From: Populus alba
Taxonomy: Eukaryota > Streptophyta > Magnoliopsida > Malpighiales > Salicaceae
Assembly (NCBI RefSeq): GCF_005239225.2
Contig: NC_133284.1
Coordinates: 7,035,770 to 7,099,769 of the forward strand
Direction: 5' to 3'
Length of the DNA: 64,000 nucleotides
Shown here: piece by piece, positions 1 to 64,000 of the stretch
How the letters are laid out: every line of letters begins with the position of its first letter
Numbering within the stretch: the first letter of the stretch is position 1
Translations under genes and position numbers: made by a program
The notes under the pieces: model-generated
Database searches by the model: none
What the model was told of the DNA's origin: nothing
The model's input: the letters and a program-made list of their open reading frames with translations, nothing else

Positions 1-750
1 ATATTATAACAGCACATCACAAAGATTTTATCAAGAAAATCAAAATTTATTTTTCTCACATTCAACCCCCAAATGGCTGGCCACTCTTGTTCCTTTGGCC
101 ATTGATTTTTCTTCGGTATTTTTACATGATTTCAAGTTTAAGGTAGCTTACAATACTTAAATTAACTCAATTTTTACATTTCCCCCAAATTTCACTCAAG
201 AATCCTAATTTTCAAATTCAAGATTGGTGCATAATTCCAAATCAAATTTATATTGGTTTTTATAATTAGGTTTAGGGCTCCTTAGTACCTGGAAGTAATT
301 TGGATTTCAATTCTTAATTGGTTGAAAATTTTCAACTCCTCTCTCCTTGCATGAAGCCGACCTTCTCCCTTTCTTTCCCTTACAATTTCTTCACTTGTTT
401 TCTTATTAATTCCCTTGCCAAAGGATGGTTTCTCTCCCAAGTAATCTTGAATTAATGTAGACTTATCGATTTTGGTGTTTTTCTCTCAAATCTTGGTAGA
501 CAAATTTGAAATCCTTCCCTTTCTATTTGTCTCCATGCCACCGGCCGCATGGAGGAGATAATAGGGTATTTATAGTTCCATTCTTTTTTATTATATTTTG
601 GCTCCATTATTTCTTTTTCTTACAACTTGAGTTGTACTTCTTTTTATCTCTTAAAATCCCCCCTTAACAAATGAATTTATTTTATTTTCCATACATTTAA
701 CCTCACCTTCTTCATCATGGGATTAATTTAATTTTTTTATAAAAATTTAT
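1..750 (-). repeat. possible LTR or retroelement leader remnant, cut by window edge
   Basis: No gene is visible. On the minus strand a TATA-like ACTATAAATACCC lies near 570-583. It is followed downstream by a purine-rich leader-like tract (about 330-560), the arrangement seen in the clearer LTRs of this window. No TG/CA ends or target-site duplication can be placed, because the left end lies outside the window. It could equally be ordinary intergenic DNA. Confidence 0.3.
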
Positions 751-759
751 TCTCGGGGT

Positions 760-1010
760 TTATAGCATAAGGCAGTCATAAAAACCGAGGTAATGAAAAA
801 CAAATGTAACAAATAAAGAATGGGCTGCCAGAGCTGTATGGGACCTTCTCTTACAACACACGCCACATTTTAGGGAGGAGGACACAATGATAATTCCAAC
901 AACAAAAAAAAAACATCAATTGGATCATGGTGAAATGATCATCCATCGCCCAAAGGCTACAGGCCTTTCTCACAACTTGCCATGTGTTTCGCTTAAGCCA
1001 AGCACTTTTC
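760..1010. repeat. dispersed block also found upstream of genes A and B
   Basis: This block, including the phrases GGATCATGGTGAAATG and CAAAGGCTACAGGCC, is clearly related to 15180-15460 (nearly full length) and to 7440-7560 (right half only). The other two copies lie 2.5 kb upstream of gene A and about 1 kb upstream of gene B. This copy may therefore belong to a further member of the tandem gene array beyond the left edge. No coding frame is conserved between the three copies. Confidence 0.6.
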
Positions 1011-1059
1011 TCTTTTTTTTTTTCTTTTTCAGTTCAATACTTGATTTATAAAAACTCTA

Positions 1060-2130
1060 CAATTTAATCATGAGTTTGTTTTGATTTTTTTTTCCAGATT
1101 TTGTTTTGATTTTATTCTTCAACATTGAGTTGATTAAGAACTAGATTTTATTACTTGTTTTATTTCATAATACTTTTATAAGGTTATCGCGGTGTCAAAC
1201 AAACGTTACAATATTAGATTGATGCTAGATTTTATGATAATCTATTTTTTAACATACATACATGCATACATACATACATATAATGGTTTTGGAAAAAAAA
1301 CCAAGTTATTAAACTTGGTAAAGTCCAAGGCGTAGTTTTTGGGTTTGGTGAGGTAACTTGGGTTGTTCTAATTCACGAGTTTAGTGTGATAACATTTTTT
1401 TTTTAATGTAATTGCACTTGATTTTGTGATCACCTAATTTTTTTTTTATCATGTAGTTTAGGGGAAAAAACCATGTTATTAAACTATATGGAGTTCATGA
1501 TTTGGTTTGTGGGTTTGGTGTGTTACCCCAAGTTAACCTAGTTTGCAGATTTGACGGGTTAAACTTTTTTCTTTTTTTTTCTTGAATTACTTTTTTCAAC
1601 TACATTCTTTAAATTTGGGCTGGATGAGAATTGTGATTCAAAATTTATTTTGTTTCGTTTTTTATAAGATTATTGTGGTCTTAAACAAACATCAAATATT
1701 AGGTTGGTGCTTGATTTTGTGATAATTTATTTTTGTTGTTGTATAGTTAAATAAAGAAAAGTTTCAGGAATAAAAAATCAAGTTATTAATTCCAGTGGAG
1801 TCCAAGCTCCCATTTGCTAGTTTAATAGGTTCACTCACCAAGCCTGATATGTCTTTTTTTTTTTTTTGATTTTTTTTTTGTTTAATATTGAATTAATTAG
1901 AAAACAAGCTTCATTATTTATCTAGGTTTATTTTATGTCGGGTTATTGCAGTCTCAAACAAACTTCTTGACATTATGTTAGTGCTTGATTTTCCAAACGA
2001 GTATTTTTTTATAATTAAATAAAAATAATTTAAAAAAACTAAGTTATTAAACCCAATAAAGTTCATGATCCGAGAACTGGATTGACCGAGGTCAATCCCA
2101 TATATAATCGTCTTAATATTTTAAAGAAGA
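1060..2130. repeat. four diverged tandem repeats of about 240-270 bp
   Basis: Four units share an order of landmarks. Each has a 'caaacaaac..tattag.ttg.tgc' line, then 'gattttgtgataat', then 'aagttattaaac', then a short 'gagtccaag'-like phrase (for example near 1195-1340, 1410-1500, 1680-1800 and 1950-2070). Units differ by many substitutions and T-run length changes, so this is an old tandem array. No ORF is preserved. Confidence 0.6.
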
Positions 2131-2174
2131 ATTTTCATCTTGATTTTTTTTACCCAGTACAAGTCATGTTTTTA

Positions 2175-3670
2175 CCGGTTGTTGCACGTCCTCGCACGGC
2201 ATCGAAAGCAATGTTTTTTCGTTTGCTTGATTAATCTTTGGAAGTCGCCACTTAATATTTGGTTCAAGGTCACTAAAAAATCTAAGTGTATTGGTCTTGT
2301 TAGAGATTCAAGGGTAAAAAACTAATTGTAATTAAAAAAAATATTAGCACCCCTAACACACTCTGTCTAAGATAAACTGCTTCATAATTTGATATAACTT
2401 GAAAGTTTTGACAATTTATCTTGATCCTAGACTATTAAAAAACAAATCTCGTCAATAAAAAAATCCTTAAAAATTTAACAATTCTAACATCAATAAAACA
2501 AAACAAAGTCTTTATTTTTTTTTAACAGAAATACATCATCATATAAATAAGATCAAAATCCTTCCTAGTGTGCAAATCAAATCACTAAAAAAAAATTTCT
2601 TGTATTTTTTATTTTATAATTTTAAAATATTCATAACAAAAAATACAAACATACACAAATCCCTTTTCATTATGTTTTTCTCACACCCCTATATTTATAT
2701 GTTACAAAATAATAAAAATCAAATAACACAGTAAACAATTCAAAAATTATAAAATAAACCCCAAGAAAGCAGTAATTGCTGGGAAAACTTTCAGAGCTGC
2801 AGGAACAGTGATAGCGTGTTTGCTCCACGCACCACCATTTCAGGTAGCTGGCGGGAAGGCCAAAGGCTGTCGGCGACTGGGCTTCTATCGCGTCTAGTCG
2901 GCGGCTATGGAGGAGAAAGGAGTGTTGTCTGGTTGTTGGTTTTGGTTGGAAATAGGGATAGATTTGTGGGCGTTGTTGTGTGTTGGCTGTTGCGAGAGGC
3001 CGGTTGCAAAAGATGAAGAAGAGAGTGTTGCCCGGGCATTGTTGTGGGTGGGCTGCTGGCCCTCTGGTGAGGACGGTGCTGCTACGGCTGGCGGTGAAAA
3101 CCGGCTGAGAGTAGAGTCAAGGGCAGCAAGGAAGGAAATGCAGGGGATGGTCGTCTCGTGGCTGAGACAGGGGGGAGGTCTGTGGAGCTGTTCTGGGGTT
3201 ATGGAGGGGCACTAGAAATTAATGGAAAGGGAGAGTGAGGGGGTGTCTTGTTTTGAAAGAGATAGATTTAGGGTTTTTTTTTTTCTTTTCTTACTCTCAA
3301 AAGTAGCCCCTCACCCTTTGTGAATCTGTTTCCTACACAGGGTTGGTTTTTTTCTTCCCTATTTATAGAGAGAGAAAAAATATTTTTTACATCTGTATTT
3401 GATTATTTTTTTTGCTTGAAAACGAGCAATATCAGTATCGTTTCAATGAGAAAAACTAATAATTTTTAAAATAACACGTTAAAAGTTGATCACATTCAAA
3501 AAACCTTTGAAAATTAAATTATTTTTAAGATGACATTGAAAATGCTAAAAATAATACAAATTTATCAAGAACATATATTTTTTGGGGTTTTTTTTTTTTT
3601 TTTTACTTTCTTTTGGAATTTTCAAAAACTTATCAAAGATATGGGTTAAAAATTAGGTAGTAACACCGGT
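2175..3670 (-). mobile_element. solo LTR (gypsy-like) with target-site duplication CCGGT
   Basis: The LTR body is 2180-3665 and reads TGTTAC...GTGCAACA on the minus strand. It is flanked by CCGGT at 2175-2179 and 3666-3670, a 5-bp duplication. Inside, in minus-strand order, are a TATAAATA box near 3360-3367, a GA- and GC-richer leader (about 2800-3300), and an end containing 'ggtgctaata' and 'aagtggcgacttcc' phrases that also occur near the 3' end of the larger LTRs in this window. No internal region or second LTR is present, so it is most simply a product of LTR-LTR recombination. Frames at 2816-3215 fall in the leader and are not genes. Confidence 0.8.
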
Positions 3671-3894
3671 CATTCAAGTTAATTTTAGACTAGTTAATTT
3701 TTTATATATTAATATCAAAAATAAATTTTAAAAAAAAATATTATACATTTCCGTCACAGTAAACACTCCCTTAGTGAATCAAAGTTCCGTAACTGAGACA
3801 TATACTATTAAGTATATATATTAGTAGTACAGTACTTTATCGTGTATGTTCCTCTTCATGGTTCTTGTCATTGTTTATCTTCATGCATAAAGCT

Positions 3895-4993
3895 TCAACA
3901 GTCATTGTTTATCTTCATGCATAAATCTTCAACAATCATTTTGAACACAATGTTTTCACGTCGTAGTTGTTCATTTCTTCCTTGAAGCTGAAGTATATTT
4001 GAGTTGTCCTGATTGTTAGCACAGCTCGTTAATTGATCCATTTGAGATTTTAGAAGAGTATTTTCACGTTGAAGATCTATAATTTGGGACTGGACCTGCA
4101 AAATTGAATGAAGATAATAGTGAGATATAGATGAATCAATTAAATTAAGAAATGAAAGAGAGGGAAACTTACTAGTTGCTTTGTGAGAGCCTCCACAACA
4201 ATATTTTGTGTATCAAGGCTGCCTTCCAATCGACCAACTTCTTGCTGAAGATGCTTAATCTCTTCTTCTTGAGACTTTGAAGCATGATACTTCCTAAAAC
4301 GTTCTTCATTTAAACGATTATTTTCTGTCTTTAGACGATTATTTTCTGTCTTTAGACGATTACTTTCTGCCTTGGTATTTTCTCTGTCTTCCTGAAGAAA
4401 GTAAATATTAGCACGTAAAATGAAAGGAAGAAGACGAATTGAGCAAGGCAAGATAAGCAAATAACATTAATGTCTGGGGGAGAGGTAATTGGTCTTACCT
4501 TGCATTTTTGCCGGTATGCCTTGTCGACCATTCTTTTCTTTTCAGATGTTAGATAATCAAAACCTTCGGGAGATTTTCTTACCCGATTATTACGGCGAGG
4601 TGTTTCTGCAGCCTGAAAACTTCCCTGTTGAGCAGACAGGTAATCAAATGTTTGGTGACTTTTGTCATTCATTTCCAGTTTAGTAGAGGCTTTGTCTGGT
4701 GAGAAATCAGAACTTCCTGGTTGAACTTGTGGGCTATCAAGTGCTTGATGATTGTTATCATTTACTTCAAGAGCTGCTGTTCTTGGACCCGTTGAAAATC
4801 CAGGTTGGGCCGAGAAGTAATTGAGTGTTTGATGATCGTTGCCATTTACTTCCATATCAGTATCGGCCCTGTTTTGCTCCTGAGAATCTTCTGGTTGGGT
4901 TGAAGTGCAATCGATCGCGTGATTATTTGGAACTGTATACGGTCCATCTAGTGTCAACGTGTTGGGTGCATGCCAAAGATTTCCACCTTCCAT
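3895..4993 (-). CDS. gene A: bZIP-like coiled-coil protein, C-terminally truncated copy
   Basis: The gene model has three exons: 4993-4499, 4391-4173 and 4095-3895, all phase 0 with GT/AG junctions, giving 304 residues. The first in-frame ATG is at 4993 and aligns with the MEGG start of gene B. Residues 23-130 hold four degenerate ~30-residue repeats (core N-x-x-H-Q-x-x-x-Y/S..A/V-Q-x-G). An arginine-rich RRNNRVRK lies at 133-140 and the basic block KKRMVDKAYRQKCK at 152-165. Residues 166-238 are a strong leucine/asparagine coiled coil with three successive NRL heptads, and a second coiled coil follows. Two lesions separate it from B. Exon 1 and exon 2 are fused by a deletion that removed the first intron, and a 34-bp tandem duplication near the end shifts the frame and stops the protein after INNDC. 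A nuclear, dimerising, possibly DNA-binding role is inferred only. The family is not one I can name. Confidence 0.7.
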
Positions 4994-5127
4994 TGCAGGC
5001 AGCTGCCAAGGGCAAGCGAAAGGATGATTGACTTTGCTTAGCTTCTTTCTTGGCTTCAAAAGTGCAAAAGTATAAAAAGAGGAAGGAGAGAAGACAGAAG
5101 ACACTAAGAAGTAAGAATAACGAACGA

Positions 5128-5133
5128 CACGTG
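5128..5133. promoter_or_regulatory. G-box CACGTG upstream of gene A
   Basis: A palindromic CACGTG followed by GG (ABRE-like ACGTGG) lies 135 bp upstream of the gene A start. The same hexamer in the same context lies 136 bp upstream of the gene B start (14227-14232). G-boxes are bound by plant bZIP and bHLH factors. A function here is inferred from position and from retention in both copies, though the copies are so similar that retention is weak evidence. Confidence 0.45.
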
Positions 5134-5149
5134 GGAAGACAAAATAGTA

Positions 5150-7380
5150 ATACTTTGATTATTTTTTTAATTTAGTCCCTTGATTTTTAAATCCTCTTTT
5201 ATTTAGTTCTTAATTTTTAAATTGATTTTTTATTTTATTCTTTAACACTTGGTTAATTAAAACAATAACTTATAGGCCAGTTAATTAAGAACACAGAGTA
5301 AAAGATAGATAACAGGCTCTTTCTTTGAGTTGCCTCCAGGTGCCAGTGTCCATGTTTCGAAGACATCTTCCTGGACGTCTTGCTGAGGTTGAGACCCTAA
5401 AATAGTAAAAGATAGTTCAGGATGTTGACCCCGTGCACTTATAAAAGACCTCGGTTCTTGCCTTCATGCTAGCTTGTAGGGTCCTTGTGCTTTTTAGTTC
5501 AAACTAGGGATGTTGTTTTTACCAGATGTACAGGAGAAGGAGACCGTATTGATTGATTGTTTTTTAAATTATTTTTTATTTGAAAATATATTAAAATATT
5601 TATTTTTAATTTTTAAAATATATATTTAAAATCGTTAAAATAATTTTTTAAAAAAATCTAAATTTTGCAAAACTCTCGTGTATTTATGTTGTTTCTGTTT
5701 GCATTGTTAATAAATTACATACGTTAGAATTTCAAACAGTACAAATGGGTGGAAAGAAAAAAAAATCACCAGCTGATAATTTAGTATATAAACAGAAGGA
5801 AGCCAAGAAAAACAATTAACAACGATAGAAGGAATGACCAATGCAACGCCATTAATTGAGACCAGCATTTCTAGCTAGTATTGTGAGCATGGATGTATAT
5901 ATACCAGATTCCTCCTTTGAAGCGCTCCGAGAGAGGACCTCTGCGCAACTTGTTTTGTATCCATCTTGCTCCTCATCTTAGGCGCAGATAAGATGATGCC
6001 TTTTTTTCTTTTTTTTTTCTTTTGTTTAGGGTCTGTACATGTAAAGCTGGTTTTTCCTTCCTCAAGCAGGAAGAGGTGGATTTATATAAAAGGCAGCATC
6101 CGCAACTTATCCGAGGAGTCGAGTGAAAATGACATTTAATATATTTTTTCCATCGCGCGATAATCGTGCAGAAAGTTGTTCGATGCTAGCCGATCGCGCG
6201 ATTCCTCTCCATTATGTGCTGATGACTTTTCTGACAAATTATATATATTGTTATCACCGCTAGTTATTATCTTCTAATTATATTACATATTTATAAATTA
6301 ATTACTTATTTAATTTATCCATTATGTGCCTTGGACTTATTTAATTATATCACCGCAACTTGTTTAATTACTTTTTTTATATAATAAAAACCGTATTTTG
6401 CAAAATATATTAAAATATATTTTTTTAATTTTTAAAATATATATTTAAAATCCTTAAAATAATTTAAAAATATTAAAAAAAAATCTAAATTTTGCAAAAC
6501 TCTTGTGGGGCCAACGCCCCTTTTATCTATCATGTTACAGCTGAAGGCTGTCTTTCCGTTAACTGAAGCCTTGATCCCAGGAGACAGAGGACACGTCCTT
6601 TTGCTCCATTTCTTGTCTCAATAAAAATAAAAATAAAAATAAAAATAATGAATAATTTACCTGCTCTGTTAAAGAATTAATTACTATAGTTATAAATAAA
6701 AAATTTCTTAAATCAATTTAATTTCAATATTTTAATAGATTTTTACATTTAGAACAATTTTAACTATAGAGAATTAAATTTTTAATAAAATTGATACAAA
6801 AATAAATTAAATGAGACCTTTTCCGAGAAGAAATAAGTTTTTTTAAAAATATTTATTTACCTATCTTATTTGTTTTTAAGGTTTTTGAAGGATTAAGATT
6901 AAATTAATAATGATAATATAAAAAACAAAAATAATTAAAGTAATAATGATAATATAGAAAACAAAAATAATTAAAGTAATAATGATAATATAAAAAACAA
7001 AAATAATTTAATTTGATATGTTTTTTTAATTGAATTTAAATTTAACACTATTGTTAAATTTCAATTATAAAAAAAAGTGATTTCAAATAGCATTTAAAAG
7101 TATACTTTCCAAAGGCCAAATCCTAGGCTAGTCAATGTCCATGTGGCATTATACAATGAATAGTGTCAAAAGGTCTTGCATCCTAGATCTTAGAAGCCTT
7201 AATTTCTACCTGCTCAGGATTAAAGCAACTATTTTTTATATTTTATTCTTATAAGCATACTGCTAAATTATTTATTTATTACACGATATCGACTGGGTTG
7301 GAATTAAGTTAACTATAAACGCCAAGTGTTATGATGTCATGGGGATACAAAAGTAGTGGAGAGACATGTGATAAAGCATA
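5150..7380. other. intergenic tract with a flanking direct repeat and CGCG motifs
   Basis: No convincing gene is present. A ~105-bp AT-rich segment at 5580-5685 recurs at 6395-6510 in direct orientation, and both copies end in 'aaattttgcaaaactct'. Between them are two TCGCGCGA octamers (6153-6160 and 6194-6201). A 36-bp tandem repeat of three units (aataatgataatata core) fills 6903-7012. The phrase 'ataaaagacctcgg' at 5449-5462 resembles 14253-14265 upstream of gene B. Confidence 0.5.
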
Positions 7381-7420
7381 AATAATTGGACTCTTGCTGA
7401 GGTTGAGAAAGAAAGAGAAA

Positions 7421-7620
7421 GGAGTCGCGCGATTTGATACGTTCCTCAGCACGTATCATTGGATCATGGTGAAATGCTCATCCACCGCCCAAAGGCTACA
7501 GGCCTTTCTCACACCTTGCCCTGTTTTTCGCATAAGCCAAGCACTTACCTCTTCTTCTTTCAGTTACGACATTCACATCATAGCTATCAAATCTAATCCG
7601 GGCGTTAATTTAAGTTAAGG
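7421..7620. repeat. copy of the upstream block shared with 15360 and 900
   Basis: The stretch from about 7440 matches 15360-15530 closely over its whole length and 920-1010 over its first part. A TCGCGCGA octamer occurs at 7425-7432 inside GGAGTCGCGCGA, which recurs exactly at 29561-29572 upstream of gene C. No conserved reading frame is visible. Confidence 0.55.
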
Positions 7621-7699
7621 AATTGGGTTTTAGATTTTATACATCAATTCAAAAAAAATTAAAAATGTATTTACAATTTTAATATTTTATTTTTAATAT

Positions 7700-8245
7700 T
7701 ATATATGTTAAAAAATAATAAAGTTTAAAATAATATTTTAAAAAGTTTTTTTATTTTACATTAAAAAATTATTATGCTATCTTTTAAGTTGAAGTATATA
7801 GACCAAAACTTTTTTTATTCCACATTGAAAAAAAAAATTCTTGTGAACATAAAATATATATATTAAAAGACTTCAAATCCCACATGGAAAAAATAATTTT
7901 TTTGTTGTAAACATAGAGTATATAAAAATATATCATGTTATCCTTTTAAGTTGAAGTATTTAAACCAAAAAGTTTTCTCTCCCACATTGAAAAAACTTAA
8001 CTTTTATTTCTTATGAACATAAAATATATATATGAAAGAGCTTCAAATCCTGCATTGAAAAAATAAGTTTTTTTTTTTTTTGAAATATAGAGTATATATA
8101 CTAAAGGTTTTTCAAATCTCACATTAAAAAAATAAAATATTTTTCTAGTATTTATATAGAGAACTTTAAAAAGTGTTAATAACCAACTAAAAATATATGA
8201 AAAAAAGGGGTACAGAAGAAAAACCACATTTGAAAAAAAAAACAT
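7700..8245. repeat. AT-rich tandem repeat with CCCACATTGAAAAA-like core
   Basis: About four to five diverged units of roughly 90-130 bp each contain 'cacattgaaaaaa', then 'gaacataaaatatata', then 'aaaga.ttcaaatc'. A shorter version is present at 15680-15800 in copy 2 of the segmental duplication. The reading frames over this stretch are low-complexity by-products. Confidence 0.5.
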
Positions 8246-8929
8246 TTAGCCTCCACTTTTTAAATTCACCAAGTATCTTCAAAAAATATATATTTTTATA
8301 TGCTTAAAAAATATTTTTAGTTTTCCTTTTATGTTTAGTCGGTGTTTTAAGAGCATAATAGCTTATACTTTAAAGAGTATTTATTTGAAAAAAACATTAA
8401 ATTGATATTTTTTTTTTAATATTTTTTATGGTTTTGATGTGTTAGTTTCAAAAATAAAATAATATATCTATATATATATATATATAATTTTTATATATTT
8501 CCAAGTAAACAAATACTTTTTTAAAAAACATTTCACACTGTAATAACAAACATTCACTTAATCTCGTAATAAACACAACTTTTACAGGTTGTTTGAAATC
8601 AATTATCTATTGTAATTGAATTCAATTATAGTTTTTGATTTGGATTCAGATAATAAATAAGTTGAATTCACATGTTTGTAAGAGATAAAATTAAATTCAT
8701 TTTGTTTCCTATATTACCTTCTTTAAAAGTCTTTAAAAAAAGGAGCTATTTTGAAAAAAAAAAGTTTTAATATTAAATATATTCTCTTTGAAATTGTAAA
8801 TCAAAGTGATTGGCCTCTAATTTATTTTTATAGTATTTTTAGAAATTGAATTCCATTTGAAATTTAGTTCTTAACACTTTAAAAGATTCTAAGCTAAAAT
8901 TTCATTAAAACCTATTAAATTCAATTCAT

Positions 8930-9212
8930 TGTTTTCAAATTTTTAATCTCCTTTTTTACATTGTATCGAAGTTTATATACTTAAGTTTAAGAAATATCAC
9001 CATGGAAAAAAGAGTGCTTCATTATAATAATAATAACAATAATAATAATACATGCTATTAAATGATTTTGAGAGAGTAAAAAGGTATTAAAAACTAACAT
9101 TCATTGTTTTCAAATTTTTTAATTTCCCTTTTTACATTGTATCGGTGTTTCTATACTTAAGTTTAAGAAATATCACCATGGAAAAAAGATTGATCTGTTA
9201 TAATAATGATAC
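8930..9212. repeat. tandem duplication of about 110 bp
   Basis: Segments 8930-9040 and 9103-9212 share 'cattgttttcaaatttttt', 'acattgtatcg' and 'cttaagtttaagaaatatc', followed by the phrase CACCATGGAAAAAAG. The intervening sequence is an AAT-rich run. No gene is seen between 8245 and 9240. Confidence 0.6.
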
Positions 9213-9239
9213 ACTCCGCAACGGGTCAATAATTTTTTT

Positions 9240-11470
9240 AAAATGTAAAAAAATATTAAAAGTATGGAGAATGTTTTAATAGTATTATTAAACCTAACCA
9301 AGTAAGTTAATTTTTAAACTTCTACTCTTTGCCAAACTCAAGTAATGTTGGTCTGGAATGACACTTTAGGTCTGACAGCCATGCCAAACCCACGCATAAT
9401 TGTCATGCCCAATTGACTTTGGTTTGGCATGGTTGCGAGACCCAAGATGTTTGGATTGGTATGGTTAGAGACCCAATTCACTCATTTTTTTTATTATTAT
9501 TAATCTCTAATTTTAGTGAAGAAATCATCTACACAATTTCACAAACTAAAATAGTAAAAAAGACAATAAGTAGTTACATATATATACAATATTTTCTTTT
9601 CCTACAATATAATGTATCAATTCAAAAGTTTAAAAGTTTTCTCTTATGAAAATATATTTTAAATTTTCATATATAATAGTTATAATGTAGAATAAACTCT
9701 CCATATAACAAACTTTGACAATTAGATCATGCGACATCATCTCAAATTTAAAAATACATGAACCCTTTAAAAAAATCATCCAACACTTGGACAGAAATAT
9801 AAAATTAACATTCTTATCCACAATGCATACAAAAAAGAGAAGTTTATTTTTGAAGAATTAAAATAAATCACTTAGAACTTTTTTTTTCATTCTTTCCTCT
9901 TCGAATATAATAAATTTATATAATAAGTTGCACAAACAAAAAAGAGTTTCCAGTTAAGTTCTACTGCATATGAATGAAAAATCTTACTTGAATGAGGTCG
10001 TGTTTATTTTTGCAGTCCAAATATGCTTTTAACAAATTTTAAAATTTTTTACTCAAACGTGTGGGTTTGGCATGTTGACAAGCCCAGACGCATGAGGCTA
10101 ACATGGTTGTGAGGCCCAGAAGCTTGGGCCTAGCAAAACATGTCAGATTCAAGGTATGTGGGTCTAGCAACCATGCTATACCCAAGCATCTTGGGTATGA
10201 CAAACATATCTTATTTGACAAACAACAAACAAAGAGGATAACTGTACACTTTAGTTGTCAGGAGAGAGAAAAGAAAAAACACAAACAATCGATCACCAGC
10301 GGCAATCAAATCATTATATGTCTACACATGTCACCCCATGTGAAAAAGAGCACAGCTGCACATTTAGTGAGACTACAAATAACCAGATTTGACCACCAAA
10401 AAGCATTACACACGCCTATTTAATGGCGTGGACGCCACCCATTCACCAGGAAAGAGAAGGAAAGCCAAAGAAACGTGTCATGAAAAAATTATAAAGAAAC
10501 TACTATTATATTTAATAGTAAAAAATCTCTTGATTTATAATGATTTTCCAATACTATTTAGCTTTTGTTATAACAATAATAATTATTATAACAAAGAAAC
10601 GTCTCATGAAAAAATTAAAAAATTAAAAAGAAACTACTATTATATTTAAAAATAAAATATCTCTTGATTTATTATGATTTTCCAATACCATAACAATAAC
10701 AATAATAATTATAATAATAATACTTTGTAACCTCGCTTTATTTTCGAAAGTGGATGACAATCGTACTTCTTGGCCTAGGGATAAAAATATACAGAGAATA
10801 TTCTGACTCGAATCTACGCGGTTTTAGAAGAACTGGAATATGTTTGTTGTTAGCAATTTCATATGTACTTTAGATTTCAAATGTGTAAGTGGTAGGAATA
10901 TGCCTTTTTTGTGTAGTTGTGTTTTGTTAAAGATAATTTTTCTTTTCATATATGTGCTTATTGTTTTTTAGTTAGAAGTCATATGAAATAAAAATATAAT
11001 GCTATTTTACTCTCGAAATTCACATTATTTAAAATTAAAATTTGATATTTTCTTTTTATTTAAGGCTTTTACTATTATGATAAATTATTAGATATATTTA
11101 AGTTTACCATGTCATTTATAGAATAAACTAATAAACATAAGATACAAATAAGACTCAGTAATTTGTATGCATTTCACATGATTATATATATATATATATG
11201 CTCTTGGGAATACTTAGAATTTAATTCGATTTCAATTGTTAAACCAATTCATTTGTTTGAAGTTATTTTAAGAGTACTGATTTGAATTTTAAATTAAATT
11301 CAAATCATAAAAAAAAAATGACCAAAACAAATAAAAAGATCTCTCCTTTGATTTGCTACATTAATTTCAAATAAAAAATACTATTTCAAAAATACCTTTT
11401 TTGTTTTCTCTCAAAAACCCTCCAGCAGTTCTCTTTATCATCTCTTTCTTTTCTTCAACAATACTTTAGT
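9240..11470. repeat. intergenic half of copy 1, homologous to 15820-16338 plus 19038-21120
   Basis: The segment aligns by eye with copy 2 over its whole length, apart from the solo LTR in copy 2. It contains degenerate ~37-bp repeats with 'catgg/tt..g..a.gcccaagcttggg' phrases (9340-9480, 10060-10200). It also holds a private tandem duplication of about 100-130 bp (10469-10555 with 10596-10690) that copy 2 lacks. No gene with a conserved frame in both copies was found. Confidence 0.65.
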
Positions 11471-12536
11471 GTAGAGTTTTGGGTCAAAATTTTACTGGGT
11501 AAATTGTCGGTGGCTCAACCTCTATCCGCCACATTGAGTCATGGCTTTTTTGCTTCTTCCTCTTCCTTTGTTTTCCTCTCTCTTCATCTATTTAGCTTCT
11601 TACAACTCTATTTCTTCTCCACAAACCTTTTCTAATATACGAAAAAATGTATTTATTTAAGGCACACACTTGATCTCCAAATCTCTCTCTTGGAATCTAT
11701 TGGTTGCGAATTTCAGAAATGCAATTTATCTTTGAAATTTAGGATTCTAAAGTTTCTATGTCCTTTGATTCAAGGAGAAACATTAACTAATAACAATGAT
11801 CCCAAAAAACAATTTCTGAATTCCTGAACAGTGATCCGCTATTTAAAAATGCTTAACCATCTTCTTTCCATAATTATATCATATCTTGCAAAATTGGGGT
11901 GATTAAAAGAGTTTAAGCTTAACCACGGCTTACTAAGTACAACTCACATAACTTATCAGATCAAGCACAATTTCTATATGCATATAACATATATTCATAT
12001 TTTCAGCAAATTTATAAAACAAACAATTCATTTTATATCAACATAGCCACTTATATCCATAAGTTATGCCAAGTCGCCAAGGGCATTCTATATCAAGTTC
12101 ACGGATTTTAGAGGTGATTCTCATAAAGTTTAGCACTTAGTTTATTTATTTTAACACTTAATTCATATTTCAGATCATATGATACATATTTAAATTGAAA
12201 TTTAAGCTCGTATCCATATAAATAATATAAAATAGCATGAAGCTTGTAGCGGGGTGGTCTAGACTTGGAGTAGGTTCGATCAGTGGCTCAGGAGGCATTG
12301 GTTAAGGAAATGGTGGCAAGAGTCGGATGTGAGAGGAGAAAGAAAAAGGTTTGTAGAGGAGAGAGAAAGGCCGAAAGGAGAAGAGAGAGAGTTGTGGTGG
12401 CTGACTGGTGGTTGTGTTGGCTTCCTGTGGTGGAGCTGGTGGTAGCGTGGTTTGGAGGCTGGAAAGGTGGAGAGAGAGCGGGATAGAAAATGGCAAGAAA
12501 AAAATTGGGAGGAGGCTGATTTTTGGACCCGATTTT
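11471..12536 (-). repeat. retroelement-like sequence present only in copy 1
   Basis: This ~1 kb lies between 'cttcaacaata' and 'gggaggagg', which are adjacent in copy 2 (21121-21140). The GA/GT-rich stretch 12280-12500 gives overlapping frames on both strands (low-complexity Arg/Val/Trp or Ser/Pro) and resembles the transcribed leaders of the LTRs in this window. I read it as part of a minus-strand LTR whose other portion is at 21130-21790. No gene is supported. Confidence 0.4.
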
Positions 12537-12538
12537 CT

Positions 12539-14091
12539 TTATCGTGTATGTTCCTCTTCATGGTTCTTGTCATTGTTTATCTTCATGCATAAAGCGTCAA
12601 CAATCTTTTTGAACACAATCTTTTCACGTTCGTTTTTTTCTTGAAGCTGAAGTATAATTGAGTTGTCCTGGTTGTTAGCACAACTCGTTAATTGATCCAT
12701 TAATTGAGATTTTAGAAGAGTATTTTCACGTTGAAGATCTATAATTTGGGACTGGCGCTGCAAAATGGAATGAAGATAATAGTGAGATATAGATGAATCA
12801 ATTACATTAAGAAATGAAAGAGAGAGAAACTTACTAGTTGCGTTGTGAGAACCTCCACAACCATCTTTTGTGTATCAAGGCTACCTTCCAATCGACGAAC
12901 TTCTTGCTGAAGATGCTTAATCTCTTCTTCTTGAGACTTTGAAGCGTGATAATTCCTAACACATTCTTCATTTAAACGATTATTTTCTGTCTTTAGACGA
13001 TTATTTTCTGCCTTGGTATTTTCTCTGTCTTCCTGAAGAAAGTAAATATTAGCACGTAAAATGAAAGGAAGAAGACAAATTAATTGAGCAAGGCAAGATA
13101 AGCAAATAACATTAATGTCTGGGGGAGAGGTAATTGGTCTTACCCTGCATTTTTCCCGGTATGCCTTGTCGCCCATTCTTTTCTTTTCAGATGTTAGATA
13201 ATCAAAACCTTCGGGAGATTTTCTTACCCGATTATTACGGCGAGGTGTTTCTGCAGTCTGAAAACTTCCCTGTTGAGCAGACAGGTAATCAAATGTTTGG
13301 TGACTTTTGTCATTCATTTCCAGTTTAGTAGAGGCTTTGTCTGGTGAGAAATCAGAACTTCCTGGTTGAACTTGTGGGCTATCAAGTGCTTGATGATTGT
13401 TATCATTTACTTCAAGAGCTGCTGTTCTTGGACCCGTTGAAAATCCAGGTTGGGCCGAGAAGTAATTGAGTGTTTGATGATCGTTGCCATTTACTTCCAT
13501 ATCAGTATCGGCCCTGTTTTGCTCCTGAGAATCTTCTGGTTGGGTTGAAGTGCAATCGATCGCGTGATTATTTGGAACTGCATACGGTCCATCTAGTGTC
13601 AACGTGTTGGGTGCATCTGTACCCACAGAAAAACATTTACAATAACAAATTTGTTTAGAGAAATTCAAATGTAAAAAACACTCTTTGAAGCTACAGATAC
13701 TCGATCCAAAGTAAGACTGTATGCAGCTGCACACGACTGTGCACGCCCACACATGGATATGATACATCAGATTAATTTGTGGTTCAAGAACGAGAGAGAA
13801 TTCACCCTAAGAAAGTTAAGAGAATACAAAGTAGAAGCTGGAATTAGAAGATCAGAACCCGAAGATTTGGTGACAAACTCTTTAAGGATGAAATTTTACA
13901 GATTTAAGCAAAACAAAAACAATTTATTTTTTTCAAATAGTCTATTAACAAGAACTTAAACCTTGATTTATCTGAAAAGACAAATATTACAGCTAAGCCT
14001 GTTGTTACCTAGTTATAGTTGAAATTAAAGTCTACTGACTTCGCATATGTATCTTACCAAATAGCTTCTGCCAAAAATTGCCACCTTCCAT
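12539..14091 (-). CDS. gene B: bZIP-like coiled-coil protein, four coding exons
   Basis: Exons are 14091-14058, 13616-13144, 13032-12835 and 12757-12539, with phases 1, 0 and 0 and GT/AG junctions, giving 307 residues. It is nearly identical to gene A but keeps the first intron, so residues after MEGGNFW read QKLF before DAPNT. It has the same four N-terminal repeats and the basic block KKRMGDKAYREKCR at 156-169. The first coiled-coil exon is one heptad shorter than in A and D (66 versus 73 codons). The second coiled-coil exon ends in an acidic HEEEHTR tail. The stop codon overlaps the segmental duplication junction, so any 3' UTR must come from unrelated sequence. A role as a nuclear dimeric regulator is inferred from the basic-plus-zipper layout. 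Expression and DNA binding are unknown. Confidence 0.75.
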
Positions 14092-14226
14092 TGCAGGCAG
14101 CTGACAAGGGCAAGCGAAAGGATGATTGATTTTGCTTAACTTCTTTCTTGGCTTCAAAAGTGCAGAAGTATAAAAAGAGGAGGGAGAGAAGACAGAAGAC
14201 TACTAAGAAGTAAGAATAACGAACGA

Positions 14227-14232
14227 CACGTG
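14227..14232. promoter_or_regulatory. G-box CACGTG upstream of gene B
   Basis: The context 'gaacgaCACGTGGGAAG' is identical to that of gene A and lies 136 bp upstream of the start codon. Just beyond it, at 14238, the two upstream regions diverge by a ~308-bp insertion/deletion. Confidence 0.45.
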
Positions 14233-14237
14233 GGAAG

Positions 14238-14553
14238 ACAAAATAAACTGTATAAAAGACTCGGTGCTTGCTTCTCACGTAAATCCGCACTCAAATCGCA
14301 CGAAAGAAGTCCGAAGCTCGCGTCTATAATCCAAATAGGATGACATTGATCGCGCTGTATGCGCTCTTTATGAAAGAGACCGTGTGGGGTTGCGGTCTTT
14401 ATTAAAGACACCGTCTGGGTTGCTTTCAATATTATATATTTTTTTGAATGGAATATTTTTTAAAAATAACTTTTTATATTCTCAAACACTCCCTGAAAAA
14501 CTAAAAATTAGATAGAAAAAACATTGTTTATCAAAATCCACATCCACAAAATA
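14238..14553. other. 308-bp presence/absence segment bounded by 8-bp direct repeats
   Basis: ACAAAATA occurs at 14238-14245 and 14546-14553. Gene A has a single ACAAAATA at the matching place, directly joined to the next homologous sequence ('gtaat.ctttgatt'). Eight base pairs is the duplication size of hAT transposons, but no terminal inverted repeat is visible. Deletion in copy 1 between short repeats is at least as likely. The segment holds a plus-strand TATAAAA (14251-14257). Confidence 0.6.
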
Positions 14554-14649
14554 GTAATCCTTTGATTTTTTTTTTAATTTAATCCTTTAATTTTTAAATC
14601 CTTTTTTATTTAGTCCTTAATTTTTAAATTAATTTTTTTTTAATTTTTT

Positions 14650-15830
14650 AATTTTATTCTTTAACATTTGTTTGATTAAAAATTAAACTGTAATCAAAGT
14701 TGTAGGGAAAATACCAAATTATAATAGTAATCCACAATGTTTTTTTTATTTTTTTTATTTTGATCATTTTTTTAATGTATCAGCGAGTTGGTGCTAAATT
14801 TCATAAAAAAAAGAATTCAATTTTATTATTTAATTGATATTACAAATCAAGGGTTCAAAATTAAAAAAAAAAACAACCCTTTATTGTTGTTGTTGTTTTT
14901 TTTAATGAAGGGGTGCTTTCAAGTTCGGTGCTCTATTTTTTAAAAAAAAAAATCAGTCATCTTTTTTTCTATTTCAATTTTTTTATTCATTGTTATGTTG
15001 ATTAGGATTTTTATTGATAATTTATTTTGATTAATTTTTTTATTTGTTTATCTATGTATTAAATAATTGTTTCAACATCCGGTTAGTTATCGACTTTGTG
15101 AGGTATTGTTGAGATTCTTCATTTTTCTAAAGATTAAGAGTAAGAAGCCTAAATTGAAGAACAACAAAACAACGAATCCTGGATAGAAGAATAGCACAAG
15201 ACAGTCATGAAAACCGAGGTATTAAGAAAGAGAAGGTAAGAAATAAAGAATGGTTTGGCAGTCATATTGGACCTCCTCTTACAACATCCTCCGCATTTTA
15301 GGGGACGTAATGACAATTCCAACAACAACAAAAAAATAAATAAATAAATAATGACATCAATTCGATCATGGTGAATGCTCATCCACCGCCCAAAAGCTAC
15401 AGGCCTTTCTCACACGTTGCCGCGTGTTTCGCATAAGCCAAGCACTTGTCTGTCCTTCTTTCAGTTACGACCTTGACATCACGACCTTGAAATCATAATT
15501 ATCAAATCTAATCCCGGCGTTAATGTAAGTTAAGAAATTGAGTTTTAGATTTTATAGATCGGTTCAGAAAAATTAAAAAATATATTTAAATTTTTAATAT
15601 TTTATATAAAAAAAAAATTAAAAATAATTCGTGTATATATAGATTATATATATTAGAAATAATAAAGTTTAAAAGAATAATTTTTTAAAAAAATTTATCT
15701 CACATTAAAAAATTATTATGTTATCCTTTTAAGTTAAAATATTTAAATAAAAAAAAATTATCCCACATTGAAAAAAATAATTTTTTTCTTGTGAATATAA
15801 TATATATATATATATATATATGTAAAAAGT
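14650..15830. other. intergenic AT-rich tract with the shared upstream block
   Basis: The stretch 15180-15530 is the fullest copy of the block also seen at 760-1010 and 7440-7600. The rest is poly-T/poly-A rich, with a short TA run (15799-15821). No gene is supported. Confidence 0.5.
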
Positions 15831-15979
15831 ATTAAAAGTATAGAGAATATTTTAATAGTGTTATTAAACCTAATCAAGTAAGTTAATTTTTAAACTTCTA
15901 TTCAACTCTTTGCTAAACTCAAATAATGTTGGTCTGGTATGACGCTTTAGGTTCAGCAGCCATGCCAAACCCATGCATG

Positions 15980-16200
15980 ATTTTAATAGTGTTTAGATTG
16001 GTATGGTTGCAAGACCCAAAGTGTTTGGACTGACATGGTTCCCAGATCCAAAGTGCTTAGGATAGGTGTGATACCAGACTCAAGATGCTTGGACCTAAAA
16101 TTATTGTCAGGCTCAAGTATCCTGTATTTGGTGCAGTTGCCGGATCCAAGTACCTTGGGATTGGCATTTAGGATTTGCATAATTTTCCTGAGCCAGGTAA
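15980..16200. repeat. degenerate ~37-bp minisatellite
   Basis: Units follow the pattern 'tggtatggttgcaagacccaa', then 'agtgtttgga', with drift between copies (for example near 15990, 16030, 16065, 16100, 16135). Relatives lie at 9340-9480, 10060-10200, 19040-19110 and 19840-19910. The solo LTR at 16339 is inserted in this repeat-rich stretch. Confidence 0.55.
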
Positions 16201-16333
16201 AGAAAATGATCTTGTTGAGGACCAAAATACTCATGCAAAAGTGTTGAATAATCTCAGGATATCTAACTAATAATTCCTTGTACACTTTTAATGTATTGTT
16301 AAGAAAAAAGCCAGAGTCACATATTTGGGTATG

Positions 16334-19042
16334 ACAACTGTTGTAACCCATTTTTTGGGTCCCCACATAAAAATAAAAATAAAAATAAAAATAATCATAA
16401 CAAAAAAAAAAGTAATAATAATAAAATAAAATAAAATAATAAAATAATAATAAATAAATAAATATATAGCCGGAAGAAATTAGAAAAAAATAATAGGAGG
16501 CAGGAGTGCTCAGAAAATGATTAGAAAAATTGATTAAAGAGGTTAAAAATACAAAGATTGAAATTTGGACACTATATTCTTAAATGATGAGAGCCCTGTT
16601 GGAAAATAAAATTTAAATTTGAGGAGAAAAGTCCAAAATTGGATGTTTATGGACTTAATTTGATTTTATTGAAGGTTTAATTGAATTTAAAGAGGGTTTG
16701 ATTGCAAGAAAAATGAATTTTTAAGTCAATTTTGGATTTAATTGGAAGAAATTAAAGTTCTAGAGTCAAATTATAATTTTTAAGAGTTGATTTGGTCAAA
16801 TCAGGGGTTTAATAACATAAATATTGAAGTTTAATGGTCAATTAGAGACTTAATTGAGGAAATCCGAAACCAATGACCAAATTGAAAAAGACGCGTAAAT
16901 ATAGAAGCTGTAATTAACAAAATCAGGGCCCAAATTGAAAAAATTGAAAGTTTATTGATCAATTAAGGATCAAATTGCATAAATAGAGGTCATGGATCAA
17001 AGTTAAAAAGACGGCCAACTATAAGGGCGGTGATCGAAGTTGGCAGGGATGCAATTGCATTAATTTTTAAAATCAAAATTACATTCGAGGACTTAATAAA
17101 ACAAAGGATAAATTGAGGACTGACTTGGAGATTGATGCCTTTTGGCACCTTTTTTATTTAAATGAAACGGTGTGTTTGTCCAAAACAATATCGTTTCATG
17201 TTAAAAAAAAAAAACAGAGAGAGAGAGAGAGAGAGTAGAACGGTGTCGTTTTGAACGACACTATTCCTCTTTATTCTTCCCCTGGACGTGCAGCAGGGGA
17301 AGAAAGAAAGCTTTTGTTTTTCTCTCTTTAATTCTTCATGCCTCTCTCCCTCCTCGCGTGCTGCGCCACATGCCCCCTCATGATGAAAAAACAGGGGAGT
17401 CGTGCCCTGCCAGCCATGCCCATTGGCTGCCTAGCCCAGCGCCGTGGCAGGGCAAGTTGGCGTCGCTCCCCGCACGCAATTATAGGGCGCAATAGGGACG
17501 CCCCCGCTCCTTTTTGCTCTATAAATACTGCTCTCAAGACCAATTTTGAGGGGGGAGAACGAATCGAAGGAAGGAAAAAAAAACATAGAGAAATAAAAAA
17601 AAACGAACCGAAAAAGGAGAGAAAGAACCGAACCAAAAGGAACCACTAGTAAACCCAAACTGAGATGGAGGAAAAGCTTGAAATGAGGGAGGAAACTTAA
17701 AAACAAACCGGGAGGATAAAGGGAAACCACCGAAAACGAAAGAAAAGGAAAGCACACGGAGGAGAAGGGAAGAGCAGTAACCTCTCCCTTTGCCGCTTGA
17801 AACAGTAGCACCGCTGCTGAGAATCATCGTCCGTGAGCCACGACACTGCCACCGGCCTCCACCACAGCACCACCAGCGAAGCAGTCCGACTAGCAAGGCA
17901 CCGCCTCCTCCGCGCCAGGTAAGCTCTTCTTCCCACTGCATTTATTTCTCATTTCTGTGAAATAATTACCCCCGGTTGGATTTTGGATGTTGGGCCAGGC
18001 TGGTGCTGGCCCAGCAATGTTGGGTTCCCTTTTTTCTAGGCCAGGCTGATTCTGGCCCAGCCTTCATGTCTAGGTCGGGTCCGACCCAGACCCAAAAAGG
18101 CAGAGTGTACTGCTAGGCCGATATCGGCCCAAACCCTTTTGGGGCTGAGTCCAGCCCAGTTAGTTGGGCTGGCCCAGCCCAGCCCACTTAATATTATATA
18201 TTATATATTATAAATTTTTTATATTATTTATATATACAAATATATATATCCAAAAAAATTAAAAAAAAATCTGAAAATCTTTAAAAAAAAATTATTTATT
18301 TTCCTGCATATTTTTATCAAATTTCTTAATGTTGGTTTGTATTTTTATATTGTAAAGATACAAATCCGGTATTAAAATACCTGGTTTTCGTCAAGACATC
18401 AAAAAAATGTTTTGTTTTTCATGCATACGGCCTAGTCTCTCCAATATATATATATAAAATAAAATCATCACATCATATTTTCATACAACAGAGAAAATTT
18501 TCAAAAAATATATATGTATTAGTATGTATTTTGGCTATAATAACAAGTTTATTAAAGCCACGAGAACTAGACCAATATTTTAAAATTTTCAAAAAATTAT
18601 TTTGTTTTCTTTTAATATCTAGGGTTATGACCTTATACGTATGACATATTTCGGATATTAAATTCTTGTGTTGAGGTTGATTTTACTCGATAAGATAAGG
18701 ACCTTCTTATTGGGAGGACTTTTCTTGAACCACAAACAGACCAACAACTAAAATAGGATAACACCTTAGCTTTTTATCAAACAATCAAACAATGCAACTT
18801 ACTTTAGGTAAGGCGTATTTGGGGTGCTAATACCTTCCCTTTACGCAATCAGTCCCCGTACCTGATCTTTAAGACCAGTTAGGGTTCCTAGTAGCCAAAA
18901 TACTAGGTGGCAACTCCCATTCCATTTTCCACCGATAAAAAACAAGAATTTCTTATCTCCCCATATTTGCCAGTATAGATAGATACATTTTAGACTGAAG
19001 TGGAATAATTCCGCCGCGACGCCGCACACGTGCGACAACAAC
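16334..19042 (+). mobile_element. solo LTR of the gag-only gypsy family, duplication ACAAC
   Basis: The LTR body is 16339-19037, reading TGTTGTAACCC...GTGCGACA, 2.7 kb. It is flanked by ACAAC at 16334-16338 and 19038-19042. In order it has a U3 with 'caattgaaaaa' phrases, an AACGG-containing hairpin pair (17168-17270), a TATAAATA box (17520-17527), a purine-rich leader, a consensus splice donor CAG/GTAAG (17919-17923), GGCCCAG-rich inverted repeats (17990-18185), a TA tract, and the 'ggggtgctaatacc' end region. It matches the LTRs at 42101 and 58711 in layout. The frames at 17328-17941 lie in the leader and are not genes. Confidence 0.9.
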
Positions 19043-21125
19043 CATGTCAAACCTAAGCATTTGGGCCTAACATGATCCAAGTGCCTGTGCCTAGCAACCA
19101 TGCCAAACCCATATGTCTTTTTTTGAAAATATAGAAATTCACTTATAATTGTTTTCAAAACATATTTATTTTGTATTTTCATCTTTGTTTTTTTAACCAA
19201 ATATATTTTTTTCTTCTACTTTAGGACATTAAAAATATGCATCCCTAAAATTCGATCATTATTTTTATATTAATCTCTAGTTTTAGTGAAGAAATCATCT
19301 ACAAAATTTCACAAATTAAGATAATCAAAAAGATAATAAGTCATTTACATATACAATATTTTTATTTTTCTACAATATAATGTATCAATTCAAAAGTTTA
19401 AAAGTTTTCTGTTATGACAATATATTTAAAATTTTCATATGTACTAATAGTTATAATGTAGAATAAACTCTCCATATAACAAACTTTGACAATTAGATCA
19501 TGCAACATCATCTCAAATTTAAAAATACATCAACCCTTTAAAAAATCATCAAACTGTTGGATAGAAATATAAAATTAATATTTTTATCCACAATGCATAC
19601 AAAAACAAAAATTTTTTTTTGAAGAATTAAAATAAATCACTTAGAACTCTTTTTGTTTTCATTATTTCCTCTTCGAATATAAAAATTTTATTTAATAAGT
19701 TGCACAAACAAAAAGAGTTTGCAGTTAAGTTTTACTGCATAGGAATGAAAAATCTTACTTAAATGAGGCAGTGTTTATTTTTGGAGTCCAATCATACTTT
19801 TAAAAAAATTTAAATTTTTTACCTAAGTGTATGAGCCTAACACGTTGACAAGCCCAGGCGCATGGGTCTGCCATGGTTGCAAGGCCCAGAAGCTTGGGTC
19901 TGGCAAACATATCTTATTTAATAAACAACAAACAAAGGGGATAATTGTGTACTTTAGTTGCCAGGAGAGAGAATAAAGAAAAAAAACACAAACAATCGAT
20001 TACTAGCGGCAATCCAACCATTATCTGTCTACACGCATCATACCATGTGAAAAAGAACACAACTGCACATCCAATGAGACTACAGATGACCATATTTGGC
20101 CACCAGAAAGCATTACACGAGCCTCTTTAATGGCGCGGAAGTCATCCATTCACTAGGGAAGAGAAGGAAAGTCAAATAAACATCTCGTGAAAAAAAAAAC
20201 TACTATTATATGTAACAGTAAAAATCTCTTGATTTTTAATGATTTTCTCATATAATTTTTTTATATATAACAATAATTATTATTATAATAACAATACTTT
20301 GTAACCTCACTTTATTTTCGAAAAGTGGATGACGATCGGACTTCATGGCCCAGGAAGAAAAATATACAGAGAATCTTTTGACTCGAATCTACGTGGTTTT
20401 AGAAGAATTGGGATATGTTTAGTGTCAGCAATTTAATATGTACTTTAGATTTCAAATGTGTAAGTGGTAGGAATATGCCTTTTTTGTGTAGTTTGTGTTT
20501 TGATAAAAATAATTTTTCTTTTCATATATGTGCTTATTGTTTTTTAGTTAGAGGCCATATGAAATAAAAATATAATGCTATTTTACTCTCGAAATTCATA
20601 TTATTTAAATTTAAAATTTGATATTTTCTTTTTATTTAAGGCTTTTACTGTTATGATAAATTACTAGATATATTTAAGTTTACCATGTTATTTATAGAAT
20701 AAACTAATAAACATAAGATACAAATAAGACTCAGTAATTTGTATGCATTTCATATGACTATTATTATATATATAGCTTAGTTTATGTATGAAATGGTAGA
20801 CTTAGGCTCCCTAATTTTTTTTTATGAGACATAATATTTAATGCTAATTGGATTTGATTCATTCACATGCTCTTGGGAATACTTAGAATTTAATTTAATT
20901 TAATATCAATGGTTAAATCAATTAATGTGTTTGAAGTTATTTTAAGAGTATTGATTTCAATTTTAAATTAAATTCAAATAATAAAAAAATGACCAAAACA
21001 AATAAAAAGACCTCTCCTTTGATTTGCCACATTAATTTCAAATAAAAATACTATTTCAAAAATACCTTTTTTGTTTTCTCTCAAAAACCCTCCAGCACTT
21101 CTCTTTATCATCTCTTTCTTTTCTT
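19043..21125. repeat. distal part of copy 2, homologous to 9430-11470
   Basis: This stretch continues the copy 2 sequence after the solo LTR. Phrases such as 'ttagtgaagaaatcatctaca' and 'tttattttcgaaa.gtggatgac' occur in the same order as in copy 1. No conserved reading frame is shared by the two copies. Confidence 0.65.
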
Positions 21126-22285
21126 CAACAATAGGGAGGAGGGTGGTTTTTGGTGATTTTTAGACCTGATTTTCTTCATGTTCAGACCATGAAATCCACA
21201 CCTATTTATAGGGGATGGAAATGGGTAATCTTGTCTACACGGGAGAAAACTTTTAGCCGTTGATTCAGTTAAGAAGGATCTTAACCATTGGTTCAAAGTA
21301 GGCACCATGAATTGTTAAATTTGACAGTTTAAGGTTACCTAAGTTCGCCTTTTTAAGCCGACACCGAGGCCGTTGTGTTGTCAATTAGTCTAAACAGGCC
21401 ACATCCAGAGATAGAGGGATGTTAGGTAATCATTTGCGTGCAAGTTTTGTCAATTTTGGTGGAGATTAAAGACATTTTATGCATCTGCAAAGTAGGTAAC
21501 CTAAGCAACTTTTTAAGGATGACAATGAACAGTGACTAAACGACGTGTCGTCTGGTCACCTTTTTTTTTTCAAAGTTCAATGTAGTCCTCCACCTTTCAA
21601 TTTATCTTAATTGCACTCCTAATTGATCATAAGCTTTTAATTTAGTGCAATTAAGCTAGCCTCTAATTTACACCTTTTGCACTTTGGCGTTGGTCTCGTA
21701 TTTATGCAATTTGACCCCTAATCGACCATTAAACTTTAATTTTATTCAATTTCATCCCTAGTTTTTTTTCAATTAAACCCCTATAGTTTTGTGTGCCTTT
21801 TACAAAACAAAGGTTTTAGGTAAGCTTTGCTTTATTTTTATGCGAATGTGCAACCAAAACTCAATTTTGAAGTTGACTTATAGTGCTTGGGTTGTTCATC
21901 GAGTTTTTTTTTTTTTTGGGTCTATGGTTAGGATATCGCTTGAATTTACAAAACTTGTTTGTTTAAAACAAACATCAATTTAATTTTTATTCTGTATTAA
22001 AACTTTGATTTCCTAAAAATCTTTGTAAAAAGATGGGATCATGCATAGTTTTTGAAGAAAAGGGAAACACACCAAAGGGTTCTTGGTTCAAAGGTTTCAT
22101 GAGTAAAAGGTGTGTTCAATGTGTTATTTGTATGAAACAAGAAGAAAAATGAAGGCACATGAACACATGATCTTATTAACAATAAATGTTCATTTAACAG
22201 AGAAAATCTTGTGACATTATGAGTCAAATTACTAACAAGACTAAAACATATTGAAATATGACAAATTCAAAATAACTTTGCAGAC
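21126..22285 (-). repeat. decayed LTR-like sequence, minus orientation
   Basis: On the minus strand a CCCCTATAAATAGG box (21208-21221) is preceded by a U3-like tract (about 21580-21790) with 'ttgcactt', 'gcaatttgacccctaat' and 'ttaaactttaat' phrases. Those phrases match the U3 of the LTRs at 48819-51224 and 55866-58315. Ends cannot be placed. The stretch 21800-22285 shows nothing I can name. Confidence 0.5.
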
Positions 22286-24258
22286 ATGATTGTCATAACC
22301 CAATTTTGACCTTTTTTTTTATTATTTTATTTTTTGAAAAAAATGATGAAAAACAAGTAAAAATAAAATAAATGAAGAATGAATTAAAATTTGGGTTAAT
22401 GGGCACCATAATTGAAAGTTTAAAGATTTAATTAAACTCTTGACTAGTTTAATTAATTAAATCAAGGGCTTAATTGGGAAATTGATTTAATTAAAATTTA
22501 GATTATTTTAATTAATGAAATCAAGAGTTTAATTGAAGAATTAATGAGTTTGAGGACTTAATTAAACTTTAATTTGATTAATTAAAGGAATCAGGGGTGT
22601 ACTTGAAGAAATACCAAAGATTGGAGCTCATTCAAAGAAAAATTGCTAGAAATTTAAAGTCCAAGGACTAAATTGTATAGTCCAGAAATCCAGGACTGTT
22701 GTGTAAATGGCATTATAACTGAGGGTTCAATTGAAATTAATCCAAGGGCACAATTAGAAATTGATTATTACTGATTAAGATCTCAATTGTTAAGTTTAAA
22801 ACGTTCAGGGACCAAAGTGAAAAATAGCCTCAAGGATATAAACGGCGCCGTTTGGAAGCTGTGTTCTTCATCCCTTCCGTTTTGCACGGAGAAAACCGAT
22901 TCAACAGAAAATCTGCAGCAAATCGTGGACCACGATCCCGTTCGTGGGGGGATGGTTGGGGAAGCTCTCTGGCCTTTTAAAAGGCAGAGAGGAGAAACAG
23001 AGAAGGGGTATTTTGGGGACCAAAATCCAGGAACGAGAGACCGAAGACCAGAACGAAACAAAGGCAGAGCAGAGCAGAACCAGGGGGAAACTGGAGCAAA
23101 ACCCAGAAAACAGGGAAAGGCAGAGCACGAATTGAAAAAGAAGAAAAATACAAGAGACAATAAAAAAAGATAGACACAGAGACAACGAGCAGGAGGATGA
23201 AACAAAACCAGGAGGAGGTTTGAGCGAAAAACCAAGGCAGAAAAAGAACAACAAAGAACCAAGGACTGTTGACAACCGGCATCACCATCGTCTAGTTTCC
23301 TTCATCTTAAAACAGAGGAGACAAAACGCAAACAAAGAAAAAAGCAGAGGGAAAGAACACAAGCAGAGGAAAGTCACGAGATCGCTGCCACTGCATTCAG
23401 CGTTTCCAGAACCAGGAGAGAAAGCAAAGGAAAGCTTCGCCATCGTCTCCACCGCCGTCCTTCGGTAAGTTTCCATTCTCCGCATTCAATAAATTTTTCA
23501 AATGCAATGTGAAGGTAATTTAATTACCTTCACACTATTCATGCACGTCTGAATTTACTTCACGCGTGTTTCTTTCTTTTTTTTACCCCAGCCTGGGCCA
23601 GTGGCAAGGCCAGGCTGGCTGGGCTAAAAATAAAATATAAAAAAAATAATAATAATAAGAACAAATATATATATATATATATGAATAAAAAATAATATAA
23701 ATTTATTAATTTATTTATTAACATCAGAGTTAGGAATAAAAATTCCGGTTTAAATTTATATTATTCATTGTATTTTATTTAACTAAAAAAAATTAAAAAA
23801 AATGTGAAGGCGTAATAAAATGAATTTATTTTATTTGTTTTATTCACTGTCACTAGAGTCAGGAATAAAAAAATATTGATATAAATTTTTTTTATAACTA
23901 TGTAATATTTACCAACTCCAGAGTTTGGAGTATTCGTAGTTAAATATTCACTGACGCTAGAGTCATGAATATTACATGCAAACCATCATAGCATAAACCA
24001 ACAAAACGTTAGTAATTTATGACAAAACTAGTAATGCAGTCTGCCTCAGGCAAGACATTTAAAGAGTGATAATATCTTCCATTTACGTAACCAGTCTCGT
24101 ACCATAGAATCTCTGCTGACCAGTCAGGGTTCCTAGTGACCATAATACTAGGCGACGACTCTTTAAACAAAGATCCCCATTAAAGAACAAGATGTCAGAA
24201 ATTTGTTTTTTCCATGCTAAATTTTTAAGGCTGCCGTGAAGTTGGGTGCGACAATGAT
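22286..24258 (+). mobile_element. solo LTR, divergent member of the same family, duplication ATGAT
   Basis: The LTR body is 22291-24253, reading TGTCATAACCC...GGGTGCGACA. ATGAT lies at 22286-22290 and again at 24254-24258. Inside are the palindrome GCCTTTTAAAAGGC (22972-22985) at the TATA position, a purine-rich leader, a splice donor-like TTCG/GTAAGT (23465-23470) and a short GGCC-rich stretch (23588-23625). The last 250 bp carry the 'ccagtc.gggttcctagtgacca' phrase also found at the ends of the other LTRs. The frames at 22783-23485 lie in the leader. Confidence 0.85.
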
Positions 24259-24289
24259 CAAAAAGAGAAAATTATTTTGAACACAATAG

Positions 24290-25420
24290 GAACATGCTCC
24301 ATTCTCTAACTTTAGTACACTTCCATTTTATCCAGCCTTCCTACAAAAGCTTTTACAGGCATTTCTTCAACAGTGTGGACAAACACCCCTTTTAATTCAA
24401 ATCCTTCAAAAATTTATGTTGCCTTCTTCGTGCCTTACTCTGACCATTGGTGCTTTCTGATTTCCCAAGCACTCTAACTCTAGTATATTTACCGATTCAC
24501 TACTTGAAGCATGATTGGGTAGGGAGTTTGTACTCACGTTTGATGCTTCTTTGAATGTTACCCACCTAACTTTAATTAGATGAATAAACCATTTCTCCAA
24601 GGCATTACATGATTGAATATCATGTCTTGCAACACTAGCACGATATTCACAAGTAAGATCTGACTTGTACCAATTAAGGTAAGATGGTTATAGAGACATG
24701 AGTAGTTCTAGAGCTACACACCCGATGCTCAGCAGCTTTTGGTAAATCTCATTTAAGGATAGTGGTAATGGGGTAACTGTTGTTGATCCCTTTGGTAATT
24801 TTGGCTTTTGACTTGAAAATTTTTTTTGAGCTCAGGTTTTTTTTAGGAAAATAAAGAGTTTGGCAATTTAGGGTGAAGTGTGGTAATTTTAAATTTGTTT
24901 TTTCCTACCCCTATAGTTACATTTAACATGGTCGATCTCATTCCTTTTCCTTTTGAAGCCTCTCTTTTTAGTGGGTGTAAAAATTCTACCACTATTGACC
25001 CTTTACTCTATATGCTCAGTCATTGCCACCATTTTAATGAATTGCTGGGCTAAACTACCTATCACATGCTTGTAGTATGGTGTTTTAAATGTGTTGGCAA
25101 ATAGAGTGACCATCTCTTTTTCTAAGAGTAAAGGATGCACCTATACAGCTAAATCCCTCCATTTTTTTTGGCATATTCCCTTATGTTTTCTTTATTCCCC
25201 TTTTCAGATTGGACAAGCTGGTTTTATCATGAATAACATTCATGTTATACTCCTGCTGTAAAATCACCCACTAGATCTTTTCATCTCTGAATCTTTGAGC
25301 TACTTAGTCTCATGTACCAGTTCAATACTACCCCATTCAAACTATCTTGGAAAAAATACATCAATAGTTTCTTATCCTATACTACTTTTGCCATTTTATT
25401 GGAATAGAAATTGAGGTAGA
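24290..25420 (-). pseudogene. relic of a gypsy-type gag, minus strand
   Basis: Translating the minus strand piecewise gives diverged matches to the gag of Elements 1 and 2. Around 25380-25290 there is NKM..V then YFFQDSLNG and NWYMRL. Around 24690-24530 there is WYKSDLTCEYRA, then H and C residues, then HLIKVRWVTFKEA. Several stops and frameshifts interrupt it. The relic lies next to, but in opposite orientation from, the solo LTR ending at 24253, so it belongs to a different, older insertion. It has no intact function. Confidence 0.7.
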
Positions 25421-26406
25421 TGGAGGCAAATTATGTTCTAGTGTATTTCATAAATACAAGAATAAAAAAAACATTTTTAGTAAAACCACATTCAAGACTG
25501 ACAAGACACATTAAAAAAAAAAAAATGAGGGACCCTTTTTTTCTATCTATAAGAAAAGGGACAAGCACCCTTTTCCCCCAACCCTATCTATCAATTATAA
25601 TAACTTTAGATGGAGTCATCCTCAGATTAAAATTCAAATTGAAATTAAAAAAAAAAAACTGATCCCATTTTTTTTCATAAATAAATAAATTTTACGAGAA
25701 CTCGAATTACCAAAAACATCCCCCATTTTTCACAACTGGTTCTAACCCCTAACCGCCACATCAGCAAATTGATGTCCCTTTTAGAAGAAATTGCCTCTCA
25801 ATATCCTGCATGAACACACAAGCACAGTCATTAGTATGAGCCCTCAGCAAAAAATCTAGAGGCCAACCGTTCTCTGTTGTGAATGGCTACTGCACTAAAA
25901 AAGAGGGAGAGTGGCGATTTCAGGTACAAGATCACTAATCCAATACAGCTTCCTTGTAAGTTTATAGAAATCCAAACATATAGATGTATAACATGACACA
26001 GACATTCTAGAGATATAAATAATCTTCAGGTTAGTCATCCGAGCCACATTTCATTACAAGTCTCTTAAAACTGTTTCAATTACATGTCTTTACAAGTTGC
26101 ATAATCAAAGAAAAGAAGTTTATCAAATAACTTATTTCAAAAAATGAAACCAACAAAGCAATGACTACCGCCATTGTCAGCAAAGCCAGCTAAATGTCGT
26201 GAAAATTTTCCTTCTGTCAAATTTCTTTTTGAACTTGTGGTTCCTGATTTGAGCACTTGAACACAGGAGAGAGAGAAAAGTAATGGAAATGATAGAGCTA
26301 GGAAACCACGTATGCTTGCTGAGAAACTTGGCACAAGGAAACTACATAAATACATTTAGCTAACTATTGTACGAGAAGAAAGTTTGCAAGCACTTTTTGC
26401 GTGAAA
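25421..26406. other. intergenic and probable 3' flank of gene C
   Basis: No gene is seen. The stretch contains A-rich runs and, next to gene C, sequence that may be its 3' UTR. No clear polyadenylation signal could be chosen. Confidence 0.4.
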
Positions 26407-29400
26407 CTATGCAAATAATCCTTGCAAAATATTTAATGGTACCTTCTCATGCTTCCTCCTGTAGTCTTTTTGGTTCAGTATCTTGTCACCTAAAGCTTGA
26501 TTTTGCATTTTGAGCACCATATTCCGCCGTCCCAGTTTCTCAATCTCATTCAAAAGCTGCATTCTTTCAGATGCCCAATTATCCCACTTGGCATTTTGAC
26601 ACAACATATTGCGTTCATTTTCTAGCAGCACCATCTCAAGTTGGTTAGGTCCAAGCTACAACAGTAAAGAAAGCATTGTCACCCACAAGTTCACTAGCTT
26701 GTTACAGGTAGAAACATTTGCAACCACAATTTTACCGAGAATAAAAAGATACGAGACAATGGTCGTTAACATGACTATCACTGTAACCGGTATTTAGCAA
26801 TACAAAGAGGACACAAAGTAAATCAAAGGATTTGTTCCATAGAAACAAAATTAGTATTATGTGATTTGCCAAACGGTATCATTAAAGCTAATCAGTTACC
26901 TAGCATTACAAAAAAATCATCTTACATCAGAATGTGAGTGTGATGGAAACACTAGAACCTCGATCTGTATTCACACTTCAACTAACTTCAGATGAATCAA
27001 ATGTTAGAGTTGAGCAGATAGTGAAAATAGTCCCAGATAGATTGGCATGGCTGCAATAAAAACCCAGGGCAATGGAGACTAGACTAAAACCCTGAAACCA
27101 AACTCATGGAACTAATACAACTCATAAGATTCATCTGATTTACAAATATGTAAAGAAAAATAGAATTAACATTAGCGGAGTACAAAACCTCTTCATCCAA
27201 CTTAACTTTCAGAAATGTATTCTTAACATTGACTTGCCTGATTAGGCATCATCGTAACAATAGAAAGACAAGGATATATACAGTATGCTTGAAGCCTTGC
27301 TACAAGCCCTGAAGATTTAAGCAAAGTGATCAATAGCTTCCTATTATGTGTAATTGGCTGCAAATTTTATAATCTCTTCTTTTTTTTCAGAAATTTTGCT
27401 CAACGAAGATAAAGGAATACAACTTATATAAAGATCTTGGGATTTAAGACAAAAATCAAACACAAAGCTGCACAGATTGACCCCGCTTTGAGGAAGACGG
27501 GAAAAAAGGAATTCAACTGGAGGCACTTCAGGTCAGCAACTTAAGAATTTTAGTGAAACTCAACAAATAAAAATTTCCATATCCAGCTAGAGCAGAAGGG
27601 ATGGACATGATTGCACAGGATAGCAGTAAAGATGAAACCAACTGAGTAAGACTACAGAAGTGATACACAAGAGACGGATAGACTGAACCAAGGCAAGAGA
27701 CACCCAAAAAACCACGTAACAGCACCGCACCAATTGTATCTTATAATTTAATATAATCCTCAGCTTTCTCCTTAATTTTATGACAGATCAACATCCATCA
27801 CCATTCATTAAGATATCATCATGATCATCGATATTTGTAGAGATGCTAAAGTAATACATACAGATTCACCTACAGCCATATAACTGGACTGAACCAAGGA
27901 GGCAGTAAGGCACCAATTGTATCTTAAATTTAATGATATCCTCAGTATTCTCCTTGATACTTTATGATGGATCAACATCCATCAACATTCATGGGTGGAT
28001 CATCACAGATTTACATAGTTAATATAAGTAATAGTTCGAGATTCACCATTAGCTTTTAAGACTAATCACCAATTGACACTTTCTTCATATCTAGCTATCA
28101 ACTACTCATTAAAAGTTTTGTCTCGCGTAATCTGAAGACTTCAAGAAGCCTAAATGAGGCATATTAATAAGTGTTAATTCATATGCCCAAACAGGAACAT
28201 TGTAATACCAACAAATAAATCAGCTATAATTTTAAGGGGATGGTTTGCAAGAAAAAAAGAACACCCCGCACACATACATGCATGCATACACATACACATA
28301 CACACACATATATATAGATACATACATACATACATACGTGTGTGTGTGTGTGTGGAGAGAGAGAGAGAGAGATGCACCATTAGTTGTTGCACAACAGGGT
28401 TATGTGACAGTGTCTCCAACAGATTTTCTTGGTTAGAAATGACTTTCTTTGAGTTGCCAATCTCTCTTTTAAGGTTCCCTATCTCAACTTCTTTTGACTG
28501 CAATTTTTGAACCCATTGAATCATTTTCTTTCCTACAAGACTCTTCTCCCTCTCCAAATGAGCATTTTCTTCCCGAAGAATTTGCAAGTTACTCCCCAGC
28601 TCTTCTTTCCTTATCTGCCAAAAATAAATTAGGATATATATATAGAAAAAACATGATTTCTCTAGCTATTTGCCTCACACGAGGAAGACCAGAAGGTACA
28701 GTGCTATACCTTACAACGTTGTCGATAATTGGCATCGATTTTTTCTTTTCTTCTCTCTTTTGATCTTTCTGGAGTTACAGCAATGTTTATTCCATGTTGT
28801 GGTACTCCTGGTTGGGCCAACATATGTTGAGGCACTGTCAGCATGTTTGCTTCCTCTGAGCCCATACAACAAATTCATCTTAGTAACAGTTCAAACAATT
28901 CTCTATGAATAACTCTAGAACGTGAACTACCATCAAGCCAAAGTAATTTGTGAGATGCATTTGTTAAAATTGCGAGCAAAACCACAACTAGGCATGAACA
29001 TAGAACGAACACGCATTCATTCTTAAAGCCTCAAAATACATCTTTCCATTAATGTTAGGATGGTTACGGTAAAATGAAAGCATGAAAAGGAGAAATGATG
29101 GATTTTGACCCATCCATCTTGTTATTCCAAAAACAAGGAAAAGCGAAGGACAGATTGTAAATTTACAAGCGAGGCATAGGGAAGGATCCTTTATTTCCTT
29201 CCTCAGTTGTTCATACATCATACCAAACATAGAAAATATCAAAAAACCCAACAATGAAGCTCGCATGAGAAAAGTGGAAACAGGTAACCCCAGATATGAT
29301 CGAGCATTGAAGATAATATAAAAGAAACGATTGACAAGTCTTTTCGTAGAATCTAACAACAATTGTAAGTTCAGAAGTAGTTTTACCTGTGAGTAGTGTT

Positions 29401-29456
29401 GTAGTGGGGTGTAAGTGGGGAACCGTGTCATTCAGTAAACCGTAAGTCATCTTCAT
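26407..29456 (-). CDS. gene C: divergent bZIP-like coiled-coil protein, four exons
   Basis: Exons are 29456-29387, 28855-28710, 28614-28378 and 26655-26407, phases 1, 0 and 0, giving 233 residues. The exon layout matches genes B and D exactly in phase, although the sequence is strongly diverged. Residues 53-72 form the basic block ERSKERRKEKIDANYRQRCK. A leucine/asparagine coiled coil follows (LQILREENAHLEREK), and the last exon adds another (NEIEKLGRRNMVLKMQNQAL). It lacks the N-terminal repeats of A and B. The third donor is a weak GTGCAT placed directly against a (CT)n(CA)n microsatellite. If that intron is retained, the frame runs on to a stop at 28174. The last exon contains an AAG/GTACC that could act as a further donor, so the true C-terminus is uncertain. 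It forms a divergent pair with gene D. Confidence 0.7.
27725..28010. repeat. direct duplication inside intron 3 of gene C
   Basis: Segments 27727-27815 and 27907-28000 share 'caccaattgtatctta', 'atcctcag', 'tctcctt' and 'gatcaacatccatca'. They are about 180 bp apart and diverged. Confidence 0.5.
28264..28372. repeat. compound microsatellite next to a gene C splice donor
   Basis: Plus-strand order is CA/CATA runs, then (CATA)n, (GT)n and (GA)n. The GA run ends five bases before the donor of gene C exon 3 (28377-28376 on the minus strand). Confidence 0.9.
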
Positions 29457-30610
29457 CGGAAATTCAAGAAGCTATGATTGTGTACAGAAGAAGTACTTTA
29501 AATAAAAGAAGAAAAATCCGCTGGGTAGCTGCGGCTGCGTTTTAATACATATGACAGAATGGAGTCGCGCGAAATAAGGTCCACTCCGCGCGATAGGTCC
29601 CTCGAATTGTAATGAAAACGCTGGGTAACGGCCGGTTCTTCTCTTCCAAGTTTCTCTCGTAACTGTTTAAAAGCGTAAGTATTTAAAAGTGGAGCTTAGG
29701 TTATTTTTTTAACTGTTTCTATTTAGAAATATACTAAAATAATATATATTTTTTATTTTTTTAAATTTTATTTTTTATATCAACACATAAAAATAAAATA
29801 AAAATCTTGAAAAAAAAAACATGTACAAATTTAAACATGCCTGCCCAAATTGATAAATATATATCCATACAAGAGGGATGGTGAGTTATAAAGAGAATAA
29901 GAAAATTAAAATAAACTTAACTCATAACATTTATGTTAGCCCTACTCTGGGTTAATATGAAGTTGTATTCTTTTATATATTTTAAGTTCTTTTGAGCTGA
30001 AGCTATCAAACTCTTGCATCTATTCGAAAAGAGGTAAATTCCACTTAGTAATTTAGAAGAGAAAAAGTAGAAATTGAAAAAAATAACCATGCAGTAAAAT
30101 AAAAATAAATTTCTAATTGAAAAATCCGAAACAAAGGGAGAATTTCAGACGCGGCCTGCCATGAAAGAATTGGGATCTCTTTGTATTGACTAGATAGGTG
30201 ATCAAAAGAAAATGACAGAAATGATCCTATCCTTCTAAGTTTATTTTGTTATTTTATAAAAAAAACTAAGTTAACGCTAGTAAGATACGATGCTTCAAGT
30301 TCTTAAAAAACTAATAAATCGGAGCATCATCGCTCGGCACGAACGTGTCACCATGTGCTTGCGTTCTACACCGCAAGAGCCCCTAAGTATGAACATAAAG
30401 TACGAACGGTGCTGGCACCATACTAGCATTGCTACATAAAGTAAGACCATGTGTTTTGCTTGTTGGACCGACGCTTGCGGGGCCAATAAAGATGAGGTGG
30501 CCCATGAATGGTACGTCGAGAGATGATTTGACAGCGAGATGGATGAGCTGTCCAAGGCTAACAAAAGTCGTCCTTGTTTCTCTCTTTCAAATGTTTTACG
30601 AATTCGAAGG

Positions 30611-30644
30611 ATGTCTTGCGATATCGCTCGATTTCGCAAGACAT
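30611..30644. promoter_or_regulatory. perfect 11-bp inverted repeat upstream of the gene D TATA box
   Basis: ATGTCTTGCGA at 30611-30621 is the exact reverse complement of TCGCAAGACAT at 30634-30644, with a 12-bp spacer. It ends 28 bp before the TATA box. It could be a dimer-binding operator or a hairpin. Confidence 0.55.
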
Positions 30645-30672
30645 GACCAAACAACCTTTTCTTCAGTCTTCT

Positions 30673-30679
30673 TATAAAA
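30673..30679 (+). promoter_or_regulatory. TATA box of gene D
   Basis: TATAAAA lies 154 bp upstream of the start codon, which implies a 5' leader of roughly 120-130 nt. That leader contains an out-of-frame ATG at 30792 whose frame overlaps the main start. Confidence 0.5.
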
Positions 30680-30832
30680 AGCAACACCCTCTCGTCAAAT
30701 TTACGAAAAGCTAGCTAGCTGCCTGCTGCTCCAAAGGTTCTTATCCATTCAACTGTTTTGACTGTTCGTTAGTTCTTCAGCCGGTTGGCTCATGAGCTTC
30801 AATTGCTTTTCTTTTTCTCCAGAAAGCCAGCG

Positions 30833-33010
30833 ATGGATTACGAAAGTCCGTGGCGACATCTCTTTGAAGCATCTCTACCTCCACCTGCACCTGACTTTGA
30901 GGCTTATAATGGTAAGTGTATTTCTTCCATATATCCTCAGAGATTTATTTCATTTCATCTTTGCTTTAGAAAGCCGATTGATCCATTTCAGTTGGAATAC
31001 TTGGATCTAGTAAGTTCATTTCACCCTGTATCTCATCTTTTATTATTACACATACCATCTGCTTCTCAAACCCACGGAGGAAAAATAACTATGCTGGTGA
31101 AGAAAGGACACACACACAGGCGCGTGCGTTCACACACACACGTATATATACCAATACATGTTTCGGTAAATACCTGCTTCAAGAGTCTTGGTCTTTTATG
31201 TACTTAAAACACTGCTGAGGGAGGAGCACCATATTCGTCGTCGACAGAATTTGAAACCGATCAGAAGGCAAGGGGAAATCAGCAAGCCTTTAACTACTTC
31301 TTAGCAGCAGGCCCAGGTAGTCCTCATCAGTCTTCAAATATAACAGATACTGATAAGAAAGGACAGGATCTGGAAGCAACTAAAGATCAAGTTGCAAAGA
31401 AAAGAAAGATTGCTATTGACAAGGCATATCGTGAACGATGCAGGGTAAACACCATTGCCTATCTATTTACTCTTTTGCTTTCTTTTTCCTTGATTAGTTT
31501 TTTATTTTGAGTTCAAAGATCATGGCATCCAAGAGCATTTGAATTGAATATGTACGGAGATTTTCTAGAGTAATGTACTTGAACCCAAATTGATCTTAGA
31601 AATCCAGTATCGCGAAGGGAGATGTTCCCTAATTCCAATTTTTTTATTGTTCCTAAGGTCTGGCCGGTCATTTGACGAAGTAGTGAAAGAAAAATAGAAA
31701 AAAGAAAAAAATAGTTGAGAAATCTTTGATCTTGCTATATAACCTCTTGGTAAATTATGGGTACAATTCAACAATAAAAAATAAAAGTTATGCGTGTTTT
31801 TGTCAAAAAAATCATTATTTAGACTCATCCATTTGGTCCAATAATTGTATTTATATAATCTAATTATAACAAATTCCTATCTAACAACTCGATAGAATCA
31901 TTTAAATTGTCTGTATTTTTTCTTGGATTTAGATTTATCTATTTGGCCCATAAATATATCTGCTAGATATCAATCTAATTATAACAAATTCATAACTGAA
32001 AAGTCAAATTCCTCATAATCTCCTACATGATTATGAAATGCTCTTTATTTTAAAATGCATTGAATAGTTTGTAATTTTACCATGTCATCAAAAGTTTGTC
32101 TCAAAACAGAACGAGAAGTCATCAATGGTAGTAGTTATACAAATTATAATATTAATGATTTTTTTTTTTAAAAGGCTAGACTCAATTATATCATTAAGGA
32201 GGCAAAACTATTGTATCATTAATATCAAATCAAAACCAAAAAATATAATCTAGCCAACAAGACAATGACTAGAATCAAAATAGAACAATAACCATATGTA
32301 TTATGTTAATGCCATACAGAGCATATATAATTGCATTTGAATGACTCTGGTTTTCTTTTAATGTTTTTGCTTATATTAAAAAACCATACATGATTGCAAC
32401 TTTCAAGAAAATTTATAGACATGCATCTATAGTATAACACTAAAACAAGATCAATTAACAGAAAATCACGTCTACAAGAGGGAAATTGATATGTCCCAAA
32501 AACTCATGGTGCATATTTTTTTAAAAAAAAATCAGCATTTTTATAGGCTCTACCAATATATTTTACATTTAAATTACGAATTGCCATGCATAGGACAAAC
32601 TATTAGCTTATTTATCTCCTGACAAGTCTATTAACCAATAATAGCACAACATTTATCCTTTTATCTATCAAATGACAAATTAATTATGAAACCTGTTTTT
32701 TCTAAAAATTCTTGCATCATGAAAATTTTGTCTAAATAAATGTAAAAGATGGAAAATATATATATATGCATATATGTAGTCAAACTCTATTCCAATGAAC
32801 TCGTAGCTCAATTGAAACTAGTGTCTCCTCTCTCTTTTTAAAAATTTAAAGCTCCAACCTCTCCTTTATATATATATCAAACATTCATGTTAAACAGATA
32901 TGCTCTCTTTTTAAATTTGCTTAAATTCTAATTTGATTGTAGGTGCAAATTGTTAATATTTTAAACTTATGAACTTGTAAAGAAACATGCTAAAAAAAAG
33001 GTTGTGGTAG

Positions 33011-33060
<50 letters not shown>

Positions 33061-34806
33061 GAAGTGAAGTGAGAATAATACTACCAAATTGAAAAAAGTT
33101 GTAGAGAAATCCATATAGAAATCTCAATCACTAAAATTATGGCTACCTCGTTTTGATTTACATATATGTTTCTTCGGGTTGACCTCCTTTAGGTAGTCTA
33201 ACGTGCAACATCACCCTTAAGAGGAGGGTGTTGCTACCATTGAGGTGCCTTTTTTTATTCATGAGTAGGTTCAATGGAACTTAACTACGTGCAATGGAGG
33301 ATTGCGTCCCCCTATTAAATCATTACTGGATGGGGCTTTGCTGCCTATTTATATAAGCTTTTCTTTCTAATGCGCAGATGTAGGGCTATTCATTATGGTT
33401 TATATCTTAGTCAATACATGTTTAAATCCATTTTAATAATTAAATTAATGACTACAGAAGAATTATCAACCATAAATGCTAGTTAGTTAGGACAAATAAT
33501 GTAAACATTTTACCTTGCCCCTATACAGGTGAGCCTTTTAGGCTCTGCACTTAAACTTAGATAAAAATCATGGTCTTTATGCGAAAATGAATTTAAGGAA
33601 AACGTGGATGGGTAATTTGAATAATCATAATTGTGTCCTTAAAGCATCATGTTAATGGAAAAATATAAATAAAATAGTTTCAGTTTAATGATTTCCCCTA
33701 AAAACCTTAAATGAGATGATGAGCAATTCTTCGTTCACTTAAACATTGCTCTGAGTAGAAAACTGGATCTTTTCATTTTTCTTTCAGGCTCATTAAGGCA
33801 AAAGAATTGAGAAACTTTCACTTTTCCTTGTAGAGAAACAAAATTGAGACCGAGAGAAACTTGGAACAGCTAAGGAAAGAAAACGATCGATTAAAAGGAG
33901 AGAATGCCTCCTTTAAAATGGAAGCAGTTCGGACTAGACAAACTTTGCAATCTCAAGAACAAGAGATGAAGCGACTTAGGAAAACAATTGTTCTACTGAA
34001 GGAGAAGCATGATAAACAAAATACTGTTGTGGAGGTCCTTTCAAAGCGACTAGTAAGTGTTTTTCTATTGAAAAATTAATAATTTGTTTATTGATTATTA
34101 GTTCTTTTTCTGTAATAAAACTGAATATGAAGAGTGGCAGACCTCATTTACTATTGGGATTATTGTACTTTTCATAACATATATTTGAAGAGGAACTTTG
34201 CCGGTTTTAAATCTATTGATGGTTAATTACCCGCACCCCAAAAAAAAACAAAAATTGTGCATTTTCCATGCATCATTAATTTAGGCTTATTAATAATTTT
34301 CCCATCTGAGGGATATAAATGAAATTCAAGCATTAAACTCAAAAGGATTAGTAGATATTGATGAAATCCATTAAAATAACAAGCACAAGAGTCCAGACCA
34401 CTAGCCTGAATTCTGTTTCTGTCTTTCTTTTAATATGGAACTGCTGCTCATGAATCATGATTCACTATTTGCATTGCCTTTAGTAGAGATTTATCCAGCC
34501 TTTATTTGCTAGCTTTTGATTGGTCACTAACAAATTTTATCTATACCTTACTATTGTTTATTTTCTTTCCCTTGCTGACAGGCTGGTGCCAACGATACTG
34601 ATCTTCAGCGTGAAAATACACAGCTCAAAAGTAAAATTTTACTGTTAAGGAGTCAAGTTAATGACCAAAACAATGTGGATAAACTCCAGCTTCAAGAGAA
34701 GAATGCACAACTAGAACATGAGAAGAGTTCGCTTGAAGTGATAGTTCAAGCATTATGTGAGAAGATCAACAATGAGAAGGGCCATGAAGGGGACCATGCA
34801 TCATAA
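30833..34806 (+). CDS. gene D: bZIP-like coiled-coil protein, four exons
   Basis: Exons are 30833-30911, 31224-31444, 33834-34052 and 34582-34806, phases 1, 0 and 0 with GT/AG junctions, giving 247 residues. The ATG at 30833 is the first in frame and gives MDYESPW, comparable to MEGGNFW of gene B. Exon 2 has a single copy of the N-terminal repeat (QQAFNYFLAAGPG, residues 45-57) and ends in the basic block KKRKIAIDKAYRERCR (85-100). Exons 3 and 4 encode a long coiled coil beginning LEQLRKENDRLKGEN. Exon 3 has 73 codons, as in gene A. Intron 2 is 2.4 kb and AT-rich. The reading frame is intact in every exon. A nuclear regulator role is inferred from the basic-plus-zipper layout. Confidence 0.8.
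31445..33833. other. long intron 2 of gene D
   Basis: This AT-rich intron has a diverged duplication (about 31820-31880 with 31925-31995, sharing 'aatctaattataacaaattc') and a (TAA)n microsatellite at 33012-33056. No gene or recognisable transposon ends were seen in it. Confidence 0.5.
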
Positions 34807-37022
34807 GGTAACCGACTTAATGCTGCTATGAACAATATGCTTTTCATGTGAAGGGGAAAATTACGTAAACCAACCTTCAGTTGAAGCATACTTTGCATCT
34901 TCATATTTAAAATTTTTCACTTTGTATCCTTTTCTTCATATTTTTGAACTGTTTTTACCCAGCCAATACTTTGCAATCATTGCAAGTTGTGATTAGAAGA
35001 AATGCCGCAAAACAGGTTAAAATGTTTATTCAATGATTTGAAAAACTTTTTATCTCTAGTTGCAGACTCATAGTTAAGAAGGTTTGCTTAATTGTTTGAC
35101 TTTTTGCATTTTAAACCTTAGAACTAATATGAAAAATGTTTATCTAGAAGATATTCTTATGAATTTACCAAACTAATATAAAAAATGCATCCTTAAGATT
35201 ATTCAGGACGAGGATTTAGTCTCAGTTAACTTTGAAGCTAGTCTAAGAATACTCTTGTTAGAGTTAATATAAAATTATTCCTAGGATCTCACAACAATTT
35301 AAACTTTTAGTTTAAGATAGTTTTTTTGGATATAGTATCAGGATTTCAAAGAGATCCAACGGAGCAAAAATCATTGAACTCAAGCTATTTCATAATTCTA
35401 AATTATAGGCTTGCAAGTAAAGATAAGTGTTAGAAAAACCATCGAAATAAATACAAGAACATGAAGTAACATAAAATGTTTAAGACGGATCACCCATCAC
35501 AAGACTAATTTTTTTGGATGGAACACAGACTCAATTATCAATTTAAAACGGTGTAACTCAAATACATCAAAAAGAATAAAAAGTTTATGATTATGATAAA
35601 TGATTCATTCTCAACTTCTTTTATTATTTTATATCTTTGTATTTATTTCATATGGGATAGTTTCTCTAACAAAGTATTGATTCTAAATTTGTGGAGGGAA
35701 TTCTAGCTTAGTTCCAAAAGGCATTATATTGATGATGCTGTAGTTGTGAGCATCACATGGTTAAGTGTGTCGTGACGGTGTTTGGTGGTCGTTTTCAGTG
35801 GATACTTCCAACAATGCACATGGTTTGGCGAAGGAAGTTTAGGTACTGTTAGAAACCTGGTGTTTTGTTTAAGAATAAACTCCTGTCTTGCAGGAGCCAG
35901 CAATCCAGTTTGTTAGAGTTGATTAAGTCAAATAATGACTTAGTCATTAGTTTCTGTTTTCTGTTTCCACAATCTTCATGTGGGTTGTTTTTCTTTGATT
36001 CCAAGTTGTAATGGCTATTTAAGCCAAAGGCATTCTATTAAATAAAATGACTACACAGTTAAAGTTGTGCGAGATCTTTGGTATTTTAACAGGTACTATT
36101 ACTATTAGGCACCCATGATGAACATCAGTGCTCGGCTCTTAGGCAATTCATGCAAATTTTGAAAATAAAGATTTGCTTTGAGAGATGGTGATCCAGATGT
36201 TGGAAGCGATAAAGGGTATAGTCAGAGAGCAAATAGGACTTGCAATGGTAGGGGTATTGGATAGGAGCTCAAATACTATTATATTAGAAGTGATATTTTT
36301 TAATATATATGTATTTGAGCAGCGTTGAGCCTTAAGCCCTATTCTTTTATAAACTCATGAGTTGTGCTTGTTTTCATTTTAGTTCATTGTAATGCTTATA
36401 ATTTTGGTTTTTTGTGGTTTGTAGTCAGGGTTTTGGTTTTGGTGTAGTCTAGTCTCTTTTATTAGGGGAATTTTTTTATTATCATCAGATGCTTGCTATG
36501 TTATAGAAATAATTAAAACAGCTAGGTAAATCATTCTAGTCATTAGTCATTCATCGTACACCAAGATATGATGTACTTGATTATATATTTTTTTTTTCGA
36601 GATTTTTTGTTATATATTTTCTTTTTGAGATTTTTTACTATTTGATGAATTCACCCAAAAAATTTTCCACTTGAAAATATACCTTCAAGATTTTTTCTTG
36701 GTGAAATTTCTTCACCAATTCCAAGAGTTTTTATCTAATTTTTAAAAGTTTACAAATATAATTTTTGTTACTTTATTTACTTTCTTAACAGAGTAGATAT
36801 TACAATTGAAATTTTAAGTATCTTAATATAGCATTTATAAAATTAGAAAGTGTTTTAAGTGTAATGAAAATGAGAATATATACTCTTATGCTAGATTATG
36901 AAGGTTTGATTACATAAATTTAAGTATAATCCATGATTGATATTCTATAGTGTTTTTGCACTTATAATAGCTTGGAAATGATATATGTTCAAAATCCCTC
37001 TATGATTTTGTAATTAGATAAG

Positions 37023-37023
<1 letters not shown>
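34807..37023. other. intergenic stretch downstream of gene D
   Basis: This probably includes the gene D 3' UTR in its first ~200 bp. A short LTR-like sequence at 35911-36091 (TGTTAG...TTAACA) has no matching target duplication and is unproven. No other gene is seen. Confidence 0.35.

Positions 37024-37074
<51 letters not shown>
37024..37074. repeat. (TA)n microsatellite
   Basis: An uninterrupted TA run of about 51 bp. Confidence 0.95.
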
Positions 37075-37076
<2 letters not shown>

Positions 37077-38050
37077 CTTAACAAAAATTAGTCATTTATA
37101 GTTGTTATAGTCCCTCTAACAACTCAAATGGTCGGTCAATTCAAATTAGTCAAGCCAATCAATCGATTGGTTTCTATAGAATTATCAGGTGTTCACCACT
37201 AATAAATAAGTGGTTGTTCGGTTCACTTGATCATACCAAAACAATTAGCTGGTTCATTTAGAATCTTGGTTTCACCTAGATTAACCTAGGTGAATTCTTT
37301 AAATTGTTTATAATAGATTATATCATATTATTCATCAATTCTTCCAAATATATGCATAGTAAAGTGTAAAGTGTGTTTGTTTTACTTGTGCTATCAAGAT
37401 GTGATAAAAAAATAAAGATGTAAAACACAACATTAAATTTTTTATAAAAATCTCCATGTGAGAACTTTATGATAAAGTACCGTGAAAAAAAGTCTAGAAG
37501 TCTTTGTGAAAAATCTCCATGTGACTTGCTAAGGATGATCTCAATGAAATATCCACCGATTGATCTTACCTAAATAAAACTCTTCAACTATGTTGAGAGA
37601 ACAACTTTACTCAATCACAACATAGTCTCCATTTTCTATTCGACACAGGAATAGACCTTCCTTGAATACAATGGTTTTTAAAACTAACATTTAAGGATAA
37701 TATAGCCTGAATAAAAAGAGCGAGGCACCTTCACACAAGTTAAGGTGGTGGTTGGTTTTTTAACATAATAATTGAACATTTAATAAGGAACCACCTTGTC
37801 TAAGTTTTCAGGTACCCACCTTATTTAGGTATAAAAGAAATGCTCCTCTATAACTAGTTCAAAAGGCACATTACATGAGGAAACAAGATGGATAGATAGT
37901 TCAAACTTAATGATACATATTTTTAAGGCCTCGGTCCATTCAAATCACACGTATAAAAAAACCATATTATTTTATACTAAGATAACCTTATTTTGAGACG
38001 GGAAAATGATGAAGGGTGCATCTCTTCATCTTGACATGCCTGGCAATCTC
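37075..38050. other. intergenic, no gene recognised
   Basis: AT-rich single-copy-looking sequence. No frame, repeat or RNA structure stands out. Confidence 0.4.
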
Positions 38051-39513
38051 TCTACTAGATGCCAAACCTCACTTCTTTACAAGCTTCCAAGATTCCTGAA
38101 CCAAACTTACATGGTATTACATAAGGGATAAGGGTATTTTTAAAAAGTAAAGATTCCTGAACCAAACTTACATGGTAATATAGAATGTAAATTCTCATTA
38201 TATATAACCCGTGAACAGATAGATGATTCAATATCATAGGAAATAAAAAAAATGTAATAGATATAGTTAAGAATATCTTATATACTAGGAAAGGAAAAAT
38301 ATATACATGATAACAAGTCATCTAAGATCAAAGAAAGAATTCCTCATTATCACCTACAATATCTATAATATTCCCCTCGAGCTGAAGAAGATTTAGTAAC
38401 TTGAAGTTTGTCCCTGTACTAACAAATCATGCAATGGAAAGAAAAGATTGGTAAGTAAACCAGCAAGTTAATAACTTATATACCGAATCCAAATTATAAC
38501 ATTAGAGGCTTTCTTATGAACATTATAGAAATCAATGTCTAAATGCCTTGTCTATATGTCAATTGAAGAATTAGTGGTAAGGGAGGGATTAATCATAGAT
38601 AATAAGAGAGGTAGATGGTGAAATATTAATATTTTTTTTAGAATATTGCATAGTCAAATAAGTTCAACAACAATAGGGGAGATTGCCCAATATTCGGCTT
38701 TAATACTTGAGCATGAAACAGTTTATTTCTTACTAGATGTCTAAGAAACTCAGATACCAATATAAAAAATATGCAAACTCGTAGTTGAACACCTTATATA
38801 TGTACATTTAACTTAATCCGCATCTAAATATGTTGAGTTGACATAGTTGTGTAGAAAAAATAAAAAAATCATGATTAATAATCACTCCCACATACTTGAG
38901 GATACATCTAGCAGCCTTGAGATGAATGGTAATAGAGGCTTTCATGAATCGACAAATAGAGTTCATATGAAAAGAAATATTATGAAAGTAACTAATATAG
39001 TAGTTAGTATACCAATTACTTTCATTTTAGGAACGTATCCTTAAGTACGTGGCATGGATTATTAGTCACGGTCTTTTCATCTCTCCCATACAAGTGCGTG
39101 TCATCTTAGCATATTCATAAATAAATCAGGTTGGACATCTAAATACAAGGTGTTCAACTATTTTTTTTTTTATTCCTTATGTTGGTATACTAAGTTACTT
39201 GAGCATGAAACAATTTATTTCTTGCAAGATGTCCAAGTAGTGGGGACATTCATGAATTGAGATAGTTGACATCAAAATAGATATTAGGATGTGTAAAAGC
39301 CAAGTATTGTAAAGCACCAACAAGCATACAAAAATCAGTAGGTTAGGAAGAATATGACCTTTAGTATAAGAATGTTTTCCCTCTAAAATAGATGTTGGAA
39401 CCAGTTTACAATTGAGCATGTCATCATGGCTAGTAGGTCCTTTACAAATATGAATTGATGCAAGTGCAAACCCGTGAAGGATCATACAATTTGCATATCG
39501 AAGACTTAAGCCT
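38050..39513 (-). mobile_element. decayed Ty1/copia remnant (i), minus strand
   Basis: On the minus strand 39480-39195 gives piecewise copia RT-to-RNase H connection motifs (LHGFALASI, then KGHILPN, then a frameshifted 'mLVGALQYLAF'-like line). Near 38370-38385 a purine tract GAGGGGAATATTATAG looks like a polypurine tract followed by the start of a 3' LTR running to lower coordinates. A phrase around 38700-38760 is repeated at 39200-39235. A direct repeat 'aagattcctgaaccaaactt' is seen at 38090 and 38149. No intact frame remains. Confidence 0.55.
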
Positions 39514-39917
39514 TGTGATGAGAGGTATATTCTCAATTCTTTTTATATACTTTGGTTATTGTTTTATACTTATTCGATATAAGATAAATTCTCAGATATT
39601 CCTTTTTATTTACAATCTTTTTTATTGGAAAAAAACAATGACAGAACAAATGAGGGATCACTACTCACATAATTTGGTTGAATACAATACACTAAATAAT
39701 GGTACTCTCACACCTTTCATTATCAAGTCCATACAATATATATAAACATTATAAAATGTCTTTTACAATCTTCAAAGTACTTAATTAATATTAGACCCTT
39801 CAATACTTACTCTAGATTCATAGTACTGCTAGATTCATAGTATTTCTAATATGGATGATTATTCATTAAACTAACTTCAATACACTTAATCTTGATAAAC
39901 AAGTTTAATAACTAACA
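39514..39917 (-). mobile_element. 3' LTR of copia remnant (ii)
   Basis: On the minus strand a purine run GATGGGAGAA is followed at 39917 by TGTTAGTTATT... The stretch ends ...CTCATCACA at 39514, so it has TG/CA ends and about 404 bp. A TATATAAAAAG lies near its end on the minus strand. The boundary at 39514 is placed from the CA end only. Confidence 0.55.
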
Positions 39918-42100
39918 TTCTCCCATCTTAAACTTGTTTCGTCCATCTTTATGATTCCAAGCTTCTTCTACAAATAACATAACACATTAGTATTTAATGA
40001 CTTTGTAAAAATGTCTGCAATTTGTTCATGAGTTTTGACATGAACTAACTCCACATCGTCTTCTTTTATGTGCTCTCTGATGAAGTAAAATCGAGTATCG
40101 ATATGTTTTGAACGTTTATGATGAGTTAGGATTCTTTGCAAGTGCTATAGCAGACTTGTTATCAACAAAGATTCGTGTAGCCTTGTTCTGTTTCTGTTGC
40201 AAATCTTCCATCAGTTTCCTTAGCCATATTGCATGACACATACAATGCAGCAGCAATGTATTCTGCTTCACATGTGGATAATGCGACAATAGATTGTTTC
40301 TTTGATGAGTGAAAGTTGTTTCTCCTATAAATAATACAAATCCCGTTGTGCTTTTTTCTGTCTTCCATGCCTAGTAACTGTCACTATAACCTGTAATTTC
40401 AAGATTTTGCGAAGATGAATAAAACAATCCATAGCTTGAAGTTTCTTTAACAAAACAAAAGATCCTCTTTGTTGTCTTCAAATATGAACTTCTCGGCTTG
40501 TTCATATACATGTTAATCAAGCCAACTCCATACAAAATATATGGTTTGGTACATGTTAAATAACACAAGCAACCCACAATACTTTTGTAGTATGTAGGAT
40601 TAACTAAATCTCCTTCTCCTTTTTTAGTTAAATTGGTTCCATATTCAACTGGACAACAATCTTCCATAGCAAATTTTTTCAAAACTTCCGTTGCATATTT
40701 GGTTTATGAAATGAAGATTCCATCACTGCACTGCTTCACCTCTAATCCCAGAAAATAAGCCATAAGACCTAAGTCTGTCATTTCAAATTCCTTCACCATG
40801 GATTGCTTAAAGTCTTGAATTATAGTTGGATCATCCCCTGTGAAAAAGTATATCATCAACATATAAACAAACAAACATTACTTTGCATTGTAAACTTTTC
40901 TTCACATATAATGCATGCTCATAAAGGCATCTTGTGAATCCTTTTTGAGATAGATAGCCATCAATCCTGGAGTTCCATGCTCTTGGTGCTTGTTTAAGCC
41001 CATAAAGAGCTTTCTTCAATCTGCAAACCTTCTCTTCTTTTCCTTTTACCTCAAAGCCAACTGGTTGTTCTACATACACTACCTTTTCAAGGTTACCGTT
41101 CAAGAATTCTGACTTTACATCCACTTGCAATATCTTCCATCTCCAGGGAAATCATCAATCTTATTGTTTCCATTCTTGCTACTGAAGCAAAAACATCTTC
41201 ATAATCAACTCTATAGTGTTGCTTGTACCCCTTCGCTACTAATCTGGCTTTATGTTTTTCAATTTCTCCTTTTGCATTCCTTTTTGTCTTGAAGATCCAT
41301 TTTACTCCTATCATTGTGTCCTCTGGAAAGTGTTGTCAATTCCCATGTATTATTTTTTATGATGGAATTTATCTTCTCCTTCATTGCTTTCTTCCACCTG
41401 TCTTCTTGATATGCTTTTTCAAATGTAATAGGATCATTTCTTGAAAACAAGCAAAGCATATTAACATCATCAAGATTGATTCTTTCTATTACATCATAAA
41501 TCTCTTGTATGCTCTTTATCTTTCTTGTTGTTGAGCTTAAAGGACCAGCACAACTGTTAGTTTATGGGGATGGAGCTAACATGATTTCTCCTTCATCTTT
41601 TTGAATCTGTTCTTCATCTATAATTAGTTTTTGTGGCTGTTCTTCAGAATTCCAGTTCCATTCTTGCTCTTCATCAAACTTCACATCTCTTGACATGATC
41701 ATCTTTTTTGTCATCAAATTGTATAATTTGTAACAATGCGAGTTTTCTCCATATCCCAGCAGTATGCATTTATGACTTTTATCTTCAAGTTTAGTTCTTC
41801 TTTCCTCTTGAATTTTGGCATAAGCAACACTGCCAAAAATTCTTGAATGATCAACTCTTGGTTTCTTCATGCTTCATGCTTCTTCTAGCGTGATCTTCTA
41901 AAGTTTTTTTGTTGTAAATATGTTCAACAAATACACAGCACATACAACTGCATCTCCCCAAACTCTTTTGGACAAATTTTTTTCCTTTAGCATGCATCTA
42001 ACCATGTTCATAATAGTTCTGTTTTTTCTCTCTAATACTCCATTCTGTTGTGGAGTCTGTGGTATTATGAGCTAATGAACAATACCATTTTCATTACAAT
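39918..42100 (-). pseudogene. Ty1/copia pol remnant (ii), interrupted at 42101
   Basis: From high to low coordinates the minus strand gives the integrase tail (QNGVLERKN, 42060-41900), the post-integrase domain KCILLGYGENSHCYKLYN (41870-41562), the RT start WKKAMKEKINSI and GVKWIFKTK (41459-41093), [23 protein letters not shown] and the catalytic CLYVDDILF (41130-40831), and RNase H with [11 protein letters not shown] (40368-40162). Stops and frameshifts separate these pieces, so it is dead. The left end joins its 3' LTR. The integrase core, protease and gag are missing because Element 1 inserted at 42101; the lost part is not found beyond 60163. Confidence 0.85.
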
Positions 42101-43669
42101 TGTTGTAACCCATTTTTGGGTCCCCATAAAAAATAAAATAAATAGCCAAAAGAGGTTAGAAAAAATAACAGGAGGCAGAAGCGCTCAGAAAATAGTCAGA
42201 AAATTGGTCAAGGAATTTTAAAAATACAAGGATTGAATTTTTGACAAATATTCTTGAAGGATGAAAACCTTTTTGAGAAGCAAAATTTGAATTTTGAGGA
42301 GAAAAGCCCAAATTTGGATGTTTATGGATTTAATTGGATTTTTATTTGAATTTATAGAGGATTTGATCGCAAGAAAAATTGATTTTTAAGTCAATTTGGG
42401 CTTTAATTAGAAGAAATTTAAGTTCTAGGGCCAAAATATATTTTTTAGGAATTTATTGGGTCAAATCAGGGGTTCAATTGCATAAATATTGAAGTTTAAT
42501 GGCCAATTAGGGGTTTAATTGTGAAAAACCGAAACCAGGGACCAATTTGGGAAAACCGGGTAAATAGAGGGGGCTGTTTTGCTTTGGATCAGGGGCCTAA
42601 TTGAAGAAATTTAAAGTTTATTGATCAATTGAGGGCTTAATTGCATAAATCAGGGGCCAAGGATTAAAGTGAAAAACGCGGCAAACTTGAGGGGTGGAGA
42701 CAAAAATTAAAAAGGATGCAATTGAAAAGAACAAAGATCAATTGAGGACTGATTTGGAAAACATATTCTGGCGCCTTTTTTTTAAAATGAAACGGCGCGT
42801 TTTATCCAAAACGACGCCGTTTCATGTTTTTTTTTTTTTTTTAAAAAAAAAAATAGGGACCGAACGGTGCCGTTTTGAACGACACTGTTCCTCCTTCGTC
42901 TTCCTCTCTGCACTCGTTGCAGGGGAGAAGAAAAATGGTTTTTTCTTCAAAAAAACTTCCCGCCTCTCTCTCCCCTGCATCCTTGCGCCCACCAACACGA
43001 TGCCCCCACGACTTGGACCACCGAAACCAAAGCTACTGGCCGACCGGCCGAAAGCAGGGGAGCGGTGCCTTGCTGTCGTGGGTGGTGGCCGACCAGCCAC
43101 CCACGAAACCCGCTCCCCAGGCGCACTAATGAAGGGCCCATCACACTTTCTCCCCTATAAATAGAGAAGAAAACCGAAGAAAAAAAAACCGAAGGGAGGA
43201 GAGAGAGAGGAGACCGAAGAGAGAGAGAGAGAACCGAACACCGAAGAGAGAAGGAGCCGCAACGCCGCCACCTGGAGCCTCCGTGCACGAGCCACACCAC
43301 CGCCTCCTCGCGCCAGGTAACGCCCTCTCCCCCCTGTATTTGTTTTTTGCAGCGTCTTCCTCCTGCATGCATAATTCTGTTGCATGCAGGAGGACGGGAG
43401 GGGAAAATTAATTCCCCTCCCCGTTTCTTTTTTTTCTCTCCTGGGCCAGACCGGTTCTGGCCCAGCCTTTAGATCTGGTTCGGGTCCGGCCCGGACCAGA
43501 AGATGCACGAGGCTTGTTGGGCCGAGTCCGGCCCAACCCAGTCTGGGCCGAGTTCGGCCCAACCTTTCCTTGTTGGGCTGAGTCCGGCCCGTTTATTTGG
43601 GCCGGCCCAGCCCGAATTCTTTTTATATTATATATTATATATTATAATATGTTATAATATATATGTGTA

Positions 43670-43711
<42 letters not shown>

Positions 43712-44668
43712 TTATAATAATAATAAAATTTTTTGAAAACACCCTAAAAATATTGTTGATTTTTCTGCATATTTTTATCAAAGTGGTTTAATTTTGGTTT
43801 GTATTTTTATATCGTAAAAATACAAAACCAGTGTTATAAATACCCGGTTTTCGTGAAAACATCAAAGATTTTTAGAATAAAAAATGTTTTTGCTTTCAAA
43901 ACAAATTCTAAAAATTCCCTAAAAATGTTGTTGATTTTTCTGCATATTTTTTTATCAAAGTGGATTAATATTGGGTTGTATTTTTATACCGTAAGGATAC
44001 AAGCTCAGTATTAAAATACCCGATTTTCGTCAAAGCATATAAAAAAAAATATTTTCCAAAAAGTTTTTTTTGTTTTAAAATACGGCCTATTCTCTCCAAT
44101 ATATATATATATATATATTATAACATCATATTTTCACACAACAAAGAAAATTTTCAAAACAATATATGTATTAACATGCATTTTGGCTTTAATAACCAGT
44201 TAATTCAAGCCATGAGAACTAGGCCAATATTTCAAAAATTCTAAAAAAAAATCTTTTTGTTTTTTTTTTAGTATTTGGGATTACGAATTTATACGTAAAA
44301 CGTATTCCTAAATATTATTAATAAAGTTTGGTATGGACGTTAGAACGGTTAGGATTTTTACCCGATAAGATAAAGACCTCCTTACCGAGGAGGATTTTTC
44401 TTAAACCATAGACAAACCAACAACTAGGAAAACACAATAACACTTTAGTTTTTTATCAGACAATAAAACAATGCAGCTTACCTTAGGTAGGGCGTATTTG
44501 GGGTGCTAATACCTTCCCTTTACGCAACCAGTCTCCATACCCGATCTCTGAGACCAGTTAGGTTCCTAGTGACCAAAATACTAGGTGGCGACTCCAAAGA
44601 ACAAAAATAAAAAATTTCCGCCAGTCGAACCCGCAAATTGAAATTTGATTTTTTTCTGGGGTGCGACA
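42101..44668 (+). repeat. 5' LTR of Element 1
   Basis: 2568 bp, TGTTGTAACCC...GGGTGCGACA. U3 holds two hairpins with AACGG cores: ATGAAACGGCG (42787-42797) pairing with CGCCGTTTCAT (42815-42825), and GAACGGTG (42862-42869) pairing with CACTGTTC (42883-42890). TATAAATA is at 43156-43163. A purine-rich leader follows, then the splice donor CAG/GTAA (43317), GGCC-rich inverted repeats (43440-43615) and a TA tract. Frames inside the leader (42694-43581) are not genes. Confidence 0.9.
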
Positions 44669-44671
44669 GAA

Positions 44672-44689
44672 TGACGACTCCACTGGGGA
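44672..44689 (+). other. primer-binding site of Element 1 (two changes)
   Basis: TGACGACTCCACTGGGGA starts 3 nt after the LTR. The inner Element 2 has TGGCGACTCCGCTGGGGA at the same place, so this copy differs at two positions. The family sequence looks complementary to the 3' end of a plant tRNA-Arg (from memory, not checked). Confidence 0.65.
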
Positions 44690-45250
44690 CCTTGTAGACT
44701 AAGCTTTGTTTTTGTCTGATTTGTTGGTGTTTTTGTGTGTTTATTGTTAATATGCCTTTCCTTTTATTTGCGTATTTATTTTTTATTTTACGCATATTAT
44801 TCATGCATTGTATACAATTGTCTCATGCATCACTTGCCTAAATTTTGAAAAGCACACACAAGCTTTAAGTTAAGTGGGGAATTAGCGATTTACCCTAAGA
44901 CTATCAGTCAGGGTTTAAATGCGTGAAACACCCAACTCATATCCGAGTGCCTGCGTGGTAATGACGGACATACGTGTCTTAGCTATTCCTTGCAACGCCC
45001 CCATACTGTCTTTACGAAGAACGTCACTGGGTAGATATGAGAACCTTCAAGACTAGATAGAAAAAACTACCCACTCTCACTTGATAAATAGAGCTTGTCC
45101 TTAGGTTATGTATCTTTGTTTGCAATGTTATACTCATCACACATCACTTGTGCATCACATTTTCATCACGCATTTTGTTATCATATGCATTACAGATCGT
45201 GAAACATAGGTCCCACACCCAGAGTCCATCAAACCCGTTTAAGATCAAGA

Positions 45251-46692
45251 ATGGAGAATGAAGAGAGGGCCATCCTAGAATCCCGTTACCAAAGTGAATT
45301 GGAAGCCGTAAGGAATGAAGTGTCTCGAATGACCAATCTACTTGAGCAACTTTTAAGAGCCAAGAACGGGGAGGGAACGTCTACCCAACCACCTATAGGA
45401 GCACAGTCAGTTCATGTCCCGGGGGTATCTCAGAACTTGGGGGCAGATTCAGTGACGGAGCAGCACTTTGCACCTTCCATTCCCATTCAGCCCCCTCAAG
45501 CTCATATCACTGTAGATTTAACAGCAGATGGGCCTTCCAATAATAGGTCCACTGGTTTTATGAACGATGACAAGATATCAGCCTTGGAAAAAGGTTAAGA
45601 GCAGTCGAGGGAAATGACTGGTTTGACCCCATGCGAGCGTCTGAAATATGCTTGGTACCAAACATCACGGTACCAAAAGATTTTAGGATACCTGAGTTTA
45701 TAAAGTACACTGGGTTGGAATGCCCAAACACTCACCTTCGATCTTATTGCAATAAGATGGCTGAGGTGATTCATGACGATAAGTTACTGATCTACTTTTT
45801 CCAAGACAGTCTATCGGGGTCGGCGTTAAGTTGGTACATGAGGCTGGATAATGTCAGGATTAAGAAATGGAAGGATTTAGTTGAGGCTTTCCTTAAGCAA
45901 TACAAGTTCAATTTGGAAATTGCTCCGGATCGAACAAGCCTTATGTCAATGGAAAAGAGAAGCCAAGAATCAGTAAGGGCTTATGCGCAAAGATGGAGGG
46001 ACGAGGCCATGCATGTGCAACCCCCTTTGATAGAAACGGAGATGGTGACTTTGTTCGCCAACACATTCAAGGCACCCTACTATGAGCATTTAATGGGTAG
46101 CTCATCTCAACATTTCTATGATGTTGTACGCATAGCGGAAAGAATAGAGCAAGGGATTAAAGCTGGACGCATAATTGAGCCATTGGAGACAAAGGGTTTT
46201 TTCGGAAGAAAAATGAAAGGTCCCGTTAACAACTTCGAAAGTGGGTTCAATGACAAGATAACGGATTCATATAACCCACAAATACCTACCTCTCATGTGG
46301 CCCACATAAACTTTAACAAACCTTTTTCCCTTAATCGAGCAAATGACCAGTCAAACACCCAAAACACCCACCAAAGACCAAACACAAGATACATTTCAGA
46401 ACAACTACCGCCATTACCCATGCCTCTGAAGGACATATATGCCAAACTACTGAGCATTGGACAAATAGCTCCTATCCCTACATTACCACTACAACCACCA
46501 TTCCCCATCTGGTATAAGCCCGAGTTGACTTGCGAGTACCATGCTGGTATTCCCAGGCATTGTCTTGAAACGTGCTACGGTTTCAAGAACAAGTTGTTGA
46601 AGCTCATCAAGATAGGATGGGTGTCATTTGAAGACACACCCAATACCAATTTAAATCCATTGCCTGGTCATGACAAAAATGATAGGGGATAA
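45251..46692 (+). pseudogene. gag of Element 1, broken by one frameshift
   Basis: The ATG at 45251 opens an N-terminal coiled coil (MENEERAILESRY, then NLLEQLLRAKNGEG). A missing base near 45587-45592 then puts a stop in the frame. The rest (45631-46692, 353 codons in a second frame) carries the retrotransposon gag fold: YFFQDSLSGSALSWYMRL, then W..LVEAFLKQYKFN, then SVRAYAQRWRDEA. It ends with a Cys/His knuckle CEYHAGIPRHCLETC. The frame closes in the same place as in Element 2. A normal leader splice acceptor lies 56 bp upstream (AG at 45194-45195). Function would be capsid formation and RNA packaging, lost unless the frame is bypassed. Confidence 0.85.
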
Positions 46693-47469
46693 AGGTTGGA
46701 AAACCTTGGTCAAGAGTCGTCAATAATGAAGAAGGCGAGATCGAAGGAGAAGACAAGGAAACGCAAGTGGGGAAGGAAGATGAAGCATTGCCTCGGTTGA
46801 CTTTCCACACACTAGAAGAAGTTTCAGAACGGGTTGACCCAAGAACTTCTCGTAGTTTTCAAAATGTAAAACAACTTTATTTGCCTTAGCATGTTTTTGT
46901 CATTTGCTTTTGTCATTGCTTTTATTTTCTCTAGTGGGCAATCAGGGCTCATGATGTCAGCCAGATTTTGTATTTGTCTTTGAGCCTACCTTTTCTTTAA
47001 ATAAATGATGAGATTATGCACTTTTTGAACAAGTTTGAGTGGTTATAAATAAAGTATCATAAAATGGTTTAATATGAAATTTAAGAAAAGCTAACCCTAA
47101 AGTACAACCATATCTCTGATAGCATAATGAATTGCATGGATAAAAGATTAAGTGGTCACTTTATAATTTGTAATTGTCTTTATGAACCATAACAATGTGC
47201 ATTTTGAAATAATAAAAAATAATAATAATAATAAAAATTAAATAAAAATCATTATACCTTCGCGCACTAAAAAAGTTTATCACTGGCTGAATGAATTGCT
47301 TCTCTATATAAAAATCCAGACTAATATCGCACCCCTACACTGGGGGCAAGACGAGATGTTTTATGAAAAGTTTTACGAAAGCCTATAGATTTGAAAACCA
47401 AGCTAAAGCATTTGACAAAAGCATGACAAAGAGGCAAATACAAGTCATACATTTTGAGAAAAGGACTAC

Positions 47470-47700
47470 TTGAAGAAAGTCAAAGACTTCTTCTCCAAGA
47501 ATATGATAGGCAACACAAGAGATAAATCCAGCATACGACTTCAAAAGCAAGTTCATGTTAAGAGGGAGTCTCATGAACTAGAAGAAGAGGCTGGGACCTA
47601 TGTTTCAAAACCAGGTATAAATGCAAGCATTGCATCTAATCATAAATCATTGCATATATGTTTTTTTTTTTGGATCGTTACAGGAGGAGATCTTAGCGCA
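47470..47700 (+). other. conserved short post-gag region with a candidate 69-bp intron
   Basis: A short frame (KKVKDFFSKNM, then KVHVKRESHELEEE-like) recurs in Element 2 (53047-52900, minus strand). It is followed by CCAG/GTATAA at 47615 and, after a T-run, TTACAG/GAGG at 47683. This resembles a minimal plant intron. Element 3 has CAG/GTAAAG in the same context (61788). Protein function is unknown. Confidence 0.4.
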
Positions 47701-47818
47701 TTCCAATAAGATTATGGACGAAGAAAGAATCATTGAGTTGATTCTTAGAACAACAAGAAGAGAAGATAATGGTTTTTAAACCCTGCCAGCAGGAAGAACG
47801 ACATCGATAGCATTCGGT

Positions 47819-48245
47819 AAAAAGGAATCGCTAAATGGGATTCCAAGTTGTTGAGATCGACAGAAGGGATCTTGTATTTCAATGGAGGTTGCCAGAAGGG
47901 ACCTCAAAGTTCAGCTTTTGTATAAAAGGAATCACCAGATGGGATTCCAAGTTGTTTGGGATCGCCAGAAGGGGTCTCGTTTTCGATATTCATCAATGGA
48001 GGTCGCCAGAAGGGACCTCAAATTTCAGCTTTGGTATAAAAGGAATCGCCAGATGGGATTCCAAGTTGTTTGGCTAAAGGAGATCGCCAGAAGGGATCTC
48101 ATATTTCGATGAAGGTCGCCAGAAGGGACCTAATATTTCAGCTTTTAATAAAAGGAATCGCCAGATGGGATTCCAAGTTATTTGAGATCGCCAGAAGGGA
48201 TCTCGTACTTCGACATTCATCAAGGAAGGTCGCTAGAAGGGACCT
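47819..48245 (+). repeat. array P1 of Element 1: stem-loop units with three alternating stems
   Basis: Twelve units keep the core GCCAGA(A/T)GG flanked by a short inverted repeat. Three stem types alternate in a fixed cycle: GGAATC with GATTCC, GAGATC with GATCTC, and AGGTC with GACCT. One three-unit cycle is about 115 bp and repeats about four times. Frames through the array (ARRDL-like peptides) are repeatedly closed and shift phase, so they are by-products. Confidence 0.9.
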
Positions 48246-48298
48246 TATATTGAAACCATTTCTTAGAAAAGCATGGAGTTTACTAAGAATTCTTCCCC

Positions 48299-48818
48299 CT
48301 GGGTAGGTCACCCATACAATGAGACCATTATTTTTCCTGGGTAGGTCACCCATACAATGAGACCATCATTTTTTCCCCCTGGGTAGGTCACCCATACAAT
48401 GAGACCATCATTTTTCCTGGGTAGGTCACCCATACAATGAGACCATCATTTTTTCTTGGGTTCGTCACCCATACAATGAGACCATCATTTTTCTTGGGTT
48501 CGTCACCCATACAATGAGACCATCATTTTTCCTGGGTAGGTCACCCATACAATGAGACCATCATTTTTCTTGGGTAGGTCACCCATACAATGAGACCATT
48601 ATTTTTCTGGGTAGGTCACCCATACAATGAGACCTTTATTTTTCTCGGGTAGGTCACCCATACAATGAGACCATCATTTTTTCCTTGGGTAGGTCACCCA
48701 TCACAATGAGACCATATTTTTTCTGGGTAGGTCACCCCTAAGAAAGAGACCATTCTCCATCTTTTTTTTACCTAGGTAGGTCACCCATAAGAATGAGGCC
48801 ATTCTTCCCCCTGGGTAG
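48299..48818 (+). repeat. array P2 of Element 1: ~38-bp hairpin minisatellite, left part
   Basis: About 14 units of GGGTAGGTCACCCATACAAT, then GAGACCATCATTTTTCCT. Each unit contains TGGGT...ACCCA (5-bp stem) and, overlapping it, GGTC...GACC. Some units have TTCG in place of TAGG. The array is interrupted by Element 2 and resumes at 58316. Confidence 0.9.
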
Positions 48819-50509
48819 TGTCGCACCCCAAAAAAATAATCCAATCAATGCGGGTTCGACTGGCGAATTTTTTTATTTTTGGTTTGATTTGGTTCTTTGG
48901 AGTCGCCACCTAGTATTTTGGTCACTAGGAACCCTAACTGGTCTCAGAGATCGGGTACGGAGACTGGTTGCGTAAAGGGAAGGTATTAGCACCCCAAATA
49001 CGCCTTACCTAAGGTAAGCTGCATTGTTTTATTGTCTGATAAAAATAATAATAAAAAAAACTAAGGTGTTATTGTGTTTTCCTAGTTGTTGGTCTGTCTA
49101 TGGTTCAAGAAAAATCCTCCTCGGTAAGGAGATCTTTATCTTATCGGGTAAAAATCCTAATCGTTCTAACGTCCATACCAAAATTTTATTAATAATATTT
49201 AGGAATACGTTTTATGTATAAATTCGTAATCCCAAATACTAAAATAAAACAAAAAAAGATTTTTTAGAATTTTTGAAATATTGGCCTAGTTCTCATGGCT
49301 TGAATAAACTGGTTATTAAAGCCAAAATGCATGTTAATACATATATTGTTTTGAAAATTTTCTTTGTTGTGTGAAAATATGATGTTATAATATTTATATA
49401 TATATTGGAGAGACTAGGCCGTATTTTAAAACAAAAACAATTTTTGGAAAATATTATTTTTTTTATGCTTTGACGAAAATCGAGTATTTTAATACTGAGC
49501 TTGTATCCTTACGGTATAAAAATACAACCCAATATTAATCCGCTTTTTTAAAAAAAAATATGCAGAAAAAATCAACAATATTTTTAGGGAATTTTTAGAA
49601 ATTTTTTGAAAGCAAAAACATTTTTTATTCTGAAAATCTTGGATGTTTTGACGAAAACCGGGTATTTATAACACTAGTTTTGTATCTTTACAGTATAAAA
49701 AATACAAACCAAAATTAAAACATTTTTGACAAAAATATGCAAAAAAATCAACAATATTTTTTTAAGATTTTTCAAAATATTTATTTTTTTTATTATTATA
49801 TTATATATATATATACATATATACACATATATAATATAATATATAATATATAATAAAAAAAATAATTCGGATGTGCCGGCCCAAATATCTGGGCCGGACT
49901 TGGCCTAGAGAGCTGGTATGGGCCAGACCTGGTCTGGCCCGTCAGACACAAGGCCGGGCCAGACTCAGTCTGGCCCAAAAAAAAAATGCTGGGCCAGGAT
50001 CCGCCTGGCCCAGCTACACATCAACAGGGGGGAATTAATTCCCCCCTCCTCCCTGCATGCAGAATGTTCATTCTGCATGCAGGGAAAGCAAATAAAAAAA
50101 CTAACGAAAGGGGGGAGAAGAGGTGACCTGGCGTGGAGGAGGCGGTGCTGCGGTGGCTCTGCGGTGGCGTGGCTTCCCGGGCGGCGCTGCGGCTCCTACT
50201 CTCTTCGGTGTTCGGTTCTCTCTCTCTCTTCGGCCTCCTCTCTCTCTCCTCCCTTCGGTTTTTTTTTCTCCGTCCTCGTGCAGCTTCGGTTTTCTTCTCT
50301 ATTTATAGGGGCCGAACCGTGGGGGACCATCGTTAGTGCGGTGCAACGGCTGGTCGGCCAATGCTAAAGGTGGTGGGGACGAGGAGAGAGAGAGGCGCGG
50401 GAAGATTTTGAAAAAAAATGAAAAAATGGTTTTGCCTCTGTTTCTGTTTCTGTGGGGGAAAGGAAGAAGACGAACAGTGTCGTTCAAAACGACACCGTTC
50501 TGGTCTTTC

Positions 50510-50548
<39 letters not shown>

Positions 50549-51224
50549 CGACGTCGTTTTGGATAAAACGCGCCGTTTCATTTAAATGGGTCAAACTTCA
50601 AATCAGTCCTTCGGACTCGGTCCACGCCCCTCTTGTTGGCCGCCTTTTTCACTTTGGTCCTTGGTCTCTGATTTATGCAATTTAGCCCTCAATTGATTAA
50701 TAAACTTTCAATTTCTTCAATTAGGCCCCTGAACCGAAAAATTTACAGCCCCTCCATTTACGCGTCTCTTCCAATTTGGTTCCTGGTTTCGGATTTTCTT
50801 AATTAAATCCCTAATTGGCCCTTAAACTTCAATATTTATGAAATTAAGCCCCTGATTTGACCCAATAAATTCTTAAAAAATATATTTTTTGGCCCCAGAA
50901 CTTAAATTTCTTCTAATTTAAAGCCCAAATTGACTTAAAAATCAATTTTCTTGCAATCAAATCTTCTATAAATTCAAATAAAAATCCAATTAAATCCATA
51001 AACATCCAAATTTGGGCTTTTCTCCTCAAAAATTCAAATTTTCCTTCTCAATAGGGCTTTCATCCTTCAAGAATATACTGTCAAAAATTTAATCCTTGTA
51101 TTTTTGAATTTCTTGACCAATTTTCTGACTGTTTCCTGAGCGCTTCTGCCTTCTGTTATTTTTTCTAAACTCTTTTGGCTATTTATTTTATTTTTCATGG
51201 GGACCCAAAAAATAGGTTACAACA
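48819..51224 (-). repeat. 3' LTR of Element 2
   Basis: 2406 bp, TGTTGTAACC...GCGACA on the minus strand. It carries a TA run (50514-50544), TATAAATAG near 50300-50308, and the leader donor site changed from CAG/GTAA to CAGGTCACC (near 50126-50134). It differs from the 5' LTR mainly in TA length and short-run indels. Confidence 0.9.
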
Positions 51225-51454
51225 GATGCCCCCTCTTTATAATACTTACGGAGCATGGGTTTTGCGCAGTAAGTGTTATAAAGATAAACCCAAAACGGAA
51301 CTCCTGAAACTGATATGGTCGAAGCTTGATTTATCTGAAACTTTGTCCTTTACAACAATCCTTCTTAGCCCAAAAACTATGATCAAAACTTAGCTATCTC
51401 GAGATCCTTATCCAGCAATCCTCTGAATTCTTACTTTAGTTTGATCAATATGGA

Positions 51455-52190
51455 AATCCATCCGAGATCCCATCTGGTGATCTCCTTTAACCTGGAATCC
51501 CATCTGGTGATTCCTTTACCCAATACAAAAAAATGTGTGTGTGGTCTCATTATGATGGGTGACCTGCCCCGAAAAAATATGGTCTCATTGTGATGGGTGA
51601 CCTACCCAAGAAAAAAAGAGGAATGGTCTCATTGTACGGGTGACCTACCCAGAAAAATAATGGTCTCATTGTATGGGTGACCTACCCCAGAAAAATGATG
51701 GTCTCATTGTATGGGTGACCTACCCAAGGAAAAAAAGAGGAATGGTCTCATTGTATGGGTGACCTACCCAGAAAAATAATGGTCTCATTGTATGGGTGAC
51801 CTACCCCAGAAAAATGATGGTCTCATTGTATGGGTGACCTACCCAAGGAAAAAAAAAGAGTGGTCTCATTCTTTGGGTGACCTACCCAGGGGAAGGAATG
51901 GCCTCATTCTTATGGGTGACCTACCCAGGTAAACAAAAAGATGGAGAATGGTCTCATTGTATGGGTGACCTACCCAGGAAAAATGATGGTCTCATTGTAT
52001 GGGTGACCTACCCAGGAAAAATGATGGTCTCATTGTATGGGTGACCTACCCAAGAAAAATGATGGAGAATGGTCTCATTGTATGGGTGACCTACCCATAA
52101 AAATAATGGTCTCATTGTACGGGTGACCTACCCAAGAAAAATGATGGTCTCATTGTACGGGTGACTAACCCAAGGGGAATAATTCTTAGT
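51455..52190 (-). repeat. array P2 of Element 2 plus distal P1-type pair
   Basis: About 16 hairpin units of ~38 bp read GGTCTCATTGTATGGGTGAC, then CTACCC, on the plus strand. Two P1-type units (GGAATC and GAGATC stems) lie at 51465-51520, between P2 and the polypurine tract, as in Element 1. Confidence 0.88.
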
Positions 52191-52199
52191 AAACTCCAT

Positions 52200-52770
52200 G
52201 CTTTTCTAAGAAATGGTTTCAATATGAGGTCCCTTCTGGCGACCTTCCTTGATGAATGTCGAAGTACGAGACCCCTTCTGGTGATCTCAAATAACTTGGA
52301 ATCCCATCTGGCGATTCCTTTTATTCAAAGCTGAAATATTAGGTCCTTTCTGGCGACCTTCATCGAAATATGAGATCCCTTCTGGCGATCTCCTTTAGCA
52401 AACAACTTGGAATCCCATCTGGCGATTCCTTTTATACCAAAGCTGAAATTTGAGGTCCCTTCTGGCGACCTCCATTGATGAATATCGAAAACGAGACCCC
52501 TTCTGGCGATCTCAAACAACTTGGAATCCCATCTAGTGATTCCTTTTATTCAGAACTGAAATATGAGGTCCCTTCTAGCGACCTCCATCGAAATACGAGA
52601 TCCCTTCTGGCGATCTCAACAACTTGGAATCACATCTGGGGATTCCTTTTATACAAAAGCTGAAATTTGAGGTCCCTTCTAGCGACCTCCATCGAAATAC
52701 GAGATCCCTTCTGTCGATCTCAACAACTTGGAATCCCATTTGGCGATTCTTTTTTACCGAATGCTATCGA
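52200..52770 (-). repeat. array P1 of Element 2
   Basis: About 14-15 stem-loop units with the same three stem types in the same cyclic order as Element 1. Isolated loop changes include GCCAGA to GCTAGA and GCCAAA. Most stems remain paired. Confidence 0.88.
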
Positions 52771-53833
52771 TGTCGTTCTTCCTGCTGGCAGGGTTTGAAA
52801 ACCATTATCTTCTCTTCTTGTTGTTCTAGAATCATCTCAATGATTCTTTCTTCGTCCATAATCTTGTTGGAATGCGCCAAGATCTCCTCCTGTAACGATC
52901 CAAAAAATATATATGCAATGATTTATGATTAGATGCAATGCATGCATTTATACCTGGTTTTGAAACATAGGCCCCATCCTCTTCTTCTAGTTCATGGGAT
53001 TCCCTCTTAACATGAACTTTGCTTTTGAAGTCGTATGTTGGATTCATCTCTCGTGTTGCCTATCATATTCTTGGAGAGGAAGTTTTTGACTTTCTTCAAG
53101 TAGTCCTTTTCTCACAATGTATGACTTGTATTTGCCTCTTTGTCATGCTTTTGTCAAATGCTTTAGCTTGGTTTTCAAATCGTAAAACTTTTCATAAAAC
53201 ATCTCGTCTTGCCCCCTAGTATAGGGGTGCGATATTAGTCTGGGTTTTTATATAGAGAAGCAATTCATTCAGCCGGTGATAAACTTTTTTAGTGAGTGAT
53301 TAGATAATGATTTTTTATTTCAAAATGCCATTGTTATGGTTGATAAACTCTATTCTTTAAAAGACAATTACAAAGTGACCACTTAAACATTTATCCATGC
53401 TATCAGAGATAGGGTTGTACTTTAGGGTTAGCTTTTCTTAAATTTCATATTAAACCATTTTATTGATACTTTATTTGTAACCACTCAAACTTGTTAAAAA
53501 AAAATGCATAAACTCATCATTTATTTAAAGAAAAGGTAAGCTCAAAGACAAACACAAAAATCTGGCTGACAATATGAGCTCTGAATGCTCACTAGAGAAA
53601 ATAAAAGCAAAGACAAAAGCAAATGACAAAAACATGCTAAGGCAAATAAAGTTGTTTTACATTTTGAAAACTACGAGAAGTTCTTGGGTCAACCCGTTCT
53701 GAAACTTCTTCTAGTGTGTGGAAAGTCAACCGAGGCAATGCTTCATCTTCCTTCCCCACTTGCGTTTCCTTGTCTTCTCCTTCGATCTCACCTTCTTCAT
53801 TATTGACGACTCTTGACCAAGGTTTTCCAACCT

Positions 53834-55263
53834 TTATCCCCTATCACTTTTTTCATGACCATGCAATGGATTTGAATTGATATTGGGTGTGTCTTCAAAT
53901 GACACCCATCCTATCTTGATGAGCTTCAACAACTTGTTCTTAAAACCATAGCATGTTTCAAGACAATGCCCGGGAATACCAGCATGGTACTCGCAAGTCA
54001 ACTCGGGCTTATACCAGATGGGGAACGGTGGTTGTAGTGGTAATGTAGCGATAAGAGCTATTTGTCCAATGCTAAGTAGTTTGGCATATATATCCTTCAG
54101 AGGCATGGGTAATGGCGGTAGTTGTTCTGAAATGTATCTTGTGTTTGGTCTTTGGTGGTTGTTTTGGGTGTTTGACTGGCCATTTGCTCGATTAGGGGAA
54201 AAAGGTTTGTTAAAGTTTATGTAGGCCACATGGAAGGTAGGTATTTGTGGGTTATATGAATCTGTTATCTTTTCATTGGACCCACCTTCGAAGTTGTTAA
54301 CGGGACCTTTCATTTTTCTTCCGATAAAACCCTTTGTCTCCAATGGCCCAATTATACGTCCAGCTTTAATCCCTTGCTCGATTCTTTTCGCTATGCGTAC
54401 AACATCATAGAAATGTTGAGATGAGCTACCCATTAAATGCTCATAGTAGGGTGCCTTGAATGTATTGGCGAACAAATTCAACATCTTCGTTTCTATCAAA
54501 GGGGGTTGCACATGCATGGCCTCGTCCCTCCACCTTTGCGCATAAGCCCTTACTGATTCTTGGCTTCTCTTTTCCATTGACATAAGGCTCATTCGATCTG
54601 GAGCAATTTCCAAATTGAACTTGTATTGCTTAAGGAAAGCCTCAACTAAATCCTTCCATTTCTTGATCTTGGCATTATCCAGCCTCATGTACCAACTTAG
54701 TGCCGACCCCGATAGACTATCTTGGAAAAAGTAGATCAGTAACTTATCGTCATGAATCACCTCAGCCATCTTATTGCAATAAGATCGAAGGTGAGTGTTT
54801 GGGCATTCCAACCCAGTGTACTTTGTAAACTCCGGTATCCTAAATTTTTTTGGTACCGTGATGTTTGGTACCAAGCATATTTCAGACGCTCGTATGGGGT
54901 CAAACCAGTCATTTCCCTCGACTGCTCTTAACCTTTCTTCCAAGGCTGTTATCTTGTCATTGTTCATAAATCTAGTGGACCTATTATCAGAAGGCCCGTC
55001 TATAGTGATGTGAGCTTGAGGGGCTGAATGGGAATGGCAGGTGCAAAGTGCTGCCCCGTCGCTGAATCTGCCCCCAAGTTTTGAGATATCCCCGGGACAT
55101 GAACTGACGGCGCTCCTATAGGTGGTTGGGTAGATGTTCCCTCCCCGTTCTTCGCTCTTAAAAGTTGCTCAAGCAGATTGGTCAGTCGAGAAACTTCATT
55201 TTTCATAGATTCCAACTCGGTCTGGTAGTGCGACTCTAAGTGAGCTCTTTCTTCGTTTTCCAT
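53834..55263 (-). pseudogene. gag of Element 2, broken by one frameshift
   Basis: The ATG at 55263 gives MENEERAHLESHY and the coiled coil NLLEQLLRAKNGEG. A one-base loss in a C-run (about 55018-55024) shifts the frame. A nearby 12-bp deletion relative to Element 1 keeps frame by itself. From 54967 to 53834 the gag domain is open for 377 codons: NDWFDPIRASEICLVPN, YFFQDSLSGSALSWYMRL, and the knuckle CEYHAGIPGHCLETC. The break is at a different place from that in Element 1. Confidence 0.85.
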
Positions 55264-55844
55264 TCTTGATCTGGACCGGGTTTGGTGGACTCTGGATTTG
55301 GGACCTATGTTTCACGATCTGGAATGTATATGATAAACAAAAATATGTGATGAAGATGTGATGCATAAGTGATGCGCGATGAGTTTATCCTTATTGATCT
55401 TGATGCAAATAAGATACATAACCTAAGGACAAGCTCTATTTATTAAGTGAGAGTGGGTAGTTTTTTCCTATCTAGTCTTGAAGGTTCTCATATCTGCCCA
55501 GTGATGTTCTTCGTCAAGACAGTATGGGGGCGTTGCAAGGAACAGTTAAGACACATATGTCCACCATTACCAAGCAGGCACTTAGATATGAGTTGGGTGT
55601 TTCACGCATTTAAACCCTGACCAATAGTCTTAGGGTAAATCGCTAATTCCCCACTTAACTTAAGGCTTGTGTGTGCTTTTCAAAATTAAGGCAAGTGATG
55701 CATGAGACAATTGTATATAATGCATGAATAAATGCGCGTAAAAATAAAAACAAATACGCGATTAAAATAAAAGGAAAGACATATAAAAAATAAGCACAGG
55801 CAAACACAAATAAATCAGACAAAAACAAAGCTTAGTCTGCAAGG

Positions 55845-55862
55845 TCCCCAGCGGAGTCGCCA
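55845..55862 (-). other. primer-binding site of Element 2
   Basis: TGGCGACTCCGCTGGGGA on the minus strand, 3 nt inside the 5' LTR. It begins with TGG, as expected for pairing with a tRNA CCA end. It fits what I recall of plant tRNA-Arg(ACG); confirmation needs a tRNA comparison. Confidence 0.7.
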
Positions 55863-55865
55863 TTC

Positions 55866-57588
55866 TGTCGCACCCCAAAAACATAATCCACTCAATGCGG
55901 GTTCGACTGGCGAATTTTTTTATTTTTTGTTTGATTTGGTTCTTTGGAGTCGCCACCTAGTATTTTGGTCACTAGGAACCCTAACTGGTCTCAGAGATCG
56001 GGTACGGAGACTGGTTGCGTAAATGGAAGGTATTAGCACCCCAAATACGCCTTACCTAAGGTAAGCTGCATTGTTTTATTGTCTGATAAAAATAAATAAA
56101 TAAAAACTAAGGTGTTATTGTGTTTTCCTAGTTGTTGGTCTGTCTATTGTTCAAGAAAAATCCTCCTCGGTAAGGAGATATTTATCTTATCGGGTAAAAA
56201 TCCTAATCGTTCTAACGTCCATACCAAAATTTTATTAATAATATTTAGGAATACGTTTTACGTATAAATTCGTAATCCCAAATACTAAAATAAAACAAAA
56301 AAAGATTTTTTTAGAATTTTTGAAATATTGGCCTAGTTCTCATGGCTTGAATAAACTGGTTATTAAAGCCAAAATGCATGTTAATACAAATATTGTTTTT
56401 GAAAATTTTCTTTGTTGTGTAAAAATATGATGTTATAATATTTATATATATATTGGAGAGACTAGGCCGTATTTTAAAACAAAAACAATTTTGGAAAAAT
56501 ATTATTTTTTTTATGCTTTGACGAAAATCGGGTATTTTAATACTGAGCTTGTATCATTACGGTATAAAAATACAACCCAATATTAATCCACTTTTAAAAA
56601 CAAATATGCAGAAAAATAAACAATATTTTTAGGGAATTTTTAGAAATTTTTTGAAAGCAAAAACATTTTTTATTCTGAAAATCTTGGATGTTTTGACGAA
56701 AACCGGGTATTTATAACACTGGTTTTGTATCTTTACAGTATAAAAATACAAACCAAAATTAAAATTTTTTGACAAAAATATGCAGAAAAATCAACAATAT
56801 TTTTTTAAGATTTTTCAAAATATTTTTTTTTTTATTATTATATTATATATATATATATACACATATATAATATAATATATAATATATAATAAAAAAAATA
56901 ATTCGGGCTGGGCCGGCCCAAATATCTGGGCCGGACTTGGCCTAGAGAGCTGGTATGGGCCAGACCTGGTCTGGCACGTCAGACACAAGGCCGGGCCAGA
57001 CTCAGTTTGGCCCAAAAAAAAAAATTGCTGGGCCAGGATCCGCCTCCTCAACAGGGGGGGAATTAATTCCCCCCTCCTCCTCAACAGGGGGGGGAATTAA
57101 TTCCCCCCTCCTCCCTGCATGCAAAATGTTCATTCTGCATGCAGGGAAAGCAAATAAAAAAACTAACGAAAGGAGGGAGAAGAGGTGACCTGGCGTGGAG
57201 GAGGCGGTGTTGCGGTGCTGCGGTGGCTCTCAGCGGTGGCGTGGCTTCCCGGGCGGCGCTGCGGCTCCTTCTCTCTTCGGTGTTCGGTTCTCTCTCTCTC
57301 TTTGGCCTCCTCTCTCTCTCCTCCCTTTGGTTTTTTTTTTCTCCGTCCTCGTGCAGCTTCGGTTTTCTTCTCTATTTATAGGGGCCGAACCGTGGGGGAC
57401 CATCGTTAGTGCGGTGCAACGGCTGGTCGGCCAATGCTAAAGGTGGTGGGGGCGAGGAGAGAGAGAGGCGCGGGAAGATTTTGAAAAAAAACAAAAAAAT
57501 GGTTTTGCCTCTGTTTCTGTTTCTGCGGGGGAAAGGAAGAAGACGAACAGCGTCGTTCAAAATGACACCGTTCTGGTCTTTCCTTTTT

Positions 57589-57642
<54 letters not shown>

Positions 57643-58315
57643 CGGCGTCGTTTTGGATAAAACGCGCCGTTTCATTTAAATGGGTCAAACTTCAAATCAG
57701 TCCTTCGGACTCGGTCCACGCCCCTCTTGTTGGCCGCCTTTTTCACTTTGGTCCTTGGTCTCTGATTTATGCAATTTAGCCCTCAATTGATTAATAAACT
57801 TTCAATTTCTTCAATTAGGCCCCTGAACCGAAAAATTTGCAGCCCCTCCATTTACGCGCCTCTTCCAATTTGGTCCCTGGTTTCGGATTTTCTTAATTAA
57901 ATCCCTAATTGGCCCTTAAACTTCAATATTTATGCAATTAAGCCCCTGATTTGACCCAATAAATTCCTAAAAAATATATTTTGGCCCCAGAACTTAAATT
58001 TCTTCTAATTAAAGCCCAAATTGACTTAAAAATCAATTTTCTTGCAATCAAATCTTCTATAAATTCAAATAAAAATCCAATTAAATCCATAAACATCCAA
58101 ATTTGGGCTTTTCTCCTCAAAAATTCAAATTTTCCTTCTCAATAGGGCTTTCATCCTTCAAGAATATACTGTCAAAAATTTAATCCTTGTATTTTTGAAT
58201 TTCTTGACCAATTTTCTGACTGTTTCCTGAGCGCTTCTGCCTTCTGTTATTTTTTCTAAACTCTTTTGGCTATTTATTTTATTTTTCATGGGGACCCAAA
58301 AAATGGGTTGCAATA
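55866..58315 (-). repeat. 5' LTR of Element 2
   Basis: 2450 bp. The outer terminus reads TATTGC in place of TGTTGT, so the terminal TG is mutated to TA. It has a longer TA run (57594-57638) than the 3' LTR and the same CAGGTCACC change at the leader donor. It stands head to head with the Element 1 3' LTR across a 395-bp gap. Confidence 0.88.
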
Positions 58316-58710
58316 GGTAGGTCACCCAAAGAATGAGACCACTCTTTCCCTTTTCCACTCGGGCAGGTCACCCATCATAATGAGACCACACACATATTTT
58401 TTGTATTGGTTATGGGTAAAGGAATCGCCAGATGGGATTCCAGGTTAAAGGAGATCACCAGATGAGATCTCAGATGGATTTCCATGTTGATCAAACTAAA
58501 GTAAGAATTCAGAGGATCGTTGGATAAGGATCTCGGGATGACTACGTTTTGATCATAGTTTTTGGGCTAAGGAGGATTGTTGTAAAAGACAAAGTTTCAG
58601 ATCATTTAAGCTTCGACCAGATCAGTTTCGGGATTGCCGTATTGGGTTTATCTTTATAACACTTACTACGCAAAACCCATGCTCCGTAAGTATTATAAAG
58701 AGGGGGCATC
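58316..58710 (+). repeat. right part of Element 1 interior: last P2 and P1 units and polypurine tract
   Basis: The sequence resumes with GGTAGGTCACCC (58316), has two P2 units, then a GGAATC stem-loop (58420-58440) and a GAGATC stem-loop (58449-58470). It ends with AAAGAGGGGGCATC just before the 3' LTR. Confidence 0.85.
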
Positions 58711-60163
58711 TGTTGTAACCCATTTTTGGGTCCCCATAAAAAATAAAATAAATAGCCAAAAGAGGTTAGAAAAAATAACAGGAGGCAGAAGCGCTCAGAA
58801 AACAGTCAGAAAATTGGTCAAGGAATTTTAAAAATACAAGGATTGAATTTTTGATAAATATTCTTGAAGGATGAAAGCCTTTTTGAGAAGCAAAATTTGA
58901 ATTTTGAGGAGAAAAGCCCAAATTTGGATGTTTATGGATTTAATTGGATTTTTATTTGAATTTATAGAGGATTTGATCGCAAGAAAAATTGATTTTTAAG
59001 TCAATTTGGGCTTTAATTAGAAGAAATTTAAGTTCTGGGGCCAAAATATATTTTTTAGGAATTTATTGGGTCAAATCAGGGGTTCAATTGCATAAATATT
59101 GAAGTTTAATGGCCAATTAGGGGTTTAATTGTGAAAAACCGAAACCAGGGACCAATTTGGGAAAACCGGGTAAATAGAGGGGGCTGTTTTGCTTTGGATC
59201 AGGGGACTAATTGAAGAAATTTAAAGTTTATTGATCAATTGAGGGCTTAATTGCACAAATCAGGGGCCAAGGATTAAAGTGAAAAACGCGGCAAACTTGA
59301 GGGGTGGAGACAAAAATTAAAAAGGATGCAATTGAAAAGAACAAAGATCAATTGTGGACTGATTTGGAAAACATATTCTGGCGCCTTTTTTTTAAAATGA
59401 AACGGCGCGTTTTATCCAAAACGACGCCGTTTCATGTTTTTTTTAAAAAAAAAAAAAAAAAAAAAACAGGGACCGAACGGTGCCGTTTTGAACGGCATTG
59501 TTCCTCCTTCGTCTTCCTCTCTGCACTCGTTGCAGGGGAGAAGAAAAATGGTTTTTTCTTCAAAAAAAACTTCCCGCCTCTCTCTCCCCTGGCATCCTTG
59601 CGCCCACCAACACGATGCCCCCACGACTTGGACCACCGAAAACAAAGCTATTGGCCGACCGGCCGAAAGCAGGGGAGCGGTGCCTTGCTGTCGTGGGTGG
59701 TGGCCGACCAGCCACCCACGAAACCCGCTCCCCAGGCACACTAATGAAGGCCCATCACACTTTCTCCCCTATAAATAGAGAAGAAAACCGAAGAAAAAAA
59801 AAACCGAAGGGAGGAGAGAGAGAGGAGACCGAAGAGAGAGAGAGAACCGAACACCGAAGAGAGAAGGAGTCGCAGCGCCGCCGACTGGAGCCTCCGTGCA
59901 CGAGCCACACCACCGCCTCCTTGCGCCAGGTAACGCCCTCTCCCCCCTGTATTTGTTTTTTGCAGCGTCTTCCTCCTGCATGCATAATTCTGTTGCATGC
60001 AGGAGGACGGGAGGGGAAAATTAATTCCCTTCCCCGTTTCTTTTTTTTCTCTCCTGGGCCAGACCGGTTCTGGCCCAGCCTTTAGATCTGGGCCGGGTCC
60101 GGCCCGGACCAGAAGATGCACGAGGCCTGTTGGGCCGAGTCCGGCCCAACCTTTCGTTGTTGG
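58711..60163 (+). repeat. 3' LTR of Element 1, truncated
   Basis: Matches the first ~1480 bp of the 5' LTR, with differences of roughly 1-2% by eye plus run-length changes and the loss of one GGCC-rich repeat near 60150. It keeps both U3 hairpins, TATAAATA (59771-59778) and the donor CAG/GTAA (59930). The break after 'ttgttgg' removes the R/U5 end. Frames at 59304-60121 are leader by-products. Confidence 0.88.
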
Positions 60164-60493
60164 ACTAAATTATAAAAACAATTGTGAAAAAAAAAAGAAT
60201 AAACACCCTTACCCCATTACTCTTGAATCATGTGTTTTTAAATGTATGAATAATGGTATGTAGTGAACTTGTTGCTCATAACTCATGAAATGCATCTTTG
60301 CAAAGAATAAACCATCACACTATACGAGGTCAAAGTTTATTGATCATAGCTGCTTGCGCTTGAAATGAGGAAAGGCCATCTTTGTTATTCCTTTCACGTT
60401 CTAAAATAAGTACATCCCTTGCAAACCCTTTTGAGCCTGAATAATTTTTCTTTCATAAAAAAAAAATCCCGACTAAGATCACACCCTACACTG

Positions 60494-60715
60494 GGGGCAA
60501 GTGAAATTTCAATGATCAAGAAGGATGATAAAGCCGTGAGAAAGCCAAAAGGCAAAAGAGCCCAAGAAACTCAAATGCTAGGGATTATGCCCACATCACA
60601 AAAAAAGGGGCAAGTGAAATTTCAATGATCAAGAAAGAGGATAAAGCCGTGAGAAAGCCAAAAGGAAAAAGAGCCCAAGAAACTCAAATGCTAGGGGGCA
60701 TGCCTAAATCACAAG
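60494..60715. repeat. tandem duplication of ~110 bp in Element 3
   Basis: Two copies start GGGGCAAGTGAAATTTCAAT and contain 'gataaagccgtgagaaagcc' and 'caaatgctaggg'. They are about 95% alike by eye. Confidence 0.8.
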
Positions 60716-62049
60716 AAAAAGTGATAACCAAGATAAAGTGAGTATGCTCTAGCAAAGCAATGAAAAAGGAAAAAAGAGGCAAATCAAAGAAGAGTGGCAA
60801 AAGAACTATGAATGGCGTCAAGAGTCAAACTATTGATAGTGATCTTTAGTCTTTGGAACCCTGAAACACTCTTTGAGCCTTATAAATCCTTTTCTTTCAT
60901 AGCCAAAAACCACAGCCTACGTTACGTGCCTGTAGAAGTCCTTTCTAATCAAGCAAGCAAGCAATCTAGAACAATAAACAATGCTCTCAAAATGCAAAGA
61001 TACTTTTTCATAAGATTCATGACATCAAGAATAAACTACTCATTATTATTCATGCTGATAAAAATAAATGTTAAAAAAGAGACAAGTTTTTCTCTTACAA
61101 AACCTCGAGCTTTTTCTCGAGCCCTTCACTTCGAAACGAAAGGTCATCTCATGACATATTTTCACCAAAGACCTCATTACCAAACACAAGAGCAAATAAT
61201 CTCTTTTCCAAGAAAGAAAATAACCAAGGAGTTGCAAGATTTCAAAAGCAAATTGTTTTAGACTCACATCGAAATAAATTTTGTTTTCAAAATGCAAGAT
61301 CAAGATTTCAAGATTCATTCTAGACTCGTATTCCTTCACCAAATGAGAGAATGACCTCTTAAAATCATTATTCATCTAAGTCAGTGACATAGCACACTTG
61401 GGGGCAATGACCAGTACAAGGGGACAACATTGTGTTTAAGGAAAATCTATCATCCCTTACAACAAGACAAGGGGGCATTTTGCTTTACAAAAGACAGCTC
61501 GATCCTTTCAGCAAGTGATACCGAATGTTTTTTAGCAGTGAGACGAGGGGTAATGAATAATCCTCTCAAATTATTTGACGAATCAGAAAATCTCTAGCAA
61601 GCAAGTGGGTCACGATGGGCACCACAAATGCTGAGTTGTGCAAACAAATTTGGAAATAGACTTACATGGGCCAACTCGAGTGGGTTAGAAAGCTAAACGA
61701 CAAAGATGATTCAAATCAGTTAGCAAGATCTCACCAATCAATCAACAAGAAGACTATGAAGAAATGGGGGCCTATATTTCAAATCAGGTAAAGATGCATG
61801 CATATCATTTAACTTTGAGACATTGGACAATGAGTTTTGCAAATTTCATATGAGAAAATTCCAACGAAATCCATCAAGTGGAAGGCCAACTTGAAATGGC
61901 CAAAGATCAAAATTGTTGTTGAAAAATTTTTCATTTTTGAGAATTTTTCAACCTGGGCAGGCCGCCCATGAGAATTAGGCCACCAGAAAAATCTCTGTAT
62001 TTTTTCACCACTTTTCAACCTCAACCATCATAGGTAGTGCATTTCCTAT

Positions 62050-63013
62050 CCTACCTCCATTCGAGCGCGCCTTCGAGCCCTCGTCTGAGTTCTTTTCGAG
62101 CGTGCCTTCGAGCCCTCGACCATCAAAGGTAGTGCATTTTCTATCCTACCTCCATTCGAGCGCGCCTTTGAGCCCTCGTCTTACATTCGAGCGCGCCTTC
62201 GAGCCCTCATCTTATTTCTTTTCGAGCGCGCCTTCGAGCCCTCGACCATCAAAGGTAGTGCATTTTCTATCCTACCTCCATTCGAGCGCGCCTTCGAGCC
62301 CTCGTCTTACATTCGAGCGCGCCTTCGAGCCCTCGTCTTATTTATTTTCGAGCGCGCCTTCGAGCCCTCGTCTTATTTATTTTCGAGCGCGCCTTCGAGC
62401 CCTCGTCTTATTTATTTTCGAGCGCGCCTTCGAGCCCTCGACCATCAAAGGTAGTGCATTTTCTATCCTACCTACATTCGAGCGCGCCTTTGAGCCCTTG
62501 TCTTATCTCCATTCGAGCGCGCCTTCGAGCCCTCGTCTTATTTCTTTTCGAGCGCGCCTTCGAGCCCTCGACCATCATAGGTAGTGCATTTCCTATCCTA
62601 CCTCCATTCGAGCGCGCCTTCGAGCCCTCGTCTTATTTCTTTTCGAGCGCGCCTTCGAGCCCTCGTCTGAGTTCTTTTCGAGCGTGCCTTCAAGCCCTCG
62701 ACCATCAAAGGTAGTGCATTTTCTATCCTACCTCCATTCGAGCGCGCCTTCGAGCCCTCGTCTTACATTCGAGCGCGCCTTCGAGCCCTCGACCACCTCA
62801 GGTAGTGCATTTTCTATCCTACCTCCATTCAAGCGCGCCTTCGAGCCCTCGTCTTACATTCGAGCGCGCCTTCGAGCCCTTGTCTTATTTTCGAGCGCGC
62901 CTTCGAGCCCTCAACCATCAAAGGTAGTGCATTTTATATCCTACCTCCATTTGAGCGCGCCTTCGAGCCCTCGTCTTATCTCTATTTGAGCGCGCCTTCG
63001 AGCCCTCGTCTTA
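62050..63013 (+). repeat. 31-bp GC-rich minisatellite of Element 3
   Basis: More than 25 units of ATTCGAGCGCGCCTTCGAGC plus CCTCGTCTTA, with spacer variants (tttcttttcg, tttattttcg). A longer interrupter with 'accatcaaaggtagtgcatt' recurs about seven times and gives a higher-order period. Each unit has CGAGCCCTCG (a 4-bp hairpin) and GCGCGC. Because 31 is not a multiple of three, all frames stay open over long stretches; the long SSAPSSPR-type frames are by-products. Confidence 0.9.
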
Positions 63014-63037
63014 TAAAAAAAAAAACTTGTATTTTTC

Positions 63038-63805
63038 CACTGGGCAGGTAACCCATTACAATGTGACCAACTGGGCAGGTAACCCATTACAATATACCAA
63101 CTGGGCAGGTAACCCATTACAATGTGACCATCTGGGCAGGTAACCCATTACAATGTGACCAACTGGGCTGGTAACCCATTACAATGTGACCAACTGGGCA
63201 GGTAACCCATTGCAATGTGACCATCTGGGCAGGTAACCCATTACAATATACCAACTGGGCAGGTAACCCATTACAATGTGACCAACTGGGCAGGTAACCC
63301 ATTAAAATATACCAACTGGGCAGGTAACCCATTACAATGTGACCAACTGGGCTGGTAACCCATTACAATGTGACCAACTAGGCAGGTAACCCATTACAAT
63401 GTGACCAACTGGGCAGGTAACCCATTACAATGTGACCAACTGGGCCGGTAACCCATTACAATATGACCATTTGGGCAGGTAACTCATTACAATGTGACCA
63501 TTTGGGCCGGTAACCCATTACAACATACCATCCTATACTGGGCAGGTAACCCATTACAATGTGACCATTTGGGTCGGTAACCCATTACAACATATCATCC
63601 TATACTGGGCAGGTAACCCATTACAATGTGACCCTTTAGGCCGGTAACCCATTACAACATACCATCATATACTGGGCAGGTAACCCATTACAATGTGACC
63701 ATTTGGGTCGATAACCCATTACAACATACCATCATATACTGGGCAGGTAACCCATTACAATGTGACCATTTGGGCCGGTAACCCATTACAACATACCATC
63801 ACAAA
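63038..63805 (+). repeat. ~31-bp GGGCAGGTAACCC minisatellite of Element 3
   Basis: About 24 units of ACTGGGCAGGTAACCCATTA followed by CAATGTGACCA. From about 63480 the units alternate in pairs (GGGCAGG then GGGCCGG or GGGTCGG), a dimeric higher-order form. Looser relatives follow at 63838-63925. Confidence 0.9.
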
Positions 63806-64000
63806 AAAAGAGAAAAAAATCATCGTATTTTTCAATCATTGGGCAGGTCGCTTTGAACAATTAGACCACTCGTGAAATTCTTCGCGTTTCTTTTATCATT
63901 GAGCAGGTTCCCTACAACAATTTGATCCATTTCAAAAAAAAAAAAAGGGTCGTCTCCCAAATGATTTGTTTTTTGATTTCTACATCAATCTACTGTTTTC

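Follow-up and report, generated by a model that had tools for sequence, protein, structure and literature searches.

Here, we identified two nested gag-only LTR retroelements in a 64,000-nt stretch of Populus alba DNA (the window), E1 on the forward strand and E2 inside it on the reverse strand, each of which contains an array (P1) of hairpins whose three stem types (A, B and C) alternate in a fixed order. It is quite possible, on a tentative reading, that selection on the element RNA has kept these stems paired and that they likely act in packaging or export, as repeated sites bound by Gag or by an RNA-binding protein of the host. The interval first singled out in the initial annotation (47819..52770) comprises parts of both elements in opposite orientation together with an LTR of the nested E2. 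Coordinates of all features are listed in Table 1.

E2 was recognized as an LTR retrotransposon by its two LTRs, the target-site duplication GGTAG, a primer-binding-site-like sequence and a polypurine tract, and E1 by two LTRs (the 3' one truncated), a primer-binding-site-like sequence and a polypurine tract. Substitutions between the LTRs amount to 2.1% in E1 (5' LTR against truncated 3' LTR, 1434 aligned bases) and 2.3% in E2 (2391 aligned bases). The primer-binding-site-like sequence of E1 presumably corresponds to the 3' end of tRNA-Arg. Priming by tRNA-Arg has been described for two Medicago Ogre families (PMC2533021). In both elements, the two distal hairpins lie approximately 220 bp from the downstream polypurine tract. 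A Pfam search with the main gag ORFs located the gag domain, and no pol ORF was found in E1 or E2; the sense ORFs in the stretch of about 1.1 kb between gag and P1 are at most 83 aa long, so an intact pol would not fit, though pol remnants may persist. E1 and E2, having a gag domain and no intact pol, are therefore TR-GAG elements by definition, a group with LTRs and a gag domain but no pol (PMC6022998); that definition, in the part of the source available, differs in including no hairpin array of this kind.

Table 1. Features of the nested elements E1 and E2 in the Populus alba window
Feature	Coordinates	Strand	Details
E1 5' LTR	42101..44668	+	Edges TGTTGTAACC...GGGGTGCGACA; self-BLAST and edge sequences
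E1 primer-binding-site-like sequence	44669..44691	+	GAATGACGACTCCACTGGGGACC
E1 gag	45203..46692	+	Two frames, 45203-45598 and 45571-46692; PF03732 in 45631-46692
E1 P1 array	47819..48255	+	12 hairpins (47824-48246), order ABC x4
E1 P2 array	48298..48818	+	Interrupted by E2
Target-site duplication, left copy	48814..48818	+	GGTAG
E2, gag-only LTR element	48819..58315	-	Nested in P2 array of E1
E2 3' LTR	48819..51224	-	
E2 polypurine tract	51225..51244	-	TATTATAAAGAGGGGGCATC
E2 distal hairpins	51464..51514	-	A and B
E2 P2 array	51543..52172	-	16 units
E2 P1 array	52226..52750	-	15 hairpins, order ABC x5
E2 gag	53834..55311	-	Two frames, 55000-55311 and 53834-55168; PF03732 in 53834-54967
E2 primer-binding-site-like sequence	55843..55865	-	GAATGGCGACTCCGCTGGGGACC
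E2 5' LTR	55866..58315	-	Self-BLAST
Target-site duplication, right copy	58316..58320	+	GGTAG
Final two P2-like units of E1	58316..58387	+	Past the E2 insertion
E1 distal hairpins	58421..58471	+	A and B
E1 polypurine tract	58691..58710	+	
E1 3' LTR, truncated	58711..60151	+	Self-BLAST and edge sequences

The arrays are of a known kind, the tandem repeats, specific to each family, that Tat/Ogre-type elements carry in their 3' region, and the hairpin trimer is the variant found here. Such tandem arrays, of several kinds per element, lie downstream of the last gene and ahead of the 3' LTR in Tat/Ogre/Retand elements (PMC3305785, PMC11963269, PMC7004042), as do those of E1 and E2, whose last gene is gag. 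Gmr9/GmOgre minisatellites (PMC3305785) are repeats of this type and Lathyrus Ogre satellites (PMC7004042) a related case; in the Tat lineage these repeats have been described as common, hypervariable and able to seed satellites (PMC7004042). However, the Tat/Ogre lineage is defined by RT/RH/INT phylogeny, whereas E1 and E2 lack a pol ORF and are likened to it by their 3' repeats; they also differ in their P1 unit, a hairpin trimer with three alternating stems. The words 'hairpin', 'stem' and 'secondary structure' do not occur in the main text of the Retand survey (PMC11963269), nor does 'hairpin' in the available part of the GmOgre paper (PMC3305785).

In the window, 31 P1-type hairpins were found, 14 in E1 and 17 in E2, and the proposed alternation of three stem types was confirmed (ABC x4 plus AB in E1, ABC x5 plus AB in E2). 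The hairpins said to reappear at 58420-58475 and 51465-51520 were indeed present as the distal pairs, and G-T wobble variants reported near 47961 and 52505 were located at 47958-47978 and 52493-52513. The statement that the stems always pair holds for the inner five pairs (155/155 cells), but over six pairs 182 of 186 cells pair, all four failures being at the outermost pair. A degenerate 21-mer had 11 exact matches in the window against 0.00 expected. Over eight pairs (168 cells), 94.6% of cells were paired in the 21 distinct units, a level reached in none of 500 shuffles, and pairing was at most 64.3% when slid. Two of five shuffle measures for these units did not exceed chance; four pairs were changed on both sides (equalled by 240/500 shuffles) and nine further pair types were counted (equalled by 499/500). 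The loop had been described as nearly invariant, which was not upheld: exact GCCAGA(A/T)GG is present in only 16 of the 31 units, and within each type loop changes outnumber inner-stem changes. The loop is predicted to fold on, with a bulged G, CC/GG pairing and an AGAA or AGAU tetraloop. By eye, A and B stems differ by two adjacent mirrored transitions or by one mirrored 1-bp insertion, and B and C stems by one mirrored transition; with so few changes, only two or three paired events would underlie the three types.

Relatives were found among protein sequences, as 81 translated arrays (E <= 1), and the three with species names are from Populus alba; no DNA relatives were confirmed in viral contigs (searched by pattern and gag) or genome contigs (searched by gag). 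Since stop-free translations of such arrays occur, even in protein databases, the array might code for a repetitive peptide, with pairing as a by-product of codon constraint. We consider this extremely unlikely and dropped it because unit spacings of 29-43 nt change the frame between successive units; in addition, relatives switch frame inside a single stretch and TAG lies in the loop of 4 of the 31 units.

The relatives carry the same three stem types in the same order: 308 of 328 neighbour steps follow A>B>C>A (450 units, some of them repeating one context; steps longer than 60 nt or beside a mixed unit were excluded). Matched arm pairs occurred in 63, 53 and 51 distinct contexts for the three types, and other combinations in 12 contexts, namely (G,S) 4, (G,L) 3, (D,P) 2 and (G,F), (D,F) and (D,Y) 1 each; rows (N,I), (L,N) and (F,D) were set aside as non-hairpins by eye. 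No clear fourth stem type was seen when the 81 relatives were scanned by the loop core alone, allowing any stem residues, so independent covariation events would be few. Because the same three arm pairs recur without a clear fourth, a single origin of the types, followed by copying as an ABC trimer, appears likely. The initial annotation had set against its own reading the case that the types arose once, as unrelated palindromes, and were only copied thereafter; one origin and copying are largely what these relatives suggest, although the stems look mutually related.

Substitutions in the relatives were counted over 361 units in distinct contexts (a few being non-hairpins by eye), of which 264 were exact and 80 were one residue off; 17 units showing two differences, and 10 whose one difference had no single-base explanation, were not counted as events, and since every unit was placed with whichever of the three types lay closest, this count alone could not reveal a fourth. 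Wobble transitions outnumbered mismatch transitions by 9 to 4 with three units tied between types omitted (one-sided p = 0.17), and by 12 to 4 with these scored as wobbles under the one-base reading (p = 0.054). By eye, five of the 12 wobbles and two of the 4 mismatches might be left-right joins, whose removal leaves 7:2. Mismatch transversions numbered three. Inner-stem and loop changes in the relatives did not differ significantly (13/1677 vs 24/1935, p = 0.19).

It is nearly as likely that P1 is a neutral 3' minisatellite, in which the trimer was made by copying, palindromes were made and kept by template switching while the element was reverse-transcribed or replicated, and no function is involved. 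The argument that three covarying stems would not result from simple copying overlooked template switching, to which both creation and upkeep of hairpins, even multibase compensatory changes, have been ascribed (PMC8794818). As in P1, template-switch hairpins show mirrored stem changes with intermediates unseen; they were described for RNA genes (PMC8794818), whereas P1 is a tandem trimer in a retroelement. The in-register copying of the three types among relatives is consistent with such an origin, as are the A-B difference when read as a single mirrored insertion and the 13 exact joins of left and right arms of different types, seven of which are also explicable as single-base changes. Illegitimate recombination or strand transfer has been hypothesised as the source of Tat/Ogre 3' repeats (PMC7004042). 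On the other hand, template switching predicts mirrored changes within types, and none was found across the inner five pairs in any of the 31 units, the only one (G-C to A-T at 48226-48246) being at the outermost pair.

Substitution patterns also bear on this question. Under a tree-aware null with a hand-made tree and only two or three events, the pairing and two-sided changes of the inner five pairs were reached in 4, 22 and 109 of 4000 runs with type branches weighted 1x, 3x and 10x, and those of six pairs in 0, 6 and 28; this stricter run replaced an earlier one with a rooted tree and looser null. To count deep and recent changes, trimer lineages were matched up by eye using a star tree, with gapped linker columns and the distal linker omitted. 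Among deep changes, the inner stem (1/170) changed at roughly one-tenth the rate of the linker (11/174, p = 0.006) and also less than the loop (8/153, p = 0.015; against loop plus linker, p = 0.0032), with p values here and below uncorrected for several tests. After the E1/E2 split, changes numbered 3/140 in the stem, 8/126 in the loop (p = 0.12) and 3/135 in the linker (p = 1.0), and the deep-versus-recent contrast, taken alone, did not reach significance (p = 0.083 with the linker as reference, 0.28 with loop plus linker). By eye, many changes fall at CpG or CHG positions. The avoidance of the inner stem by older changes, which a neutral minisatellite would not lead one to expect, favours past selection on pairing, although template switching can likewise yield mirrored stems. 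E1-versus-E2 similarity was dropped as a proof of constraint because the array shows roughly the similarity found over most of the internal region.

For one unit of each type, folded in isolation, the predicted energies were -8.8 to -11.1 kcal/mol, with z between -2.5 and -3.5. Cognate arms paired at -6.0 to -8.3 kcal/mol and five of six non-cognate combinations at -0.3 to -1.9, but C-left with B-right reached -5.7 kcal/mol; in these models stem orthogonality seems only partly true. An Rfam search of 42000-64000 gave 19 matches at E <= 1 and none at gathering score. No sense-strand advantage was found, mean stem probability being 0.61-0.78 in sense vs 0.68-0.87 in antisense orientation and the E1 array z -4.65 and -5.46, respectively. 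This similar folding of both strands would suit palindromes that work as DNA, whether as protein sites, cruciforms or preferred landing sites of nested insertions, and E2 did insert into a P2 palindrome at GGTAG. Nested elements favour 3'UTRs and there is a weak insertion preference for palindromes, but this effect is small and absent for nested elements taken alone (PMC6911290). Moreover, each of the five departures at inner pairs in the window is a sense-strand G-T, although one lies at a CpG and three repeat a single substitution. A DNA role is quite unlikely. The proposal that pairing was maintained is partly supported, by the tree-aware null and the rarity of old inner-stem substitutions. 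Sense RNA is not established over DNA as the place of pairing, given the absent sense folding advantage and the non-significant wobble excess.

If pairing was selected in the element RNA, an ancestral hairpin would have given rise to three stems through two or three mirrored changes, and the ABC trimer would have multiplied by unequal exchange or by strand transfer in reverse transcription. With a similar loop on rotating stems, many sites could fold locally with little mispairing of an upstream arm with the next unit, and the hairpins could offer repeated putative binding sites to Gag or a host RNA-binding protein for packaging or export. A function of the P1 array is putative, as are roles in packaging, dimerisation or host-protein binding. 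Engineered MS2 tags string together many coat-protein hairpins that share a loop but vary in their stems. They are man-made, whereas the P1 array is natural and its binding role putative. A more specific and unlikely version is that P1 is a natural counterpart of these tags, in which a gag-only element presents a multivalent set of hairpins for Gag to bind, built on a common loop and three rotating stems that are mostly orthogonal, so that its own RNA rather than that of its helper fills the particle, followed by a P2 pseudoknot array. The 38-bp P2 unit, TGGGT-A-GGTC-ACCCA-TACAATGA-GACC, is a candidate H-type pseudoknot: read as two interlocked helices, 87.4% of 246 cells pair (at most 49.2% when slid; 124/500 shuffles as high), its covariation score was reached by 66/500 shuffles, and three single P2-type units folded without unusual stability.

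Structured RNA is known in other LTR-element transcripts, such as the RTE and MusD MTE export elements (PMC12786077) and the Ty1 dimerisation/packaging motifs (PMC5454406); unlike P1, a putative RNA element, none of the motifs named in the available parts of these sources comprises a dozen hairpins copied in a row. If the P1 stems were not maintained, the array would be a compact case in which copying and template switching mimic RNA covariation, and would call for caution when covariation tests are applied to tandem repeats. Should it instead be a hairpin module that has been maintained, the region before the 3' LTR would gain an RNA role open to testing, and gag-only elements a means to win packaging.

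Self-comparison, edge sequences and boundary checks resolved the region into two LTR retroelements, E1 and, nested in it, E2, both of which carry a gag domain (PF03732) lying in two frames. E2 is flanked on both sides by the 5-bp target duplication GGTAG, and substitution divergence between LTRs was 2.1% for E1 (30/1434) and 2.3% for E2 (56/2391). By eye, the frame change splits both gag genes near their N-terminal part. In each element, no long ORF was found in the 1.1-kb interval between gag and the first array (P1). The array position, together with a primer-binding site that we take to point to the Ogre/Tat lineage, suggests a possible link of E1 and E2, in which no intact pol is present, to that lineage. 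Among the best 120 of 317 gag relatives, all those bearing a species name were from Populus, which makes this genus the very likely source of the window. By the definition in the accessible part of PMC6022998, E1 and E2 are TR-GAG-like elements. As a case of self-nesting, E2 landed within a palindrome unit of the second array (P2) in the 3' array of its own close relative; 3'UTRs of other elements are a preferred site of nested elements according to the portion of PMC6911290 available. Elsewhere in the window, a diverged LTR-like stretch matched the E1/E2 LTRs at 72-79%, and inspection of the adjoining sequence revealed no recognisable array or PBS beside it.

Positions of the elements, arrays and neighbouring features in the window
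Feature	Position	Strand	Remarks
Diverged LTR-like stretch	~16339-18930		
E1		+	5' LTR, gag, arrays, polypurine tract, 3' LTR
E1 5' LTR	42101-44668	+	
E1 3' LTR	58711-60151	+	truncated
Split gag genes	45203-46692; 53834-55311		
E2	48819-58315	-	inserted in P2 of E1
Target duplications of E2	48814-48818; 58316-58320		
E3, a third, related element	60462-64000		portion within window
Stretch common to E3 and E1	60462-60501		
Single P2-like unit	61954-61981		
E3 35-bp array	62058-63015		CGAG...CTCG; in E3 portion, where the scan showed no P1 unit
Hairpin in E3 35-bp array	62123-62158		AGGTAG...CTACCT
E3 31-bp array	63039-63800		P2-like

In E1 and E2 together, P1 and its distal copies comprise 31 hairpins of 21 nt, which have three stem types around a similar loop: A (GGAATC/GATTCC), B (GAGATC/GATCTC) and C (left arm GAGGTC or AAGGTC, right arm GACCTC, GACCTA or GACCTT). 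The fixed order of these types noticed in the initial annotation was confirmed, with four A-B-C trimers plus a distal A-B in E1 and five plus a distal A-B in E2. The statement that the stems always pair was correct for the inner five pairs (155/155 cells) but not for all six (182/186), and the loop, described as nearly invariant, was exact in 16 of the 31 hairpins. For one unit of each type, the predicted fold comprises 6 bp and a bulged G, followed by CC/GG and a tetraloop, AGAA or AGAU, with predicted energies of -8.8 to -11.1 kcal/mol.

Three inner pairs differ on both sides between types. The difference between A and B involves two of these pairs at once, and a single mirrored 1-bp insertion would account for it equally well (AAAGGA-ATC vs AAAGGAGATC); that between B and C is a single mirrored transition. 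The three-stem pattern thus goes back to two or three paired events and not to dozens. In shuffle tests, which take no account of relatedness among units, pairing, two-sided cells and the covariation score were each above all 500 shuffles; the count of pairs changed on both sides was equalled or exceeded in 240/500, and that of further pair types was as high in 499/500. We also used a tree-aware null, in which column changes were randomly reassigned to the branches of a manually built tree that comprised the types, the trimer lineages and the E1/E2 pairs. For the inner five pairs, the observed pairing and two-sided changes were reached in 4 of 4000 runs, or in 22 and 109 when between-type branches were made 3 and 10 times likelier; the corresponding numbers for six pairs were 0, 6 and 28 of 4000.

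Relatives were collected by protein search with one translated array stretch and then with one of its matches; such a search needs shared words, so distant families with other stems would escape it. At E <= 1 this yielded 81 translated relatives, the three named ones being Populus alba, with all three sense frames represented. When arms were read in one frame from the codons that cover stem positions 3-5 and 18-20, the matched pairs (G,P), (N,F) and (D,S) appeared in 63, 53 and 51 distinct contexts, and six other combinations in 12. Scans of the other frames by the loop core alone gave no clear fourth stem type. With each distinct context counted once, an all-frame parse placed 361 units within two residues of a type and 344 of these within one; at least 78 of the 81 proteins contributed. 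Order was A>B>C>A in 308/328 neighbour steps, and exact joins of the left and right arms of different types were present in 13 units, seven of which are also explicable as single-base changes. Because most steps are in order and mixed-arm units are few, the copied unit across the family is, judging from these sequences, the A-B-C trimer, and out-of-register exchange between units is rare, if occasionally seen. One explanation, to which we give somewhat less than an even chance, is that the array is neutral, was multiplied by copying and took its shape through template switching.

Four trimer lineages are common to E1 and E2, and one more is present in E2. Old changes, between trimer lineages, affected the inner stem at 1/170, the loop at 8/153 (p = 0.015) and the linker between hairpins at 11/174 (p = 0.006); for recent changes, between the E1 and E2 copies of one lineage, the values were 3/140, 8/126 and 3/135. 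For the stem versus loop and linker combined, p was 0.0032 with old changes and 0.40 with recent ones, and the direct old/recent interaction test was weak (p = 0.083 versus linker, 0.28 versus loop plus linker). Such a pattern would be expected if selection acted on active elements and was relaxed in dead copies, although the numbers are small. Similarity of the array between E1 and E2 was about that of most of the internal region, and this comparison alone reveals no special conservation.

In sense RNA, a G-U change preserves a pair and the mirror A-C change disrupts it. All five inner-pair departures from type consensus in the window were of the G-U kind, one at a CpG and three being the identical substitution. 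The relatives contained 9 wobbles versus 4 mismatches, where 873 and 804 opportunities, respectively, were visible (p = 0.17, one-sided), or 12 versus 4 with tied units assigned to the one-base reading (p = 0.054) and, by eye, 7 versus 2 without possible left-right joins; three transversion mismatches were present in addition. In P1 folding, local pairing ranged from 0.61 to 0.78 in sense and from 0.68 to 0.87 in antisense, which gives the sense strand no advantage.

P2 comprises 57 units (15 in E1, 16 in E2 and 26 in E3), and its 38-bp unit may be written as a candidate H-type pseudoknot. Some units are altered on both sides, as in the single P2-like unit, where this holds for both helices (TGGGC/GCCCA and GGCC/GGCC); pseudoknot pairing over 28 distinct rows was not above shuffles (124/500). 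E3 and E1 have a 41-bp stretch in common (90%), and no P1 unit was detected by scanning the E3 portion within the window. The hairpin listed for the E3 35-bp array (z -3.15) recurs within that array.

In position and family-specificity, P1 is like the 3' tandem repeats of Tat/Ogre/Retand elements as described in the accessible parts of PMC3305785, PMC11963269 and PMC7004042. What is unusual in P1 is the hairpin trimer. Searches of open-licence PubMed Central papers, judged mostly from search listings, turned up no report of such a trimer. Narrowly above the neutral copied array we rank, as a tentative preference, a hairpin module maintained in the active lineage, which would likely provide multivalent binding during packaging or export.
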